Shown: piece after piece, positions 1 through 64,000 of the stretch
Layout: the number at the start of each line of letters is the position of its first letter
How positions within the stretch are numbered: position 1 is the stretch's first letter
Origin: Fodinibius sp. Rm-B-1B1-1
GTDB lineage: Bacteria > Bacteroidota > Rhodothermia > Balneolales > Balneolaceae
Reading direction: 5' to 3'
NCBI RefSeq assembly: GCF_038594945.1
Contig: NZ_JBCFYD010000002.1
Location: 558,001 to 622,000 of the forward strand
Length of the DNA: 64,000 bases
Program-made: the position numbers and the translations under genes
The notes under the pieces: generated by a model
Told to the model about the DNA's origin: nothing
The model's database searches: none
Seen by the model: only the letters and a program-made list of their open reading frames with translations

Positions 1-238
1 TTAAAGTTAAGGGGCTGGGTTCTTTTGGATGCCTATTAGCTTTTAAGAACCATTCTCCAATTTTTATAGCTTTTTCTTTGCATGCTTTTATTACTTTCTT
101 GCTTGACTCAAGTTGAAGGGTTTTTGTAATGAATGATAAGACTTTGACCGAAATAGCTACAGTTAAAATTAGTTGGATAAAAGATGAATATTCTCCTTCT
201 ATAAGGATATGAGCAATACTCTCAAGTAATTTATTCAT
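1..238 (-). CDS. Partial small membrane protein, cassette gene cut by window edge
   Basis: The frame starts with ATG at 238 and stays open for 79 codons to the left edge, so its stop and its attC lie outside the window. I translated it by hand. It begins MNKLLESIAHIL and has one hydrophobic segment at about residues 20-37, followed by a lysine-rich stretch, which suggests a single-pass protein with a cytoplasmic tail. The start lies 26 bases after the end of attC1 of the preceding cassette, the usual position for a cassette gene. I do not recognise the family and assign no function. Confidence 0.6.
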   Translation of the reverse strand, partial: MNKLLESIAHILIEGEYSSFIQLILTVAISVKVLSFITKTLQLESSKKVIKACKEKAIKIGEWFLKANRHPKEPSPLTL

Positions 239-263
239 AATCTATTTTGGTTTTAAAGTTAAT

Positions 264-393
264 GCCTAACGACCTGGCGCATAACTGGCAGGCGCAACAG
301 TCTTGAATTAGTTTTAAAACGATAGATTAACTAATAAATGAAAGGGAGGCAAGGAGATGGCGAGGCCTGTCCGCGTTAATGCGCGGGTTATGC
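264..393 (-). repeat. attC site 1 (cassette of the ABM-like gene)
   Basis: Core sites GCCTAAC (264-270) and GTTATGC (387-393) bound a 130-bp imperfect palindrome. Inner arms are GGCGCATAA and TTAATGCGCGG. Its loop, with AAAGGGAGGCAAGGAGATGG, is nearly the same as in attC17 and attC18. Confidence 0.92.
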
Positions 394-400
394 CCACTTT

Positions 401-754
401 TCATTGAAGACCATTATCTGATTTGAAATTCACAACCTCTGAGATAATAATTTCATAACCGCTATACCATTTGTTATAATTCTGCTTGGCTTTTTGATGA
501 TTTGGGTTGTTAGAAAATTGTTTTAATGATTCTAAGCTATCCCAATAATAAACTACTGCCCTTTTGTTTTCTTCTTCATTAGACCAGCTCTCCTTGCCTA
601 AAAAACCAGAATTAGAGTTCGCCACTTCATCTATAATGCTATTTAAACTTTCGAACTCCGAATCGTAATTTTTAATACGGAAAACAAAAGTTGCTGAGTA
701 AACAGAGGATCCATTGTTAAGAAGTTTGCTAATCTGTTCTGTACATCTTTTCAT
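401..754 (-). CDS. Antibiotic-biosynthesis-monooxygenase (ABM) fold protein, cassette gene
   Basis: A 117-residue protein with the ferredoxin-like pattern of the ABM superfamily: a first strand near residues 20-28 (ATFVFRIK), a helix, a second strand region with GFLG...W, the VVYYWDSLESLKQF segment typical of these dimeric heme- or quinone-handling monooxygenases, and a closing strand (EIIISEV). Several members act on small aromatic or heme substrates, but this cannot be assigned here. It starts at ATG 754 and ends 8 bases before attC1, so it fills its cassette. The family assignment is by pattern only. Confidence 0.65.
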   Translation of the reverse strand: MKRCTEQISKLLNNGSSVYSATFVFRIKNYDSEFESLNSIIDEVANSNSGFLGKESWSNEEENKRAVVYYWDSLESLKQFSNNPNHQKAKQNYNKWYSGYEIIISEVVNFKSDNGLQ

Positions 755-784
755 AATCTCGATTTATTGCTGAGAATAAAGTGG

Positions 785-911
785 GTATAACGACCTTGCG
801 CATAACGGGCGCACGGATTACTGTTGAATTAGCAACTAACGAAAGAAGAGACTTAAAACCAAGAGGGGCAAGAATTGGCGAGGTGCGTCCACGTTAATGC
901 GCTGGTTAGGC
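785..911 (-). repeat. attC site 2 (cassette without a clear gene)
   Basis: Core sites GTATAAC (785-791) and GTTAGGC (905-911), 127 bp, with arms TTGCGCATAA and TTAATGCGCTGG. Its loop shares AACTAACGAAAGAAGAG and AAGAGGGGCAA with attC3, 4, 5, 13 and 16. Confidence 0.92.
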
Positions 912-1210
912 TGAGGCCCGAAACCAGTGCCACCAAAACCTGAGGAATGTGAAAGAAGCAGGGCGGGAGAAGAAGTTGGAAGCGGCGCCAGTGCGGGACG
1001 AGAGAAAGGAGCGAGGAGGCAAAACCTGGGAAACAGCAATAAACGTTGTAAAGTCACTCGTTAAAAGAGGCGATAGGCTGTAATTTTGCAGCCAGCCAGG
1101 CAGGAGCAATCGTTAACCAATGACCGAAAACCGTAACCGATTAATAGCCAAATTTATAGCAGAAATTGTGGCCGCACTTTTTGACAAACCGAGATGGCCT
1201 TAGCCGCGCA
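906..1210 (-). other. Cassette body with no convincing gene
   Basis: This 300-base cassette body lies between attC2 and attC3 and is visibly richer in G and C than its neighbours. The only minus-strand frame of note runs from a TTG at 1109 to a TAA at 906-908 inside the attC2 core (67 codons, rich in S, F, L and W). A stop inside the core is also seen in real cassette genes here, but the start is weak and the protein looks unlike a folded domain. It may be a decayed gene, an RNA-only cassette or a short protein. I see no clear hairpin or promoter. Confidence 0.4.
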
Positions 1211-1338
1211 GCCTAACGACATTGCGCATAACCTGCGCACGAATTAGTGTTGTATTAGCAACTAACGAAAGAAGAGTCGTAAAACCAAGAGGGGCAAAGA
1301 ATTGGCGAGGTGCGTCCGCGTTAATGCGCTGGTTAGCG
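1211..1338 (-). repeat. attC site 3
   Basis: Core sites GCCTAAC (1211-1217) and GTTAGCG (1332-1338), 128 bp, with arms ATTGCGCATAA and TTAATGCGCTGG. Loop of the AACGAAAGAAGAG type. Confidence 0.92.
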
Positions 1339-1351
1339 GAAAACCCTTACA

Positions 1352-1921
1352 TTATGAAGAGCTGACTATAAAATATAACAAGTAAGCAACCAATATTATC
1401 ACAACCCATAAACCAAGCATATTGTAGTCATAACTTACATCGCTATCTGCAATTTTTTGGGCACTTTCTGATAAGTGTTGTTTGGGTCTATTTTTAGATT
1501 CTTGTTTTTCATTTGGCAAATATTCTCTCTGAGAACTCTTCTTAAGGAGTTCAGTAACATCTTCCAAAGTGGAGATTTCTCTTTGTATTTTTTGCTCATT
1601 TAGAAGTATAGCATATTCATTTTCCCCATCTGTCTTTAAAGCAAGAATTTTTTCATTTAAAAACCCATGATTAAATAAGAAACTACTATTACCCTGATCA
1701 ATTAGTAGGGAACTATTGCCTAAATACTCCCAGCTCCCTTTTTCAACCTTACCATTTTTTGAGATTAGTAACTCATTATTATCTCGAAATATGTAAACTA
1801 CTCTTTTAGACGAATTCTCATTGAATATAAGCCAATGTTGATTAGTTAGAAGGGTTACATCATCTAACTTCTGACTATATTTTTTAAACTTTGGAATTAT
1901 GTCTGAAAAATAAGTTCTCAT
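1352..1921 (-). CDS. Tail-anchored hypothetical protein, cassette gene
   Basis: A 189-residue protein. Residues 1-110 look like a mixed beta domain with repeated short strands (WLIFNE, VVYIFRDNNELLIS, SSLLIDQG). A charged, glutamine- and lysine-rich linker follows, and one membrane segment sits at about 167-187 with only serines after it. This predicts a C-terminal (tail) anchor with the domain in the cytoplasm. It starts at ATG 1921 and ends 13 bases before attC3. I do not recognise the family. Tail-anchored layout recurs in the protein at 3113-3844. Confidence 0.75.
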   Translation of the reverse strand: MRTYFSDIIPKFKKYSQKLDDVTLLTNQHWLIFNENSSKRVVYIFRDNNELLISKNGKVEKGSWEYLGNSSLLIDQGNSSFLFNHGFLNEKILALKTDGENEYAILLNEQKIQREISTLEDVTELLKKSSQREYLPNEKQESKNRPKQHLSESAQKIADSDVSYDYNMLGLWVVIILVAYLLYFIVSSS

Positions 1922-1952
1922 AGATCAACTGTGAATAGTTATTTTGGTTTTG

Positions 1953-2081
1953 CGCTAACGACCTGGCGCATAACCGGCGCACAGATTACTGTTTGAATTA
2001 GCAACTAATGAAAGAAGAGGCTTAAAACCAAGAGAGGTAAATAATTGGCGAGGTGCGTCCGAGTTAATGCGCGGGTTAGGT
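1953..2081 (-). repeat. attC site 4
   Basis: Core sites CGCTAAC (1953-1959) and GTTAGGT (2075-2081), 129 bp, with arms CTGGCGCATAA and TTAATGCGCGG. The stop codon of the neighbouring gene (2076-2078) lies inside the core. Confidence 0.92.
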
Positions 2082-2570
2082 GTTTTTTATAAATACAGCC
2101 TTGTCAAATCCATCATTTGGTTCTGGGCTTAAGTAGAAATAGATATTTTCATCATCCTCAACTATTGTAATTTTCTTATAACCAAATTTGTGCCTTTTAT
2201 TACCGTATTCAACACCACCCCATTTTATATAGCGCCAAGAAATTGAGCCTTGATTTTCAGAGTCCATAAAAATTGTTCCCTTCCAAATATATCTTCCATT
2301 TTTATTTATGGACATGACCTGAATTTCTAAAATGTTTTTTCTTATTCGATTAATAGTGGCTTTACTTTGCGGCTCATCCTTAAGTGACCACTCATTTGTA
2401 TCTTCTTGATAACCATATCCATCGTAGGTGCCAGCTAGATCTTTAAATTTTAGCCAGTCCCTCAATTTCTTATATAAGATTGAAATACCCCAAGTAATAA
2501 AAGCTGCAGTAAGTGAGGATATTATTCCAATTAAAACTGCTTCAGTTAAAATATTTATGGAAAATATCAT
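2076..2570 (-). CDS. Membrane-anchored beta-rich hypothetical protein, cassette gene
   Basis: A 164-residue protein with one hydrophobic segment at about residues 8-32, a short basic region, then a strand-rich domain that starts LAGTYDGYGYQ and contains WKGTIFMD and SISWRYIKWGG. The 'membrane segment plus GTYxGY beta domain' layout loosely recalls membrane beta-barrel effectors of CBASS-type immunity (S-2TM-beta/Cap15), but only one membrane segment is evident and the link is speculative. Its stop codon TAA is formed by the attC4 core site. It shares its cassette with an oppositely oriented gene at 2665-2949. Confidence 0.7.
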   Translation of the reverse strand: MIFSINILTEAVLIGIISSLTAAFITWGISILYKKLRDWLKFKDLAGTYDGYGYQEDTNEWSLKDEPQSKATINRIRKNILEIQVMSINKNGRYIWKGTIFMDSENQGSISWRYIKWGGVEYGNKRHKFGYKKITIVEDDENIYFYLSPEPNDGFDKAVFIKNT

Positions 2571-2664
2571 TTTCTAAATTTGACTGACCTAGAAAATCGG
2601 TTTTAAATTAGTACAAGAACAAATATTTTTTTACCAATCATCTCTTCAACAAAAAGAGACAACT

Positions 2665-2949
2665 ATGAGTATCCCACCCAATTACGACATTTTTATAAAT
2701 AGTGATAGTAATATTGTTATTTCACATCCAGAATCTGACGATGATACCTACAAATATCTTGAAGATAATTTAAAATCCGATGAAGTAATTGCTGTGTTTC
2801 AAGCAACTACAGGAGGAGTAAACTACATATCAAAAAAACGGAATCAATGGTTAGTTAATAATTACTCTGGAATTAAAGATGTAATAATTAAATTCTCAGA
2901 TAACCATGATATAAAGATTTCAAAGTCTGTGGAAAAATTGATCAACTAA
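2665..2949 (+). CDS. Small acidic hypothetical protein, opposite strand in the same cassette
   Basis: A 94-residue frame on the plus strand, facing against the array and divergent from the gene at 2076-2570 with a 94-base gap. The start ATG is preceded by AAAGAGACAACT, a weak purine-rich site. The product is acidic, contains DDDTYKYLEDNLKSDEVIAV and ends in a short basic stretch, and it looks like a compact alpha/beta protein. The divergent pair within one cassette could act together, as in two-gene toxin-antitoxin or sensor-effector modules, but nothing in the sequence proves this. I do not recognise the family. Confidence 0.55.
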   Translation: MSIPPNYDIFINSDSNIVISHPESDDDTYKYLEDNLKSDEVIAVFQATTGGVNYISKKRNQWLVNNYSGIKDVIIKFSDNHDIKISKSVEKLIN

Positions 2950-2960
2950 ATTTCAAAAAC

Positions 2961-3088
2961 ACCTAACGACCTTGCGCATAAGCTGCACACGCATTTACTG
3001 TTAAATTAGCAACTAACGAAAGATGAACTTTAAAACCAAGAGCGGCAAAGAATTGGCGAGGTGTGTCCGCTTAATGCGCGGGTTAGCT
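2961..3088 (-). repeat. attC site 5
   Basis: Core sites ACCTAAC (2961-2967) and GTTAGCT (3082-3088), 128 bp, with arms TTGCGCATAAGCTG and CTTAATGCGCGG. Loop of the AACGAAAGA type. Confidence 0.92.
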
Positions 3089-3112
3089 GGTCGGTTTCAA
3101 ATATTGATTGAA

Positions 3113-3844
3113 TTACAGTAATGTAAATAGGGCTAAAAATACCGAGCCGACTAAACCTGAGAGTGCAAAAATTAATACCAAGCAACCACTTGAGTCGGAT
3201 GGATCAGCTGTAACTTTTGATTTGTTTTCACCACTTAAATCAAGCCATTTTTTACGAGACTCTTTTAGGTCAGAGAGCTCTTTTGAATCAAGTAGCGTTT
3301 TTCCAGTCATTTGAGGTGTCTCCTTGATACTTTTGAAAAATAAATCGTGCAAAGAGACTATTTTGAATGCAGTATCTTCTTTGTACTTAGTCAAATCATA
3401 ACTTTTTGAAGCTAATTCAATCCCTTCTTCAAACTTATCGACATTTTTATTTAAGAAGTCCATATAATCTGTGGTGTCGCTAAGTTCTTTGACTGCATAA
3501 AGTTGACCATCAAGAGCAGGTCTTTTAGTTAATTCATTTGCTTCCTCTCTGAATTTCTTGTTCAGTTTCTTGAAATATTTTTCAACCTGATCAAGCAGGC
3601 TACTAATAAACTCTTCTTTTTCTTCAACACTGAGTTTAGACTCATCGAGTTTATCAAAATAAACACTAGCTGCTTTAATTTTACTATCATCAAAGTTACT
3701 TCGAGCGACTTTACAGATTACAAGTCCTTTGATTGCTTGGTTAGAATTGCTATCTGAGTCGAATATTTCGGAGAATATTTCTTCAGCTTTCTCATATTCA
3801 TCTGCTTCAAGATGAAATTCAGCTTTTTCAATATCAGTACTCAT
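3113..3844 (-). CDS. Tail-anchored TPR-like hypothetical protein, cassette gene
   Basis: A 243-residue protein. The first 40 residues read like one TPR unit (ADEYEKAEEIFSEIF), and residues 50-200 are charged and helical. A membrane segment sits at about 221-242 at the very C-terminus, giving a tail-anchored layout with the soluble part in the cytoplasm. It starts at ATG 3844 and ends 24 bases before attC5. I do not recognise a family beyond the TPR-like start. The architecture suggests a membrane-tethered scaffold or adaptor, which is an inference. Confidence 0.75.
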   Translation of the reverse strand: MSTDIEKAEFHLEADEYEKAEEIFSEIFDSDSNSNQAIKGLVICKVARSNFDDSKIKAASVYFDKLDESKLSVEEKEEFISSLLDQVEKYFKKLNKKFREEANELTKRPALDGQLYAVKELSDTTDYMDFLNKNVDKFEEGIELASKSYDLTKYKEDTAFKIVSLHDLFFKSIKETPQMTGKTLLDSKELSDLKESRKKWLDLSGENKSKVTADPSDSSGCLVLIFALSGLVGSVFLALFTLL

Positions 3845-3927
3845 TTTATTTCTCTTTGATTAATTGGTAGCCAACTCTATTAAATATATTTCAAAATGGA
3901 CTGTTGGGTGCAAAATGCCAAACCGAC

Positions 3928-4056
3928 AGCTAACGACATTGCGCATAACCGGCGTGCAAAGTGATGTTAATTACTTGAATAATGAACGGAGAGCTTAAAA
4001 GCCAAAATTCTGGGAAGTAATGGCGAGGCACGTCCGAGTTAATGCGCGGGTTAGGT
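3928..4056 (-). repeat. attC site 6
   Basis: Core sites AGCTAAC (3928-3934) and GTTAGGT (4050-4056), 129 bp, with arms ATTGCGCATAA and TTAATGCGCGG. Loop of the AATAATGAACGGA type shared with attC7, 9 and 15. Confidence 0.92.
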
Positions 4057-4058
4057 AA

Positions 4059-5258
4059 CTAAATATTCACTGGTACTTTAGGGAAACTAACATCAATAAT
4101 TTCACAACCATAATTTTCAATATCTGTACTATTTACAGCACCCATAGGATATTCCCAACCTCTAAAAATTATCTCGAAGTTTTTTTGGCAATTTTTGCAA
4201 GGTAAATTCAATATTGCTTCATATTCTAGCTCAGGTCCCATATTCCTATCATAACTTGCAACATGTTGCCAATCAATAAATAAATTTTCCTCATAAAATT
4301 CTGTCATAAAACCGCAATCATTGCATTTGCAAATTAGAACAGGATCTTCTTCAAACTCACTCTTTTGTTCTAAGTATTCCTCAATCGTTAGTAAGTCATC
4401 GGGATCAAATTGAGCTTCTAAAATTTCATTTGCTGCCCTTAAAAAATCTGTTTGATTATAAATCCATAATTCTTTGCCGCTAACTGAATTTAGTTCCATC
4501 TCAAGTTCTAATCTAGGAAAGTAATTTTCGCCACTAGTCTCTTTAATCCAGTCTTCTTTTTGATCATCAATGACAAAAATTAAATTCTTCTTTTCACTCT
4601 CAATAAATTCAAGTATCTGTTTCCAAATAATAAGATCACCAAACTTTTGAATTCCATCTTTATCAGAATCTTTATAGCCGGGAGGTATATTGTTTCTATA
4701 TCTTAATTCACCTTCTTTTACTATTTCTAATAATTCTGAAAAATTATATGATCTTCCTACTGAGAAAAATTCTTTAATTTTTTCAAAATGATCATCGTTT
4801 TCTACTGTTTCCTTAATTTCAGTTTCAGCCTCTTCAATTTTTGTAATTAGCTTATCATTAAAATTAGTTATTTCCTCCTCGACTTTTTCTACTAAATCTG
4901 AATACTGTTTGGTTAATTCTTCGTCAATATGTGGGAAACGGTCAGGCTTCTTAGATTTTTGGTGAAAGTCTTTATAGTTGTTTTCAATTTTTTCAATTCC
5001 TTTTTGTATTCTTTTTAGTGTATCTCTTAATGGTAAGTAGCTCTTATTAATTGGCTTTTTTATAACAGACTTTCTGTTCTTTAAGAATTCAAAGTACACA
5101 TGGTTTGGAATCCAAAGTCGATTGTCTAACTTTTTAAAAACGTTATTATATATCTTTTCTCTTGTCTTTTGGGGATAAAAATAAAAATCTAGTAAAGTGG
5201 ATGTATCAAAAACGATAACTGGTTCACTTTCCCAAATATTTTTCTCTTTGTCTTCCAT
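4059..5258 (-). CDS. PIN-like (PIN_8) nuclease domain with C-terminal zinc ribbon, cassette gene
   Basis: A 399-residue protein. Residues 13-275 match the PIN_8 layout: FDTSTLLDFY with a candidate metal-binding D18, a long coiled-coil insert (80-165), then IPPGYKD, FGDLIIWKQ (D208), FVIDD (D231, D232) and the LWIYNQTDFLRAA closing strand. PIN domains are metal-dependent RNases. Residues 310-357 hold paired cysteines (C310, C312, C315 and C354, C357), probably a zinc ribbon for nucleic acid or protein binding. It starts at ATG 5258 and ends just before attC6. Stand-alone PIN_8 proteins are often found in defence contexts, so a toxin or antiphage nuclease is plausible but unproven. Confidence 0.8.
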   Translation of the reverse strand: MEDKEKNIWESEPVIVFDTSTLLDFYFYPQKTREKIYNNVFKKLDNRLWIPNHVYFEFLKNRKSVIKKPINKSYLPLRDTLKRIQKGIEKIENNYKDFHQKSKKPDRFPHIDEELTKQYSDLVEKVEEEITNFNDKLITKIEEAETEIKETVENDDHFEKIKEFFSVGRSYNFSELLEIVKEGELRYRNNIPPGYKDSDKDGIQKFGDLIIWKQILEFIESEKKNLIFVIDDQKEDWIKETSGENYFPRLELEMELNSVSGKELWIYNQTDFLRAANEILEAQFDPDDLLTIEEYLEQKSEFEEDPVLICKCNDCGFMTEFYEENLFIDWQHVASYDRNMGPELEYEAILNLPCKNCQKNFEIIFRGWEYPMGAVNSTDIENYGCEIIDVSFPKVPVNI

Positions 5259-5273
5259 AAGATTTATTTAGTT

Positions 5274-5402
5274 ACCTAACGACCTGGCGCATAACCGGCG
5301 TGCAAAATGATGTTGATTAACTAAATAATGAACGGAAAGATAAAAAGCCAAAAATGTGGTAAGTGATGGAGAGGCACGTCCGAGTTAATGCGCGGGTTAT
5401 AT
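5274..5402 (-). repeat. attC site 7
   Basis: Core sites ACCTAAC (5274-5280) and GTTATAT (5396-5402), 129 bp, with arms CTGGCGCATAA and TTAATGCGCGG. Loop close to that of attC6. Confidence 0.92.
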
Positions 5403-5470
5403 CGCAAAACATATAAAAAGTAGGACCACTTAAATCCAGCAATTGATATTTAAATCGATTCTAATGGTTT

Positions 5471-5499
5471 TTGACAATATTAAAGTATATGCTTGTTTA
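5471..5499 (+). promoter_or_regulatory. Candidate promoter for the plus-strand lipoprotein gene
   Basis: TTGACA at 5471-5476 is followed after 17 bases by TGTTTA, about 105 bases before the ATG at 5604. The gene faces against the array and cannot use the integron's common promoter, so it needs its own. The -10 match is poor. Confidence 0.25.
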
Positions 5500-5603
5500 A
5501 ATAATTGGAGGGGGGGATTAAAAATACCCAATGTTAATCATTCATTGTTGCCAAGAGTTTACCACAATAGCTTATAGTATAAACTTCTACTAAAACAGCC
5601 GCT

Positions 5604-7268
5604 ATGAAAATTTTTCATATTACACTCCTTATTTCTTGCATGATGCTAATCTTTGGCTGTAAAAAGAGTGGTGTTTCGGGTTCAGATCCAACAAATCCTT
5701 CTGAAGAACCCATAGAAATTGAAGAAGATGTAGTTGCTCAAAACAAAAATGTAAATACATTTGAGATTACCTCTTTGCTAGTCAACACAGACTTTGACGA
5801 TAAATATACGGCTACGTTTGCAGGCTCTGAAGTAGAACTTATCAAGACTTCTGATTCCACGCTTACTTTCATAGTACCTAACGTCGAAAGTGGTACTCAA
5901 AGTCTAGGTTTTGAATTAGGCGAAATTGACTACGAGGTTAATCAAATCGTAGTTTCTAACCCTGAGGAGACAGTTTCGGATGCATTTGTAGGAATCGATG
6001 ATGAGCTATCGAGTCTATCATCTGATACTCTGATTGATCAACAGGAAGTGGAGAATACGAAAAAATTAAAGAGTGAAGTTCAAGAGCTTTATAACTCATT
6101 GACAAGTGAACAGAAAGAGGAAGTGGCTTTATTTTATGAAGCTAATAAAGATCTTTTTAGAAACTTTAATCAGAATGTTTCTAAAACCTATAACAAATTT
6201 TCACGTAAATCCTTAGCAAACTCTGACTGTCCCAAAACTAATTATAAAACTTATTATCCTTGTACAGCAAGCAATTTGGGCGACTCCTTCAATGAATTGG
6301 GGAAAAGTTTGGCAAAAACTGGTGAATGGGTTGGTTATGGTACAGCAGCGGCATATCTAGGTTCACAAGTTTGGTATGCTGGACCGACTTCATGGGGACT
6401 TACAGCTATTGGGAGCACATTATCGTTTGGTACTGCTGCATATTTATTAATCACTGAAGTGCGTCCCGCAGTTCTTAAGTTGAAACATAATCTTGTAGAT
6501 TTTCTTGAAGCAAATTGGATTTTTGTAAAAGCTATTTTCTTAGTCGTAACCGAAGAATATCCGAATGAAACCGAAACCGATATGGGGATTGATGGCAAAT
6601 TTAGAACTATTCAGTCCTCAGACAGTGAAATAACTGAAGAAACCGAATTCTTTATCGTCTCATACGATCAACTACGCTCAAATTGGAATGATTTTACTGA
6701 GTTGCTTGGAAAACTACCGACCTTTGAGTCGGATGAAGAAGCAGTCGAATTGGAAACCGGTGACATCACCATATCCAATATTTCAAATTCTAACGTAAAT
6801 CTTGTGTCTCAAAATGGGGAGAAAGTTAAATTTGAATCGACTACAGGAGCGGAAGAAGAGTTTAGCTTTGATATTACCGTGAATAAAGAAGGGTTTATCA
6901 GATCCACAAATGTGAAAGCTAAAATTACTGAGAGGGATTTTGATCTGAAGGGCCAATGGTATTTTATCTGGTATAACGTGGACGGTTCAATATCACAGAC
7001 CGAATTAATCGACTTTGGTGACGGAGGAACAGGGGAACACCTTGGTTATAACATTCCTAGCAACGATAATATATGCCATTCTGGTTGGCACGACTATTCC
7101 CAAAGTTTTAATGGGACCCAATCTTATGTTCGCTTAGATTGGTATGGGCTATATGCCTATTATATCTATGACCCAGACAACCCAGGCCGTCTGGAAGTTG
7201 TGGAGGGATCAGGCAATGTATCCAAGCGCACTGCTCTACAAAAGAATAATCCAGGCTCACCTTGCTAA
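5604..7268 (+). CDS. Large secreted lipoprotein on the opposite strand, cassette gene
   Basis: A 554-residue protein with a lipoprotein signal peptide (hydrophobic residues 5-17, lipobox LIFG-C19) and an acidic serine/glutamate linker. Residues 50-115 form a beta region (ITSLLVNTDFDDKYTATFAG). A helical middle contains a glycine/alanine-rich hydrophobic stretch at about 240-290, and the C-terminal part is strand-rich with tryptophans and several cysteines. It should sit in the outer membrane or periplasm. It reads against the array and occupies a cassette of about 2.2 kb, the largest here. I do not recognise the family. About 170 bases after its stop comes a different type of attC (site 8). 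Confidence 0.8.
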   Translation: MKIFHITLLISCMMLIFGCKKSGVSGSDPTNPSEEPIEIEEDVVAQNKNVNTFEITSLLVNTDFDDKYTATFAGSEVELIKTSDSTLTFIVPNVESGTQSLGFELGEIDYEVNQIVVSNPEETVSDAFVGIDDELSSLSSDTLIDQQEVENTKKLKSEVQELYNSLTSEQKEEVALFYEANKDLFRNFNQNVSKTYNKFSRKSLANSDCPKTNYKTYYPCTASNLGDSFNELGKSLAKTGEWVGYGTAAAYLGSQVWYAGPTSWGLTAIGSTLSFGTAAYLLITEVRPAVLKLKHNLVDFLEANWIFVKAIFLVVTEEYPNETETDMGIDGKFRTIQSSDSEITEETEFFIVSYDQLRSNWNDFTELLGKLPTFESDEEAVELETGDITISNISNSNVNLVSQNGEKVKFESTTGAEEEFSFDITVNKEGFIRSTNVKAKITERDFDLKGQWYFIWYNVDGSISQTELIDFGDGGTGEHLGYNIPSNDNICHSGWHDYSQSFNGTQSYVRLDWYGLYAYYIYDPDNPGRLEVVEGSGNVSKRTALQKNNPGSPC

Positions 7269-7440
7269 AATTAAAATGGCCTTTGTGATTTGCCAGGCTT
7301 AACTACGTTTTTAAAGTGTGTGTTGCTTTCCATACTTCATGCAGGTTTGCTGATTTTTTGCTTACCATATTTATCGTTGGTTACTGTTTCTAAATAAAAG
7401 TTTCGCATCATTTCAATACAGAAAAGTCCTCAGTTTTGCG

Positions 7441-7516
7441 GTATAACGGCACAGGGCTAACAAACTTTAAGTGAGGTTAAAAACGCAATATCGTCCGCTT
7501 GAAGCCCTTGTTATGC
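7441..7516 (-). repeat. attC site 8, short and of a different family
   Basis: Core sites GTATAAC (7441-7447) and GTTATGC (7510-7516) enclose only 76 bp. The inner arms are AGGGCTAAC and GAAGCCCTTG, not the GCGCATAA/TTAATGCGC arms of all other sites. Length and arm sequence resemble the short 59-base-element type found in other bacteria, so this cassette probably came from another integron lineage. Confidence 0.75.
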
Positions 7517-7537
7517 CTTAAAAATTTGTGATTAAGC

Positions 7538-8137
7538 TTACAGACTTCGGTTCGCCTGAATAATCATAACAGATTCATTCCAGCTCTGCCCTCCATCTGT
7601 TGATATGTCGACGCTCCAGATAAAATGGTTCTCGGTAATGTCAGAAAACGATATTCTATGAAGTTCTCCAGGTTTATATTCAGCTTTGTATACAATTGTT
7701 GTATCGGTGATTTGAACACCCCCGAGTTCTTGAGTCCCCAAATCCAACCACGTTCCAGATAAAGCTTCAAGCCATTTCATATTCCAGACATCAGTTTCTG
7801 TATTGTAGGCTCGGTAATTCATTCCCAGCATCACCAGACTTCCTTCTGAGTCCATCATCTGATATTCATCCGCAATTACGTATCCATCAAGAATGGTTTG
7901 CCCCTTCCAGGTTGCACGAAGTTCAGACGTGGTTCCATCTTCCTGTTTGGCTATAACCTTGCAGTTCCACTTACCAAGGAGGAAACCAAAAGCTGAAAGC
8001 TGTTTTGGAGCATTTGGATTAAGTTGTTCCATTCCGAAGGTATTCTTCGCTTTTTCCTGGTTCTGTGCATATCCAAGATTGACTGATATCACAGAAACGC
8101 TAACAAGAAAGATAATGATTAAAAAACGTGACTTCAT
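7538..8137 (-). CDS. Secreted DUF1579-like protein, cassette gene
   Basis: I chose ATG 8137, which gives a clean signal peptide (MKSRFLIIIFLVSVSVISV...YAQ); an earlier ATG at 8155 adds six residues. The mature part starts with FGFLLGKWNCKV and continues with WKGQTILDGYVIADEYQ, NYRAYNTETDVWNMKW and a final FIWSVDISTDGGQSW, the beta-barrel pattern of DUF1579 and related lipocalin-like proteins that measure or bind small ligands. Reaction unknown. It is the only gene in a cassette closed by the short foreign-looking attC8, so it was probably acquired from outside this lineage. Confidence 0.7.
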   Translation of the reverse strand: MKSRFLIIIFLVSVSVISVNLGYAQNQEKAKNTFGMEQLNPNAPKQLSAFGFLLGKWNCKVIAKQEDGTTSELRATWKGQTILDGYVIADEYQMMDSEGSLVMLGMNYRAYNTETDVWNMKWLEALSGTWLDLGTQELGGVQITDTTIVYKAEYKPGELHRISFSDITENHFIWSVDISTDGGQSWNESVMIIQANRSL

Positions 8138-8165
8138 GAGAAGTATATCCATCACAATTTTTAAG

Positions 8166-8293
8166 GTATAACGACATTGCGCATAAGGTGCGCACGTAAA
8201 ATTATTGATTTGTTAAATAATGAACGGAAAGCTAAAAAGCCAGAAAGTTGGCAAGACCTGGCGAGGTGCGTCCCCTTAATGCGCGGGTTATAC
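8166..8293 (-). repeat. attC site 9
   Basis: Core sites GTATAAC (8166-8172) and GTTATAC (8287-8293), 128 bp, with arms ATTGCGCATAAGG and CTTAATGCGCGG. Loop of the AATAATGAACGGA type. Confidence 0.92.
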
Positions 8294-8295
8294 TG

Positions 8296-9084
8296 CTATG
8301 CTTCTTTAGATTTTCTGATCATTGATTTGATACTCGCTACTTCTTCTGAATATTTTGAGGGTAAATTTTCAAGTAATTTCATTAATACAGGCTCAAAAGC
8401 AGGACCACTATCAATCCCTTTTTTATAGAGTTCTCGTATACCCTGTAAGGCGTAGGAAATTTCAGTCTCGTCATTTAATTCAATAGCTAATTTTAAAATT
8501 TGTCTGTATAAGGACATCTCATTTTGTTCAACTTCTTTTAATTCCCAATATCTTCTTTCAGCTTTATAAGATTCGAGCTTCCTCTGTTTGTTTAATCTTT
8601 TCAAATACTCAATGCTATTATTTAAGCTTTTTACCTTTTGTTTAAGAGTTTCAGATTCTTCTTTTATTGTTTCTTCGGCATGATTTCTAATGTTTTCTCT
8701 AAACTCTTTTACATTTTCACTTATATTATTTGAAACTTCAGAAAAACGATTGTTCAGACTGGATTCCAATTCTTGGGATTCTTGATTCAACAAAGATTTT
8801 AATTCATTTCTTAGAGCTTTTTTATCTCTTTCGTAAACTTTGAAATTACTAAACCATCCAAAACCTACTAATAAGCCTGCAATAGTTACTAAAACTCCCA
8901 GTGACCAATAAACTGTATCAGTTATTTCATCTAAATATTTTTGTGTGGTTTCTAACTCTTTTTCAAGAACTTGAATTTTTTGTGCCTGAAAATTCTCAGC
9001 TACTTTCGTTGAATCACTTGATTGGGAATAAATTAAATTTGTGTTTAAAAAAAGTAGGAGCAAAAAGAGTAGAATTGATCTCAT
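8296..9084 (-). CDS. Membrane protein with long coiled coil, cassette gene
   Basis: A 262-residue protein. A signal peptide (MRSILLFLLLLFLNTNLIYS) is followed by a short heptad region, one membrane segment at about 58-77 (VYWSLGVLVTIAGLLVGFGW), and then a long charged coiled coil at about 85-170. The C-terminal 80 residues look helical with a TPR-like character (LYRQILKLAIELNDETEISYAL). The coiled coil and repeat probably face the cytoplasm. I do not recognise the family. It starts at ATG 9084 and ends 2 bases before attC9. Confidence 0.75.
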   Translation of the reverse strand: MRSILLFLLLLFLNTNLIYSQSSDSTKVAENFQAQKIQVLEKELETTQKYLDEITDTVYWSLGVLVTIAGLLVGFGWFSNFKVYERDKKALRNELKSLLNQESQELESSLNNRFSEVSNNISENVKEFRENIRNHAEETIKEESETLKQKVKSLNNSIEYLKRLNKQRKLESYKAERRYWELKEVEQNEMSLYRQILKLAIELNDETEISYALQGIRELYKKGIDSGPAFEPVLMKLLENLPSKYSEEVASIKSMIRKSKEA

Positions 9085-9108
9085 AATTAGATGAATTGGG
9101 TTTTAGCA

Positions 9109-9237
9109 GTATAACGACATTGCGCTTAAGGAGCGCGCGAAAGCTTTGTTGATTGCTAAATAACGAACGAAGAGTTGAAAAACCAAAAAGCTGGCAAAGA
9201 ATAGGCGAGGCGCGTCCCCTTAAAGCGCGGGTTATAC
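9109..9237 (-). repeat. attC site 10
   Basis: Core sites GTATAAC (9109-9115) and GTTATAC (9231-9237), 129 bp, with arms ATTGCGCTTAAGGAGCGCG and CGCGTCCCCTTAAAGCGCGG. The two arms carry matching changes from the usual ATAA/TTAAT, so the stem is preserved by compensating bases. Confidence 0.9.
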
Positions 9238-9358
9238 CGCTTTTATGATTTAGAAACAGCTATTTATTTTGGCTTTATTGAAATTTTCACGTTAAAAGAA
9301 GCAACAAAAACTTAAGCCAAAGTTGGAGATAAGTTCGTGGTAATATGCGTTGTTATAC
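9238..9358 (-). repeat. Possible degenerate attC next to attC10
   Basis: A 115-base gap separates attC10 from the DUF2306 gene. It ends in TGCGTTGTTATAC, a good right core overlapping the gene's stop codon, and contains TTTGGCTT...AAGCCAAA as an internal stem. No left core (RYYTAAC) is visible. This looks like an attC that lost one end. Confidence 0.4.
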
Positions 9359-9838
9359 CGCACTTTCTGAGGTTTGAGATGCTTGATAACGTTCGAGAAT
9401 TTGGGTCTTTTTTCTGAATATTAGTGCAGAACCAATAACGAGTGGGACACCCCAGTATAGCAGAATGCGTGCCCAGAAGGGCCATCCAGATGGACCATAT
9501 CGGGATAAGTGTGAGCCAGTCGCCATTAACAGACCGATATAGGAGTATAAGATCCAAAAGTAATGATGTTCTATCCATCCTTCATAGTGTTCTCTACGAA
9601 GCGGGAAGTAAATGGCGAGCCCGAGGGTAACCGTGCTTACAATTGACATGATGTGAAAGGGGCCGAAGCCGCCAAACATCTCGTAGATGCCAAACGAGGT
9701 GAGAAGGAGCATAGTAAACGAGCCAATATAGATCCATCCGACGAGGCGGTGTTGTTGTGTTCCTTTCTGGCTAACTAAATTCCAGGCACCTGTGATGATA
9801 GCAATAACTCCACTGAGGGTGTGAATCGTAAGTATCAT
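9353..9838 (-). CDS. DUF2306-family membrane protein, cassette gene
   Basis: A 161-residue protein with four membrane segments (about 2-20, 38-56, 65-80, 96-112) plus a fifth near 125-141, and conserved histidines (HTLSGVIAIITG, H30 in QHRLVGWIYIG, FHIMS, EHHYFWILYSY). This is the DUF2306 pattern, related to heme-linked membrane redox proteins; no reaction is assigned. Base composition is more GC-rich than most neighbouring cassette genes, suggesting a different origin. The stop codon TAA lies inside a GTTATAC core-like sequence, as in several other cassettes here. The gene starts at ATG 9838. Confidence 0.75.
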   Translation of the reverse strand: MILTIHTLSGVIAIITGAWNLVSQKGTQQHRLVGWIYIGSFTMLLLTSFGIYEMFGGFGPFHIMSIVSTVTLGLAIYFPLRREHYEGWIEHHYFWILYSYIGLLMATGSHLSRYGPSGWPFWARILLYWGVPLVIGSALIFRKKTQILERYQASQTSESAV

Positions 9839-9913
9839 AATTTCAAGTTTTAGTTAGATTAATTGCCAAGATGGTATGATACGGCAAGAATGGCTTAAAG
9901 TTATGAATAAGCG

Positions 9914-10044
9914 GTATAACGACATTGCGCATAAGGGGCGTGCAAAATGACGTTGTATTTGTTTTAAAATGTACTACGGAAACTAATCAAATCGAAACCG
10001 GCAGCCAACGGCGAGGCACGTCCCACTTAATGCGCGGGTTAGCA
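9914..10044 (-). repeat. attC site 11
   Basis: Core sites GTATAAC (9914-9920) and GTTAGCA (10038-10044), 131 bp, with arms ATTGCGCATAAGGGGCGTGC and GGCACGTCCCACTTAATGCGCGG. The loop differs from the three common loop types. Confidence 0.92.
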
Positions 10045-10048
10045 GTAT

Positions 10049-11110
10049 TTATTCTTTGCGTATTTTCTTTATAAATATTTTTGGTGACCAACCTTTTGAT
10101 ATTTTATCTATGATCAATTCATCAAAGGCTTGATAACTTAAACCTGTTATTATTGCAGTTTGCGGTTCAACGAAAGATAATCCAATTGTTAATGCAGAGT
10201 TAATTGCAAATCTCACTGGTTTACTAAATGGTGTTTCATATAATGGGTGGAAAACTTCCTTGGAATACTCTTTGATTACACCTATTTCATCTTCATTCTG
10301 GATGTTGAATAACCAATCTCTAAATTTTTCTGCTTCTTTGTTTTCTCGAATTTTGACTATTTCTTCAAACGAAATTTGTCCATCCAGTAATAATGCTTGA
10401 AGACTTGGCATATCTTCATATTCCAAGATCGTTTGAAAAGGTTTAGTAGTTAACTTGGAATAGTCAATTATTGAATCGAAATAAGTATTCAGATTATCAA
10501 GAAACCTATCTGCAGCAATTACAAGCTCACAATCTAATTGAGAAGAGAGACCGGCTAGATACATTGCGTTAGCAAAGTCCAGGTATTTTGACTCTGATTT
10601 ATCATATGTTTCCAGTAATTGGTTTCCTTTGCGAGAAGCTTTTTTGCCAATTTCAAAACAATCGAGGTCTTTGTTATTGGCATCAACCAAAGTTGCTAAT
10701 CGACCAATGTCGTAGTCGCTTAATTCTGTTTGCTCTTTTAAGATTGAATAAGTGCCATCATAAACTGATTCAAAGTGACTTCCAACTCCTTGGAAAGCCA
10801 TAAATCCGGGATTGGCATTCAATAAGGCAGCCGTATCCTTATTGGCATATCCAACTGTTGTATTACTATGAAAAAAAGAGATACTTCCTTTATGAATTAG
10901 TTCTTCTAATAAATCTTGGCCTAACCAATTAAGTAAAACTACAAGGTTTAAATTAGGTCCAAAATTATTAACATAAATTTGGTCAGAAAGGAGCAGACTT
11001 TCCGCAAACGTAGATTTCAGAGCAATCTCTTCATTTTGGGATATTCGTTTCCCTCCGTCATGTCTTGGAATAGTAGCTTTAGAAATTTTGTCAAAAAGTA
11101 CTTTTGCCAT
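10049..11110 (-). CDS. Hypothetical protein, 353 residues, cassette gene
   Basis: A mostly helical soluble protein without a signal peptide. Visible landmarks are an N-terminal region with RHDGGKRISQNEE, a possible ligand-binding stretch near residues 75-105, and a C-terminal hydrophobic region (about 310-340, INSALTIGLSFVEPQTAIITG) ending in a basic tail (WSPKIFIKKIRKE). The C-terminus could touch or cross the membrane once. I do not recognise the family. It starts at ATG 11110 and ends 4 bases before attC11, so it is the sole gene of its cassette. AT-rich codon use matches most other cassettes. Confidence 0.75.
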   Translation of the reverse strand: MAKVLFDKISKATIPRHDGGKRISQNEEIALKSTFAESLLLSDQIYVNNFGPNLNLVVLLNWLGQDLLEELIHKGSISFFHSNTTVGYANKDTAALLNANPGFMAFQGVGSHFESVYDGTYSILKEQTELSDYDIGRLATLVDANNKDLDCFEIGKKASRKGNQLLETYDKSESKYLDFANAMYLAGLSSQLDCELVIAADRFLDNLNTYFDSIIDYSKLTTKPFQTILEYEDMPSLQALLLDGQISFEEIVKIRENKEAEKFRDWLFNIQNEDEIGVIKEYSKEVFHPLYETPFSKPVRFAINSALTIGLSFVEPQTAIITGLSYQAFDELIIDKISKGWSPKIFIKKIRKE

Positions 11111-11127
11111 ATCAATTTAATTAATAC

Positions 11128-11255
11128 TGCTAACGCCTCCGCGCATAACCGGCGCAGAGTCTGTGGTTTCTTTAAAGGCTAGGAATTTGAACACTCACAA
11201 GCAACTGCTTTGACCGAAGCCGCGGCTGCGTCCGCCGTTGATGCGCTGGTTATGC
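11128..11255 (-). repeat. attC site 12, divergent arms
   Basis: Core sites TGCTAAC (11128-11134) and GTTATGC (11249-11255), 128 bp. Arms are CCTCCGCGCATAACCGGCGC and GCGTCCGCCGTTGATGCGCTGG, and the loop (GAACACTCACAAGCAACTGC) is unlike the others. It is related to the local family but the most divergent of the full-length sites. Confidence 0.85.
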
Positions 11256-11918
11256 GGCCGGATTAAGTTTTTGAGAGTTCTTTTTCATATTACGGTATAG
11301 TAATAATCCAATACTGAGAATTCCCGAAACAAGCAAGCCAGTATCTTCAACAATGCCTAGTTGAAAGGCTGCCGTAAATCCAATCACTGACCAAAGACCA
11401 GGTATAAGAAGAAACCACCAAGGGATTTGCTGGTTAGTCCATAAAAGTAACCCAAACGTAAAGATGGTAGCCGGACAGGGTGTAACACCAAACATTGGTG
11501 AAAATGGATAAGAATGACCTAAAAGGGAGCCAATGATAGGATAAATGACCATGGCATAAGCAATGAGTATGATTCCAGTGATACCAAAAGTATTAGCGTT
11601 AAAGTGATATTGGATTTTATCAGTAAACAGCCCAATTTCCAAGAATAATAAGCCCTGAATTATGAATAAGGTACCAAAACCAAAAGCGGCATTGTTGATT
11701 TCACTAAAAAATAGAATGTGATAGACAACACCGATCCAAAGCCAAAAAAACCCTAAAATAGAATTAATAATTTTATCAGAAGCTGGCGATTTCCAAAAGG
11801 AACAAATTACGGCAACAATCCCGAATAGGTAAGCGATCAACTGGGATGGCCAGATAGCATTGTTGTAAACTTGAAAAACATTAAGAAACTGTTCTGTAGT
11901 AAAAGGTAGTTCCATCAT
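11250..11918 (-). CDS. DUF6064-like multi-pass membrane protein, cassette gene
   Basis: A 222-residue protein starting MMELPFTTEQFLNVFQVYN, which I recognise as the usual opening of DUF6064 proteins, followed by six or seven hydrophobic segments and a short basic tail. The segment PMFGVTPCPATIFTFGLLLW carries a conserved-looking cysteine. Members are small inner-membrane proteins of unknown function. The stop codon overlaps the attC12 core. As attC12 is also the most divergent full-length site, this cassette may have a different source from its neighbours. Family assignment is from memory of the N-terminal pattern. Confidence 0.65.
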   Translation of the reverse strand: MMELPFTTEQFLNVFQVYNNAIWPSQLIAYLFGIVAVICSFWKSPASDKIINSILGFFWLWIGVVYHILFFSEINNAAFGFGTLFIIQGLLFLEIGLFTDKIQYHFNANTFGITGIILIAYAMVIYPIIGSLLGHSYPFSPMFGVTPCPATIFTFGLLLWTNQQIPWWFLLIPGLWSVIGFTAAFQLGIVEDTGLLVSGILSIGLLLYRNMKKNSQKLNPAA

Positions 11919-12011
11919 AATGAATTTTTTATCCTCTAGTAATAGATTAAAAAAGATGGAACAGAAAAGGAATAATAAAGTTATGAAAGTTGATTCTCCA
12001 AGAAAGAGGCC

Positions 12012-12138
12012 GGATAACGACCTTGCGCATAAGCTGCACGCGATGAAATGTTAAATTAGCAACTAACGAAAGACGAGACTTAAAACCAAGAGGGGCAAAG
12101 AATTGGCGAGGCGTGTCCGCTTAATGCGCGGGTTAGGC
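12012..12138 (-). repeat. attC site 13
   Basis: Core sites GGATAAC (12012-12018) and GTTAGGC (12132-12138), 127 bp, with arms TTGCGCATAAGCTG and CTTAATGCGCGG. Loop of the AACTAACGAAAGA type. Confidence 0.92.
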
Positions 12139-12155
12139 GTTTTGATAAACCTTGA

Positions 12156-12902
12156 TTAAAAGATCCATCTTGTTCCATGCCTTTTAACATTTTGGATAGT
12201 ATAAGGTGTACCAGTAGTTAAAAGGTGTTCATTTATTGCATCACCTTTATATTTAAAAATAAGCTTTTCTATAATTGCATTTTCTTTAAGATTAGGAATA
12301 ATTGATGGTAGATCCTCGTGTAATTTAAAGACTATAAATAAAGGTGTTCTTAATCTTTGCTTAAACTCTTCTTCACCAGTATTAAAGAAATCCAGAAACT
12401 CTTCTGATTCTACAAAATCAGGTTTTAAATGGATTAATTCATTTCTAATGTCCTGTAGTTTATTTAGATCATTCCATAATCTTTGATCTGTTTCGTCTGG
12501 ACTTTCACTTAATCTTGTTAAATCAAAAGTGTGATAGAGTATATTTAGCTTTTTAGTAAGTTTTTCATACCGAAATAATTCATTCCGTGAATCTTCAGAG
12601 TCATATTTACTTTTCAGATTAGAAAAGTTTTCAGCTAATTTATTCCTTAACTCTTGATCATTAATTTTTTGCAGTTTAATTCTGTCTTTAAAAATATCGG
12701 AGAGGCTATGATTAATATTAGCTTCTAGATATGAAATGCTAAAAATTACAGAGCCTGAGAATTGTATAAATTTTAGATTTGCTTTAACCGGTATTGGAAT
12801 ATCTTCTATACCATTTAGATTTTTATCTTTTTCCAATTCGACATCAATATCTAACAACGCTCTTGACATTTCTAAATACATTGATGAACCATTTAAAAAC
12901 AT
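12156..12902 (-). CDS. HEPN-like protein with RNELIH motif, cassette gene
   Basis: A 248-residue, all-helical soluble protein. Residues 147-158 (NKLQDIRNELIH) carry R153 and H158 in the Rx4-6H arrangement that forms the active site of HEPN ribonucleases. The preceding region (FSGSVIFSISYLEANINHSLSDIF) fits the first HEPN helices. HEPN nucleases occur as toxins and as antiphage effectors that cut cellular RNA. There is no antitoxin-like gene in this cassette. It starts at ATG 12902 and ends 17 bases before attC13. The RNase function is an inference from one motif. Confidence 0.6.
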   Translation of the reverse strand: MFLNGSSMYLEMSRALLDIDVELEKDKNLNGIEDIPIPVKANLKFIQFSGSVIFSISYLEANINHSLSDIFKDRIKLQKINDQELRNKLAENFSNLKSKYDSEDSRNELFRYEKLTKKLNILYHTFDLTRLSESPDETDQRLWNDLNKLQDIRNELIHLKPDFVESEEFLDFFNTGEEEFKQRLRTPLFIVFKLHEDLPSIIPNLKENAIIEKLIFKYKGDAINEHLLTTGTPYTIQNVKRHGTRWIF

Positions 12903-12927
12903 ATGACTGTGATTTTATATTGAAAAC

Positions 12928-13187
12928 GCCTAACGACATTGCGCATAAGGTGCGTGGTTACGAATTAGAATCAAGTTAAAAACTACAGCCGAAAACACAA
13001 GCAAAAGGGAGCGATCCAAAAAGCAATGGCCGCGACCATTTTGAAGAAGCCAGCAAAAAAATTACGAAGAGAGACTGACCGTTGCTGCTAAACTTTTGAA
13101 AAGCAATTAACTAAAAAATTGGCAAAAAGAGCGACCAATTTTGGGAAAGCCCAGGCGAGCCACGTCCGTTTAATGCGCGGGTTAGGC
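12928..13187 (-). repeat. attC site 14, unusually long (260 bp)
   Basis: Core sites GCCTAAC (12928-12934) and GTTAGGC (13181-13187), with arms ATTGCGCATAAGGTGCGTGG and CCACGTCCGTTTAATGCGCGG. The loop is about 130 bases longer than usual and contains small inverted repeats (AATGG/CCATT near 13025-13041 and AAAATTGG/CCAATTTT near 13114-13142), but no long reading frame of its own. Confidence 0.88.
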
Positions 13188-13403
13188 ATTTTCTTGTTCG
13201 TTAGTCTGAAAGAGGGAAATATTTTTGCCCAAAAATTCAATGAGCATTATACCACCAAATGCAAAAAAACTCATGATCAATATTTCCACGAAAAAGCTTG
13301 TCCAATAATTTTGGAATAGGTCAGAAAAATCAAATAACAATTGATAGATAATTATTCCAATGAAAGGTCCGAAACAATTTCTGACAAACTTCTTGTCCTT
13401 CAT
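13182..13403 (-). CDS. Small two-pass membrane protein, cassette gene
   Basis: A 73-residue protein. I start it at ATG 13403, since the upstream in-frame codon at 13415 is a TTG. Two hydrophobic segments (about residues 8-24 and 33-56) flank a short polar loop, and the tail is polar. The TAA stop is inside the attC14 core. The family is unknown. Small hydrophobic cassette proteins of this kind are common in integron arrays, and no function can be read from the sequence. Confidence 0.6.
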   Translation of the reverse strand: MKDKKFVRNCFGPFIGIIIYQLLFDFSDLFQNYWTSFFVEILIMSFFAFGGIMLIEFLGKNISLFQTNEQENA

Positions 13404-13449
13404 AGATGATTGCAAATTTTATATAAAAAAGTTCATTATTTACAAAAAA

Positions 13450-13575
13450 GCCTAACGACATTGCGCATAAGGTGCGCACGGAATACGTTGAGTTGATAAA
13501 TAATGAACGGAGAGCTAAAAAGCCAAAAGTTGGCAAGACCAGGCGAGGTGCGTCCCCTTAATGCGCGGGTTATAC
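13450..13575 (-). repeat. attC site 15
   Basis: Core sites GCCTAAC (13450-13456) and GTTATAC (13569-13575), 126 bp, with arms ATTGCGCATAAGGTGCGCAC and GGTGCGTCCCCTTAATGCGCGG. Loop of the AATAATGAACGGA type. Confidence 0.92.
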
Positions 13576-14058
13576 AGCAACTTTACGGTGGTTTATTAGT
13601 GGATTTATTAGGAGCCTAGAAATTAAAATTCCAACCCATGCAGCAATTAAAACCCAACTTGACAACTCAAAGCCTCTTCTCCAAAATGGTCCTAAACTTC
13701 CTGTTGGCATTACTGTCGAAATAAAAACTGTGATGACCAATGGAAGAGATAAAACAAATGTTGAGATGGCGTTTTCTACTTTAGTCTTATCACTTAGCCA
13801 AAATTTGCCTTTAAATGTTAGATAAATGATAAAAATAAGCGAGTAAGGAATAGAGAACAGAAAAGCTATAAATCCACCAAAATATAAAGCACCAATAGCC
13901 GTGCTTTTACTGTGGTTTATTATTTCAGTGAGTGACTCTCCTAATGTTAATGGGTGAATGATGGTTAGGAGTAGGATCCAGCAAGCTGTTCCAATTACAG
14001 CAGCTAATACTGACCAAGCAATAGAAACTCCAACTGTGGATATTATTGATTTCATCAT
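13570..14058 (-). CDS. Four-pass membrane protein, cassette gene
   Basis: A 162-residue protein with four hydrophobic segments (about 7-33, 55-80, 97-116, 132-152) and short polar loops. It starts MMKSIISTVG; the second ATG at 14055 is an equally likely start. The stop codon TAA is part of the attC15 core. No charged residues lie inside the membrane segments and no motif is recognised, so a transport or enzymatic role cannot be assigned. It is the only gene in its cassette. Confidence 0.75.
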   Translation of the reverse strand: MMKSIISTVGVSIAWSVLAAVIGTACWILLLTIIHPLTLGESLTEIINHSKSTAIGALYFGGFIAFLFSIPYSLIFIIYLTFKGKFWLSDKTKVENAISTFVLSLPLVITVFISTVMPTGSLGPFWRRGFELSSWVLIAAWVGILISRLLINPLINHRKVAV

Positions 14059-14071
14059 TTTGGGTGTTGCT

Positions 14072-14199
14072 GTATAACGACCTTGCGCATAACCTGCGCA
14101 CGGACTGCTGTTTATTTTGTAACTAACGAAAGAAGAGCCTTAAAACCAAGAGGGGCAAAGAATTGGCGAGGTGCGTCCGCGTTAATGCGCGGGTTAGCT
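14072..14199 (-). repeat. attC site 16
   Basis: Core sites GTATAAC (14072-14078) and GTTAGCT (14193-14199), 128 bp, with arms TTGCGCATAACCTGCGCAC and GGTGCGTCCGCGTTAATGCGCGG. Loop of the AACTAACGAAAGAAGAG type, nearly identical to attC3. Confidence 0.92.
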
Positions 14200-14212
14200 G
14201 GCCCTTATTATT

Positions 14213-14767
14213 TTAAGGTTTAAAAAAAGTAAAAGTATTTTCTTCTTGAGAATAATGAGTATAAAAATTTCTTACACGATATTGATTAACCACCTTTGTT
14301 CTTAACTGAAAATTTTCAAGCAATTCTCTTTGTATAGTTGGAATATTTGGTCCTTTCTTCAATGGAGCCTCGACATCTTTAATATATTTTCCCTGAATCA
14401 AATAAGTATCTTGGGAAGATAGAGGACTAAATTCTAATGGATGGAAAAAACGAAAGTGGCCTTCTAAAGTATCAAGTACCTCCAACTCTATGTCATAGGC
14501 ATCTACTTCAGAATTATTAAGTACTTCGATTTCAAAGTTAATTTCATAATGATATCGATGGATTAAATCTTCTGCATTTGGAGTGTCATCACTATCAATT
14601 GGATAATTAACTTCTTCTTTTATTCTCTTTTTCCCAGTTAATTTTTTTACTTCAATATTGATTCTGGGACGCCTTAAAAATTTGTATTTAAAAAATCCTA
14701 TTGCTGTACCTAAGAATAAAAGTACAGTTATTGTTAGTTCAATATTTCCAGTAATAGTATTTAGCAT
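14213..14767 (-). CDS. Membrane-anchored beta-rich hypothetical protein, cassette gene
   Basis: A 184-residue protein with one N-terminal membrane segment (about residues 8-26), a basic stretch (KYKFLRRPR), and a long strand-rich domain (INFEIEVLNNSEVDAYDIEL resembles an immunoglobulin-like fold). The layout, a short anchor plus cytoplasmic beta domain, resembles that of the protein at 2076-2570, although the sequences do not look homologous. It starts at ATG 14767 and ends 13 bases before attC16. Unknown function. Confidence 0.75.
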   Translation of the reverse strand: MLNTITGNIELTITVLLFLGTAIGFFKYKFLRRPRINIEVKKLTGKKRIKEEVNYPIDSDDTPNAEDLIHRYHYEINFEIEVLNNSEVDAYDIELEVLDTLEGHFRFFHPLEFSPLSSQDTYLIQGKYIKDVEAPLKKGPNIPTIQRELLENFQLRTKVVNQYRVRNFYTHYSQEENTFTFFKP

Positions 14768-14789
14768 GTATTGGATTTTAATTTAGGCC

Positions 14790-14919
14790 AGCTAACGACC
14801 TTGCGCATAACCGGCAGGCGCCGGAATATTGATTTAATTGTAAAACGAAAGATTAACTAATAAATGAAAGGGAGGCAAGGAGATGGCGAGGCCTGTCCGA
14901 GTTAATGCGCGGGTTATAC
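14790..14919 (-). repeat. attC site 17
   Basis: Core sites AGCTAAC (14790-14796) and GTTATAC (14913-14919), 130 bp, with arms TTGCGCATAACCGGCAGGCG and GAGGCCTGTCCGAGTTAATG. Loop nearly identical to attC1 and attC18. Confidence 0.92.
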
Positions 14920-14926
14920 TTCAATT

Positions 14927-15484
14927 CTAATGTGCCATTGATTTAGGCAGTTCTTTTTCAAATTGTTTCAGTACATCTCTAAACAGTTTCGCTTCCTCTT
15001 GGTTGGCAATGGTTTGTAACTCGGTATCAAAGTGTTCATTGAATTTACCAAGAGAATAGGTGCCAATTATTTCAGCGCCCCAAAAAGGCATAAGATCTGA
15101 TAGAATCGATAGATTTGTTGCACCACCGTTATCCCCGGGAGAGGCACTAAGTAACAGAACGGGACTATTCATAAAGATTTCTTGATCTATACGTGTTAAC
15201 CAGTCAATGATATTTTTAAAGAATGCAGGCAAAAGGCCATTATGTTCTGGGGAAGCCACTATAAACCCTTCAGCTTTTGTCATTTTCTGGTATAAATGCT
15301 TAATGGGTGTTGGGATACCTTCTTGTTTTTCTATCTCCTTGCCATACATCGGAATATCCATCTTCTTGAGATCAATATATTCCACATTTTCATCAGTTAA
15401 ATTGTTTATTGCTGCTTTTGTGAGTTCCTCATTAATTGATTGTGGACTATTGCTTCCTACAAATGCGATAATGTGATTTTTCAT
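14927..15484 (-). CDS. NADPH-dependent FMN reductase, cassette gene
   Basis: A 185-residue flavodoxin-like protein. The N-terminal strand and FMN phosphate loop read AFVGSNSPQSINEELTKAA, and the second motif SPEHNGLLPAFFKNIIDW is the flavin-contacting loop of the NADPH-dependent FMN reductase family (PF03358; azoreductase and chromate reductase relatives). These enzymes reduce FMN, quinones or azo compounds in the cytoplasm. It lies 82 bases downstream of a Crp-like gene in the same cassette and orientation, so the regulator may control it. It starts at ATG 15484 and ends 7 bases before attC17. Confidence 0.88.
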   Translation of the reverse strand: MKNHIIAFVGSNSPQSINEELTKAAINNLTDENVEYIDLKKMDIPMYGKEIEKQEGIPTPIKHLYQKMTKAEGFIVASPEHNGLLPAFFKNIIDWLTRIDQEIFMNSPVLLLSASPGDNGGATNLSILSDLMPFWGAEIIGTYSLGKFNEHFDTELQTIANQEEAKLFRDVLKQFEKELPKSMAH

Positions 15485-15566
15485 AGTGCTGTTGGGTTTG
15501 TTCTAATTTATTACAGCACTAACGTGTCAAGAAGTTGCAAGAAAAGACTTAAGGTATCTTAAGAAA

Positions 15567-16163
15567 TCATGAATTTGTTATTTCATTGCGAATGGAACTG
15601 AGAAACTCTGGGGTTATTCCCAAGTATGATGCAACCATATACTGTGGCACCCGTTGCTCAATGTTGGGGTAAGACTCTCGGAAATCCAGATACCGCTGTT
15701 TGGCAGGCTTACTCATGCTATGAATTGTTCGATCCTGCAATGCGACATAGGCATGTTGAATCTTAATGCGAAAAAATCGTTCTAAGGAGGGAATCTGTTT
15801 GTAAATTTGCTCTAATGAATTTCGTTCAATTTGAAGTATGGAACTGTCTTCAATAGCTTGAATGAAGTATTTAGCTGGGGTTTGTGTTAGATAGCTATAT
15901 AAATCATTAATCCACCACCCTTCAATGCCAAACTGCAATATTTGTTCATCACCATCCCCGTCAATATGGTAGCATTTCAAGCAGCCATCCGTTATAAACC
16001 GCATATGTCTTGAAACGTCGCCTTTAAATAAAAGGATTTCGTTCTTTTGTAGTTCTTTCACTTCAAAATGCTCCTGAATGACCGAACGGTCAGAATCCTC
16101 CAGTGGAACAATTTCCTCAATATGATTGAACAGTTGCTTGATAGCTCTAATATTTGAATTGAA
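15567..16163 (-). CDS. Crp/Fnr-family regulator lacking a standard start codon, cassette gene
   Basis: Homology-like sequence begins well upstream of the first possible conventional start, GTG at 16061: the same frame reads NSNIRAIKQLFNHIEEIVPL up to the attC18 core at 16164, with no ATG. The 16061 start would cut off the first cyclic-nucleotide-fold strands. The body has the cNMP-binding fold (GDVSRHMRFITDGCLKCYH) and a C-terminal helix-turn-helix (VASYLGITPEFLSSIRNE). Either translation starts at a rare codon such as ATT 16151, or cassette formation removed the native start. It is followed by an FMN reductase gene in the same cassette. Confidence 0.75.
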   Translation of the reverse strand, partial: FNSNIRAIKQLFNHIEEIVPLEDSDRSVIQEHFEVKELQKNEILLFKGDVSRHMRFITDGCLKCYHIDGDGDEQILQFGIEGWWINDLYSYLTQTPAKYFIQAIEDSSILQIERNSLEQIYKQIPSLERFFRIKIQHAYVALQDRTIHSMSKPAKQRYLDFRESYPNIEQRVPQYMVASYLGITPEFLSSIRNEITNS

Positions 16164-16293
16164 GTATAACGACCTTGCGCATAACCGGCAGGCGCCGGAG
16201 CGTTGAATAAGTTTTAAAACGATAGATTAACCAATAACTGGAAGGGAGGCAAGGAGATGGCGAGGCCTGTCCGCGTTAATGCGCGGGTTAGGT
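16164..16293 (-). repeat. attC site 18
   Basis: Core sites GTATAAC (16164-16170) and GTTAGGT (16287-16293), 130 bp, with arms TTGCGCATAACCGGCAGGCG and GAGGCCTGTCCGCGTTAATG. Loop AAAACGATAGATTAAC, almost the same as in attC1. Confidence 0.92.
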
Positions 16294-16296
16294 GGC

Positions 16297-16545
16297 TTAA
16301 TTTGAGATAGAAGCTATGAACTGTAGTATAAAACCAAGAATTAGTATTCCTAAACCAAATTGTTCATAACGTAGATTGCGAATTGGTTTGCTTAGCCCTT
16401 CATCCCAAGTTATACCTTTTTTTAGTACAGCTTTGTCACCTTCTTTTTTCCAAGAAAGATTTCCCCAAAAAAGTAAACTAGCTCCCAATATATCTAAAAT
16501 TAATCCGAAGCTTGTCAAAGTTATATTGATTCCCAAAAAAGCCAT
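16297..16545 (-). CDS. Small two-pass membrane protein, cassette gene
   Basis: An 82-residue protein with hydrophobic segments at about 8-30 and 62-80 and a positively charged loop between them (SWKKEGDKAVLKKG). It lies 15 bases downstream of the zinc-binding gene at 16561-16821 and in the same orientation, so the two form a two-gene cassette. It ends 4 bases before attC18. I do not recognise the family. Confidence 0.65.
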   Translation of the reverse strand: MAFLGINITLTSFGLILDILGASLLFWGNLSWKKEGDKAVLKKGITWDEGLSKPIRNLRYEQFGLGILILGFILQFIASISN

Positions 16546-16560
16546 AATAAAGAATTTTTG

Positions 16561-16821
16561 TTATTCAGGATAGAGTGGATAAACTTTGCCAATTTCAGGC
16601 TTTTTGGGTGCATCGGGATGTTTTTCTCTATAATCCTCCCAAGCCCAACCATCAGTTACGGTACTTCCATTACAACCTTCATAATGGCACATTTGAAACT
16701 CTTCTCCATCTTTTTCAACTACTCTATAGTCATCTTCTTCATAAGCGCGTTCACAATGTAAACACCATAAGAACCCGCTTTCAGTCTTTCCAAACGCTTC
16801 AGAACGATGATTTTTTGACAT
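16561..16821 (-). CDS. Small putative zinc-binding protein, cassette gene
   Basis: An 86-residue hydrophilic protein. Cysteine and histidine pairs CLHC (about residues 20-23) and CHYEGC (about 44-49) are spaced as in small treble-clef or ribbon zinc fingers, followed by a conserved-looking tail (DGWAWEDYREKHPD). No catalytic motif is visible. It is the first gene of a two-gene cassette with a small membrane protein. It starts at ATG 16821, about 50 bases after the end of attC19. The function is unknown; RNA, DNA or protein binding are all possible. Confidence 0.7.
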   Translation of the reverse strand: MSKNHRSEAFGKTESGFLWCLHCERAYEEDDYRVVEKDGEEFQMCHYEGCNGSTVTDGWAWEDYREKHPDAPKKPEIGKVYPLYPE

Positions 16822-16869
16822 ATATAATTGGTTAATTTTAATATTTCTAGTTTATCGTTTTACGAAGCC

Positions 16870-16997
16870 ACCTAACGACCTTGCGCATAAGCTGCGTGCG
16901 CCAACGTGTTGAAATTGTTTACAGATGAAAGGGTAACTATAAAAAGAGAGGTTGGCAAAAATTGGCGAGGCACGTCCCCTTAATGCGCGGGTTAGGT
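16870..16997 (-). repeat. attC site 19
   Basis: Core sites ACCTAAC (16870-16876) and GTTAGGT (16991-16997), 128 bp, with arms TTGCGCATAAGCTGCGTGCG and GGCACGTCCCCTTAATGCGC. Confidence 0.92.
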
Positions 16998-17001
16998 AAA
17001 C

Positions 17002-17811
17002 TTACCCAAGAAGCTTAAAATTTAGATTGACTAGTAATTCTGATAATTCAATTTCTTCTTTTTTACAGAATTCAAAAAGTTGGATTGGTATGTCCCAGTC
17101 ATTAAAATCCTTTATTTCAACTTCTGGCTTTTCATCCATGTTCAAGTAATAATCTGTAGTCAAATCATATTTTTCTAAAATTCTTATATGTTTTTTTAAT
17201 TTCTCCGCTCTTGTTTGTGTTACTTCCTCTAACTCTTCCGGATTTATAACATTATCGAAGAAATTTTTCTCGTGCCTTTCAATCATAATGGTATAAACTC
17301 TCCTTGAATTTTCAGGTACTTTACTTAAGACATCCAAATATTCTTGAATATCCTTTGCAGTTTCTTCAAGTTCATCTTCTTTTAGATTCCAACTGAGGCT
17401 TTTACTTATTTTTGAAAGTTTTGCAGGAGGGGCAACTTTAATCTCTTTTGTCTTATCTGTGATACTATTGAATATTTTATCAACTGCTGAAGTATATCTA
17501 TCCTCATGCTGATATTTTATCATTTTAAGACGACCAACAGGAAATTTTTCTACATCGTTAGTTTTTGTGTGATGTATTTGACACAATAGCATCAGGTTAT
17601 CAAAACTTCTTCTTTCTTCATTTGTTTGGTCAGGATTAAATCTTTCGCCACCAGGCATGGCAGCCTCAATATGACATACTTCTCCAACATAATCTCCATC
17701 TTCGTCCATGATTACATTTTGGCATTTCGGAAAGGCACATTGATTACCTGATTTAAGATATAATTCTCTCAGAGTGTCTTTTTCTGGGGTGAGCCTTTTT
17801 GGTTCTTCCAA
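17002..17811 (-). CDS. HNH endonuclease-like protein, cassette gene
   Basis: A 269-residue protein with an N-terminal HNH domain. GNQCAFPKC holds zinc ligands C25 and C30, EVCHIEAA holds C46 and candidate catalytic H47, and FDNLMLLCQIHH holds N72, C77 and H80/H81. The PGGERFNPDQTNEERRSFDN loop is typical of stand-alone HNH proteins linked to defence. The C-terminal half is helical and charged and may sense or bind a partner. The first codon is TTG at 17811; there is no in-frame ATG nearer the cassette start. It is the only gene in the second cassette from attI. DNA cleavage is inferred from the motif. Confidence 0.8.
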   Translation of the reverse strand: MEEPKRLTPEKDTLRELYLKSGNQCAFPKCQNVIMDEDGDYVGEVCHIEAAMPGGERFNPDQTNEERRSFDNLMLLCQIHHTKTNDVEKFPVGRLKMIKYQHEDRYTSAVDKIFNSITDKTKEIKVAPPAKLSKISKSLSWNLKEDELEETAKDIQEYLDVLSKVPENSRRVYTIMIERHEKNFFDNVINPEELEEVTQTRAEKLKKHIRILEKYDLTTDYYLNMDEKPEVEIKDFNDWDIPIQLFEFCKKEEIELSELLVNLNFKLLG

Positions 17812-17845
17812 TCTGGAATGAAAATTTAGATTACAATTTAAGTTT

Positions 17846-18204
17846 ACCTAACGACGGAGCGCATAAGCTGTAAAACAAACCGATAACATAAATAGATGAG
17901 GAAATATTATGAGTACAAGCAAAAGTGAGCGCGATGAACCGACTAAGGAAAATATGAGAGATCTAATTATTCAATTGTGCAAGGATTTAAACCAAGCGCA
18001 TGATGAGATAATGGAATTACAAGATGCTGAACCGCAAAATTATGACTGGCCTACATGGACACCACAGGCAAATTCTTTGCGGTGGGCAGAACGTATGTTT
18101 GACATGCGGTTAACGAAGTTAAAACAAGCAAGTGAAAATCCAGAGCGCGAACAATATGCGGAAGGTTAAGGCGAGTTTTATCCGCTTAATGCGCATGGTT
18201 AGGT
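17846..18204 (-). repeat. attC site 20, 359 bp, with an ORF in its loop
   Basis: Core sites ACCTAAC (17846-17852) and GTTAGGT (18198-18204). The stem is intact: GCGCATAAGCTGTAAAAC at the low end pairs with GTTTTATCCGCTTAATGCGC at the high end. The loop is about 230 bases longer than usual and is filled by the reading frame 17909-18169. It is the attC of the first cassette in the array. Confidence 0.85.
17909..18169 (+). CDS. Hypothetical protein encoded inside the attC20 loop
   Basis: An 86-codon plus-strand frame lying wholly between the two arms of attC20. It starts with ATG 17909 behind GATGAGGAAATATT (a clear GAGGA ribosome site, uncommon in this window) and ends in TAA at the point where the conserved GGCGAG arm resumes. 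The product is acidic and helical with a tryptophan-rich middle (NYDWPTWTPQANSLRW). Codon use and composition look like real protein. I do not recognise the family. It faces the integrase and against the array. Its exact fit inside the hairpin loop is very unusual. Confidence 0.6.
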   Translation: MSTSKSERDEPTKENMRDLIIQLCKDLNQAHDEIMELQDAEPQNYDWPTWTPQANSLRWAERMFDMRLTKLKQASENPEREQYAEG

Positions 18205-18214
18205 ACACGACATT

Positions 18215-18430
18215 ATGGAAACAGGCATAAAGCTTTGGTGGAATAACTTATGGAGATCCAGAAAATACACTCCTAAAAAATGCACTTGTGGTGAAAGGGA
18301 AACCTGTACGCAACAATTCTATTATACCAACAGGGGCGGAATGGGAATTGATGGGGGCATGGGGGAATGTGGCAAGATTAGGGATAAGATTAAGAAGGCA
18401 AATAACCTTAGAAACAAAGAGTGTACCTAA
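18215..18430 (+). CDS. Small cysteine-rich hypothetical protein, first cassette, opposite strand
   Basis: A 71-codon plus-strand frame in the first cassette, starting ATG 18215, 11 bases after attC20, and stopping with TAA inside the attI-side core (18428-18430). The product contains CTCGERETC, GGMGIDGGMGECG and a final CT, so five cysteines; a small metal-binding protein is possible. No competing minus-strand frame exists in this stretch. It faces against the array and would need its own promoter. A stop formed by the recombination site means that its C-terminus depends on what lies at the junction. Moderate doubt that it is expressed. Confidence 0.45.
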   Translation: METGIKLWWNNLWRSRKYTPKKCTCGERETCTQQFYYTNRGGMGIDGGMGECGKIRDKIKKANNLRNKECT

Positions 18431-18450
18431 CTGTAATTATACCAACTAAG
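18425..18450 (-). other. Candidate attI recombination site
   Basis: On the minus strand GTTAGGT (18431-18425) is the junction core between the first cassette and the integrase side. A second GTT-containing motif, GTTGGT (18446-18441), lies 10 bases beyond it. Position between intI and the first cassette is as expected for attI. Exact limits cannot be set by eye. Confidence 0.6.
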
Positions 18451-18511
18451 GTATGTGTATAAATTTTTATATCAAGGCCTCTATTTTCCTGAAAAATAGG
18501 GTAAAGTCCAA

Positions 18512-18541
18512 AACCTATATTATTTCAGAATATTATGTCAA
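18512..18541 (-). promoter_or_regulatory. Candidate cassette promoter (Pc) region
   Basis: On the minus strand TTGACA (18541-18536) is followed by AT-rich DNA with TAATAT (13-base gap) and ATAGGT (17-base gap). It lies upstream of attI and points into the array, where a common cassette promoter is expected. The -10 element is uncertain. Confidence 0.25.
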
Positions 18542-18640
18542 AGGGTATTGATATAACATTGTGATGTAATATTAATTTGTAAGGAGTGGCTGGTTTAGCG
18601 GTCTTACTAATAAAACGTTGGTACAAAGTGCTTCTTCATT

Positions 18641-19600
18641 ATGTCTGATAAATCTTTATTGAGTCGGATGAGATCAGAAATTCGACGGAGAAATTATAGT
18701 TATCGAACGGAGCAGGCTTATACTACTTGGGTTGTCCGGTTTGTCAAGTTCCATGATTTATGTCATCCCAATGAAATGAACGAAAAGGAGGTGATTGAAT
18801 ATCTCAATTATTTGGCAGAAGAACGCAATGTTGCGGCTTCAACACAAAATCAGGCGTTATGTGCTATCCTTTTTCTTTATGAACATGTCCTTAAAGATCC
18901 TATAGAGGAAATGATGGATTTTAAACGGGCAGAAACACCTAAAAAGTTACCTGTCGTGTTAACATCTGATGAGGTAAAGCAAGTTTTAAATCTGTTGGAT
19001 GGTACCCCAAAACTTGTCGCTGAATTACTTTATGGGGCGGGACTTCGCATATCGGAATGCCTTAGACTTAGGGTGTTGGATCTTGACTTTAGTTATAATC
19101 AGATTCAAGTAAGATCCGGAAAGGGGAAGAAAGACCGAATTACGATTATGCCACAGACAACCAAGAAGAAGCTGAAAGACCAGGTTCAGAAAGTTAAGAT
19201 GATTCATAAAAAGGATACAGCTGCAGGTTATGAAGAAACCCTGCTGCCTAAAGCTTTATCGAAAAAATATCCCAACGCTTCTAAACAGTTGAAATGGCAT
19301 TATCTTTTTCCCTCTCCAAAACGGGCAAAAGATCCGAGATCGGGATTAGTTCATCGCCATCATATCTCGGACTCGACTATCCAGAGAAAAGTGAAGCAGG
19401 CGGTGAAGAAGAGTGGAATCAAAAAACATGCAACCTGTCACACACTTCGCCATAGCTTTGCTACACATCTGTTGGAGGATGGATATGACATCCGAACAGT
19501 CCAGGAGCTACTGGGCCATAAAAATGTAAACACGACCATGATTTACACCCATGTCATTAAAAATAAAGGTAGTATTGTCAAAAGCCCCATCGACAGCTAA
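18641..19600 (+). CDS. intI: Integron integrase (tyrosine recombinase)
   Basis: A 319-residue tyrosine recombinase. The N-terminal SAM-like core-binding domain occupies about 1-95. Catalytic residues are R136 (GAGLRISE), H267 and R270 ([12 protein letters not shown]), H293 (LLGHKN) and nucleophile Y302 (MIYTH). An extra segment at about 202-225 ([20 protein letters not shown]) is the IntI-specific patch absent from XerC/D and needed to bind folded single-stranded attC. It catalyses attI x attC and attC x attC recombination. It is divergent from the array, starts at ATG 18641, is slightly shorter than IntI1, and appears intact. bioB follows after 64 bases, convergent. Confidence 0.97.
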
Positions 19601-19664
19601 GCTGAACAATAAAACAACGAAAGCTGACAGCTGTATCCTTCTCATTTTGCCCTTTCTACTTTTA

Positions 19665-20699
19665 TTATTCCGCTGCCTCCGCACTTTCAGGCACATGTTT
19701 TTCTTTTGCATCCTTAAAAGCTTCACGAGGTTCTAATCCAAGGATTTCGAACATGCGTTTATCCTCTTCCAGCTCATTGTTGTCAGTAGTTAATAGTTTT
19801 TCGCCGGTAAAAATAGAGTTTGCTCCAGCCATGAAACAGAGCGCCTGCTCTTCCATACTCATATCCACGCGTCCGGCAGAAAGACGCACCATAGAATCGG
19901 GCATAGTGATACGAGCGGTGGCAATCATCCGGGCCATATCGTACCAGGGTACTTTAGGTTGATCTTCGAGCGGGGTACCTTCGACGGCGATTAGGGCGTT
20001 AACGGGGACTGATTCGGGGTGCTCGGGCATGGTTGAAAGGTTATGGATAAGTTCAATTCGATCGTCATCCGTTTCACCCATCCCGATAATACCTCCACTG
20101 CAAACGCTGATATCATTTTTTCGAACGCGTTCTATGGTATCCAGACGGTCTTGGTATTTGCGGGTAGAAATGATCCGATTATAGAAATCTTCTCCCGAAT
20201 CGAGATTGTGATTGTAGGCATAGAGACCGGCTTCTTTGAGCTTAGCTGCTTGCTCATCAGTGAGCATTCCCAGGGTGCAGCAGACTTCCATCCCCATGTC
20301 GGTAATCTCGCTTACCATATCCAACACTTGGTCAAAATCTTTGGTTTCGCGTCCACAACGCCAGGCTGCTCCCATACAAAAGCGTGTGCTCCCGGCTTCT
20401 TTGGCGCGTTCGGCGGCGGATAGAATTTCTTTGGGTTCTAACATATCTTCAGCTTCCACATCAGTATCGTGATGGGCCGACTGCGGACAGTAGGCACAGT
20501 CTTCGGGACATCCCCCGGTTTTAATCGACAGCAGGGTGCAAACTTGCACTTCCCCCGTTTCTTGATGTTCGCGGTGTACGGTTGCAGCACGATAAATAAG
20601 TTCCATCAAAGGAGTGTGGTAGATATCAGAAATTTCATCTTTGGTCCAATCTGTTCGTAAATCAGCCATGATATTTGGGGTATTAGGTCTGTAATTCAT
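19665..20699 (-). CDS. bioB: Biotin synthase
   Basis: A 344-residue radical SAM enzyme that inserts sulfur into dethiobiotin, the last step of biotin synthesis. The cluster-binding motif is GGCPEDCAYCPQS (C64, C68, C71), followed by RFCMGAAWRCGRET and VCSGGIIGMGE, all BioB signatures including the [2Fe-2S] ligands. The start is ATG 20699; an internal ATG at 20669 (MADLRTDW) is also possible. No other biotin gene is adjacent. It marks the boundary between the integron and core chromosome. Confidence 0.97.
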   Translation of the reverse strand: MNYRPNTPNIMADLRTDWTKDEISDIYHTPLMELIYRAATVHREHQETGEVQVCTLLSIKTGGCPEDCAYCPQSAHHDTDVEAEDMLEPKEILSAAERAKEAGSTRFCMGAAWRCGRETKDFDQVLDMVSEITDMGMEVCCTLGMLTDEQAAKLKEAGLYAYNHNLDSGEDFYNRIISTRKYQDRLDTIERVRKNDISVCSGGIIGMGETDDDRIELIHNLSTMPEHPESVPVNALIAVEGTPLEDQPKVPWYDMARMIATARITMPDSMVRLSAGRVDMSMEEQALCFMAGANSIFTGEKLLTTDNNELEEDKRMFEILGLEPREAFKDAKEKHVPESAEAAE

Positions 20700-20850
20700 T
20701 GTATCGCATGTAGATAAGTCACCAAATACTATTTATCGTGTAGCTATAATGCAATCAACTTTTCAATTTTTATTAGTGGATAGGTAGATTAGATATCTTC
20801 AAATCCGTAAACTTTGCATCACTTTTTTGCTTACTATTAAAAGTTCAGTT

Positions 20851-21552
20851 ATGAAAAATATCCTCAAAAACGGTAAGGCTTCTTTTACTGTTGAAACGCC
20901 TTATAAATTGATTGAGACAGGCTCCTTGTCGTCCCAAAAACCTCTTATTGTGTATCTGCATGGGTTTAATCAGAATATTGAACTGTTTGAAAAACTGGTT
21001 GAGCCAATGTTTGATGTTGAGGGGTACCATCTTTTTATACAGGCACCGTATCCTATTTATGATCGCAGTCGTGAGAAAAAGGTCGAGGAGTGGGGATGTT
21101 CGTGGTATTTGTATGATGGGGAGCAGGAACAGTTTGTAAAATCTTTGGAGTCGGCATCGGAGTTTGTGGAGGTGGAAATCGACAGAGTTATCAAGCAGGT
21201 ATCACCATCACGCACTGCTGTTTTAGGATATTCTATGGGCGGCTATTTGGCAGGTTATCTGGGGTTGTCACGCTACCCGCAGGTGGATGATTTAGTGGTT
21301 GTTGGTGCGCGCATTAAAACGGAGGTTTTTGCAGGTAAACCCCAAAATTATGAGCAGCTTAATGTATTGGCATTGCATGGATCAGCCGACAGAAGTGTAA
21401 AAAGTGGGCCACAAGAAAAAAGTTGCCGACAGCTTGCAAAGTGGGGCACAAGGGTAACATTTAAAGAGCTTGAGAAGGGACATAAATTAGATGAGCAATA
21501 CCTGGATGAAGCTAAGAGCTGGCTTAACTCTTTTGGCTATAAATTATTATAG
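20851..21552 (+). CDS. Alpha/beta hydrolase, phospholipase/carboxylesterase type
   Basis: A 233-residue cytoplasmic alpha/beta hydrolase. I start it at ATG 20851; the longer frame from 20827 needs a TTG. Landmarks are the oxyanion strand PLIVYLHGFNQN, the nucleophile elbow GYSMGG with the catalytic serine, an aspartate in LALHGSADRSV and the histidine in LEKGHKL, completing the triad. It resembles the YpfH/carboxylesterase group acting on short acyl esters. A stand-alone gene, divergent from bioB. Confidence 0.85.
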   Translation: MKNILKNGKASFTVETPYKLIETGSLSSQKPLIVYLHGFNQNIELFEKLVEPMFDVEGYHLFIQAPYPIYDRSREKKVEEWGCSWYLYDGEQEQFVKSLESASEFVEVEIDRVIKQVSPSRTAVLGYSMGGYLAGYLGLSRYPQVDDLVVVGARIKTEVFAGKPQNYEQLNVLALHGSADRSVKSGPQEKSCRQLAKWGTRVTFKELEKGHKLDEQYLDEAKSWLNSFGYKLL

Positions 21553-21651
21553 ATTTTGAGATATAAACTTAGCATGTTTACCATCAGTTGGTTATAATCT
21601 ATCAACGATAAACTACAGGACGCAATTTAGGGAATAGATAAATTTACTACC

Positions 21652-22329
21652 ATGAATGTACTTGTCATTGAAGATGATCCTTCCGTACGCACGTTGGTAA
21701 AGGCGGTATTGGAGAAAAATGAATATGACGTGGATATTGCTGAGACGGCTAAAAGTGGTGAAGAACGGGCCGTAGAAAATTCGTATGATATCATTATCCT
21801 TGATCTGGGATTACCCGATGGAGATGGTTTCGATTTGGCGAAAGATGTCAGAGATCAGGAAATAACAACACCTATTTTAGTACTTTCGGCCGAGCAGGAA
21901 ACGGATGTCAAAATAAAGTGTTTGCGCGCCGGCGTTGATGATTATTTGACAAAGCCTTTCAATACCGAGGAGCTTTTAGCACGCATAGAGGCTATCGGGC
22001 GACGTACGGTTGAAGTAAATGGAAATCGTACCCTGGAGTGTGGTGAGTTGAAAATAAATATGCTGGAGCGCGAGTTCTGGGTGAACGAAACAAAGGTTGA
22101 TTTGACCAATAATGAGTATAACCTGTTGGTATACTTATTAAAACGAAAAAATAATATCGTTACCCAGGAAGAGATTGCCGAAAATGTATGGGATATCCAT
22201 TTTGATACACAGACGAATTACATCAACGTATATATTAGTTATTTGCGTAAGAAAATTCGCAACCATTCGGAGGACGAATATATAGACACTGTTCGTAAGA
22301 AAGGATTTATTATTAGATGTGAAGATTAA
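21652..22329 (+). CDS. OmpR/PhoB-family response regulator
   Basis: A 225-residue two-domain regulator. The receiver domain (1-115) has the acidic pair D8/D9, phospho-acceptor D51 (ILDLGLPDGDG) and the TKPF lysine. The C-terminal winged helix (about 125-222) contains LTNNEYNLLVYLLKR and TNYINVYISYLRKKI, the DNA-recognition helix of the OmpR/PhoB class. No histidine kinase is next to it, so the partner must be elsewhere. It ends at a strong shared terminator. Confidence 0.95.
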   Translation: MNVLVIEDDPSVRTLVKAVLEKNEYDVDIAETAKSGEERAVENSYDIIILDLGLPDGDGFDLAKDVRDQEITTPILVLSAEQETDVKIKCLRAGVDDYLTKPFNTEELLARIEAIGRRTVEVNGNRTLECGELKINMLEREFWVNETKVDLTNNEYNLLVYLLKRKNNIVTQEEIAENVWDIHFDTQTNYINVYISYLRKKIRNHSEDEYIDTVRKKGFIIRCED

Positions 22330-22349
22330 AGGAAGTGGGATAACGCATT

Positions 22350-22391
22350 AAAAAACCCTTGCAGGAAATTGCTTCTTGCAAGGGTTTTTTA
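22350..22391. terminator. Bidirectional intrinsic terminator
   Basis: AAAAAACCCTTGCA and TGCAAGGGTTTTTT form a long perfect stem around a 12-base loop, with A and T runs on both sides. It lies between the convergent response-regulator and CBS genes and can stop both. Confidence 0.92.
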
Positions 22392-22409
22392 TTATAAATA
22401 ATTGCGGAT

Positions 22410-22853
22410 TTATCCCGGGTATTTACTTTCGCCCTGGATGTATTGTCGCATATTTTTAATTTCTACTTTCTGTTTGGAAATGATCGATTTCACTAAATCT
22501 CCAATCGATATTACTCCGGTTACTTGGTTAGATTTTACGACAGGTAAGTGACGAATTTTATGTTCCGTCATGATGGCCATACATCGCTCAACGGAATCAG
22601 AAGGAGTAACACAAAGGACATCCTCTGTCATAATTTCTCGAACTTCGGTACTCTTCGATGAGCGGCCTTTTAAAATGACTTTGCTCCGGTAATCTCGTTC
22701 ACTGATGATACCAGCAAGATCGTCATTATCTAAAACCAGAAGCGCTCCAATGTTTAATTCGTCCATCTTGCTAATGGCATCGTAAACTGTTTCATTAGGG
22801 GCGATGGAGTAAACCTTATTTCCCTTGTTGTGTAGTATATCCCTTACAAGCAT
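22410..22853 (-). CDS. CBS-pair domain protein
   Basis: A 147-residue protein made of two CBS motifs (about 8-60 and 72-125: IGALLVLDNDDLAGIISERD and CMAIMTEHKIRHLPVV...GVISIGDLVKS). CBS pairs bind adenosine nucleotides and act as cytoplasmic energy sensors, usually attached to other domains; here the pair stands alone, as in the inosine-monophosphate-dehydrogenase-like stand-alone group. It starts at ATG 22853 and is divergent from trmH. Confidence 0.93.
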   Translation of the reverse strand: MLVRDILHNKGNKVYSIAPNETVYDAISKMDELNIGALLVLDNDDLAGIISERDYRSKVILKGRSSKSTEVREIMTEDVLCVTPSDSVERCMAIMTEHKIRHLPVVKSNQVTGVISIGDLVKSIISKQKVEIKNMRQYIQGESKYPG

Positions 22854-22936
22854 ACGACCTCCGTTTTTTATGTAGAAAAGATTTGCCTTAGAACATTATA
22901 ACATTTCTTTACATTAAAAACATAATCACTGTTTAG

Positions 22937-23623
22937 ATGGATCAGAGCCTAAAAAAAGAACTTATTACCTATTTACGAGAATTTGCAACGACCAGCCGCT
23001 GGGAAACCATAAATAAGGTGCTGGAGAAAAGAACTCGGTATTTGACGGTCGTACTTGAGGATATTTATCAGCCTCATAATGCCAGTGCGGTATTACGGAG
23101 CTGCGATTGTTTTGGGATTCAGGATGTGCACATCATCGAAAACAAAAATGAGTTTGATCCCAATAAAGGGGTAACTATTGGCGCTGATAAATGGATTAGC
23201 CTACAGTCTCATAATCAGCCTAAACAAAATAATACGGCCGCCTGTTTTGAACAATTGAAGGGGCAAGGATATCAGATCATTGCGACGACTCCTCACGAAA
23301 ATGATGTTAATATTGATGAGGTTTCGTTAGATCAAAAAACAGCGCTGTTATTTGGGGCTGAACTTACGGGACTTTCGGATTATGCGCTGGAACATGCCGA
23401 TGGGTATGCAAAAATTCCGATGCAGGGATTTAGTGAAAGTTTTAACATATCAGTAAGTGCGGCGCTTTGCCTTTATGAATTGAGTCAGCGAATGCGGGCC
23501 CAACGAGATGATTGGCAATTAGATGAAAACGAGATTATCGACTTGCAGCTCGATTGGCTTAAAAAGACGGTTCGGGCTCCAGAAAAGCTTATTGATCGGT
23601 ATCTTTCGGAAAGGGAGGAGTGA
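22937..23623 (+). CDS. trmH: tRNA (guanosine-2'-O)-methyltransferase, TrmH/SpoU family
   Basis: A 228-residue SPOUT methyltransferase predicted to methylate G18 in the D-loop of tRNA with SAM. Motif 1 is the N-terminal VLEDIYQPHNASAVLRSCD (with the asparagine and arginine used in catalysis), motif 2 is LLFGAELTGLSDYAL, and motif 3 is IPMQGFSESFNISVSAALCLYE, which forms the SAM-binding trefoil knot. Length and the C-terminal helical tail fit TrmH rather than the 23S rRNA enzymes, though substrate assignment is by similarity. Confidence 0.9.
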   Translation: MDQSLKKELITYLREFATTSRWETINKVLEKRTRYLTVVLEDIYQPHNASAVLRSCDCFGIQDVHIIENKNEFDPNKGVTIGADKWISLQSHNQPKQNNTAACFEQLKGQGYQIIATTPHENDVNIDEVSLDQKTALLFGAELTGLSDYALEHADGYAKIPMQGFSESFNISVSAALCLYELSQRMRAQRDDWQLDENEIIDLQLDWLKKTVRAPEKLIDRYLSEREE

Positions 23624-23669
23624 ATAGCTGATTTACTATGATGATTGCCTGGAAGTAGGGTTTTGTCAA

Positions 23670-23700
23670 AAAAAAGAGGCTACCCGGAAGTAGCCCCTTA
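23670..23700 (-). terminator. Intrinsic terminator of the M23 peptidase gene
   Basis: Read on the minus strand, GGGGCTAC and GTAGCCTC pair around CCGG-centred bases and are followed by an uninterrupted T run. It lies 30 bases after the stop codon of the M23 gene. Confidence 0.85.
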
Positions 23701-23731
23701 AAATAGTTGTTTATACTATCTTTAAATCATC

Positions 23732-24706
23732 TTAGTCCATCGAGCGATGGTTATTCTCAACAATATCTTTATACATCATGTATTCCTCGGGCGTTGTATC
23801 AGCAAATAAAAAGTTGATAGGATCGACCGGGGAACCATCTTTCCGAACTTCGTAATGCAAATGTGGTCCTGAGACTCGTCCCGATTTACCCGAAAAGCCA
23901 ATGAGATCTCCCCGCTTTACTTTCGTACCGGGATTTATTCCCTTTGCGAAAGAGGAGAGGTGCGCGTAATATGTTTCATAGCCGTAATCATGGTCGATAA
24001 TCAGGAGTCGTCCAAATGTTCCTTTTAAACCGGCATATTTGACAACACCATCCCCCGTGGCATAGATTTTACTACCTACGTTCGCTCGAAAATCGAGGCC
24101 ATCATGCTGGGTTTCATACCGAAGTACCGGATGGAACCGCATTCCAAAACCACTTAAAAGAATACCTTCAGTGGGTTTAATAGCGGGAATATGTTTTAAT
24201 TTGGTACTATTGTTGTTGTAATAGCTTTTAATCTCATTGAAACTCATTTTCTGGATATTGATACTGCGCTCCAGGCTTTCGAGATTTTCGGCCGTCCACT
24301 TCAATATTTCTGAGGTCTCCTGGCTGTATACATCAAACTCTGAATATACATCAGCACCACCAGCACCGGCTTCGCGCTCGTCATATGGAATCTCTTCCAT
24401 GCCCAATACCGACCGGTACATCTCATTATCGGCTTTGGCAAGTTGCTCTACCTCCTGATCCAGATCCTGTATTTTGGTTTTTGTTTGTTCCAGCTGATTG
24501 ATTAATTCCTGATTTTCAGCTTTTAGCGCAATTTCTGCAGGAGTGCCTACCGAAAAAGAAAGAATAGAAATGCCAATCCCCGAAAGTACGACACCACATA
24601 AAATCCATATGCAAGCCGTATAAATAATACGTTCCAAACTGTTGTACTCGACGGGCACAAACTCACAGGTCTGCTCGTCGTAGTAGAAATAGTTATTCAA
24701 AGCCAT
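23732..24706 (-). CDS. Membrane-anchored M23 peptidase with coiled coil
   Basis: A 324-residue protein with one membrane segment (about 27-51), a coiled coil (about 60-98), a linker, and a LytM/M23 domain at about 180-300. Zinc and catalytic residues are H201 and D205 (HDGLDF), H249 (YYAHLS) and HxH at 282-284 (PHLHYEV), so all are present and the enzyme should be active on peptidoglycan cross-links from the periplasmic side. The layout is that of cell-shape or division-linked M23 proteins. Downstream of hprK by 111 bases, with its own terminator. Confidence 0.92.
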   Translation of the reverse strand: MALNNYFYYDEQTCEFVPVEYNSLERIIYTACIWILCGVVLSGIGISILSFSVGTPAEIALKAENQELINQLEQTKTKIQDLDQEVEQLAKADNEMYRSVLGMEEIPYDEREAGAGGADVYSEFDVYSQETSEILKWTAENLESLERSINIQKMSFNEIKSYYNNNSTKLKHIPAIKPTEGILLSGFGMRFHPVLRYETQHDGLDFRANVGSKIYATGDGVVKYAGLKGTFGRLLIIDHDYGYETYYAHLSSFAKGINPGTKVKRGDLIGFSGKSGRVSGPHLHYEVRKDGSPVDPINFLFADTTPEEYMMYKDIVENNHRSMD

Positions 24707-24817
24707 AGATGATTTTTTATTTCATACTGATCTATATACAAGATGTTGTAACCGCCGTTTGTTACAAAAAGATCACAAAGTAGTGATAAAAATAAAATAT
24801 CAAAAACGAACAGCGTG

Positions 24818-25849
24818 TTACTCGATATCGCCTTCAAAGTATTCAATTGCCCGGCGGGGCATAGGGTCCGCTGCTTTTGCTTTATCGGCGATATGTGTCT
24901 TAACTTTATCTTGAAATGCTTCGGCCGCATCATAGCCGTAATGACGCAGCAAGTAATTCATAGCAATAACCTCGGCAATTACGGTGATATTTTTACCCGG
25001 TGTAATAGGTAGGTTGATGAGTGGAATATCAACCCCTAATACGGAAGTTACATCCCTGTTTAAGCCCGTGCGTTCTATATCTTTAGATTCATCCCAAAGC
25101 GAAAGTTCTAAGACCACCTCCAGCCGCTTTTGATAGCGGATAGCCCGAATGCCGAACATCGACATAATGTCGATAATGCCCAGTCCCCGAATTTCCATAA
25201 AATGTTTATTCATTTCGGTGGCAGAGGTCATCAGTACGTTGTTTTTCTTTGTCAGGATGACCACGTCATCAGCCACAAGACGGTGCCCACGTTCTACTAA
25301 ATCGAGGGCTACCTCACTTTTGCCGATCCCCGATTTTCCGGCGATCAGAATGCCAATACCATACACATCAACCATTGAACCGTGTACCATAGTCTGTAGC
25401 GCAAACTGATCTTCGAGAAAGTCGCGCGTTAAGTGCATAAATTGCGTGGTTTCAAGGGGGGTCCCGTACACGGGAATGCCAGCTTCTTCGGCAAGATCTA
25501 AAAGGTAGTTGGGTAACTGGTTTTCGTGGGTAAGTATTAAAACAGGAATATCATATTGGGTCAGCTTTTTAAAAGCTTTAATCTGTTCTTCTTTAGAAAG
25601 ATCTTGGATATAATTGCTTTCGGTATTTCCAATAATCTGGATGCGCTGATGAGTAAACAATTTAACAAATCCGGCCAGCGCCAGCCCGGGGCGGTGTAGA
25701 TCCGCCTCGGTAACATAGCGCTGATCGGCATTGCCTTCGGCCACAAAGTTTTCCAGATCTATTTGAACGCGTTCTTGTAAACGTTCTACCAGATAGGAAA
25801 CCGAGATTTTTTCTTTTTTTGGTATTGATTCGTGATCACCGAAAGGCAT
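24818..25849 (-). CDS. hprK: HPr kinase/phosphorylase
   Basis: A 343-residue protein with an N-terminal HprK domain (about 20-135) and a C-terminal kinase domain: H156 in MVHGSMVDVYG, Walker A GKSGIGKS (171-178), VADDVV with the catalytic aspartates, and the capping motif MEIRGLGIIDIMSMFG. The family phosphorylates and dephosphorylates a serine of HPr. It lies 6 bases downstream of hpf and appears to be its operon partner. No HPr, EI or sugar-specific PTS gene is in the window, so its role may be regulatory, as in other bacteria with incomplete PTS. Confidence 0.96.
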   Translation of the reverse strand: MPFGDHESIPKKEKISVSYLVERLQERVQIDLENFVAEGNADQRYVTEADLHRPGLALAGFVKLFTHQRIQIIGNTESNYIQDLSKEEQIKAFKKLTQYDIPVLILTHENQLPNYLLDLAEEAGIPVYGTPLETTQFMHLTRDFLEDQFALQTMVHGSMVDVYGIGILIAGKSGIGKSEVALDLVERGHRLVADDVVILTKKNNVLMTSATEMNKHFMEIRGLGIIDIMSMFGIRAIRYQKRLEVVLELSLWDESKDIERTGLNRDVTSVLGVDIPLINLPITPGKNITVIAEVIAMNYLLRHYGYDAAEAFQDKVKTHIADKAKAADPMPRRAIEYFEGDIE

Positions 25850-25855
25850 AATATA

Positions 25856-26155
25856 CTATCGTTTGTGTAGCGTTTTGCTTTTGTACTTTTTGAGCTGACG
25901 TGTGACGTTTTCAATCACCATATTGATAGCCTGCTCGTAAGAGGAGGCTTGCTCTTTGGCATTAATAAGTTTTTGAGGCACTTTTACATTCAATTCGGCT
26001 TGCTGTGGATTTTCATCATCAGGTACGGGTTGTAAAACAATATCACAGGTTAATATTCGGTCATAAAACTGGTCTAATTTCTGCACCGCATCTTCGGCGT
26101 ATTGATGGAGTTCTTTATTTGCATCGAAGTGTCTTGCCGTGAATGTGGTTTTCAT
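25856..26155 (-). CDS. hpf: Ribosome hibernation promoting factor, short form
   Basis: A 99-residue sigma-54-modulation/HPF-type protein that binds the 30S decoding region and silences ribosomes in stationary phase. MKTTFTARHFDANKELHQYA is the usual start, and the basic C-terminus (RQLKKYKSKTLHKR) contacts rRNA. The short length fits HPF/YfiA-type proteins that make 100S dimers together with a second factor, or YfiA-like monomer silencers. A strong AGGAGG site precedes it (26162-26169). It lies between xerC and hprK. Confidence 0.93.
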   Translation of the reverse strand: MKTTFTARHFDANKELHQYAEDAVQKLDQFYDRILTCDIVLQPVPDDENPQQAELNVKVPQKLINAKEQASSYEQAINMVIENVTRQLKKYKSKTLHKR

Positions 26156-26161
26156 AAGTAT

Positions 26162-26169
26162 TACCTCCT
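26162..26169 (-). promoter_or_regulatory. Strong ribosome binding site for hpf
   Basis: On the minus strand TAGGAGGTAA lies 7 bases before ATG 26155. Strong Shine-Dalgarno sites are rare in this window, so this marks a highly translated gene and fixes its start. Confidence 0.75.
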
Positions 26170-26178
26170 AAATTAGCT

Positions 26179-27096
26179 TTAGTTTTTAGCTCTTGGATGA
26201 GCTATTTCATAAACGTTTTTTAGTCGTTCAACTGAAGTATGCGTGTAAACTTGAGTAGCGGCTAAATTGGCATGGCCCAGTAATTCTTTAATGACTCTGA
26301 TGTCGGCACCTTGATCCAACAGGTGGGTAGCAAAACTGTGTCGCAAAACATGTGGACTTTTCTGTGTCACCTCGCTGGCCCGTTGCAAAAAGTCTTTTAC
26401 AATGCGCTGTACCGCCCGCGGATACAATCGTTGACCGCTGGCTGCAATAAAAACAGCTTTTCGCGCATCTGCATCTGTCCGTTCGCCGTAGAGTTCTGGT
26501 TTTGTTTCAAGATGATTTTTTAGTGCTTTTCCTGCTTGCTTGCCAAAGGGAACGATTCGCTGTTTGGCTCCCTTACCGAGCACCTTAATTTGGTTGAGCG
26601 TAAAATTGATGTCTTCCTCATTTAAATTCACCAGTTCGCTCAGTCGAATTCCGGTGCCATATAACGTTTCTAAAATAGCTCTATTCTGTGTCGAATCAGC
26701 TGAATTTCCCTCGGCCAGTTCCATCATCCGGTTTAAATCTTCGGCATTGGCGGTTTTAGGCAATGGTTTATCTTTCTTGGGTACAATGAGTAAGTGAGCA
26801 GGATTTTGTTCTACAATGCCTCGTTTAAAGCAGTACTTAAAAAACGAACGTACAGCGGCTACTTTTCTTGCGATCGAACTTTTGGCCAAGCCGTGTTCCG
26901 ACAACTCTCCCAGCCAAAGACGAATGGTGAGTCTTTCAATGCCGACAATATCCAATTCGTCTTCATCAACATTAAACTGGACACTGCAAAAGTTTAGGAA
27001 TTGTGTAAGGTCATTTTTGTACGAAGTAATGGTGTGTTCCGAGGCATTGCGCTCGACCTTTAAATAGCGTAGATATTTTTCAATCGCTTTCTTCAT
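26179..27096 (-). CDS. xerC: XerC/XerD-type site-specific recombinase
   Basis: A 305-residue tyrosine recombinase: SAM-like N-terminal domain (1-105), then catalytic R151 (GTGIRLSEL), K175 (LGKGAKQR), H249 and R252 ([12 protein letters not shown]), H275 (LLGHAN) and nucleophile Y284 (VYTH). It lacks the IntI patch, so it is the chromosome-dimer resolvase of the host, acting at dif with FtsK and a second Xer. Whether it is the XerC or XerD orthologue cannot be settled by eye. It begins the xerC-hpf-hprK run, 23 bases before hpf. Confidence 0.92.
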   Translation of the reverse strand: MKKAIEKYLRYLKVERNASEHTITSYKNDLTQFLNFCSVQFNVDEDELDIVGIERLTIRLWLGELSEHGLAKSSIARKVAAVRSFFKYCFKRGIVEQNPAHLLIVPKKDKPLPKTANAEDLNRMMELAEGNSADSTQNRAILETLYGTGIRLSELVNLNEEDINFTLNQIKVLGKGAKQRIVPFGKQAGKALKNHLETKPELYGERTDADARKAVFIAASGQRLYPRAVQRIVKDFLQRASEVTQKSPHVLRHSFATHLLDQGADIRVIKELLGHANLAATQVYTHTSVERLKNVYEIAHPRAKN

Positions 27097-27170
27097 CTGT
27101 CAGCAATATGGATACTTTACAGATAAAAATAAACAGCAACTTTCAGCTTAGATGGCTTTTAATTGCAAGA

Positions 27171-28337
27171 TTAAAGATCCCTGTTTTTCCATTGTGCTGA
27201 TACTCCCTTGTAATAATCCCCAAGTACTTGCAGGCCAAGCAGCTGGAACCATCCTACGCCTAATGGATGTAGAAGTCCATATCGAGATTCCCACCTAAAC
27301 CAGCGGTCAAGCACAAAACGTTGCCCATACATTAACACAATAGCAGAACAGGCCAAAAGCAAGAGTTTCGCAGATCCCCAAAGCAGAAGAAAGGGGAGGC
27401 TTACGATAGGCAAAATAAAGGTGATAATATGCAGCAAACCCATCCCAATAAAGAGCGTGGTATTCTGGCCGAATCCTGCAAAAAAGTTTTTTCGAAATCC
27501 CTCCCGAAGTTCATTGCCCGACTCATACATCCGGCAGCTAACGGCTCTTCGACCATGATACATGTTCATCCTAAAACCGGCCTTTTTGATATTCTTTGCT
27601 AACTCCACATCTTCAACCACTTGTTGTTTTACAGATTGATGTCCGCCAATAGCTTTATACGCTTTCTTTTTAAAAGCCATAAACTGTCCGTTGGCAGCAG
27701 CAAAAAGAGGATTCATTTTCTCTTTCAAGAAATGTGGCAACCATTTTGGATCTCGGTACACATAACGGGTTGGAAGTAGTGTGAGCAAGGCAAAATAGAC
27801 CAGCGGGATAACTGTTTTTTCCCAGAATGATCCCAGTTTTTGTATCGGCCACAGAGTGATAAAGTCGACAACGTCACTACCCATCGTGCGCACTACTTTT
27901 GATGTTGCTTCGGGTTCGAGCCAGGTATCAGCATCAATAAAAATGAGGATGTCGCCATAAGCGTGCTCCGAAAGCTGGTGACAGGCCCAGGATTTTCCCA
28001 ACCAGTTATCGGGCTTGGGATTTCCTTCGTACACGGTAAGCTGTTCAGAGTATTGATGTTCCAGCGAATCTAAAATTTCTGACGTTCCGTCGGTGGATTC
28101 ATCATCAAGTACCAAGATGTGGTAGTTGGGATATTGTTGATCAATGGCGGAACGCACGCACCGTTCAATCGAGTTTGCTTCATTGCGGGCGGGAATACAG
28201 ATTGTTACGTGCGGAGCTTGTTCATCAAAATAATGGCGGGGGGTAGGTGACAAAGGTCGGAAATCCCTTCTGTTGAGGTACAGAATTCCGCTCGTAACCA
28301 ATAGATAGCCCAGTGCTATGTAGAGTAAGATCGTCAT
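27171..28337 (-). CDS. Family 2 glycosyltransferase, membrane-bound
   Basis: I start the protein at ATG 28337 (the preceding codon is GTG), giving 388 residues. After one N-terminal membrane segment comes a GT-A domain: ICIPARNEANSIERCVRSAI, LVLDDESTDGT, DADTW (DxD metal site) and QQVVEDVELAKNIKKAG (catalytic base region, then R-rich MYHGRRAVSCRMYESG). Three membrane segments follow at about 295-365. This matches the CrtQ/CruC-like group that transfers sugar to carotenoids or lipids. A CrtC-like hydratase and an acyltransferase nearby favour a carotenoid glycoside, an inference. Confidence 0.85.
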   Translation of the reverse strand: MTILLYIALGYLLVTSGILYLNRRDFRPLSPTPRHYFDEQAPHVTICIPARNEANSIERCVRSAIDQQYPNYHILVLDDESTDGTSEILDSLEHQYSEQLTVYEGNPKPDNWLGKSWACHQLSEHAYGDILIFIDADTWLEPEATSKVVRTMGSDVVDFITLWPIQKLGSFWEKTVIPLVYFALLTLLPTRYVYRDPKWLPHFLKEKMNPLFAAANGQFMAFKKKAYKAIGGHQSVKQQVVEDVELAKNIKKAGFRMNMYHGRRAVSCRMYESGNELREGFRKNFFAGFGQNTTLFIGMGLLHIITFILPIVSLPFLLLWGSAKLLLLACSAIVLMYGQRFVLDRWFRWESRYGLLHPLGVGWFQLLGLQVLGDYYKGVSAQWKNRDL

Positions 28338-28437
28338 CACTAAAAGGTAGTAGTGTAAGAAGTAACATCAAACAATTTGCAGGCAAACAGATACATCTAT
28401 TTGCAGCTGATCGTTCAAACTATTTAATTAGCCGTTT

Positions 28438-29517
28438 ATGAATATCCTATCCGATTTTTCGAAAGATGTACGTAGCTCTTCGCACTATTCCGGTGGTTAT
28501 GAATGGTGGTACTTCGATGGTATTTCTTCGGATGATCGATTCAGTTTTGTGGTTATTCTATATGAGGGAAATCCGTTTTCTACGCGGTATAACAGGGCGC
28601 TTTTGGCGGATAAAAATCCTTCTCCCGTCGACCATCCGGCTATAAGCATTTCGATTTATGAACACGGAGAACCGATCTATTACAGTTTTACTGAGTTTGA
28701 TAAGTCAGATTGTCATTTCGACGAAGAAAAGCCGCTGGTGAGGGTTGGAGATCACCAAATGGAAGGGCAGTTAACCGATGGTGAATTAAGTTATGAACTT
28801 AAGCTGAACGAGCAGTTGCCGAATGGAGATCAGCTACAGGGGACCTTCACTTTTAGAAGTGATGAAAAGAATTATTTTCTGGAAGAATCTGATCAGAGCA
28901 ACATAGGGCATACTTGGAATTTAGTGCAACCTTGGGCTGAAATTACTGTCGATTTAGATCTGCAAATCAAAGAAGAACAGCGAAACGTGACATTTACTGG
29001 AAACGGTTACCACGATCACAATACTGGGCAAGAGCCCATGCGTGATGAGTTTGATGATTGGTACTGGGGACGTTTTCATTTTGGGGATACTACCTTGGTA
29101 TACTACGTGATGAATCGCCGGGACGAGCAGCAGCACCGGGCTTGGTTATTTGATAATGAAACCTTTGAGGTGATAGAACATTTTAACGAGATATCGCTGG
29201 TTGATAAAGGGTTGTCGTTGTTTGGGCTAAATACGGCTCATAAGCTGGGTTTTAAATCTGGTGGCATCGAGATTCAAATTCAGCAGTCGCAGCTACTCGA
29301 TAACGGCCCTTTTTATCAACGTTACCAGAGTGATGCATTTTTGAAAATAACAGAGAACCATAGGGTAGAAGTTGCACAGGGGATTAGCGAATATATTTGT
29401 CCTGATCGTATTTATGCCAAATTATTTTGGCCGTTTGTGAATATGCGGATTTGGTATAAGCCGGAAGGTTCGCACTGGGTGCAGCGTTCAAAGCAGCTTT
29501 ATCGGTGGACGTGGTGA
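28438..29517 (+). CDS. crtC: CrtC-like carotenoid 1,2-hydratase (lipocalin-like fold)
   Basis: A 359-residue protein of the CrtC/AttH family. It opens with YSGGYEWWYFDG, carries GNGYHDHNTGQEP and WYWGRFHFGDTTLVYY, and ends with IYAKLFWPFVNMR, all typical of hydroxyneurosporene synthase-type hydratases that add water across the end double bond of acyclic carotenoids in the membrane. It is divergent from the GT2 gene with a 100-base gap and upstream of an acyltransferase. Carotenoid function is inferred; some family members act on other lipids. Confidence 0.8.
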   Translation: MNILSDFSKDVRSSSHYSGGYEWWYFDGISSDDRFSFVVILYEGNPFSTRYNRALLADKNPSPVDHPAISISIYEHGEPIYYSFTEFDKSDCHFDEEKPLVRVGDHQMEGQLTDGELSYELKLNEQLPNGDQLQGTFTFRSDEKNYFLEESDQSNIGHTWNLVQPWAEITVDLDLQIKEEQRNVTFTGNGYHDHNTGQEPMRDEFDDWYWGRFHFGDTTLVYYVMNRRDEQQHRAWLFDNETFEVIEHFNEISLVDKGLSLFGLNTAHKLGFKSGGIEIQIQQSQLLDNGPFYQRYQSDAFLKITENHRVEVAQGISEYICPDRIYAKLFWPFVNMRIWYKPEGSHWVQRSKQLYRWTW

Positions 29518-29965
29518 TTCGTTTATTTTAGACTCCAGAGTTGTACTCTCGAACAAAATTGGGCTTAAAATTCTTGATATGAAAATTGAATATAGTTACA
29601 CGGAGTGTCTCTTTTGTCTTGACACAAAAGGGACAAAAAGGTCAAGACTTTGGATTCTGACGACACGACGTTTTGCGGGTGGGATAATTTTGATGGTCCA
29701 TCACGTCTGGAAGTAAATTCTGAAATTAGAACCAGTACAGAATTATCCCCTTCACCCGCTTTCACTCTGCTCAGAATCCAAGGCCGATTCCTAAAACCTT
29801 GAAGTTGGTACGAACAAGTGATCCTTTGTGGTGTCTGGTTATATAGGGTAGATAGAAAGTAGAATTTTTTATTTAGATCCCTCGGGAATCTGTATTAACA
29901 AGAAGACCTATTCAATTATTTGGATGATTAATCTTACAAGAAGTGAATAAAACACTGAGGATTTA
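29518..29965. other. Gene-free intergenic region with palindromic repeat
   Basis: This 448-base gap lies between the CrtC-like and acyltransferase genes. It holds a small inverted repeat (CTTTTGTC 29611-29618 with GACAAAAAG 29632-29640) next to CTTGAC...GTCAAG, then a long imperfect palindrome (29650-29781). The short minus-strand frame at 29565-29765 runs through the palindrome and is not credible as a gene. Confidence 0.7.
29650..29781. repeat. 132-bp imperfect palindrome
   Basis: Outer arms TTGGATTCTGA (29650-29660) and TCAGAATCCAA (29771-29781), with inner arms GCGGGTGGGATAATT (29675-29689) and AATTATCCCCTTCACCCGC (29741-29759). It may be a dispersed intergenic repeat or a structured RNA; only one copy was seen here. 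Confidence 0.6.
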
Positions 29966-30628
29966 TTACAAAAACTGTTCAAACTCTCGGTCATCAAATC
30001 CGGCTTTTTTTCGGAGTTCGTTTAGCATCGTATTTAGCACATTTTCAAATTGTGCTGTTTTTTGATCTTTTGGCAAATCATCATTCAATCGAACCGGCGG
30101 CCCCACATGCAGATGAAGCTCTGGTTTATCGTGACGAATGGTATGCATGTAAATTCCTATAGGCACAAAATCTACATTATCCAGTTTTTCGTGCAGCCAA
30201 GCCAAACCTCCTTCAAAGTTCATAGCACTGCCGGCTGGTGTAATGGTTCCCTCGGGATAGATGAAAAGGCTGGCATGGTCACGTTCAAATGATTTTACGG
30301 CATAACGTAACGAGCTGATGGCTTTACGAGGATTATCCCTATCAATAGAAAAAGCCCCAATTTTTTGAAAAAGAGAATAAGTTTTCATCTGTTTATCCTC
30401 CATGAGGGCTCGGGCCTGTTGTTGGAAACGATATTCGTTAAGCATTAGCGGAATTAATCCATCCCACCAAGAGTGATGGTTCAGAAAATACACCGTTTTG
30501 CATTGCGAGCATGGCTCATATTCCTGTTTCAGCCATACCTTTTTAAATCTCCGTTTGAAAAGGAGTTTGGTGTACAGTCGAAAGACTTTAATAAAAATGG
30601 GCGATTCGTTGGCGGGAATAAAATCCAC
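29966..30628 (-). CDS. 1-acylglycerol-3-phosphate acyltransferase-like (PlsC family)
   Basis: A 220-residue acyltransferase. The catalytic HxxxxD-type motif is HHSWWDGL, followed by AFSIDRDNPRKAISSLRYA and FIYPEGT (the substrate-binding PEGT motif). The start codon is GTG at 30628, as no ATG lies in frame nearby. It could act in phospholipid synthesis, but the short length and position near a GT2 glycosyltransferase and a CrtC-like hydratase suggest acylation of a carotenoid glycoside, as in salinixanthin-type pigments. That is an inference. Confidence 0.8.
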   Translation of the reverse strand: MDFIPANESPIFIKVFRLYTKLLFKRRFKKVWLKQEYEPCSQCKTVYFLNHHSWWDGLIPLMLNEYRFQQQARALMEDKQMKTYSLFQKIGAFSIDRDNPRKAISSLRYAVKSFERDHASLFIYPEGTITPAGSAMNFEGGLAWLHEKLDNVDFVPIGIYMHTIRHDKPELHLHVGPPVRLNDDLPKDQKTAQFENVLNTMLNELRKKAGFDDREFEQFL

Positions 30629-30710
30629 GGCGAAAATATTTGTTGAGTGTTGCTGACCTGAATATCTTTAGGCTTAACAAGAGTTTCCAGTAATAAAAAA
30701 GAATATTTCT

Positions 30711-31337
30711 ATGGATCGTAAGGCGTTGCAGTCGTATGCCGAAGATTATACTACAGATGATTCTAAAATGGTTAAAGAACTTGTCGCTGCTTCGGATGAA
30801 GATCTGGAGCATATTGATATGTTGAGTGGCCGGGTAGTAGGGCGTTTGCTGTCGATATTGATCAAAATATCGGGGGCGAAACGAGTCTTGGAGATAGGGA
30901 CTTTTACGGGGTATTCGGCACTGACGATGGCAGAGGCTTTGCCTGAAGATGGAGCCTTGTTTACGTGCGAATATAATGAGCGTTACGAAAATATTGCTCG
31001 TACATTCTTTAATAACAGTGAGTATGGTTCAAAAATTACACTCGTGATGGGGAAGGCATTGGAAACCATCCCTAAAATACCAGGTACCTTCGATTTTGTG
31101 TTTTTAGATGCCGATAAGATTAACTACCCGAATTATTACAAGCTTATTTTACCACGTTTGGAGCAGGATGGTATACTCGTTGTTGATAATGTGTTATGGG
31201 GCGGGGAGGTATTAGATCCCAAGACAGATAAGGCGGAAGCTATAGATCAGCTTAGTAGAATGATTAGGGACGACGACTTGGTAGAGCAAGTAATGTTGCC
31301 GGTGCGGGATGGGGTAACAATTGTTCGGAAGAAATAA
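30711..31337 (+). CDS. SAM-dependent O-methyltransferase, caffeoyl-CoA type
   Basis: A 208-residue enzyme of the O-methyltransferase 3 family. SAM motif I is RVLEIGTFTGYSALTMA, the acidic residue follows in FTCEYNERY, motif II is DFVFLDADKINYPNYY with the metal-binding aspartates, and LVVDNVLWGGEV completes the site. These cytosolic enzymes methylate catechol-like hydroxyls with Mg2+; the substrate is unknown. Divergent from the acyltransferase, and followed by a hairpin terminator. Confidence 0.92.
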   Translation: MDRKALQSYAEDYTTDDSKMVKELVAASDEDLEHIDMLSGRVVGRLLSILIKISGAKRVLEIGTFTGYSALTMAEALPEDGALFTCEYNERYENIARTFFNNSEYGSKITLVMGKALETIPKIPGTFDFVFLDADKINYPNYYKLILPRLEQDGILVVDNVLWGGEVLDPKTDKAEAIDQLSRMIRDDDLVEQVMLPVRDGVTIVRKK

Positions 31338-31372
31338 AAAAGCCTGAATCCGAATGAATCAGATTCAGGCCT
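31335..31372 (-). terminator. Hairpin terminator between convergent genes
   Basis: GCCTGAATC (31342-31350) pairs with GATTCAGGC (31362-31370). On the minus strand the stem is followed by TTTTTTATTTC, a good T run, so it mainly terminates the FKBP gene. Confidence 0.85.
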
Positions 31373-31398
31373 TAAATCAGTAGTGAGCGTTGAAATAA

Positions 31399-31836
31399 TT
31401 ATTCAACAATTTCAATAAGCTCAATATCGAACGTTAAGTCTTTACCAGCTAACGGATGGTTAGCATCGAGCTTAACGAATTCATCTTCAACAGCGGTAAT
31501 TTGAACTGGAATGGCTTGGCCATTTTCTTGCTGTTGCATCTGTAGCTGCATGCCTACCTGCGGGTCGATATTTTCGGGCAGGTCAGACTTTGAAACTTCC
31601 AGCTCGAGATCTTCACGGCGTTGGCCGTACGCATCACCAGACTCAATATCCACGGTGGTTTCGTCGCCTTCTTCCATGCCAATAACCGCTTGTTCAAAAC
31701 CGGGAATCAATTGTCCTTCTCCCAGTGTAAACTCAAGAGGTTCTCGGCCTTCGGAACTATCAAATTCAGTTCCTTCTTCTGTTAACGTTCCTGTGTAGTG
31801 CACTTTTACGGTGTCACCGTCTTTAACTTTTGACAA
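31399..31836 (-). CDS. FKBP-type peptidyl-prolyl isomerase, SlyD-like
   Basis: A 145-residue protein with the SlyD layout: FKBP core (VKVHYTGTLTEEGTEFDSSEGREPLEF, interrupted by an insert-in-flap domain at about 70-120) and IPGFEQAVIGM. It speeds proline isomerisation and acts as a chaperone. It lacks the histidine-rich metal-binding tail of E. coli SlyD. The start is TTG 31836 (encoded as TTG TCA AAA GTT); no in-frame ATG lies nearby. It is probably cytoplasmic. Confidence 0.92.
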   Translation of the reverse strand: MSKVKDGDTVKVHYTGTLTEEGTEFDSSEGREPLEFTLGEGQLIPGFEQAVIGMEEGDETTVDIESGDAYGQRREDLELEVSKSDLPENIDPQVGMQLQMQQQENGQAIPVQITAVEDEFVKLDANHPLAGKDLTFDIELIEIVE

Positions 31837-31914
31837 AATACTTTTGGTTTGTTTCCAATTGTCGTGAATGTCTCTAAATATAAGGGTTTTTAGGGAAAAT
31901 TAAGACCGGCAAAA

Positions 31915-33009
31915 TTATTGAAATACTACGGTCGATAATTGGGATTTATCGAAGGTAGAATCGCTTGTGACGGTAAAGTCAATGCGCCCTAAAACTAATC
32001 CTTCTTCTGTAGTAACGTTAACTCTCCATTTTCCATCCCATATATTTTCTTTGTATGTATATCCCCTAAAACCACCTCTACGGCCTCCAACCACTTCATA
32101 TGTGATTGTATCGGTAGTATGCCACTGTTGGGATTTGGGACGATAATTTTGCCACTGGTGATTCACATTTTTAGATAAATCGGTAGGGGCAAAAACGGAA
32201 GTGTAGATAAATACAGTATCCCGTGGAGTATAATTGAATGTTTTGTCATACGATTCCCACAATTTTAGCGAGGAGGTTTGTTCGTAAGAAACGCTAAACT
32301 TATCCTCCTGTTTATCTACGTTATAGGCCACAATTCCGTTTTGCATCGACAGTGGTACGGGCGGAATTAAATTGAAGTAATAAAAAATATTGATGCCAGC
32401 ATATATGGTAAAAATGATGGTGGCCATTTTGAACCAGGAAATATCATTCCGGGTAGAGGGACTTTTATGATAGATATAACTGATAAATATCAGGGAAAAG
32501 AAGAAGCTGATTAAACCTGAAATGATGAATAAAAAGGTATTCATTATTCCAAAAATGATGGGGGTAAAGAAGGTGAAAAAGGTAAAGGTGACAAAAAAAT
32601 AGGCTCCAAACTGCAGATATTTGTTGGATATACGATCGCGCAGCAGCTCGTTTGATAACAGGAGGATCACCAGAATTACAAAGAATACCATGGTGCGGGT
32701 AAAGGTGACACTTTGGAAAAAGAAGATAACGTAGGCGCTGGAAAGGCCTCCCAGGAAAAACTGAACCGCCAATGGTGCATATTGTTGATAAGGTTCTAAA
32801 AAAGTGTTTTTCCAATGGTCATCGTCGGCAAGATTATAAATGTAAAGGCAAGCCGTTAAACTAATCAGGTACGTAAATAAAATGGTATTGCTGTACCAAC
32901 CGTCGATACGTCCCAGGGTGAGGCTGTCCCAGATAAATCCCCCGATAAAGAACAGTACGGGTAGATATTTTTTGTGCTTGTTCAAAAATTGTTTCGTGTT
33001 TGATATCAT
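31915..33009 (-). CDS. Multi-pass membrane protein with C-terminal DUF2914 domain
   Basis: A 364-residue protein. Residues 15-225 contain six to seven membrane segments; residues 270-360 match DUF2914 (FIYTSVFAPTDLSKNVNHQW, then WRVNVTTEEGLVLGRIDFTV), a beta domain usually exposed outside the cytoplasmic membrane. The function of DUF2914 is unknown. It starts at ATG 33009, in a stand-alone position divergent from the CoA-binding gene. Confidence 0.82.
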   Translation of the reverse strand: MISNTKQFLNKHKKYLPVLFFIGGFIWDSLTLGRIDGWYSNTILFTYLISLTACLYIYNLADDDHWKNTFLEPYQQYAPLAVQFFLGGLSSAYVIFFFQSVTFTRTMVFFVILVILLLSNELLRDRISNKYLQFGAYFFVTFTFFTFFTPIIFGIMNTFLFIISGLISFFFSLIFISYIYHKSPSTRNDISWFKMATIIFTIYAGINIFYYFNLIPPVPLSMQNGIVAYNVDKQEDKFSVSYEQTSSLKLWESYDKTFNYTPRDTVFIYTSVFAPTDLSKNVNHQWQNYRPKSQQWHTTDTITYEVVGGRRGGFRGYTYKENIWDGKWRVNVTTEEGLVLGRIDFTVTSDSTFDKSQLSTVVFQ

Positions 33010-33121
33010 CCCGGAATTGTTCTTAAAAAATGAAGCGCAAAATATATTATTATGATCAATGTTTCAGACTCTAATGATTATATTTGTTCATTAATTTCAA
33101 AGGCTTAATATAAGTAACGCA

Positions 33122-33529
33122 ATGAAGGATATACTTGACAATTTAAAGACGGTGGCAATAATTGGGAGTTCGGCGAATAAATTTCGGACAAGCTATCATA
33201 TTGCAAATTATTTAAAAGAAAATGGTATTCGTATTCTTCCAATTAATCCCAATTACGAGGAAGTGTTGGGGGTTAAATGTCGCGCGAGTTTAGATGAAGT
33301 TCCCAAGGATATAACCATAGATGTGGTAGATATATTTCGCAATTCGGACTATACCGCCGATATGGTTCGGGATATTATTTCTTGGTCGGAAAAAACGGGA
33401 CAAAAGCCTGTGATATGGACCCAGTTAGACGTTTCTACCGATGAGGCTAAGTCATTGGCTGAAGAGGCGGGGTTTAAATATGTAGAAAATGAATGTCTTA
33501 TGGTACAGCACGAAAGGTTAGCGGGCTAA
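33122..33529 (+). CDS. CoA-binding domain protein (YccU-like)
   Basis: A 135-residue single-domain Rossmann protein with the CoA-binding family pattern: VAIIGSSANKFRTSYHIANYL, ILPINPNYEEVLGVKC, VDVVDIFRNSDYTADMV, and CLMVQHERL at the end. Such proteins bind CoA or acyl-CoA but have no proven reaction. Its last bases overlap the end of the convergent membrane-protein gene by four bases. Confidence 0.9.
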   Translation: MKDILDNLKTVAIIGSSANKFRTSYHIANYLKENGIRILPINPNYEEVLGVKCRASLDEVPKDITIDVVDIFRNSDYTADMVRDIISWSEKTGQKPVIWTQLDVSTDEAKSLAEEAGFKYVENECLMVQHERLAG

Positions 33530-34239
33530 AGTTCGTCTTCTGATTTGGTCATCGTCTCTTTACGATCTTGATGATACTCTTTTAGTTTTTTAGCCAGTAA
33601 GCGCTCTATCACTAATTCATCTTCCGGTGGAATATAGGTTGTAAAGTCAGTGAGTTTATCATTTTGGGTATAATACTCTATCAGTAACACATGTTCTGAT
33701 TTCCAGCGATAGGCTACCACTTTTTTCCAGTAAACGCACTGATCTAAAATTAAAATGCCGTCGTCTCGAAATTCCGGGACAATCTTCACCGTAAGTCCCC
33801 AGAATCCGAAGCCCAGTAGTGATAATCCCGAGGTAATGCCAATGCCTGTGTAAGGACCTAAATGTAGAATTCCGGTACGGTAGATTCCAAAAACAATAAT
33901 CAGTATCGCAATAATATTGGGAGCGGCATCGGTCCAAAACGAGCGAAAGACGTATTCAATTTCACCCACTTTCTGTTTAAGGAATACCATCTTAAAAGCA
34001 AATCCCAAAAAGAATCCTGCAACCAGAGAATACAAAAACATGGTGAAATGAGCGGCAATATCCTGGGAGATAATATCCATCCACTGTCCGGCAGAAAGCA
34101 GGGTGAGGATTATCATAATCCCCAAAAATCCATTTACTACCCGATGTTGATTTAAATGTTGCAGCCGTAGCATACGACGGTATCCCATCCAAAAGGAAAG
34201 CAAAAATGAAAGTCCTAAAAATGTGATTATGAGATACAT
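33526..34239 (-). CDS. Hypothetical inner-membrane protein with cytoplasmic C-terminal domain
   Basis: A 237-residue protein with five hydrophobic segments (about 2-18, 35-56, 66-88, 107-125, 133-150) and a C-terminal soluble part that reads like a small PH-type beta domain (ILILDQCVYWKKVVAYRWKSEHVLLIEYY) plus a charged tail. No family recognised. It ends convergently with the CoA-binding gene and starts at ATG 34239. A role in envelope sensing is possible but unsupported. Confidence 0.75.
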   Translation of the reverse strand: MYLIITFLGLSFLLSFWMGYRRMLRLQHLNQHRVVNGFLGIMIILTLLSAGQWMDIISQDIAAHFTMFLYSLVAGFFLGFAFKMVFLKQKVGEIEYVFRSFWTDAAPNIIAILIIVFGIYRTGILHLGPYTGIGITSGLSLLGFGFWGLTVKIVPEFRDDGILILDQCVYWKKVVAYRWKSEHVLLIEYYTQNDKLTDFTTYIPPEDELVIERLLAKKLKEYHQDRKETMTKSEDEL

Positions 34240-34324
34240 TCCCGTATTTATTTTAAATGATTAAAGTGTTGGAATCCATGAGAGGAACGCCTTACCTTTC
34301 GACATAATATAATAAAAGAAGACT

Positions 34325-34666
34325 ATGCAAAGCGATATTATACCTACTGGAATTGAAGTTTCTAACAGCGACCAGATTCTGGAAATAGACTGGTCTGACG
34401 GACACCATTCAGAGTACGCTCTTTTTGGATTGCGAAAAAACTGTCCCTGTGTAATGTGTCGGGGCGGACATGGAAATATGAATACTTTTGACCGCTCACT
34501 TTTTTTTGTAGAGCCAACCCAGCATTTTGAGATTGAGGATATCAAACAGATTGGCAATCATGCTATTAAAATTTTCTGGAATGACGGCCATAACAACGGC
34601 ATGTACCAGTGGGAAACGCTGCGTGATATGTGCCCGTGTGAAGAATGCTATCCAGAGCAGGATTGA
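34325..34666 (+). CDS. DUF971 protein (gamma-butyrobetaine hydroxylase N-terminal-like domain)
   Basis: A 113-residue protein. LEIDWSDGHHSEYALFGLRKNCPCVMC and the closing WNDGHNNGMYQWETLRDMCPCEEC are the DUF971 pattern: two histidines and four or more cysteines that probably bind zinc or an iron-sulfur cluster. Related domains sit at the N-terminus of gamma-butyrobetaine hydroxylase, and stand-alone forms occur near Fe-S assembly genes. Function unknown. It ends before a terminator-like hairpin. Confidence 0.88.
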   Translation: MQSDIIPTGIEVSNSDQILEIDWSDGHHSEYALFGLRKNCPCVMCRGGHGNMNTFDRSLFFVEPTQHFEIEDIKQIGNHAIKIFWNDGHNNGMYQWETLRDMCPCEECYPEQD

Positions 34667-34670
34667 TGAG

Positions 34671-34716
34671 GTTTTTCCATCTGATCCCTGGGTTTGTGAT
34701 CGGATGGAAATTTAAG
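34671..34716. terminator. Hairpin terminator candidate
   Basis: TTTCCATCTGATC (34674-34686) pairs with GATCGGATGGAAA (34698-34710) around an 11-base loop, with short T runs on both sides. It lies between the convergent DUF971 and M28 genes. Confidence 0.6.
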
Positions 34717-34763
34717 AAAGAATTAATAACGCAAACGGATGTTGGATGAGATAAGGGGATATG

Positions 34764-37070
34764 CTAATTCTCTGAAAGAATTTCTTCAAGCTCAACATTG
34801 GTTTGCCAAATCGTAGCATCCGAACTGAATACTGAATAGGGGGCAGGAATAATGTGATTCGGTCGCGCCTGATAGTTTTCAATGGATTCTGTGGGAAGAT
34901 TAGAATCGACAAAAGTAAATTGCAACGAAGGGGCTCTCTGAGTTTTGAGATACCTGATGCTTAGCTCTACCGGCTCGGAAAAATCAGTGAAATAGTAGAG
35001 ATATTGTCCCATTTCTTTGGCATCAAAAATGGCCTTTCCTTCAATTTTAATTTGTGATGTCGAAGTATTTCTCCAATCCATCTTCATAGCAATACCTTGC
35101 CCCGCATTCATCCGTAGAGTCAAATGTCGTTGAGAATTAAAACTGCTGTCACTAATGATTTCAAACTCAGGCCGGGGAATATTTGCAGTAGCTGTTTTTT
35201 GATAAAGAACCTCATCACCAAATGGTAACGAGATACCTGGGAGGGTTCCGGTTTGATAATTATCTGATAAAAATTGCTGTGTCCATTCATCGACATGGGG
35301 ATCGCGACTCACCCAATAGGCTGTTTCTGAATCCAGATTCTGAACAAAATTAACGCTGTTTTGTTTTTTATGGGAATTGTCAAAGCCAGAGGTGAAAGAA
35401 GCAGCAACGAAACAGGTAAGGGCTATAGCGGTAAGTCCACCGCTCCATTTGAATTCATGGTTTTTGATGATTTGAGTAATAAGCGGCCATGTTAATCCGA
35501 TAAGCAGTCCCAATAAAATCATACTAATGAAGAGCATTTCAGTAGTAAGCATAATTTGTACCAGCCTGATGTAGGGCGAAATGATAAATAATCCCCAGAA
35601 GAATGCGACGGCTAAAATAAGGCTGGATTTCCAAGAAAAGGTCGTCAGATCATCCCCCAAAATTATCCATCCGACAAGTGCCATCAGCACCGGCCATGTA
35701 AAAATGTAGGAAGCTGTGGGCAGGTACCAGGCTGTGATGAGGGAGAGGAGGATCCAGATGGTAAACGGGCCGCTAATGAGTGGTTGAATGGTGAGTTTAG
35801 TTTGAATCCAGCTATAAATCCCGACAAAAATAGCGCTGACCAAAAGCGAAAATGCCCAGAAGTACCAGGTGTGATTATAGACTTCGCCCTGGATAATCCA
35901 TTCGTAACTGGGATGTAGCGCTTTGATTACCTGCCAGCCGTAAAAGGTGAAGAGGCCACTGATTGTAATCGTTATCAGGAATAGAATCAGGCTCCCCAAA
36001 TATGTTCCAACAGTGATTCTCTCAGTACGAAAAAGAAAGATAAGGTAAGCAATAAACAGCAGGGCTGTAATGACGGCCAACGGTAAAGACCACCCCGAAG
36101 GATAGTAAAGCAGTCCGCCGGTGAGGTTGTTGAAATAGACAAACTCAGTGTTGCTTTGTTGTTGGAAATCGGTGTTTCCAAAATAGCGGACATTCCCCAA
36201 GAGATTAGAACCGTGGTGTTGCATAGAAGCCAGTGAGAGGTTCTCGGGGGTATCGAGCATGGTGTGGTAATGAAGAAAGTCTTTGGTAAAAGCGAAATTA
36301 AGTCCGTTAAGTCCTGCTCGCTTAGTTACCGACATATCGGTATCGTTCGGCAAGATCTTGTACACAGTATACATGAGGGAATTAGCTACGGGATAGGGCG
36401 TGGCTTGGGCAAAATGGGGGATAAGGTGACCGTTGTTTTCACTGGTTTCGAACATCATCGATGGACCGCTGGAACCACGTGACTCAAAGTTGAGAACCAA
36501 GTCGATTTCCTGTAGCTGTTCGTATTCATCCGCAAAAAGTTCAGCACCCAACAAACCACGCTCCTCACCATCGGTTAAAAGAATCCATACATCATTTTGC
36601 AGGGGCTGTTTTTGGGATTTCAGAGCTCGCAAGGATTCCAAGATAGTAGCTATGCCCGAGGCATCATCACCGGCCCCATAGGTGTTGGGTTTGGAATCGT
36701 AATGGGCCATCAGCAGAATTGTCCTCTGTGGGTCAGAGCCTTCCATTTTGGCAATGATGTTATTCGTGTTACCCACCAGTCCGCGATCAAAACTGGAACC
36801 AATGCCGATACCGGATTGTACTGTTGGTTCTACGCCCAGTTGACGAAGTTTATCCATAATATAGCTTCGGGAACTGTCATTAGCTGCAGTACCCAGTGGA
36901 TGAGGAGTCTGTGCCAGTGCTTTTATATGTTCAAAAGCGCGTTCGGCTGAAAATTCAGTCTCAGGATTCGATTCAGGTTTGGGCTCCGGCGGTTGGATGA
37001 GGTAAAAGCTGAACCATACCGAAAATACCAATATAACTCCTAAGACAAGCCGATGTTTTATTGTCTGCAT
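34764..37070 (-). CDS. Large M28 family peptidase with multiple membrane segments
   Basis: A 768-residue protein. A signal-anchor precedes a Zn-dependent M28 domain (about 45-290): MAHYDSKPNTYGAGDDASG gives the first zinc H and bridging D, LLTDGEERGLLGAELF gives the catalytic E and next ligand, and HYHTMLDTPENL gives the last H. About eight membrane segments follow at about 325-580, then an extracytoplasmic beta domain. The same layout occurs in the ER metallopeptidase ERMP1 and its bacterial relatives. Substrate unknown; catalytic domain on the outer side of the membrane. Confidence 0.88.
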   Translation of the reverse strand: MQTIKHRLVLGVILVFSVWFSFYLIQPPEPKPESNPETEFSAERAFEHIKALAQTPHPLGTAANDSSRSYIMDKLRQLGVEPTVQSGIGIGSSFDRGLVGNTNNIIAKMEGSDPQRTILLMAHYDSKPNTYGAGDDASGIATILESLRALKSQKQPLQNDVWILLTDGEERGLLGAELFADEYEQLQEIDLVLNFESRGSSGPSMMFETSENNGHLIPHFAQATPYPVANSLMYTVYKILPNDTDMSVTKRAGLNGLNFAFTKDFLHYHTMLDTPENLSLASMQHHGSNLLGNVRYFGNTDFQQQSNTEFVYFNNLTGGLLYYPSGWSLPLAVITALLFIAYLIFLFRTERITVGTYLGSLILFLITITISGLFTFYGWQVIKALHPSYEWIIQGEVYNHTWYFWAFSLLVSAIFVGIYSWIQTKLTIQPLISGPFTIWILLSLITAWYLPTASYIFTWPVLMALVGWIILGDDLTTFSWKSSLILAVAFFWGLFIISPYIRLVQIMLTTEMLFISMILLGLLIGLTWPLITQIIKNHEFKWSGGLTAIALTCFVAASFTSGFDNSHKKQNSVNFVQNLDSETAYWVSRDPHVDEWTQQFLSDNYQTGTLPGISLPFGDEVLYQKTATANIPRPEFEIISDSSFNSQRHLTLRMNAGQGIAMKMDWRNTSTSQIKIEGKAIFDAKEMGQYLYYFTDFSEPVELSIRYLKTQRAPSLQFTFVDSNLPTESIENYQARPNHIIPAPYSVFSSDATIWQTNVELEEILSEN

Positions 37071-37117
37071 AAGGGGATAAAGTTAGGGGATGCTGTTATG
37101 CATCCCCGTTATAAATA

Positions 37118-37822
37118 TTATTGTGGATTCGTTGCCCACACGCTGGTTTCAGTAATAAAACCGCGGTCATGTAGCGACAGCATGTTACAAATTGCCTTGG
37201 CAATATCATCAGCAATCAATTTTGTGGGGTTGAAATCACGTCCACCGCGCCCTGCTTTGTCAAAGAATTCTGTCTGTACCTCACTCGGATTGATTTGCAT
37301 CACGCGAATGTTGTGGGGACGTAATTCGGCTCTCCAACACTCAGTCATACCGCTGAGTGCAAACTTGCTGGCACAGTAAGCTGTTCCGCCTTCGAACCCA
37401 CGCTTGCCTGCAGAAGAGGAGACATTAATAATATTTCCATAATCTTGATCTGCAAAGTGTTTGGCACATTCGCGGCCCACCATCATAGCACCAACCGTAT
37501 TCACCTGTAGTACACTTTTTAAGGCTTTTTCGGATAAGTCGGTTAGCTTTGAAAATTGCCCATAGCCCGCATTATTGATGAGTACATTGAAGCCATCAAG
37601 CTCATCGATTGTCGACTCAACCATATTAATAACTTGATCTTCTTCGCGAACATCACATTGTACAGGAATCGCCCCGATTTCTTTGGCTGTAGCTTTTAAC
37701 TTATCCATTCCACGAGCTGCAATAACCGCTTCTCCACCCGCTTCGATAATGGCTTTTGCCGTTGCCTTTCCAATGCCCGAGCTTCCACCCGTTACCAATG
37801 CCTTGATATTAGATAATTCCAT
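37118..37822 (-). CDS. Short-chain dehydrogenase/reductase
   Basis: A 234-residue classical SDR. The cofactor loop is ALVTGGSSGIGKATA, NNAGYGQ follows, and the catalytic serine and YCASK are in INVSSSAGKRGFEGGTAYCASKFALSG. The basic residue pattern after the second strand (AARGMDKL) favours NADP(H). Substrate cannot be told. It is separated by 47 bases from the M28 gene downstream and by 300 bases from the decarboxylase. Confidence 0.92.
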   Translation of the reverse strand: MELSNIKALVTGGSSGIGKATAKAIIEAGGEAVIAARGMDKLKATAKEIGAIPVQCDVREEDQVINMVESTIDELDGFNVLINNAGYGQFSKLTDLSEKALKSVLQVNTVGAMMVGRECAKHFADQDYGNIINVSSSAGKRGFEGGTAYCASKFALSGMTECWRAELRPHNIRVMQINPSEVQTEFFDKAGRGGRDFNPTKLIADDIAKAICNMLSLHDRGFITETSVWATNPQ

Positions 37823-38124
37823 AGCTGAACAGTTATAAGATTAGATACTAAAATTTTGATGTAATATTTGCAGTAAATCGTTTAGATACAAATTGAGGTT
37901 ATCACACAACATTACCGTGAGGGATCAGGATTTACACAAAATGATAATACTCTGTGTCATCCTGCATATATTTCAGGATCGTCACATTATTTATTTTTAG
38001 TCAATACCAGATGCTGAAACAAGTTCAGCATGACATGCTGTTGGTATTAATAATGGAATTAATATTCAAAGTATAACTTTGTGATTCTTTGAGTCTCTTT
38101 CGTGTAACTTTGCGCTATAATTAA
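37823..38124. other. Intergenic region with hairpin repeats
   Basis: This 302-base gap holds one TGTCATCCTG-type hairpin element (37955-38036) and, to its right, two copies of TAACTTTG 31 bases apart (38074-38081 and 38105-38112) that resemble Bacteroidota -7 promoter boxes but point to a gene end. No gene seen. Confidence 0.6.
37955..38036. repeat. TGTCATCCTG hairpin repeat, copy 1
   Basis: Outer TGTCAT pairs with ATGACA. Inside are two small hairpins: ATCCTG...TTCAGGAT and ATGCTGAAACAAGTTCAGCAT. The second copy is at 46991-47066, so this is a dispersed intergenic element. Confidence 0.75.
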
Positions 38125-39546
38125 TTACGCAATTAAGGATTGAGCTAAATTTTGTATCAGTTTCCACGCCTCATCCACATGACGTTCTTCTAAGTTTGTG
38201 TTACCCAGTACGATGCGAATCGTATATTTGCCATTAAGCTTTGTATGGGTTAAAAACAGCTTCCCGCTGTCCTGAATTTGGTTAAGCAGTTTTTCATTTA
38301 GTTCGTTTAATTTTTCCTCATCATCAATGTAATTCGGATGAAAACGGAAGCAAATTGCGTTAAGTGGAACGGGAGCTAATAGTTCAAAATGTTGGTGCTG
38401 CTCGATTTGGTCTTTGAGATTCTGAGCCAGCGAAATATGTTGACGAATTTTATTTTGTAATCCCTCAATACCAAAACTTCGCAGTACAAACCATAGCTTG
38501 AGTGCTCGGAATCGACGTCCCAGTGGAATCCCCCAGTCGCGATAGTTTTTGACGCGCTGATCTTCAGGGGTCTTCAAATATTCCGGCATAATCTCAAACG
38601 TGCGGACGAGCAGTGCCTCATCCTGTACATAAAACGCCGAGCAATCAAAGTTGGTAAACATCCACTTATGGGGATTAAAAACGAATGAGTCAGCCAACTC
38701 AATTCCTTCATTCATCCACCGCTTTTTGGGAAGCAGCAGGGCCGTACCGGCATAGGCGGCATCCACGTGGAGAAAAATATCATATCTTGAACAAATTTCG
38801 CCGATTTCTTTTAGTGGATCAATGGCGGTCGAGCCAGTTGTGCCAATGGTAGCAACCACGGCTGTGGGGGTAAACCCATTTTCTAAATCTTTGCGGATTG
38901 CCTTTTCCAGTGCATCCGGCTTCATCGCGTAGTTTTCATCCACTTGAATCTTGCGGAGGTTTTGACGCCCAAATCCTGCAATTTTCACATCCTTTTCGAT
39001 GGATGAGTGTGTTTCTGATGAACAATAAATCCTAAATGTCTCACCTTTTGGAAATCCTGATTCGTTGACTGTAAAGTCAGTAATCTTTTCGCGGGCCATT
39101 AGTAAGGCGCAAAGGGTGGAGGTTGAGGCCGTACTTTGAATGGCTCCTGTAAATACTTTTGGTAGCCCGATGGCTTTCCGAAGCCACTCCATTACTTGTT
39201 CTTCAAGCTCGGTGGCGGCGGGGGAGGTTAGCCAACTCATGCACTGAGCACCAAGGGTAGCAGTCAGCATTTCGGCCAGTACTGATGGAAAACTGGTATT
39301 GGCGGGAAAATAGCCCATAAAATTGGGACTCTGCCAGTGGGTCATGCCGGGCATGATGATGTTTTGAAAATCATTAAACTGCTTTTCGAAAGATTCGGCT
39401 TCTTGGGGAGCCTCCCCGGGAAGTTGTTCTAAGATATTACCTGGATCTACATCTGGCTTTACAGGATAGTTCTCGACTTCTTCGAAATAGTCAGCCATCC
39501 AGTCGACGAGTTGGTGGGCATTTTCGCGGAATTCATTGTTATCCAT
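38125..39546 (-). CDS. PLP-dependent group II decarboxylase (aromatic amino acid type)
   Basis: A 473-residue enzyme of the glutamate/aromatic-L-amino-acid decarboxylase family. HVDAAYAGTALLLPKKRWM contains the PLP-contacting aspartate, and FNPHKWMFTNFDCSAFYV contains the Schiff-base lysine in HKW. The N-terminal PGMTHWQSPNFMGYFPANTS is typical of aromatic or tyrosine decarboxylases rather than of glutamate decarboxylase. The substrate is not settled. It starts at ATG 39546 and stands alone. Confidence 0.9.
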   Translation of the reverse strand: MDNNEFRENAHQLVDWMADYFEEVENYPVKPDVDPGNILEQLPGEAPQEAESFEKQFNDFQNIIMPGMTHWQSPNFMGYFPANTSFPSVLAEMLTATLGAQCMSWLTSPAATELEEQVMEWLRKAIGLPKVFTGAIQSTASTSTLCALLMAREKITDFTVNESGFPKGETFRIYCSSETHSSIEKDVKIAGFGRQNLRKIQVDENYAMKPDALEKAIRKDLENGFTPTAVVATIGTTGSTAIDPLKEIGEICSRYDIFLHVDAAYAGTALLLPKKRWMNEGIELADSFVFNPHKWMFTNFDCSAFYVQDEALLVRTFEIMPEYLKTPEDQRVKNYRDWGIPLGRRFRALKLWFVLRSFGIEGLQNKIRQHISLAQNLKDQIEQHQHFELLAPVPLNAICFRFHPNYIDDEEKLNELNEKLLNQIQDSGKLFLTHTKLNGKYTIRIVLGNTNLEERHVDEAWKLIQNLAQSLIA

Positions 39547-39826
39547 TGGGTCTGCTAATTTCCTGAGTTAGTATCTAAATTTTATTATGTGCTTATAATA
39601 CTGTTCATTTTTCAATGACGAAAAGATGAACTAAAAAAGCCAAAGACTACACGCTATTTTACGGCAGTTATATTTTTACACGAAGCAAAATTTTGATAGT
39701 CTTATTCTATCTGAGGCGATAACTGTTTTTAATTGGTATTAAAGTATTTTTTGTGTCTCAATCCAACTTGTTTAGCATTGATCCTGAGGCTAAGTAATAG
39801 AAAATATTTATTATGGAATTTAGTTT

Positions 39827-40522
39827 ATGAACCGTTTAGAGCATTATAAAACTATTGATCCTGCAGAGGCGAAGCGCCTGCAAAAAGAGTTACGTCAGCA
39901 AATAGTATTAGAGCCGCTGGCGGAGCCGCCGAAATACATAGCCGGTGCGGATATTTCCTTTAATCGCAATTCAGATGTGATGCATGCTGCTATCGTTATA
40001 TTGGAGTTATCCACGCTACAACCAGTGGCTCTGTCATTAATTTCTGATGAAACTACCTTTCCATATATCCCGGGATTGTTAGCGTTTCGAGAGATACCGG
40101 TACTTTTGAAGGCGTGGAGTCAACTTCGGCTTAAACCGGATGTATTGATCTTAGATGGACACGGTATCGCACATCCCCGCCGGATGGGCATTGCTACTCA
40201 TTTTGGCATTGAGATTGATCATCCAACCATAGGCTGTGCAAAGAATATATTGACTGGCACGCATAGTGATATAGGAGTTGAGAAGGGAGATAAAGCCAAT
40301 ATTTTGGATGGCAATGATAAAATTGGAATAGCATTGCGGAGCCGGACAAATGTAAATCCAATTTATGTATCGCCGGGACATATGTGTTCTTTTGGAGATA
40401 CCTACGAAATTGTGATGCAATCATTGACGAAATACAAGCTTCCTAAAACTACCCGATTGGCGCATCAATGGGCGAATAAATTACGGAAAGGGGAGGCCGA
40501 AGAAGGATATATAGAGGTCTAA
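39827..40522 (+). CDS. nfi: Endonuclease V
   Basis: A 231-residue repair nuclease that nicks DNA one base 3' of deaminated bases such as inosine. IAGADISFNRNSD holds the first catalytic aspartate, FREIPVLLKAW the glutamate, and LILDGHGIAHPRRMGIATHFG the second aspartate and the wedge region. Length is normal for Nfi. Stand-alone position. Confidence 0.95.
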   Translation: MNRLEHYKTIDPAEAKRLQKELRQQIVLEPLAEPPKYIAGADISFNRNSDVMHAAIVILELSTLQPVALSLISDETTFPYIPGLLAFREIPVLLKAWSQLRLKPDVLILDGHGIAHPRRMGIATHFGIEIDHPTIGCAKNILTGTHSDIGVEKGDKANILDGNDKIGIALRSRTNVNPIYVSPGHMCSFGDTYEIVMQSLTKYKLPKTTRLAHQWANKLRKGEAEEGYIEV

Positions 40523-40635
40523 GGAGTAGGTAGCAGTTTTGTATGTTAAATTTTTATGCTGAGAGAAGAATTTAAAGATTTGAAAATAATTAAAAGGCCA
40601 CTGACTAATAACTGCGTACGGCCTACTGTCATCTG

Positions 40636-42048
40636 TTATATCCGTCTCAATACCGATTCTGCCGCGTGATAACCGCACATGCCGTGGACTCCGCCACCTG
40701 GGGGAGTGGATGAGGAAGCGATATACATATTGGTTTTGGGGATGTAATACGGATCAAAAAGTCCGGTCGGACGCGTAAATAATTGCGTAATATCTGCACG
40801 CCCACCATTGATGTCACCACCTATATAATTGGGATTATAGGACTGCATCGCTTTCGTATTCATAGAATGCATATCGATAATACAATCTCGAAATCCCGGG
40901 GCAAAACGCTCTATCTGTTGAATAATAGGCTTGGTCATATTTTTGGTTGATCCATTGGGTACGTGACAGTATGCCCATCCGGTGTGATTGTCCGAAGGTG
41001 CTCGGCTGTTATCTCCCAAACTTTGTTGTGCAACTAAGACATATGGTTTTTCGGGATGTTTCCCATTGGCTGATTGTTTCTCTGATATGGCAATTTCTGC
41101 GAGCGTACCACCTACATGTACAGTACCTGCTTTTCGGCAGAGTTCATCTTTCCAGGGAATGGGATCACTGAGAGCAAAATCCAATTTAAAAACGCCTTGC
41201 CCATATTTATAACGTTGCAATTTTTGGGCGTAGGATTGCGGAAGATGTTTGCCAGCAATATCCAAAATTTGCTTGGGCGTATTATTAAAAAGAATGGTTT
41301 GGGATTCAGGCAGTTCATCAACAGAAGTTATTTCAACGCCGGTTTCGATTTCTCCGCCCAGCGATTGAAAATGTTGAGCCATTGCATTGGTAATGGCTTG
41401 TGATCCGCCTTTAGGATATGGCCAACCAACGGTGTGGGCAGCTGTGCCCAGCACCAACCCAATAGCAGCCGTAGCAATATCATCAAATGGCATAATGCCA
41501 TGAGCAGCGATGCCAGCAAAAACGGCCCGTGCTTTTTTTGTTTGATATCGTTTTGCAAACCCATTAGCAGATCGTAAGGCTTTTAAGCCGAAACGAGCCA
41601 TCAATATGGGATTATTGGGAATGGGTGAAAAGGGGGCTAAAATGTCAGTGAGGAGTTCATCCCAGGAATCAATAAAAGGAGTAATCCACTTTTGATAGGT
41701 TTTGCCATCTTGGCCAAGGTGATCTATCGTTTTATCCAGTGAACGAAACAGGGCTCCGGCAGGCTGGTTATCTAAAGGGTGGGCCACTGGCACCTCAGGT
41801 TGAATCCATTCGAGTCCGTACTCTTCGAGTGGAAGACTTTTTAAGAATGGTGAAGCCTTAGCCAACGGATGGATAGCTGAACACACATCGTTATAGAAGC
41901 CGGGTTGGATCAGCTCTTGAGTACGTGTGCCGCCTCCAATGGTATCAGATTTTTCAAAAATTTTAACCGAAAGTCCTTTCTGTGCAAGATGAATTCCTGC
42001 GGCCAAACCGTTGGGACCGGAACCTATGATAATAGCGTCGTAGCTCAT
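40636..42048 (-). CDS. CrtI-like phytoene desaturase/retinol saturase-type oxidoreductase
   Basis: A 470-residue flavoenzyme. The N-terminal dinucleotide fold is AIIIGSGPNGLAAGIHLAQKG with IFEKSDTIGGGTRT. The C-terminus has PGGGVHGMCGYHAAES, the conserved second FAD contact of the CrtI/COG1233 family, which includes phytoene desaturases, ketolases and retinol saturases, and also PYROXD2-like proteins of unclear function. No phytoene synthase gene is adjacent; the carotenoid-type genes lie 8-13 kb to the left. A carotenoid role is possible but not certain. Confidence 0.8.
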   Translation of the reverse strand: MSYDAIIIGSGPNGLAAGIHLAQKGLSVKIFEKSDTIGGGTRTQELIQPGFYNDVCSAIHPLAKASPFLKSLPLEEYGLEWIQPEVPVAHPLDNQPAGALFRSLDKTIDHLGQDGKTYQKWITPFIDSWDELLTDILAPFSPIPNNPILMARFGLKALRSANGFAKRYQTKKARAVFAGIAAHGIMPFDDIATAAIGLVLGTAAHTVGWPYPKGGSQAITNAMAQHFQSLGGEIETGVEITSVDELPESQTILFNNTPKQILDIAGKHLPQSYAQKLQRYKYGQGVFKLDFALSDPIPWKDELCRKAGTVHVGGTLAEIAISEKQSANGKHPEKPYVLVAQQSLGDNSRAPSDNHTGWAYCHVPNGSTKNMTKPIIQQIERFAPGFRDCIIDMHSMNTKAMQSYNPNYIGGDINGGRADITQLFTRPTGLFDPYYIPKTNMYIASSSTPPGGGVHGMCGYHAAESVLRRI

Positions 42049-42260
42049 TGACTTTTTTCCCGATTATAATTGAAGTGCTAAAAAATTATATCCAAAACTA
42101 ATCATATTTAAGAATGAAAGATAACTAAAACCATTTTTGTGATATTCTAAAACCTATTCTTACATTCCGAACGAAATCATTGAGAGTAAGTCCAGTAATA
42201 GAGTATCTTTTGTAAATTATTATAATGACTGTAATAGTCGATATATAAGTAATAGTTCTT

Positions 42261-43643
42261 ATGATAGTTGACCTGTTAAAACCGGAATTTGAAGAGCTAA
42301 TCAAAGAGAAAGACTGGGTAGCTCTTAAAGATATTCTGAATGACGTACCAGCTGTTGATGTAGCCGAATTATTGGAGGAGCTGGATGCCGAGATCGCTAT
42401 CGTTATTTTTCGGTTGCTTAAAAAGCAGAAGGCAGCGGATGTTTTTACCTACCTGAGTTCGGGGAAAGGATTGGAACTTCTCAATATGTTTACTGCACAG
42501 CAACTCAGTGAGGTAATGTCGAATTTGGAGCCCGACGAGCGTGTATCGCTGATGGAGGAGCTGCCCGGGCATCTTACACAGCGGGTAATGAATTCACTGA
42601 ACGTAGAAGATCGAAAGCAGTCGCAAAAGCTGCTCGGATATCCCGAAGAAAGCGTGGGGCGACTGATGACGCCACGTTATGTAAAGGTCAAAAAAGATTG
42701 GGCCATCCAACGGGCGATGGAGCATATACGGAAATTTGGCCATAGTGTTGAGACCGTAAATGTTATTTATGTCGTGGATGCCGATGAGCACCTGATTGAC
42801 GACCTCCGGTTGAATCAGCTCATTCTGGCCGATCCGGAAGCACCCATTTCGTCGCTGATGGATGAAAGTTTTGAAGCTTTAAGCGCATTTGACGATCAGG
42901 AGGATGCGGTAAAGATGCTGAGTAAGTACGATCGCGTAGCAATGCCGGTAGTCGATTCGGATGGGATACTCGTGGGCATTGTTACTGTTGATGATGTTAT
43001 TGATGTTGCCGAGGAGGAAACGACCGAGGATATGCAGTTGATGGCTGGGATGAGCGCGCTGGATGATTACTATTCTGAAACATCCGTTTTTCATATGGTG
43101 AAGAAACGGGTGGGATGGCTGATTATGCTTTTTATGGGACAGATGCTCACTGTTACGACTATGGCTAATTATGAAGAGGCACTGGCTGCCGCAGCAATGC
43201 TTTCGTTTTTTATCCCCATGATTATTTCGAGTGGTGGTAACTCGGGATCCCAGGCGGCTACGTTGATTATCCGTGCGATCTCAACTGATGATATTAAGCT
43301 TAGCGATTGGGGGATGGTGCTTAAAAGAGAATTATTATCTGGATTTATGTTGGGATCTTTTTTGGGAGTTTTGGGATCAATTGTCATTGCAACTTGGATG
43401 GTGATGCGAGGTGATCCGCTTTCATATGGGCTAATTTTACAGGCATTAACGGTTGGAACCAGTTTGGTAGGGGTTGTTGTATTTGGGAATCTAAGTGGAT
43501 CGATGTTACCTTTTATTATGTCGCATTTTGGGTTAGATCCGGCGGTAACGTCAGCTCCTTTTGTGGCAACGCTGGTTGACGTAACGGGTATCATTATCTA
43601 CTTTTCAGTTGCATTATTATTACTGCAGGGAGTGGTTTTATAA
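42261..43643 (+). CDS. mgtE: Magnesium transporter MgtE
   Basis: A 460-residue transporter with the three-part MgtE layout: an N-terminal superhelical domain (1-130, VDVAELLEELD...), two CBS domains (about 140-265, PMVDSDG-like motifs and VTVDDVIDVAEEE), and five membrane segments from about 290 that form the Mg2+ channel (GGNSGSQAATLIIRAI is the signature). The cytoplasmic domain senses Mg2+. The thyA start follows 19 bases later, so mgtE-thyA-folA may be cotranscribed. Confidence 0.96.
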   Translation: MIVDLLKPEFEELIKEKDWVALKDILNDVPAVDVAELLEELDAEIAIVIFRLLKKQKAADVFTYLSSGKGLELLNMFTAQQLSEVMSNLEPDERVSLMEELPGHLTQRVMNSLNVEDRKQSQKLLGYPEESVGRLMTPRYVKVKKDWAIQRAMEHIRKFGHSVETVNVIYVVDADEHLIDDLRLNQLILADPEAPISSLMDESFEALSAFDDQEDAVKMLSKYDRVAMPVVDSDGILVGIVTVDDVIDVAEEETTEDMQLMAGMSALDDYYSETSVFHMVKKRVGWLIMLFMGQMLTVTTMANYEEALAAAAMLSFFIPMIISSGGNSGSQAATLIIRAISTDDIKLSDWGMVLKRELLSGFMLGSFLGVLGSIVIATWMVMRGDPLSYGLILQALTVGTSLVGVVVFGNLSGSMLPFIMSHFGLDPAVTSAPFVATLVDVTGIIIYFSVALLLLQGVVL

Positions 43644-43662
43644 CTTTAAAATAATAGGGTAT

Positions 43663-44511
43663 ATGAAAGCATATTTAGATCTTGTCCAAAGTGTATTGGA
43701 AAATGGTGTTAAAAAAGAAAATCGTACTGGCATCGATACTATTTCCAATTTTTCAGAGTTTTATAAAGTCGATTTATCAGAGGGATTTCCGCTGCTGACG
43801 ACCAAGAAAGTATATTTTCGGTCGGTTATCTTGGAATTGTTGTGGTATCTGCGTGGCGAAGATCATATTCGGTGGCTGCGCGATGAAAATGATTGTCATA
43901 TTTGGGATGATTGGGCAGACGAAGACGGCCACGTTGGACCTATTTATCCGGTGATGTGGCGGCGGTTTCCTTATCATGAAGAAGAGGAAATTCATTTTGA
44001 AGGAGATGCATCTCACATCTGTAAAACAGTGTTGATCAAAAAGGAGTTTGATCAAGTGCAGCGGGCGATTAAGATGCTTAAAGAAAATCCCAACAGCCGA
44101 CGCATTGTGGTGAGTGCATGGCACCCGGGATTGCTTGACCAGATGGCCCTGCCACCGTGCCATGTAATGTATATTTTTAATGTTACCGATGGAAAATTAA
44201 ATTGTCATCTGACCCAGCGATCTGGAGATATAGCCCTTGGTATTCCGTTTAACCTGGCTTGTTATTCCGCGCTTACGATGGCGATAGCCAATGAGGTTGG
44301 GCTCGAATACGGTGAATTTGCACACACTATTGTAGATGCGCATATCTACGAAAATCATGTTGATGGATTGAAAGAACAGCTCACTCGTGAACCACGTCCA
44401 TTGCCAACTTTGGAAATTGCCGATAAACCGGTTGATGATCTCGAATTTGATGATTTTGAGCTCAAGGATTACAATCCACATGATTCTATCAAATTTGAGG
44501 TGGCTGTATGA
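43663..44511 (+). CDS. thyA: Thymidylate synthase
   Basis: A 282-residue enzyme converting dUMP and methylene-THF to dTMP and DHF. I start it at ATG 43663 (MKAYLDLVQSVLENG); the longer frame upstream runs back into the end of mgtE. Catalytic cysteine is in MALPPCHVMYIF, dUMP contacts in RSGDIALGIPFNLACY. The longer length than the 264 residues of E. coli ThyA comes from an insert near residues 105-140. Its last codon overlaps the start of folA (ATGA), so translation is probably coupled. Confidence 0.97.
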   Translation: MKAYLDLVQSVLENGVKKENRTGIDTISNFSEFYKVDLSEGFPLLTTKKVYFRSVILELLWYLRGEDHIRWLRDENDCHIWDDWADEDGHVGPIYPVMWRRFPYHEEEEIHFEGDASHICKTVLIKKEFDQVQRAIKMLKENPNSRRIVVSAWHPGLLDQMALPPCHVMYIFNVTDGKLNCHLTQRSGDIALGIPFNLACYSALTMAIANEVGLEYGEFAHTIVDAHIYENHVDGLKEQLTREPRPLPTLEIADKPVDDLEFDDFELKDYNPHDSIKFEVAV

Positions 44512-44981
44512 CGCTGGCAGCCATTGTAGCACATGATCCCAATTTAGTGATTGGCCAAGACGGCGACTTGCCGTGGCACTATTCCGAGGACCTGAAATAT
44601 TTTAAACGCACGACTATAGGGCATCCGCTTATTATGGGACGCGTGGTGTTTGAAGAGCTGGGAGAGAAACCGCTGCCGGGGCGTGAAAATATTGTACTCA
44701 GTCGCTCCCGTACTTATGATCATGTGCCCAGTTTTTCCTCTTTCGATGATGCGTTAGAATATGTTCAAGAGGAAGAACTCGTTTTTTTGATTGGGGGTGG
44801 TGAAATTTATAAGCAGTTCCTCGATCAGTGCGACAAACTATTTGTGACAGAAATCCACGAAGAATATGATGGAGATACCTATTTTCCCGAGTACCGTGAT
44901 CAGATTGGGGTAACTTGGAAAGAGATTAAAAGAGATGATAGGGATGAGCTTTCTTTTGTGGTATACAAGCGGATGGATTAA
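44508..44981 (+). CDS. folA: Dihydrofolate reductase
   Basis: A 157-residue reductase that regenerates THF from the DHF made by ThyA. LVIGQDGDLPWHYSEDLKYFKRTT is the N-terminal loop with the catalytic aspartate/glutamate region, IMGRVVFEELG the NADPH loop, and VFLIGGGEIYKQFL the second cofactor motif. It overlaps thyA by 4 bases, matching the paired function of the two enzymes. Confidence 0.96.
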   Translation: MTLAAIVAHDPNLVIGQDGDLPWHYSEDLKYFKRTTIGHPLIMGRVVFEELGEKPLPGRENIVLSRSRTYDHVPSFSSFDDALEYVQEEELVFLIGGGEIYKQFLDQCDKLFVTEIHEEYDGDTYFPEYRDQIGVTWKEIKRDDRDELSFVVYKRMD

Positions 44982-45069
44982 AAGTTGGATGCTGAACAGT
45001 TGTAGTTAGAACTTGCAACCCGCAACCTTTACCTCGGGATACTATCACTGTACACTGGTAACTGTTATC

Positions 45070-46326
45070 CTATATCTCAATATCTTTTAGGTGTACTACA
45101 TACGGCTTTACGACTGGCTCGGTTAAAGCAATAATATTTTTGGTATCTGCTGCTTTTGAAAACTCCACTGCATTATCTTTTTCCTCTAAAATCCAGATCC
45201 CTTCCTTTTCATATTGGTAAGCCTCGCTGTAGCTTTCATCAAAAGAATAATAGTAGCCAGCTGCTTCTTCATCATAAGGGAGGCCACGGGCTTTAAGGAC
45301 TTTTTGTGTTTTTGTAAGAATCTTTTTGCTGATCTTCTTTGAAGGTTTCTTATCCAAAAAAGTTGTACGGAATAGTTTGCGAGACTGAAATCGCTTACAG
45401 AGATTTGCCAAGATGGGGTCAGAAGAATATTGCCAATATTTTATGCTTTGAAAAACATCATTATCGTCAAGTTGGAGATACTTTTGCATTACTTCGCTTT
45501 TGATGCCTTTCTTGGCGCTGGGCTTATTTTCCAGAAAGTATTGGAGTGCGGGTGAAGCATGGTATAGCTTCTTTCCATCGTTGATTAGTTTGCGAACTCG
45601 GTTAAAAATTTGTCGTACTAATTTATCAGCACTGAGAACCGTTTTATGCAAGTAAACCTGCATATACATTAGTCGGCGCGCCAAAATATAGTTTTCGATG
45701 GCATAGATCCCTTTCTTTTCAATCACAATATTGCCTTTAAGTACGCGCATCGTTTTGAGGATGCGTTCAATCCCCACCGAGCCTTCATAAACATTGGTAA
45801 AGGCACTATCTCGTTTCAGATAATCCAGTCGATCAATATCCAGTTGTGAAGAAATAAGCTGGTTTAGAAACGGCTTTTTGGGATACTGATCCGTAAAGAT
45901 TTTGATAGCCAAATCGAGCTTACCATCGGTTTCTCTGTTGAGGTGACGCATTACGGCCAGCGTCATTTTTTCGTGATGGAAATCCTCAATGAGATCAAAT
46001 TCCAGGGTGTGGGAAAGGGGGCCATGTCCTACGTCATGGAGTAATACCGCAATTAGGGTAGCCTCATATTCGGCGGGACTAATGGTTGTATCTTTTTCAC
46101 GTAAATTATTGAGCGTACGCTGGGCCAACTCCATAGCACCTAAGGCATGCGAAAAACGTGAATGCTCCGCTGCTGGAAAAACCAAATAGCCTAATCCCAT
46201 CTGTTTGATGCGTCGCAAGCGCTGCACATAGGGATGGTCGACAAGATCCAGAACTAATCCTTTAGGTACAGTAATAAACCCGTGAATAGGATCATTAAAT
46301 ATTTTGTATTGGGTGCTTTTATCCAT
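45070..46326 (-). CDS. HD-domain phosphohydrolase (dGTPase-like)
   Basis: A 418-residue metal-dependent hydrolase. The HD motif is intact: AEHSRFSHALGAMELA (first H), LLHDVGHGPLSH (HD pair) and LDIDRLDYLKRDS (last D). This is the layout of dGTP triphosphohydrolase-like and YdhJ/SAMHD1-like proteins, which hydrolyse dNTPs. The substrate cannot be assigned by eye. It starts at ATG 46326, 48 bases after the thioesterase stop, and could form an operon with it. Confidence 0.92.
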   Translation of the reverse strand: MDKSTQYKIFNDPIHGFITVPKGLVLDLVDHPYVQRLRRIKQMGLGYLVFPAAEHSRFSHALGAMELAQRTLNNLREKDTTISPAEYEATLIAVLLHDVGHGPLSHTLEFDLIEDFHHEKMTLAVMRHLNRETDGKLDLAIKIFTDQYPKKPFLNQLISSQLDIDRLDYLKRDSAFTNVYEGSVGIERILKTMRVLKGNIVIEKKGIYAIENYILARRLMYMQVYLHKTVLSADKLVRQIFNRVRKLINDGKKLYHASPALQYFLENKPSAKKGIKSEVMQKYLQLDDNDVFQSIKYWQYSSDPILANLCKRFQSRKLFRTTFLDKKPSKKISKKILTKTQKVLKARGLPYDEEAAGYYYSFDESYSEAYQYEKEGIWILEEKDNAVEFSKAADTKNIIALTEPVVKPYVVHLKDIEI

Positions 46327-46374
46327 GATGTGTGACCGAATAAATTAAGGCTACAAAAGTAATGAGTTACGGAA

Positions 46375-46821
46375 TTATTTAAAAAGAGAATTGGGAAGCA
46401 TGTATTTGTCCGTATCCGGGATATCCGGAATTCTTGCTGGACGTTGTTTATCCAAATTGAACCAAACACCATGGGCTTCGGCTGTAGATGCAAGTGTTTT
46501 ACCATCATCAATATAGATGGCCTGGAAACTGGTTATGCTTGAATTGCCGAGCGATTTTATTCCTGTTCCAATTAAAATATCGTTAGGGAACTCAACGGGG
46601 CGAATAAATTCAATTTCGATATTGGCCAATACAAAACTGAATCCATTTTTTAGCTGACTGGCCAAGTTATTGACTTCTTGAATAAATTCAATACGAGCCT
46701 CTTCGTAATAGGTGCTAAAAATAGCATTGTTTACGTGGTTGAGGGGATCTAAATCTCTGAAACGAATGGGCAGGGTTGTCCAGTGAGGAAAGAGCTTTGC
46801 ATTATATTCCGGTCGAATCAT
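46375..46821 (-). CDS. Acyl-CoA thioesterase, 4-hydroxybenzoyl-CoA/YbgC type
   Basis: A 148-residue hot-dog fold enzyme. PIRFRDLDPLNHVNNAIFSTYYEEARIEFI holds the catalytic aspartate in the DLDPLNHVNNA signature of the family. Substrates range from hydroxybenzoyl-CoA to short acyl-CoA or acyl-ACP, so the exact role is open. Divergent from the M42 peptidase across a repeat-containing gap. Confidence 0.92.
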   Translation of the reverse strand: MIRPEYNAKLFPHWTTLPIRFRDLDPLNHVNNAIFSTYYEEARIEFIQEVNNLASQLKNGFSFVLANIEIEFIRPVEFPNDILIGTGIKSLGNSSITSFQAIYIDDGKTLASTAEAHGVWFNLDKQRPARIPDIPDTDKYMLPNSLFK

Positions 46822-46990
46822 AATGGAAATATTTGTAATAAATTGAGCTGCAAAAAAGATAGGCCTAAAATAATCATCTTAGCGTTGAATATCTTATTGT
46901 AATCTAAAAATGAGTTTAGCGGTAGAGTTGTGAATTCTTATATTCAGAATTGAGTGAATTACTCTATTTGTTTCGAAATAAAATCTAAGG

Positions 46991-47066
46991 TGTCATCCTG
47001 AATTTATTTCAGGATCTATTACAACTTGCAATGATTGTTAGATTCTGAAACGAGTTCAGAATGACA
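46991..47066. repeat. TGTCATCCTG hairpin repeat, copy 2
   Basis: TGTCATCCTGAATTTATTTC and GAGTTCAGAATGACA form the outer stem, with an inner ATCCTGAA...TTCAGGAT hairpin. It matches the element at 37955-38036. Confidence 0.75.
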
Positions 47067-47090
47067 TGTGAATTAAATTTTTAGTGAACA

Positions 47091-48170
47091 ATGTTTGACG
47101 AGACAGAAAAGGAATTTTTAGAAGAGTTATTGGTTACCCCGAGTCCAACGGGGTTTGAATCGGCAGGCCAACAAGTATGGACCGAGTATATGAAGGATAT
47201 AGCCGATGAGGTTCAATCGGATGCTTATGGATCTGCTTTTGCCAAGCTCAATACCAGCTATGATGTGGCTACTATAATGCTGGAGGCACATTGCGATGAA
47301 ATTGGCATGATCGTGCAACACATTACCGATGATGGATATATCTATGTTAATAAATTAGGCGGGAGTGATTCGACCATTGCTCGGGCTAAAAGGGTTAATA
47401 TTCATGCTCGTAAAGGAATTGTATCCGGTGTTACAGGCAATACAGCCATCCATTTGCAGGATAAAAAGAATGGCGGAGGAGAGCAGCCAAAGTGGAAAGA
47501 CATTTATATCGATATTGGAGCTACCAGTCGTGATGAAGCTTTGGAACTTGTCCAGGTAGGTGATCCGGTAACCTATGCGGATGATTACGATTACCTTTCG
47601 GACGAAATTATATCAGGTCGTGCACTTGATAACCGGATTGGCGGATTTATGATTGCCCAGGTTCTTAAACGGCTGAAAGATCGGCGCGATGAATTGAAAG
47701 TGAATGTGGTAGCATTGAACTCCGTTCAAGAAGAGATTGGAGGATACGGCGCCCGGATGATGAGTTATCGTATTGATCCTGATGCGGCGTTGGTAACTGA
47801 TGTAACACATGCAACAGATACCCCTGGGATTGATCACAAAGAACACGGAAAAGTTACATTGGGAAATGGACCTTCTATTCAACACGGTGGAGCTAATCAT
47901 CCCAAGATCGTAGAGTTCATTGAAGACGTGTCTGCGAAAAATGAGATAGCACTTCAGCACGAGGCTACGAGTGTCCGGACTGGTACTGATACTGACAGCA
48001 TCTTTTATCAGAAAACCGGAATACCAAGCGCGCTAATTTCACTGCCGCTGCGTTATATGCATTCCCCGGTAGAAACAGCTTCGTTTAAAGATATCGAAGC
48101 ACTTATTGATCTGATGACCAAATCGGTATTAAATATGGCACCCGATCAGACCTTCCATGTTCTCAAATAA
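47091..48170 (+). CDS. M42 family metallo-aminopeptidase
   Basis: A 359-residue enzyme with two-zinc M42 site: EAHCDEIGMI (H and general acid/base region), ALDNRIGGFM (bridging D), VQEEIGGYGARMM (catalytic and metal E), VTDVTHATDTPG (D) and RYMHSPVE (last H). M42 proteins form large tetrahedral aminopeptidases that trim peptides in the cytoplasm. It starts at ATG 47091 and faces tsaC convergently. Confidence 0.93.
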   Translation: MFDETEKEFLEELLVTPSPTGFESAGQQVWTEYMKDIADEVQSDAYGSAFAKLNTSYDVATIMLEAHCDEIGMIVQHITDDGYIYVNKLGGSDSTIARAKRVNIHARKGIVSGVTGNTAIHLQDKKNGGGEQPKWKDIYIDIGATSRDEALELVQVGDPVTYADDYDYLSDEIISGRALDNRIGGFMIAQVLKRLKDRRDELKVNVVALNSVQEEIGGYGARMMSYRIDPDAALVTDVTHATDTPGIDHKEHGKVTLGNGPSIQHGGANHPKIVEFIEDVSAKNEIALQHEATSVRTGTDTDSIFYQKTGIPSALISLPLRYMHSPVETASFKDIEALIDLMTKSVLNMAPDQTFHVLK

Positions 48171-48179
48171 TAATGAAAG

Positions 48180-49106
48180 TTATCCAATAGCTTTTGAGAT
48201 ACGATTTTGGAGGGCTTGCACTATGGGATTGTCGTACTGGTCATCAGAAAAGGGTTCAATGGCAATAGCCGTATAACCTAAGTGATCGGCTTGGCGGAAT
48301 CGATCATAAAGTTCATGAGCCATCTTATTAAAATTTCCCTCATACTGGATCATATTTTTACCGTCGGAAATAGTACGGCTATGAAGCAAATAGAGTGTGT
48401 TATCAGCTATGTGTGGATTCTCTTTTAGCCACTGTACACTGGCATCGGGCGTGTAGTGCGTATATTTTGTTCCGGGACTTTTAGCAGTTGTCTCTTGGGA
48501 TTTTGTACTCTTGTATTCAACGTTTTTATGGATAATATTCGCAATTTCCTGCGCGCTAATCGCCCCGGGACGATAGATTGTGTACGGCTCAGAAGATATG
48601 TCGAGTACTGTTGATTCCAGACCGATAGCTGTTTCTCCGGCTTCGACAACGGGAAAATCTTTCCCAAAATCTTCTTTAACATGTTCGGCCTTGGTGGGGC
48701 TCGGTTTGCCCGAAGAATTAGCACTGGGGGCAACCAAGGGGCCAGCCAATGCAATAAGTTCCTGCGAAAGAGGATGTTTGGGCCACCGCAATGCTACTGT
48801 ATCTAAGCCTGCGGTAATAAGATCTAACACTTCTGGCTTCTTTTTAAAGATTAAAGTTAGTGGACCAGGCCAAAAGGTATCCATCAGTTTCCGGGCATCT
48901 TCAGAAATATTTGTAGCAAATTGCTTCACTTGTTTTTGGTCCGATACATGTACGATCAGTGGATTATCGGACGGACGGCCCTTGGTCTCAAACACCTTTT
49001 TAATAGCATCGGGATTTTGCGCATCGGCCCCAAGACCATACACCGTTTCAGTGGGAAAGGCCACCACTTCCCCTTTTTTAAGCAATGTAATAAACCGATC
49101 AAGCAA
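48180..49106 (-). CDS. tsaC: Threonylcarbamoyl-AMP synthase (TsaC/Sua5 type)
   Basis: A 308-residue enzyme making threonylcarbamoyl-AMP for t6A37 of tRNA. VAFPTETVYGLGADA is the signature, followed by RPSDNPLIVHV and ALRWPKHPLSQ. The extra C-terminal domain (about 215-305) makes it the longer Sua5 form. The start codon is TTG 49106, supported by GGGAGG just upstream inside mfd, and it overlaps mfd by 8 bases, so translational coupling is likely. Confidence 0.95.
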   Translation of the reverse strand: MLDRFITLLKKGEVVAFPTETVYGLGADAQNPDAIKKVFETKGRPSDNPLIVHVSDQKQVKQFATNISEDARKLMDTFWPGPLTLIFKKKPEVLDLITAGLDTVALRWPKHPLSQELIALAGPLVAPSANSSGKPSPTKAEHVKEDFGKDFPVVEAGETAIGLESTVLDISSEPYTIYRPGAISAQEIANIIHKNVEYKSTKSQETTAKSPGTKYTHYTPDASVQWLKENPHIADNTLYLLHSRTISDGKNMIQYEGNFNKMAHELYDRFRQADHLGYTAIAIEPFSDDQYDNPIVQALQNRISKAIG

Positions 49107-52100
49107 GACTAACCTCCCGTTTCTTTGTTGATGAGGGGGACAATTCCCGTAGAAACTCAGCAGCTCCTTCCAAGCTTGGAATTTCTTTAATCACAAAGCG
49201 TACGCGGTCATCTTTTTGGATGACTTCAAAACGTCCTTCTGCTTTTTTCTGCAACATCTTAAGCACATGTTGGAAACGATCGCCATAGAATTCTTTTCCA
49301 AGATCGGAATCATGTTTAGGGCATTCAAGCCACATGCGGTTCGATCGAATACGTACTTTCGTTACAAATAATTGTGATGCATAGAGCTTTATAACCGAAG
49401 CCGTAATAAGATTTTGGGTAGCATCGGGGATCGGACCAAATCGATCCTTCACCTCTTCTTTCCATTCTTTGATGGTTTCGAGATCTTCGGCCCCCGCTAA
49501 TTTACGATATAGGTTAAGTCGTTCTACGTTGTCCGATACATAATCACTTTCTAATAGGGCAGGGAGATCAAACTCTACCTGTGTTTCGGGAAGCTCGATT
49601 TCGGTTTCGACATCACTGAAAACGTCGCTAAACTCTTCTTCTTTAAGCTCTTTTACTGCATCATTTAATATTTTTTGATACAGATCGAAGCCAAGGTCAT
49701 TAATGAAGCCACTTTGTTCGGCACCTAAAATATCACCGGCCCCGCGGATATCAAGATCGCGCATGGCAATATTGAATCCAGAACCTAAGTCAGAAAATTC
49801 TTCGAGTGCAAGTAAGCGTTTACGCGCATCATCAGTTAGCGATTTGATATCTTTGGTAATCAGGTAGCAAAATGCCTTGCGGTGGGAGCGTCCCACCCGT
49901 CCGCGCAATTGGTGTAGTTCAGCTAAGCCAAACATATCTGCGCGATTGATGATCATCGTGTTAGCATTAGAAATATCGATACCGTTTTCTACAATATTAG
50001 TAGAGACCAAGACATCAAATTTATGCGCATAGAAATCCTCAATAATATTTTCCAATTTCTTGGAGTTCATCTGTCCGTGTGCAAATCGGACTCGGACATC
50101 TGGCATCAGGTCACGAACCATGTTGGCAATGGCTTCAATATTTTTAACGCGATTATGGATAAAGAAAACCTGTCCACCCCTCGAAACTTCCTGAGTAATG
50201 GCATCTTGGATAAGTTCTTTGTCAAAGCTGTGAATTTCGGTTTCAACTGGTTGACGATTGGGCGGCGGGGTGTTGATGATACTGAGATCACGAGCGCCCA
50301 TCAGCGAAAATTGGAGCGTGCGTGGAATTGGGGTAGCTGTGAGTGTGAGTACATCAATAGTCGCGCGATATTCTTTCAATTTTTCTTTGGCTTTTACTCC
50401 AAATCGTTGCTCTTCATCTACAACTAATAATCCCAGCTCATCGAATTCCACATCTTTAGAGGTTAGCCGATGCGTGCCAACAACAATATCAACTTTGCCC
50501 TCTTTAAGCTTTTTGAGCGTTTCCCTTTGCTCTTTGCGCGTACGGAATCGCGAAAGTACTTCAACTGTAACGGGGAAGTCTTTCATTCGTTCGGCAAATG
50601 TTTTGTAATGCTGATCGGCCAAAATAGTAGTTGGTACCAAGACTGCTACCTGCTTGTGATCCATGACAGCTTTAAACGCTGCTCGTACGGCAACCTCGGT
50701 CTTTCCAAAGCCCACATCGCCACAGACCAGACGATCCATCGGGGTATTTGATTCCATATCTTCCTTTACGGCTTCAATGGCATCACGTTGATCAGGGGTC
50801 TCTTCAAATTCAAAGCGGGCTTCCATTTCGGTTTGCCAAGAAGTATCCGAAGAAAAAGCATGCGCATCCTGAGATTTTCGCTTGGCGTATAGCTCAATCA
50901 GATCGCGTGCTATGTCTTTAACCTTTTCTTTGGTCTGTGCCTTTTTGCGTGCCCAGCGTCCAGAACCAAGTTTATCAATCCGGGGTTGTGTGCCTTCTTT
51001 ACCGGAATATTTTTGAATTTTGTGCAGGCTTGTGACGTTAACATACAGTACAGAGTTTTCTTTGTACCGAAGCACCACCGATTCCTGTTCAACGCCACGG
51101 ACCTGGATCTTTTTAAAGCCAGCGAACTTTCCAATCCCGTAATCCACGTGAACAACATAATCGCCAATGTTGAGATCGCGTAGTTCTTTAAGGGATATAT
51201 TACTGGTCTGGCGTTTTCGCTTGACTTTGGGACGATGGTAACGATTAAAAACTTGATGATCTGTGTAGACCGCTAATCCCTGTCCGTTGAGTACAAATCC
51301 CTCGTGGATAGATTCTACCGATAGATGATAACGTAAATCTTTGGAGGGTTCGCCCAACAGTTCTTCAAAGCGATCGCGCTGTCCCTCGTTATCACAAAGA
51401 ATATAAGTGTCGAAGCTCTTTCTGCTTAGCTGGTGAATATTTTCCCGCAGCAACTTAATAGTCCCGTTGAAATCCGGTTGAGGACTGGCATCCAGGCGAT
51501 AGGTAAAATGAGGTTCACTCTTTTCCGAAAAGCCGCCTAAATGCAGCCGCGCATGGTTTTTGTATGATGTTCGAAGTACTTCCAGGTCTACAAAAAGTTC
51601 TTCGGGAGGTAATGCGTCATCGTTATCTTCGAGTTCTGCATAAGTTGCGGTTGCCTGTTCAAAACGCTCCTCTATATCTGATTCAATCAGCGACTGGTTG
51701 ATGAGCACAAAAACCGTATCCTCATCGAAATAGGAAAGTACGCACTGTTTTTGTCCTGAGCTCAAGTTTGAAGCATCGGGCACAAATCGTGCAGCATTCA
51801 GAAAAGAGATCGAGCGTTGCGAATCGGGATCGAATTCCCGAATAGAATCTACCTCATCACCAAAAAATTCAAGCCGAATGGGATATTCACCGGAATAGGG
51901 AAAGACATCTAAAATGCCGCCTCGATGTGCAAATTCTCCGGGCTGATTTACAAATTTTACCGATTCGTATTGTTGATCGAGGAGTTGCTCTTTGAGATTA
52001 TCAATTTCGACGGTATCGCCATTCTGAATCGCAACGGCAGCATCGGTGAAGACTTCGGGCGCAACTATTTTTTCGAAAATAGCCGGCGCTGAGGTAACTA

Positions 52101-52452
52101 AAACTGATTGGGAATTGGTCGTAATCTGTTCCAGTACTTCCGACCGCTGGACAATTAGCGAGCTGTCTGTTATCTGTTGATCATCGTAGGGTTTATGGCC
52201 TGTTGAGGGGAAAAACCGCGCTTGTTCTACCTCAAGTGCTTCAAGATCGCCCTGTAGAAAGGTAGCTGACTCGGGATCGCCGTGAATAACTGCAATCTTA
52301 TCATATTTCTCGGCCAACTTAGCGATCAGAAAAGCCGGGGTGGAGCCTACAAAGTGATTGAGCTGGATGACATTTCGATCTTTGATATGGGGAGTAAGAT
52401 CGCTCCAGGGAATTTGGGCTGAAAATGTTTTTAATGCGGATTGTAACGCCAT
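49099..52452 (-). CDS. mfd: Transcription-repair coupling factor
   Basis: A 1117-residue SF2 translocase that displaces stalled RNA polymerase and recruits UvrA. Recognised parts are the UvrB-homology region (about 20-340), the RNAP-interacting domain with LNIGDYVVHVDYGIGKFAGF (about 430-500), Walker A GDVGFGKTEVAV, the Walker B LLVVDEEQRFGVK, motif LTLTATPIPRTLQFSLMG, SF2 motif VI QLRGRVGRSHR, and the C-terminal TRCF domain. Length is normal. Its end overlaps tsaC by 8 bases. Confidence 0.97.
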   Translation of the reverse strand: MALQSALKTFSAQIPWSDLTPHIKDRNVIQLNHFVGSTPAFLIAKLAEKYDKIAVIHGDPESATFLQGDLEALEVEQARFFPSTGHKPYDDQQITDSSLIVQRSEVLEQITTNSQSVLVTSAPAIFEKIVAPEVFTDAAVAIQNGDTVEIDNLKEQLLDQQYESVKFVNQPGEFAHRGGILDVFPYSGEYPIRLEFFGDEVDSIREFDPDSQRSISFLNAARFVPDASNLSSGQKQCVLSYFDEDTVFVLINQSLIESDIEERFEQATATYAELEDNDDALPPEELFVDLEVLRTSYKNHARLHLGGFSEKSEPHFTYRLDASPQPDFNGTIKLLRENIHQLSRKSFDTYILCDNEGQRDRFEELLGEPSKDLRYHLSVESIHEGFVLNGQGLAVYTDHQVFNRYHRPKVKRKRQTSNISLKELRDLNIGDYVVHVDYGIGKFAGFKKIQVRGVEQESVVLRYKENSVLYVNVTSLHKIQKYSGKEGTQPRIDKLGSGRWARKKAQTKEKVKDIARDLIELYAKRKSQDAHAFSSDTSWQTEMEARFEFEETPDQRDAIEAVKEDMESNTPMDRLVCGDVGFGKTEVAVRAAFKAVMDHKQVAVLVPTTILADQHYKTFAERMKDFPVTVEVLSRFRTRKEQRETLKKLKEGKVDIVVGTHRLTSKDVEFDELGLLVVDEEQRFGVKAKEKLKEYRATIDVLTLTATPIPRTLQFSLMGARDLSIINTPPPNRQPVETEIHSFDKELIQDAITQEVSRGGQVFFIHNRVKNIEAIANMVRDLMPDVRVRFAHGQMNSKKLENIIEDFYAHKFDVLVSTNIVENGIDISNANTMIINRADMFGLAELHQLRGRVGRSHRKAFCYLITKDIKSLTDDARKRLLALEEFSDLGSGFNIAMRDLDIRGAGDILGAEQSGFINDLGFDLYQKILNDAVKELKEEEFSDVFSDVETEIELPETQVEFDLPALLESDYVSDNVERLNLYRKLAGAEDLETIKEWKEEVKDRFGPIPDATQNLITASVIKLYASQLFVTKVRIRSNRMWLECPKHDSDLGKEFYGDRFQHVLKMLQKKAEGRFEVIQKDDRVRFVIKEIPSLEGAAEFLRELSPSSTKKREVSLA

Positions 52453-52579
52453 TTATAATCTAATTGAACACAAATGTTACCATTTAAAAAAGCCCAACAA
52501 AATAAGCATTAATTAGGTTCTTCGGGAATAATGAAGGACGGGAAAACCTGCTTTTGTGTTGCTCTGTTTAACGAGCTGA

Positions 52580-53572
52580 TTACTCGGTAGCTTTTCTAAA
52601 GATAAATTGTTCGGATATTATGCTTAGCATCAATAGTAGAATAGCGGGCAAGATAAATCGTGGATACAGATCCTGGATATCGGTGTAAATGACTTCCTCG
52701 ATTTCAGTCTTTTCGAGCTCATCAATTTGTGTATAAATATCTTCAAGTTTTTCGGTATCAGTAGCTCGAAAGTAGGATCCGTCGGTCATATTAGCAATCT
52801 GAGTGAGCATTTCTTCATCAATATTGACCTCAACATTTTGGTAGCGATCTCCAAAAATAGGATCTTGAACAGGGTAGGGAGCTGTACCTCGGGTTCCGGC
52901 ACCAATAGTATAAATTTTGATACCATAAGAAACAGCTAAATCAGCTGCCGTAACGGGGTCAATTTCTCCGGCATTATTTTGTCCATCAGTAAGCAGAATG
53001 ATAACTTTACTTTCAGCATTACTCTCTTTTAGTCGATTTACGGCGGTGGCAATTCCCATACCGATGGCGGTGCCATCTTCTACTACTCCCATTTCAACAT
53101 CACCCAACAATTGTTTTAACATATCGTAGTCAAGCGTGGGAGGGACCATCGTAAAGCTTTTCCGGGCAAAGAGAACCAAACCAATACGATCAGAAATCCG
53201 CTTATTAATAAAATCTTCGGCAACGTTTTTAGCGGCTTCAAGACGATTGGGTTTTAAGTCTTCTGCTTTCATCGAGGTAGAGATATCCAAGGTTAATACG
53301 ATATCAATACCTTCTGCATTTCGCTCAACGGTGGTGTTTTTATACTGGGGACGAGCAAGGGCAATAACAATTAAGGTAAAGGCAAGAACTTGTAAAACAG
53401 GGGCTGCCCAAACGCCATACGAACGCCAGTTGCCATCTAAGCTGGCAAGGTTAGAGGTATCAGAAAAAAGTAAACTGGGGTTCTTTTTGTTATAGAATTT
53501 CCAAACCTGATAACCGATCACTGGTATCAGAAGTAATAGTAGCCATAAGAAATGTGGATTTGCCCAGCTCAT
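52580..53572 (-). CDS. BatA-like VWA domain membrane protein
   Basis: A 330-residue protein with two N-terminal membrane segments, a VWA domain (about 85-290) with the MIDAS motif DISTSMKAEDL plus LTDGQNNAGE and a conserved threonine region, and a C-terminal membrane segment. It is the usual partner of BatD-like and DUF58 proteins in Bat operons, linked to aerotolerance or chaperone-type MoxR systems. It overlaps the preceding gene by 4 bases (ATGA), so the two are cotranscribed. Confidence 0.92.
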   Translation of the reverse strand: MSWANPHFLWLLLLLIPVIGYQVWKFYNKKNPSLLFSDTSNLASLDGNWRSYGVWAAPVLQVLAFTLIVIALARPQYKNTTVERNAEGIDIVLTLDISTSMKAEDLKPNRLEAAKNVAEDFINKRISDRIGLVLFARKSFTMVPPTLDYDMLKQLLGDVEMGVVEDGTAIGMGIATAVNRLKESNAESKVIILLTDGQNNAGEIDPVTAADLAVSYGIKIYTIGAGTRGTAPYPVQDPIFGDRYQNVEVNIDEEMLTQIANMTDGSYFRATDTEKLEDIYTQIDELEKTEIEEVIYTDIQDLYPRFILPAILLLMLSIISEQFIFRKATE

Positions 53573-54594
53573 GCTTCAACCTCCGATTCTTTTTGGTGTT
53601 GCTGATAAAACTCCTCGCGTTTAGCCTCCATTTTTGTTTGATGCTTCCGGCGCATATGATCAATGCGAGGTCCGTCAATTTCTTTGGCACGATCCAAGAA
53701 GTTATATGCTTTCTTAAGAGCGCGTTCGGCCTGTTTATCGGTGGGGTTAAATTTAGCAAACTTCACCATATCTGCTTCTTGCAAGACCGCGCGGGTATCG
53801 TCGATAAGGCTTTGGTCGATAGCACCATTACGAAGCATATTTAAAAGTTCTCGGCTGGTAGACTCTAAAGCCGGTAAATTATATAACGATTCGTAATATT
53901 GACGAATCGCATCCCCAAGCTTGCTGTAAAATATTTTAAAGTCTTCCTGGGAGTTAAGCTCTTGTTGTTCAAGTTCTTGAATAGATTGCCTAAATTCTTT
54001 GAGTGGGTTGGTAAAGGGGGTTGGACTAAACTCTGGTATTTCTTGCGCAACCTCTTCTTTTTTGCGGTGCTGTAAATAATATTTGTATCCGTAATACCCA
54101 CCGACGATTAATAACACTAACGCCAGAAGGTAGGGCCACCAGGTACGGGCAAATTCAAAAATTGGTTTTAAAGGTCGAAAGGAGTCCTCATTCTCAGCAA
54201 GTACACTGTGAAAGCCAACGGGTACGGGCTTAGTATAGATGGTTGTAGTGTCTTGTCCTTCTACCAACTGAATGGGTAATTTTGGAATTAGTGTATCAGC
54301 GGTACCGAAAAATTGTAATTGGTAATGGATGCTGTCTTTGTACGATGTGACTTTAAATTGCTGACGGCTCCTTATTTCAAAGGTCGGTTCAAAGTGACTG
54401 CTATCGGGGAAGGAGATGTCATCATATTCGGTTTCCCGGCTAAGAGTAATGGCAAAATCAAACGTATCGCCTACTTGTAAAGAATCAACAGTCGTAAATT
54501 CATTTAAAATTTGAGCCTGTGTTGTATGCCACAGAGGAAATATGAATAGCAGACATGCTATAATAAGACTTTTTATAACTGTTGTTCTGTTCAC
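53569..54594 (-). CDS. BatD/DUF4381-like membrane protein
   Basis: A 341-residue protein. A signal peptide precedes an extracytoplasmic beta domain (about 30-145, resembling BatD Ig-like repeats), a membrane segment at about 153-170, and a cytoplasmic helical part with the DUF4381-like FYSKLGDAIRQYYESLYNL. It lies between DUF58 and VWA genes in the Bat cluster, matching its family context. The start codon is GTG 54594. Confidence 0.8.
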   Translation of the reverse strand: MNRTTVIKSLIIACLLFIFPLWHTTQAQILNEFTTVDSLQVGDTFDFAITLSRETEYDDISFPDSSHFEPTFEIRSRQQFKVTSYKDSIHYQLQFFGTADTLIPKLPIQLVEGQDTTTIYTKPVPVGFHSVLAENEDSFRPLKPIFEFARTWWPYLLALVLLIVGGYYGYKYYLQHRKKEEVAQEIPEFSPTPFTNPLKEFRQSIQELEQQELNSQEDFKIFYSKLGDAIRQYYESLYNLPALESTSRELLNMLRNGAIDQSLIDDTRAVLQEADMVKFAKFNPTDKQAERALKKAYNFLDRAKEIDGPRIDHMRRKHQTKMEAKREEFYQQHQKESEVEA

Positions 54595-54756
54595 CTATAT
54601 AAATATATATTTGGGTTGGATAATGAATTTTGGCAACAAAAATAGAAAAATCAGTGCATTCGAAAAAAATCAATTTAAAGAAGATGCAATAATAAGAGTG
54701 CAATAAAGTTTTGAAAATGCTAACTTTATCAAACTATTTATAACAATATTTTAGTA

Positions 54757-56055
54757 ATGCGAAATAGCTTTCTTTTAGGGGTAACTTTTTTACTATTTAT
54801 CTGGGGATGCCATTCAGAGCAATCAGATTTTGAGAAAATCGAGGACAATTCACTCGATTTACAAACGGTCACATTAGATAGTTCGCTCATTGAGCCAACG
54901 TATGATGAGTATGGTATACCGATTGATAGTGTAAACGTTGACGATCACCAAATTCAACGCAACGAAAGCCTTTATCTTATACTCGACAAATATGGTTTTT
55001 CGCCCCAGGAAATTTATCGAATAACTGATCAAGCACAAGGATTAATCGATTTTAGTTCCTTTAAGCCGGGACAGCGTTATCGCGTATATACCCAACAAGA
55101 TAGCACGAATAGTCTTTCACATCTATTGTGGCGTGTAAATTCACTGGAATATGTTGTTTTTGATTGGGCAAAAGATTCTTTGGATATATATAAGGTTGCA
55201 AGACCTCTTAAGCGAGACTTAGCTGCAACATCAGGAACAATAGAAAACTCATTATATCAAACTGTAAGCGCACAAGGGAAAAGCCAACTGTTGGCAAATA
55301 GATTGGCGAATATATTTGCCTGGCAGATTAATTTTTTTGGATTACGGTCTGGAGATTCTTTCAAAGCATTATATGAGCAGCAATTTATTGATGATCAGTT
55401 TTTAGGTATTGGAGATGTAAAAGCTGCGGAATTCACACACCGTGGGGAGACTTACCGGGCCTATAAATTTTCGCATGATGATATTAACGGTTTTTATACT
55501 GAGGAAGGTAAAAGTGTGCAAAAAGCATTATTACAAGCTCCTTTTAAATTTAGTCAGCGTGTGAGTTCAAACTTTTCGCGCAGTCGGTATCACCCCATTC
55601 TAAAGAAACGGGTACCTCATTATGGCGTTGATTATGCTGCGCCACCGGGAACGCCGGTGCTTGCGGTTGGAGATGGTAGAGTTACAGAGGCACGCTATCG
55701 AGGAGCAAATGGTAATATTGTGAAGATCACCCATAATTCGACCTATCGTACAGCTTACTTGCACTTGCAAGGCTTTGCAAGGGGAGTGTCTCGAGGAGTA
55801 CGAGTTGAGCAGGGACAGGTGATTGGCTACGTAGGAAGTACGGGACGGGCTACCGGACCACACCTGCACTATTCGCTCTATAAAAATGATCAGCCCGTAA
55901 ACTCTCGTACGGTAGATTTGCCTTCTTCAGAATCGGTACCTGATAGTTTGATGGATGTTTTTACACAACACCGCGATCGGTTAGATCGTGAGTTAAAAGA
56001 ACGACTTAATGAACAAACAGATAGCCCTGTTATCACACAGGTGAATACAAAATAA
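54757..56055 (+). CDS. M23 peptidase lipoprotein
   Basis: A 432-residue protein with a lipobox (LFIWGC18), an OapA/LysM-like region (residues 65-160, RNESLYLILDKYGFSPQEIY), and a C-terminal LytM/M23 domain: HYGVDYAAPPGTPVLA (H and D), AYLHLQGFARG (H) and GPHLHYSLY (HxH). All zinc ligands are present. It should cleave peptidoglycan cross-links at the outer membrane or periplasm. It sits between two minus-strand Bat genes, on the opposite strand. Confidence 0.93.
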   Translation: MRNSFLLGVTFLLFIWGCHSEQSDFEKIEDNSLDLQTVTLDSSLIEPTYDEYGIPIDSVNVDDHQIQRNESLYLILDKYGFSPQEIYRITDQAQGLIDFSSFKPGQRYRVYTQQDSTNSLSHLLWRVNSLEYVVFDWAKDSLDIYKVARPLKRDLAATSGTIENSLYQTVSAQGKSQLLANRLANIFAWQINFFGLRSGDSFKALYEQQFIDDQFLGIGDVKAAEFTHRGETYRAYKFSHDDINGFYTEEGKSVQKALLQAPFKFSQRVSSNFSRSRYHPILKKRVPHYGVDYAAPPGTPVLAVGDGRVTEARYRGANGNIVKITHNSTYRTAYLHLQGFARGVSRGVRVEQGQVIGYVGSTGRATGPHLHYSLYKNDQPVNSRTVDLPSSESVPDSLMDVFTQHRDRLDRELKERLNEQTDSPVITQVNTK

Positions 56056-56058
56056 GTG

Positions 56059-56934
56059 TTAATAACGGTGCATTCGTCGGCGAAAGAAGGTCATGAGTGG
56101 ACGAATGTAAGAGGTGTTTGTCTCGAGTTCAATCATGTCGATTTTCATCCGCAAAAATTGATCACGAAGTTTATCTTTGGCTATTTTCCTCTTTTTCTGA
56201 AACTGCTGCCGAACTTTTTCACTTGAGGTATCAACCAGAACTTCCTGTCCGGTTTCTGCATCTCGGAGGGGCACCAATCCAAGGTCGGGAAGCTCATCCT
56301 CAAGCTTGTCGTTTATAAAAATGTTTACCAAGTCGTGTTTACGATTGGTAATTTTGAGTTGCTGGTCGTAATCAGCATCCTGAAAGTCGCTGGCTAAAAT
56401 AATAATAGCTCGTCTATTTAAAAGACGATTGACGTAAGCAAGGGCTTCGCTGATGTCAGTCCCCGAACCTTGAGGCTCTGCGGTGAGCATTTCACGGATA
56501 AGCCGTAATACGTGCAAACGACCTTTCTTGGGAGGTATGACTTTTTCGATCTCATCCGTAAATAGAATGAGCCCCACTTTATCCCCATTTTTGATTGCAC
56601 TAAAAGCTAAAACGGCACAGATTTCAATCGAAAGTTCTCGTTTACTTTGTCCCTTACTGCCAAAAGTTCCGCTTGGTGAGATATCCACGCACAGCATCAG
56701 CGTCTGTTCGCGCTCTTCTTCAAACTGTTTTATGAAGGGATCTCCGGTGCGAGCGGTAACATTCCAGTCAATTTGTCGAATGTCATCTCCGTAATGATAT
56801 TCCCGTACTTCCGAAAATTCCATACCTCGTCCCTTGAAAGCAGACTGATATTCACCACCAAAAAGACTATTAACCTTTCCTTTGGTACGGATTTCAATTT
56901 TACGGACTTTCTGAAGTATTTCTTTCGAGATCAT
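56059..56934 (-). CDS. DUF58 protein, Bat cluster
   Basis: A 291-residue protein with KGRGMEFSEVREYHYGDDIRQIDWNVTARTGDPFIKQFEEE, quoted here in part as YGDDIRQIDWNVTARTG, the DUF58 signature, followed by a VWA-like fold (LCVDISPSGTFGSKG and LILFTDEIEKVIPP). DUF58 proteins pair with MoxR ATPases, but no MoxR gene is in the adjacent DNA. It is separated from the other Bat genes by the M23 gene and ends 3 bases from its end. ATG 56934. Confidence 0.9.
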   Translation of the reverse strand: MISKEILQKVRKIEIRTKGKVNSLFGGEYQSAFKGRGMEFSEVREYHYGDDIRQIDWNVTARTGDPFIKQFEEEREQTLMLCVDISPSGTFGSKGQSKRELSIEICAVLAFSAIKNGDKVGLILFTDEIEKVIPPKKGRLHVLRLIREMLTAEPQGSGTDISEALAYVNRLLNRRAIIILASDFQDADYDQQLKITNRKHDLVNIFINDKLEDELPDLGLVPLRDAETGQEVLVDTSSEKVRQQFQKKRKIAKDKLRDQFLRMKIDMIELETNTSYIRPLMTFFRRRMHRY

Positions 56935-57106
56935 AAAAACACTGAATTGATTTAAGCCTAAGGATAGTAGAATTATTGTTTAGATAAAAGACGGATACGG
57001 AAATCGTTCTGTCAATCATAACAATTTAGTAACAGTTCCATAACGTTTTAGTTAGATAAAAGTATTGTATTTGATTGTCAGATTGGATTATAGAATAGGT
57101 TGGAAT

Positions 57107-57379
57107 ATGATCATTGGAAACGATTTTAGTAAAAAGTACGAAGCACTTTTAAAACAAGTAGGGGCATTATCTGAGGAAGATATTTCGCACCATATTTCAG
57201 TCAAAAAGTTATGCGAAGTTACCCAGTTGGATCGGACTGAAATAAAAAATGTGATAGAGTATCTTGATGAGCTGAACTTTATAGATATTCAGACGATTGG
57301 TGGCCCATTATTATACGGACATATAACAATTACAGAGGAAGGATTGGAGAAGTATTATCAGCTCAAAAACAACGCCTGA
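57107..57379 (+). CDS. Small winged-helix protein
   Basis: A 90-residue protein starting at ATG 57107 (MIIGNDFSKKYEALLKQ); the longer frame from 57065 adds 14 residues without a clear site. HHISVKKLCEVTQLDRTEIKNVIEYLDELNFIDIQ reads as a helix-turn-helix with beta wing, quoted here in part as the segment with KLCEVTQLDRTEIKNV. It may regulate transcription, but no target is evident. It lies 110 bases upstream of ald. Confidence 0.65.
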   Translation: MIIGNDFSKKYEALLKQVGALSEEDISHHISVKKLCEVTQLDRTEIKNVIEYLDELNFIDIQTIGGPLLYGHITITEEGLEKYYQLKNNA

Positions 57380-57432
57380 CGCTCTTTCCTAAAAAAGAAA
57401 TACTTAGGGTTAAAATTTTGCAAAAAATTACC

Positions 57433-57440
57433 TACCTTTG
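57433..57440 (+). promoter_or_regulatory. Bacteroidota-type -7 promoter box for ald
   Basis: TACCTTTG fits the Bacteroidota consensus TAnnTTTG and lies 50 bases before the ald ATG. A TTTTG at 57416-57420 is closer than the usual -33 element, so that part is uncertain. Confidence 0.4.
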
Positions 57441-57489
57441 CCACGGATTTTATCCCTTATAGCATAGTATTAACAAAAAATTTGTATCC

Positions 57490-58602
57490 ATGATAATAGG
57501 CGTACCCAAAGAAATTAAAACACACGAGAACCGGGTTGCATTATTACCTGGTGGCGTTACTCGATTAAAAAGAAATGGTCACGATGTATTCATCCAGAAA
57601 GGAGCAGGTAAGGGTAGTGGCTTCCCTGATGAGCAATACGAAGAGGCTGGGGCAAAAATTATTGATGACGTTGAAGCCTTGTGGGATAAGGCTGAAATGA
57701 TCATGAAAGTAAAAGAGCCTATCGAAGAAGAGTATGGCCGAATGAAAGAGGGCCAAATAATTTTTACTTACTTTCACTTTGCTGCAAGTGAGAAGCTAAC
57801 AGAAGCGGTGCAGGAATCTGGTGCCGTTGCCATTGCCTATGAGACGGTTGAAAAAGAGGACGGTTCATTGCCGTTGCTTATCCCCATGAGTGAAGTAGCA
57901 GGACGTATGGCATCCCAAGAAGGAGCTAAGTATCTGGAAAAGCCGGAAGGCGGACTGGGGATTCTTTTAGGAGGAATTCCTGGCGTAAAACCTGCTAATG
58001 TATTAGTAATTGGCGGAGGTATTGTTGGGGTTAATGCTGCAAAAATTGCTGCCGGGATGGGAGCGAATACCACAATAATGGATATCGATATGTCTCGATT
58101 GCGATATCTGGATGATATTATGCCTCGTAATATCGATACCATGTTCTCCTCAGAAGCAAATATTCGAAAGATGCTTCCCGATGTTGATATGGTTATCGGT
58201 GCAGTTCTGATACCTGGGGCGAAAGCACCAAGTTTGATTACCCGAGATATGTTGTCAGACATGCAGAAGGGATCGGTGCTGGTAGACGTTGCTATTGATC
58301 AGGGAGGATGTTTTGAAACTTCAAAGGCTACCACGCATGATGAACCTATATATGAAGTTGACGGTGTAGTACACTATTGTGTAGCTAATATGCCAGGGGC
58401 GGTACCACGTACCTCAACAATTGGTTTAACCAATGTTACGCTTCCTTATGCGGTAGATATTGCGAATAAAGGTTGGAAAGAGGCGCTAAAAGATGACGAT
58501 GAGCTGCTTAAAGGTCTCAATGTGGTAGATGGAGATATCGTTTACAAAGAGGTTGCAGAAGCGTTTGATATGGAATACACGCCACTTGAAGAGGTATTGT
58601 AA
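57490..58602 (+). CDS. ald: Alanine dehydrogenase
   Basis: A 370-residue NAD-dependent enzyme interconverting L-alanine and pyruvate plus ammonia. MIIGVPKEIKTHENRVALLP is the standard start, with catalytic lysine and histidine in VKEP (residue about 75) and FTYFHFAAS (about 96), and the NAD fold VIGGGIVGVNAAKIAAGMGA. Length is normal. A good terminator follows. Confidence 0.97.
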   Translation: MIIGVPKEIKTHENRVALLPGGVTRLKRNGHDVFIQKGAGKGSGFPDEQYEEAGAKIIDDVEALWDKAEMIMKVKEPIEEEYGRMKEGQIIFTYFHFAASEKLTEAVQESGAVAIAYETVEKEDGSLPLLIPMSEVAGRMASQEGAKYLEKPEGGLGILLGGIPGVKPANVLVIGGGIVGVNAAKIAAGMGANTTIMDIDMSRLRYLDDIMPRNIDTMFSSEANIRKMLPDVDMVIGAVLIPGAKAPSLITRDMLSDMQKGSVLVDVAIDQGGCFETSKATTHDEPIYEVDGVVHYCVANMPGAVPRTSTIGLTNVTLPYAVDIANKGWKEALKDDDELLKGLNVVDGDIVYKEVAEAFDMEYTPLEEVL

Positions 58603-58628
58603 ATTCTGTAAAAAATCATTGTTTGATC

Positions 58629-58664
58629 AGCCGAATATCTGTAACCGGATATTCGGCTTTTTTA
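58629..58664 (+). terminator. Intrinsic terminator of ald
   Basis: AGCCGAATATC pairs with GATATTCGGCT around a 9-base loop and is followed by TTTTTTATT. Confidence 0.93.
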
Positions 58665-58881
58665 TTACAAATTTTGTTGTTTATTAAGAGTGTGTGAAAC
58701 TATTTGTGGAACATTTAAAATATTTTATTAACTAATCAGTTGTAAGTTATTGCTATGCAAGTAAGTAATAATGTTGATAGATTGGTGAACAATTTGTTAA
58801 TAAGTATTTTTGTTTACGAAAAGTCATCCCATTATATTTTTGAATCATTATATAAATAAATAGTTGTCACAGATTAATTTC

Positions 58882-59682
58882 ATGGGCAAAATAATATCTA
58901 TAGCGAACCAAAAAGGCGGAGTAGGGAAAACGACCACAGCTATTAACTTAGCTGCCAGCCTCGCTGCTATTGAACACACAACGCTAATCATTGATATCGA
59001 TCCCCAGAGTAATACAACCAGTGGGTTAGGCATCGAAGCCAAAACGGTATCCCATTCGGTCTATGAAGTAATGGTAGGAGGGGTTGAGGCCTCGGAAGCT
59101 GTTCGGGAGACCGAGTTGCCTTTTCTGGAGTTAATTCCATCCCATATAAATCTGGTAGGCGCTGAAATTGAAATGATCGACCGAGATCAGCGAGAACGGA
59201 TTCTCGAAAAAGCTATTTCGGGACTTAAAGACCAATATGATTTTATCATTATCGATTGTCCGCCTTCGTTAGGGTTGTTAACTATTAACGCTTTAACAGC
59301 TTCAGATGCGGTATTAATTCCTGTTCAGTGCGAATATTTTGCCCTTGAAGGTCTTGGTCAGCTATTAAATACTATTAAAATTGTACGTCAGCACTTGAAT
59401 ACAGAACTTGAAATTGAGGGTGTGCTATTAACGATGTATGATACTCGTACTCGATTATCTGATCAGGTTGCAGATGAAGTTCGAAAGTATTTCGATGATC
59501 GAGTATTTGAGTCGATTATTAAGCGTAATGTGCGTCTTGCGGAGGCCCCCAGTTTTGGTAAGCCTGCCGTGTTATATGATTCCACAAGTACGGGTGCTAA
59601 GAATTATCTTGCATTGGCACGAGAAATAATCCATCGCAATAAAGAGCTTTTTAAGGATAGTCCGGTATTTGCGAGCAGTTAA
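58882..59682 (+). CDS. parA: Chromosome partitioning ATPase ParA (Soj)
   Basis: A 266-residue protein with deviant Walker A KGGVGKTTTAINLA, D in DIDPQSNTTSGLG and IIDCPPSLGLLTINAL. I start it at ATG 58882 (MGKIISIANQK); the longer frame from 58864 lacks a normal start. It binds DNA as an ATP dimer and drives origin segregation with ParB. It is 13 bases upstream of parB. Confidence 0.96.
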   Translation: MGKIISIANQKGGVGKTTTAINLAASLAAIEHTTLIIDIDPQSNTTSGLGIEAKTVSHSVYEVMVGGVEASEAVRETELPFLELIPSHINLVGAEIEMIDRDQRERILEKAISGLKDQYDFIIIDCPPSLGLLTINALTASDAVLIPVQCEYFALEGLGQLLNTIKIVRQHLNTELEIEGVLLTMYDTRTRLSDQVADEVRKYFDDRVFESIIKRNVRLAEAPSFGKPAVLYDSTSTGAKNYLALAREIIHRNKELFKDSPVFASS

Positions 59683-59695
59683 AAGGTGATGAATT

Positions 59696-60628
59696 ATGGC
59701 ATCAAAAAAGGTTTTAGGTCGAGGATTAGGAGCATTCTTTCCAGAGTATGATGAAGAGGGTGAAGGAAAGGAAAATAAGTCAGCTGAAAAGAATGAAGGA
59801 GAAGGTTCGCCATATGTAGAGCCTCAAAAGCGAGTCAACATTGTCTTACAGGTTCCGGTCGAAAATATACGTCCGAATCCCCATCAGCCCCGAAAAGAGT
59901 TTAATGAAGATCGTCTTGGTGAGCTTTCTGATTCTATTGCCAAGCATGGATTGATCCAGCCGATAACGGTGCGTTATATCGGTGAAAAGCGTTTTGAGCT
60001 GATTAGCGGGGAACGTCGATTGCGGGCGGCAAAACTGGCTGGTCTGGAAGAGATCCCTGCCTATATTCGGGAGGTTAATGATGAAGATATTATTTCGTAT
60101 GCTCTTATTGAAAACATCCAGCGTGAGGATCTAAATCCTATTGAGGTTGCGCTTGGCTATCAGCGACTTATTGAGGAGGCCGGATATACCCAAGCGGAGG
60201 TGGCAGAACGTGTTGGTAAAAATCGCTCTACGGTTACTAATATGCTTCGGTTGTTAAACTTGCCTGCATTTATTCAGGCGGGGCTTCGCGATCAAAAAAT
60301 TTCGATGGGCCACGCCCGCGCCTTGCTTTCTATTGAGGATGAAGAGGTTCAGGAAAAAATTTATAAGAATATTCTTGATAAAGGCTATTCGGTGCGAAAA
60401 ACAGAGAAAGTTATCCGAAAGCTAAAAGAAGACAGGGACAAAAAGTCCAAGAAAAAGGAAAATAGCGGCGAAAGTGCTTTTTTAAAGGAAATATCGAACC
60501 GCCTACGAAGTACGTTAAGCACGAAAGTGAATATAAAATCGAAAAAGAATGGTGGTGAAATACGTATTGAATATTATTCGGATGAGGAGCTGGATCGCCT
60601 GCTCGATCTTTTTGAGTCTATTTCTTAG
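59696..60628 (+). CDS. parB: Chromosome partitioning protein ParB
   Basis: A 310-residue protein: an N-terminal ParA-contact segment (KKVLGRGLGAFFPEYD), CTP-binding ParB/Srx domain (about 50-140, NPHQPRKEF, LISGERRLRAAKLAG and ENIQREDLNPIEVALGYQRL), helix-turn-helix (TQAEVAERVGKNRSTVTNMLRLL), and a C-terminal dimer domain. It loads at parS sites; I found no clear parS in this window. Its 3' end overlaps the next gene. Confidence 0.96.
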   Translation: MASKKVLGRGLGAFFPEYDEEGEGKENKSAEKNEGEGSPYVEPQKRVNIVLQVPVENIRPNPHQPRKEFNEDRLGELSDSIAKHGLIQPITVRYIGEKRFELISGERRLRAAKLAGLEEIPAYIREVNDEDIISYALIENIQREDLNPIEVALGYQRLIEEAGYTQAEVAERVGKNRSTVTNMLRLLNLPAFIQAGLRDQKISMGHARALLSIEDEEVQEKIYKNILDKGYSVRKTEKVIRKLKEDRDKKSKKKENSGESAFLKEISNRLRSTLSTKVNIKSKKNGGEIRIEYYSDEELDRLLDLFESIS

Positions 60629-61274
60629 CGCGGCCATTCTTATTTGTGCTCCTGCAACAGCTTATCCACAATCTGTACATAGAACCTTTAGCCATAACAC
60701 AGATTATAACTTAGCTAATGGAATAAGCTATCATCAACCATTTGTTGCACTTAATGATACGCTGGGACAAGGTGTTAATACGGATCTACCCGATCCCTCG
60801 AGTGTATTATACAAGTCGATGATTATTCCGGGGTGGGGACAGATTGTAAATAAACAAGCTTGGAAGGTACCTATTGTATATGGCATATTAGGAGGATTGG
60901 GATATTTTAGTGTTCATTTGACGAAAAAATATCATGACTACAGAGCTGCGTATTATAATTTAAATCCGCGACCGCCATCAAATGAACCCCCAACTGATCA
61001 ACGTTTCGGTCCAACACCTTCGTATATTCCAGAGAATGCCAGTTTGGAACAAATTCGAAATCTCAGAAATGAGTATCGGAATAATCGCGATCTTGTTTAT
61101 GTAGGAATTGTTCTGGCTTATGGGCTAAATATTATAGATGCTTATGTGTTTGCACATATGCGTTCGTTTGATGTATCAGAAGATTTGAGTATGCGCCCTA
61201 CAATTAGTCCCGGTATTATGGCACAATCAAATGCGCCTGGTATAACACTTTCAATTGATTTAATTACTAAATAG
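60582..61274 (+). CDS. DUF5683-like membrane protein
   Basis: The reading frame overlaps the end of parB. I take ATG 60582 (MRSWIACSIFLSLFLSAAI), which gives a clear signal segment; an ATG at 60549 is also possible. Residues 70-110 carry SMIIPGWGQIVNKQAWKVP, the DUF5683 signature with the glycine/tryptophan-rich motif, followed by membrane segments near 95-112 and 165-185. Function unknown. It sits between parB and the LOG gene in one run. Confidence 0.82.
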   Translation: MRSWIACSIFLSLFLSAAILICAPATAYPQSVHRTFSHNTDYNLANGISYHQPFVALNDTLGQGVNTDLPDPSSVLYKSMIIPGWGQIVNKQAWKVPIVYGILGGLGYFSVHLTKKYHDYRAAYYNLNPRPPSNEPPTDQRFGPTPSYIPENASLEQIRNLRNEYRNNRDLVYVGIVLAYGLNIIDAYVFAHMRSFDVSEDLSMRPTISPGIMAQSNAPGITLSIDLITK

Positions 61275-61280
61275 ATCATT

Positions 61281-61982
61281 ATGAGTAGTAACGATATTAC
61301 GAAGCTGACAGTACCCGATAACTTTGGAGATAGCCATGACAGTGATGTATGGAGTATCTTCAAAATTATGGGAGAATTCGTGGAAGGGTATGACAAGCTG
61401 TTTAAAATAGGTCCTTGCGTTTCGGTGTTTGGGTCAGCGCGTACTAAAGAGGGAAATCCTTACTATGAGATGGCACGCCAAACGGCGAAAAAGATTACGG
61501 AACAGGGGTTTGGTGTTATTACGGGTGGGGGACCCGGTATTATGGAAGCGGCCAACAAAGGAGCACAAGAAGGAGGCGGTAAATCAGTAGGCCTGGGTAT
61601 TTCACTGCCTCACGAGCAGGGGGTTAACAGTTTTGTTGATCAAGAATACATTATTGATTTCCATTACTTTTTTGCCCGAAAAGTGATGTTTGTGAAATAT
61701 GCGCAGGGCTTTGTGGTGTTTCCCGGGGGATTTGGTACTTTAGATGAGTTTTTTGAGGCTTTAACGTTGATTCAAACTCGTAAGGTCAATGCTTTTCCTA
61801 TTGTATTAATCGGATCCGAATATTGGGAGGGCTTAATTGACTGGATTACCAATACGATGGTTTCTAATGGGACTATTGCTGAGGAGGATGTCGATCTTTT
61901 CCACTTAACGGATGATGAGGATGAAGCTGTAGAGATTATTTGTGATTTTTATCAGAAACATACACTAAGTCCCAATTTTTAG
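61281..61982 (+). CDS. LOG family protein (nucleotide 5'-monophosphate phosphoribohydrolase-like)
   Basis: A 233-residue protein with the LOG motifs GGGPGIMEAANKGAQEGGG and PGGFGTLDEFFEALT. Plant and bacterial LOG proteins hydrolyse nucleoside 5'-monophosphates to free base and ribose 5-phosphate, including cytokinin precursors. An N-terminal segment of about 50 residues is the long form. It lies 6 bases after the DUF5683 gene, so the parA-parB run may extend to it. Confidence 0.93.
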   Translation: MSSNDITKLTVPDNFGDSHDSDVWSIFKIMGEFVEGYDKLFKIGPCVSVFGSARTKEGNPYYEMARQTAKKITEQGFGVITGGGPGIMEAANKGAQEGGGKSVGLGISLPHEQGVNSFVDQEYIIDFHYFFARKVMFVKYAQGFVVFPGGFGTLDEFFEALTLIQTRKVNAFPIVLIGSEYWEGLIDWITNTMVSNGTIAEEDVDLFHLTDDEDEAVEIICDFYQKHTLSPNF

Positions 61983-62139
61983 GAGTTTATATTTAGAAAA
62001 AAAATGCTTATAAAACGAAACAAATTTAGGTTTTTGCAATACATAACCCATAATTAATGATTGTGGTGGTTTATTGCATTCATCACAGTAAACAATAAAA
62101 TACGCATGAATTAGTTTTACTTTTGTAAAATTCGTTTTA

Positions 62140-62147
62140 TACATTTG
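62140..62147 (+). promoter_or_regulatory. Bacteroidota-type -7 promoter box for the TPR gene
   Basis: TACATTTG matches TAnnTTTG and lies 36 bases before the ATG at 62184. A TTTTG at 62121-62125 lies upstream, again closer than the usual spacing. Confidence 0.35.
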
Positions 62148-62183
62148 CGTATTTGAAAACTTAATCCCAAAAAGAACGAACAA

Positions 62184-63206
62184 ATGAAATTGTTTAAATC
62201 AGGTATATCGATATTACTTCTTGGCTTATTTATGTTAGGATTAGGCCAAACGGCAGACGCGCAGGATCGCAGAGAGGCTGTTCAAACATATAACAATGCT
62301 CGAGAATTAGTGAATTCTGGTGAATATGAGCAGGCCATTGTGCAGTTCCAAAATGCTATAGAAGTGGCGAAGCAAATTGGTACAGAGGGGCAAGACATTG
62401 TGGAGCGAGCAGAGAAGAAATTACCGGAAGTATATCGTCAAATTGCTCTTGATAAGTATCGTACGTTTAAAAATGACCAAACGATTTCTAACCTTGATGC
62501 TACGATTGATGCCTTTGATGAGACCAAGGATGTAGCAGAAGAGTATGATAATTCTCCAATTGCAGATCAGGCTGATGGCGTTATTAATCAGTTGTTGTAT
62601 AGCAAGTCTATTGTTCAGTACAAGCAGCAAAACTTCAAAGATGCACTTGCTACGCTTGATCAACTTATAGAGCGAGATCCAAATTATGCTAAGGCATACT
62701 ATCAAAAAGGTATTGTACTCAAGAAAATTGAGGGCACCGAATTAGAGCGGTCTATGGAGCTTTTTGATAAAGCTATTGAGGTTGGGCAAAAAACTAATGA
62801 CTCACAGATTGTATCCCGAGCAACAACAGCAGCTCATGATGAGCTTGTTTATCGCGGTGCTTCTGCAACTGAAGATAAAAACTATTCTCGTGCTAAAGAA
62901 TTGTTAAATCGTGCCTTAGAGTATAATTCTAACTCAGCTGATGCACATTATCGTTTGGCTGAAGCGTATAATAAAACCCAGGATTGGCAACAGGCCGTAG
63001 ATCATTCTAAAGAAGCGCTTGGCTTTGAAACTGGTGGACGTACTGATAAAGCTAAGATTTATTTTGAGCTTGCAACGGCTTATCAAGGATTAGGACAAAA
63101 AGAAAATGCATGCGGTGCTTTTGGTAATGCTGCTTATGGTTCATTCAAATCCCCAGCTGAGCACCAAATGGAATATGAACTTGAATGTGAAAGTGCTACT
63201 GACTAA
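62184..63206 (+). CDS. Secreted or periplasmic TPR protein
   Basis: A 340-residue protein with a signal peptide (MKLFKSGISILLLGLFMLGL...ADA), followed by TPR units: NARELVNSGEYEQAIVQFQNA, YKQQNFKDALATLDQLIERD, and YRLAEAYNKTQDWQQAVDHSK among others. It is helical throughout and rich in Q, E and A. TPR proteins act as protein-protein scaffolds. Its partner is unknown. A strong terminator follows. Confidence 0.9.
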   Translation: MKLFKSGISILLLGLFMLGLGQTADAQDRREAVQTYNNARELVNSGEYEQAIVQFQNAIEVAKQIGTEGQDIVERAEKKLPEVYRQIALDKYRTFKNDQTISNLDATIDAFDETKDVAEEYDNSPIADQADGVINQLLYSKSIVQYKQQNFKDALATLDQLIERDPNYAKAYYQKGIVLKKIEGTELERSMELFDKAIEVGQKTNDSQIVSRATTAAHDELVYRGASATEDKNYSRAKELLNRALEYNSNSADAHYRLAEAYNKTQDWQQAVDHSKEALGFETGGRTDKAKIYFELATAYQGLGQKENACGAFGNAAYGSFKSPAEHQMEYELECESATD

Positions 63207-63238
63207 TTAAGTTTTCAATAATTTACTAACCTTCAAAA

Positions 63239-63262
63239 GGCCTCCCAGCGGAGGCCTTTTTT
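63239..63262 (+). terminator. Intrinsic terminator of the TPR gene
   Basis: GGCCTCC and GGAGGCC pair around a CAGC loop and are followed by TTTTTTATTT. Confidence 0.93.
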
Positions 63263-63350
63263 ATTTAAAGGATCTTCTCTTTTAAGTAAGCTATGCATTG
63301 ACTATTTTCAGCATCTAATTTTTGCCTTCAAACAAAACCATACTTTATTA

Positions 63351-64000
63351 ATGAGCTCAAAAAAATCCTCACTTGACGAGCTATGTGTAAACACGATTAG
63401 AACACTCTCGATTGATGCCGTGCAAGCAGCAGAATCAGGCCATCCGGGTATGCCCATGGGGATGGCTGATGCAGCCTATGTACTGTGGACAAAGTTTTTA
63501 AAGCATGATCCTGCTAATCCACGTTGGTATAATCGCGATCGGTTTATTCTTTCGGCGGGACATGGTTCTATGTTATTATATAGTTTATTGCATTTAACAG
63601 GTTACGATCTTTCCCTTCAAGAACTTAAAGACTTTCGTCAGTGGGGAAGTTTAACGCCTGGTCACCCAGAATATGGACTTACACCTGGTGTAGAAACAAC
63701 AACTGGCCCGCTTGGGCAGGGGTTTGCTACCGGTGTTGGAATGGCTATGGCTGAACGACACCTGGCCGCGAAATATAATAAAGATGGATTCCCTATCACC
63801 GACCATTATACCTACGGTATCGTAAGTGATGGAGATTTAATGGAAGGTATTTCGCAAGAAGCTGCTTCGTTGGCAGGCCATCTCGAACTCGGAAAGCTCA
63901 TTTATTTGTATGATGATAATGAGATTTCCATAGACGGAAGCACTGATCTTGCCTTCACCGAAGATGTTGAACAACGTTTTGATGCTGCCAAATGGCATAC
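63351..64000 (+). CDS. tkt: Transketolase, 5' part (cut by window edge)
   Basis: My hand translation from ATG 63351 gives 216 codons without a stop to the right edge. It reads [20 protein letters not shown], then [39 protein letters not shown] and [19 protein letters not shown], all thiamine-diphosphate and substrate motifs of transketolase, a pentose-phosphate pathway enzyme that moves two-carbon units. GHGS and the later DGDLMEG are the ThDP/metal region. The C-terminal part lies outside. Confidence 0.95.

Follow-up and report, generated by a model that had tools for sequence, protein, structure and literature searches.

The cassette and its place in the array

We have analysed a stretch of 64,000 nucleotides from Fodinibius sp. 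Rm-B-1B1-1 (the window, G000:C2:558001-622000, where G000 is the source genome and C2 the contig). The left part of the window is a sedentary integron, recognised by attC ends and an integrase gene; the minus strand carries 33 recognised attC ends, reaching back to about G000:C2:543 kb. The third recognised cassette counted from the integrase gene is 1374 bp long and contains two genes, one for a Crp-like regulator and one for an FMN reductase-like protein (Table 1). It has what defines an integron gene cassette, namely attC flanks with matching R'/R'' ends and an adjoining integron integrase gene, and its own ends are complementary (TTATAC at the start, GTATAAC at R''). Cassettes are usually seen as promoterless single genes whose expression is driven by the integron.

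Table 1. Features of the cassette and its surroundings (window coordinates)
Feature	Position	Strand	Basis or remark
Two-gene integron cassette (crp-like gene, FMN reductase gene, own attC)	14796..16169	-	attC 3' ends, R'' sites
attC of this cassette	14796..14919	-	R'' GTATAAC 14919-14913
NADPH-dependent FMN reductase-like gene, ATG start	14927..15484	-	PF03358 FMN_red, 105.1 bits (cut-off 24)
Inverted repeat TAGTGCTGT...ACAGCACTA, extending to the first base of the ATG of the FMN reductase gene	15484..15521	-	pairing, covariation
TTAG in the position of the -7 box, at a distance of 33 nt from the centre of the operator	15519..15522	-	TTTG in other Bacteroidota
Palindromic putative operator CTTAAGATACCTTAAG, just after the crp stop codon	15548..15563	-	palindrome and relatives
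Crp-like regulator, if translated from codon 5 (ATC 16142-16140)	15567..16142	-	open frame starts 16226
GTG codon 32, first conventional start; not where relatives start	16059..16061	-	frame reading and relatives' starts
CTG codon 8, identical in three species, second candidate start	16131..16133	-	low context score; codon-like substitutions from about here
ATC codon 5 (ATA in both relatives), best-scoring near-cognate candidate start	16140..16142	-	upstream-context score
ATT codon 2, family start position; ACT / AAT in two close relatives	16149..16151	-	alignment
First 18 nt of the cassette (recombination arm and 5' leader)	16152..16169	-	differs at 1 and 3 sites from the copies of G012 and F. 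halophilus
attC of the preceding cassette (attC18); the open crp frame runs into it	16170..16293	-	
Integron integrase gene	18641..19600	+	TIGR02249, 454.1 bits (cut-off 265)

The two proteins and their relatives

The regulator matches Pfam cNMP_binding (PF00027) with 53 bits (cut-off 27.5). Its best match among solved structures is 3dn7_A, a cyclic nucleotide binding regulatory protein of the Crp/Fnr superfamily (E 1.5e-44, 184 of 191 residues aligned), in a comparison of the proteins. Pfam gives no match to a helix-turn-helix in the regulator, yet the 3dn7 alignment reaches near the C-terminus. Both curated NCBIfam cut-offs are missed (17.9 bits of 266 for CRP, 34.9 of 228 for FNR). The protein is a member of the Crp/Fnr superfamily and, by these cut-offs, neither CRP nor FNR. 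The FMN reductase does not reach the SsuE and MsuE equivalog cut-offs.

For comparison we used 111 loci, made up of the best 80 of 111 relatives together with loci from earlier searches, after dropping duplicates (L035, L084 and L079, which equal L007, L009 and L008). Among the matches listed, 28 loci are FMN-linked, that is, they have an FMN reductase gene downstream (25 of them outside Fodinibius), and 83 are not; L019, in which a weak match to FMN reductase (33%) precedes the crp gene, was excluded from the first group. In the 25 FMN-linked loci outside Fodinibius, among the matches listed, the FMN reductase gene follows the regulator gene in the same orientation; in L066 other genes intervene (two frames, the second DoxX-like by eye). 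A CxxC redox sensor was considered and rejected: among the matches listed Cys58 is kept in 23 of the 28 FMN-linked loci and the second cysteine (Cys61) in 5. Conserved cysteines lend no support to the redox-responsive unit of the original prediction.

A regulator frame without a conventional start

We number codons from AAT 16154-16152 (codon 1, minus strand). The crp-like frame reads without interruption from 16226 as far as its stop codon at 15569-15567, and its first ATG, GTG or TTG is the GTG at codon 32. As the original prediction had it, no conventional start precedes this GTG, and the N-terminus encoded upstream of it (NHIEEIVPL) is real, being kept in relatives. The frame was also said to run back to the core of attC18; it does reach and cross the core (G16170/T16169), but it ends 19 codons further into the attC, where it is closed by TAA 16229-16227. 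By sequence this is a gene with a probable non-canonical start, in the sense that no ATG, GTG or TTG occurs before a region conserved as in-frame coding sequence. A gene finder restricted to these three codons would begin at GTG16061 and lose the conserved N-terminus.

Alignment with homologues located the native start. Among the matches listed, 23 of the 25 FMN-linked relatives outside Fodinibius have a start aligned exactly with codon 2 (ATG in 12, TTG in 9, GTG in 2) and in the remaining two an ATG precedes that position by one or two codons. Since the relatives' starts align with codon 2, the family start position is inside the cassette and has not been cut off. The proposal that the cassette was cut just inside the native start thus falls: the native position lies 18 nt inside the cassette and is merely not a normal start. 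Nor do homologues begin at GTG16061, the case that would have told against an upstream N-terminus; all 25 FMN-linked relatives outside Fodinibius, among the matches listed, start between -5 and 2. These start positions, together with purifying selection upstream of it, speak against a start at this GTG. Translation from a fused upstream frame, also proposed, is not supported either: the upstream gene stops at 16297, the frame is closed at 16229 and F. halophilus has an in-frame TAA five codons ahead of codon 2.

Weak starts are frequent in FMN-linked regulators. Among the matches listed, GTG or TTG is the start in 11 of the 25 regulators outside Fodinibius and in 1 of their 25 FMN reductase genes (Fisher p 0.002), although many of these loci are close kin, which lowers the effective number. 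Nine of the 83 other Crp homologues among the matches listed have no ATG near the start (GTG or TTG in eight, none in one). Around position 3000 of L088 (a groundwater MAG, 47%, not FMN-linked), a Crp homologue without a conventional start has TAA followed directly by ATT ATC CAA; this missing start could be a sequence error.

Close copies and selection on the N-terminus

In the family (92 genomes) and the order (128 genomes), the only orthologues of close grade are those of G012 (84%) and F. halophilus (82%). Past E 1e-60 the 128 genomes of the order yield only the three copies and one 48% relative; outside the order the best relative among the matches listed has 63%, and no relative was confirmed in viral contigs. 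The FMN reductase gene travels with the regulator, as predicted, and is present in both close relatives. A search with attC patterns over 19.5 kb and 12 kb around these copies revealed no array, and by eye the flanks of both resemble decayed attC sites; in F. halophilus the flank behind the FMN reductase gene covers 346 nt, up to the end of the contig.

At codon 2 the two relatives read ACT and AAT, and the first ATG, GTG or TTG is at codon 42 (TTG) in G012 and codon 51 (ATG) in F. halophilus. For codons 8-50 the three pairs of copies give dN/dS values of 0.09, 0.06 and 0.14 (dS 1.6, 2.2 and 0.65; NG86), and for codons 8-195 values of 0.07-0.11 (NG86). Codons 9-31 alone, with few sites, give 0.16 and 0.10, and 0.34 for the G012/F. 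halophilus pair. Counted by codon position, the variable sites number 7/2/13 in codons 8-31 and 3/2/3 in codons 1-7, where there is no coding pattern but codons are few. Purifying selection acts on codons 8-50 in each of the three pairs, so these codons are probably translated, and probably from a near-cognate codon. The missing start is more than chance, because two related species also lack one and selection acts at the codon level. The ancestral start was probably lost once, before the three Fodinibius copies diverged, with stable use of another codon since.

The dS of crp codons 8-195 (0.66-1.3) is below that of bioB, the one core gene compared (1.7 to saturated). The copies therefore look younger than the species, and the cassette has probably moved between species. 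Its first 18 nt show 1, 3 and 4 differences between the pairs, below the synonymous expectation (binomial 2e-5, 2e-4 and 0.05). In G012 the other end of the former cassette repeat has decayed (6 of 18 changed), a pattern that would fit preservation of the 5' end for expression and not for recombination; F. halophilus, with an unchanged 3' end (0 of 18) and three changes at the 5' end, opposes this.

Which codon starts the regulator

Three near-cognate codons are present in all copies: codon 5 (ATC/ATA/ATA), codon 8 (CTG) and codon 12 (ATT/ATC/ATT). Upstream context was scored with a matrix derived from 150 genes of this genome that start with ATG; a Shine-Dalgarno-like motif is present in 12 of these. 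Codon 5 tops the near-cognate codons scored in all three copies and beats 93% (window), 95% (G012) and 69% (F. halophilus) of these genes, whereas CTG8 lies above 7%, 11% and 29%. The matrix separates weakly (real starts have a mean of 1.97 and internal positions of -0.39, sd 2.4), so codon 5 is a preference and not proof; codon 3, which is not start-like, also scores high. The probability of being unpaired in the three species is 0.99, 0.64 and 0.70 for codon 5, 0.74, 0.58 and 0.89 for codon 2 and 0.49, 0.52 and 0.58 for codon 8; RNA accessibility is not decisive among these. Conservation of Leu codons was tried as a sign of CTG initiation and is uninformative (7 of 15 identical). From context and conservation, the likeliest start codons are AUC/AUA (codon 5) and CUG (codon 8). 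AUA and AUC are poor initiators. So is CUG, according to part of PMC11497404, and the portion of PMC5622118 used here describes start switches as very rare (2 to CUG and 1 to AUU among 61,358 ancestral AUG starts in close genomes).

Other ways of starting the protein have to be weighed against these two codons. The ATT at codon 2, as the original prediction allowed, might be used directly as an AUU start in this genome only, which would agree with the alignment of this codon with the start of 23 of the 25 FMN-linked relatives outside Fodinibius among the matches listed. AUU starts are known from infC and pcnB of E. coli. Such initiation could serve the window copy, but the close relatives have ACT and AAT there, two mismatches from AUG, with an N-terminus still under selection; the context score of ATT2 is also low (17th percentile), and we consider its use quite unlikely. 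It is very unlikely that only the downstream starts are used (GTG32 in the window, TTG42 in G012, ATG51 in F. halophilus), giving a shortened protein or marking a dying gene. These are the first conventional starts of the three copies and TTG42 has an ordinary context score (55th percentile), but those of GTG32 (19th) and ATG51 (5th) are low, three different truncation points would be needed, codons 8-50 have dN/dS values of 0.06-0.14, and the 25 FMN-linked relatives outside Fodinibius among the matches listed begin near codon 2. Finally, a leader frame from an ATG in the attC (16182; ATGCGCAAGGTCG..) ends at a UAG that overlaps codon 2 (TAG, cassette position 21), from which ribosomes might re-initiate. 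The likeness is to ORF-11 of attI1, which aids cassettes lacking initiation signals according to one part of a review (PMC8876359). Of 23 cassettes, however, 11 have a leader stop within 12 nt of the gene start, no clear excess over the 8 and 2 given by the two shifted frames, and by eye no such attC ATG lies just before the G012 and F. halophilus copies; re-initiation therefore has little probability. Initiation at codon 5 or codon 8 is the reading retained below.

Putative operator and promoter geometry

In relatives, as in the cassette, the palindrome of the putative operator lies directly behind the regulator stop codon or overlaps it. Among the matches listed it is found, with at most three mismatches, in 25 of 28 FMN-linked loci, a count that includes many close kin and does not represent independent events, and in 17 of the 83 loci that are not FMN-linked; among 2220 shuffled stretches there are 3. 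The consensus was derived from the FMN-linked loci, and the support from the other 17 is more independent. In its own genome the exact operator occurs only in this cassette; one more site has two mismatches, and a reversed control pattern gives two such hits. Judged by sites with at most two mismatches, the regulator may have a single target.

Among the matches listed, all 39 loci outside Fodinibius that carry the operator have a TTTG whose first base lies exactly 33 nt from the centre of the palindrome (again including many close kin, and not independent events); the next commonest TTTG offset is found in 3 loci, and the longer TAnnTTTG in 24 of the 39. All three Fodinibius loci have TTAG and not TTTG at offset 33. 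The classical position of a class II activator is -41.5. In Flavobacterium psychrophilum the -7 box TAnnTTTG is placed at -12 to -5 by the consulted part of PMC9723704, and combining this with the offset of 33 puts the operator centre at -41.5. By homology, class II activator geometry is thus predicted, with weaker support from the TTAG in Fodinibius itself. A scan for sigma-70 promoters found 4 against 5.2 expected.

It is unlikely that the regulator represses instead of activating, or that the operator belongs to another regulator. Sites of the Crp family near promoters may also repress, and binding of the operator is here a prediction; against this, the -41.5 spacing is constant in the 39 of 39 loci outside Fodinibius among the matches listed, and the operator adjoins the gene of this regulator despite several different cargo genes. 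We recognised no description of this regulator-operator-enzyme circuit in the open-licence papers searched, a set with subscription journals mostly outside it.

The 17 loci with other cargo (first frame of at least 90 codons) seem to carry genes for cyclase-family proteins (5), GNAT acetyltransferases (4), an MFS transporter (1) and secreted proteins without a Pfam family (7); one representative of each type was scanned and the others were assigned by eye. As judged from these loci, the gene behind the putative operator is swappable across Bacteroidota, beyond the integron. The predicted circuit of regulator and FMN reductase is an older Bacteroidota one and not an invention of the integron.

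A hairpin at the start codon of the FMN reductase gene

The arms of the inverted repeat have 92.4% of cells paired (84.2% in shuffles) and 12 cells changed on both sides (3.4 in shuffles). The covariation score is 0.470 against 0.294 shuffled and at most 0.175 for slid versions, with the caveats that a +2 slide also has 9 both-side cells and that the count of pairs so changed is reached by 31 of 500 shuffles. One comparison covered 27 of the 28 intergenic stretches (L066, with its FMN gene 1.1 kb away, was left out) and another 22 of the 28 (L066 and L037 were omitted, and so were L044, L045, L049 and L050, which in this stretch are identical to L048, L053, L055 and L061). L037 has no dyad at this place, which counts against the hairpin.

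In loci with other cargo the arms differ and pair better than swapped arms (6.27 against 5.00), although a strong stem is missing from 7 of 15 of them. This comparison used the start codon in 40 of 42 loci (not L041 and L042), and stem scores are unreliable for L049, L055, L058 and L060, where the start was taken too early, and L052, where it is uncertain. In Rfam the sole match was at chance level (E 0.41). The -7 box is partly contained in the left arm, so that the whole hairpin would be present only on read-through transcripts, which it may silence.

A probable control circuit carried by a cassette

We favour, with a probability of about 0.7, the interpretation that the cassette carries a self-contained circuit of regulator, operator and enzyme whose regulator is translated from a near-cognate codon. 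It would be drawn from a widespread Bacteroidota arrangement, with a regulator, an operator behind its stop codon and the promoter of the enzyme. The regulator would bind CTTAAGATACCTTAAG, centred at -41.5, and activate the FMN reductase gene as a class II activator, and expression of the enzyme would thereby be independent of the integron promoter. Following the presumed single loss of the ancestral start, translation would begin inside the cassette at AUC/AUA (codon 5) or CUG (codon 8). This near-cognate start should hold the level of the regulator low, presumably to some benefit.

A more extensive reading, which joins all these parts and is rather doubtful as a whole, is that of a Bacteroidota plug-in circuit whose regulator is deliberately throttled at initiation. 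It would combine the Crp-like regulator, the operator, the promoter at a fixed -41.5, the start-codon hairpin and a swappable cargo gene. Flavobacterial members would often use TTG or GTG, and the integron-borne Fodinibius branch a near-cognate codon gated by initiation factor 3. The cassette would bring its own switch into any array with no overproduction of the regulator, and the hairpin might silence read-through from the array promoter, leaving only the circuit's own promoter to make the enzyme.

Several known systems are comparable in part. The near-cognate initiation of infC and pcnB likewise occurs in natural genes; the candidates here (AUC/AUA or CUG) are predicted. Streptomyces sigR, in the section of PMC5472188 used here, has a GTC start repressed by IF3, which keeps the regulator low. 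The likeness is that of a regulator gene whose non-canonical start limits its level, but sigR encodes a sigma factor and its GTC, near a Shine-Dalgarno site, was proven by experiment. The crp-like gene has no conserved codon at the family start and no Shine-Dalgarno site, lies in an integron cassette and has a predicted start. The cmlA cassette, as covered by the same part of the review cited above (PMC8876359), also has its own promoter and a start-codon hairpin, while here the promoter is apparently driven by a regulator encoded in the same cassette.

The cassette seems to bring regulator, operator and promoter with it and could work at any position in an array. It also provides a natural case in which the normal start is absent in three species and the protein is conserved. 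Near-cognate initiation thereby becomes directly testable in bacteria that mostly lack Shine-Dalgarno sites.

Further observations on the array

Among open-licence papers (subscription journals being mostly outside this set) we found none on the integrons of Fodinibius or Balneola. The inverted repeat at cassette ends is usually of 6-7 nt. In this array (window positions 1-18200, G000:C2:543-576 kb) both ends of the cassettes are inverted repeats of approximately 12 nt. R'' was recognised in 29 of the 33 cassettes and, after one identical copy was dropped, 28 were compared. Positions 7-12 match in 82% of cases when both ends come from one cassette and in 30% when pairs are swapped, a difference reached by 0 of 10000 permutations; further in, at positions 13-18, own and swapped pairs are no longer distinct (39% and 34%). 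This extra stem differs from cassette to cassette and is complete only in the circular form.

The first recognised cassette (17851..16876; HNH-like by eye, with a TTG start) is identical over its 976 bp to an internal cassette (from G000:C2:555968 downward), a sign of recent cassette activity. Two attC-like sites distant from the main array, at G000:C2:1002329 and 1005307 on the plus strand, are possibly a small second cluster of cassettes.
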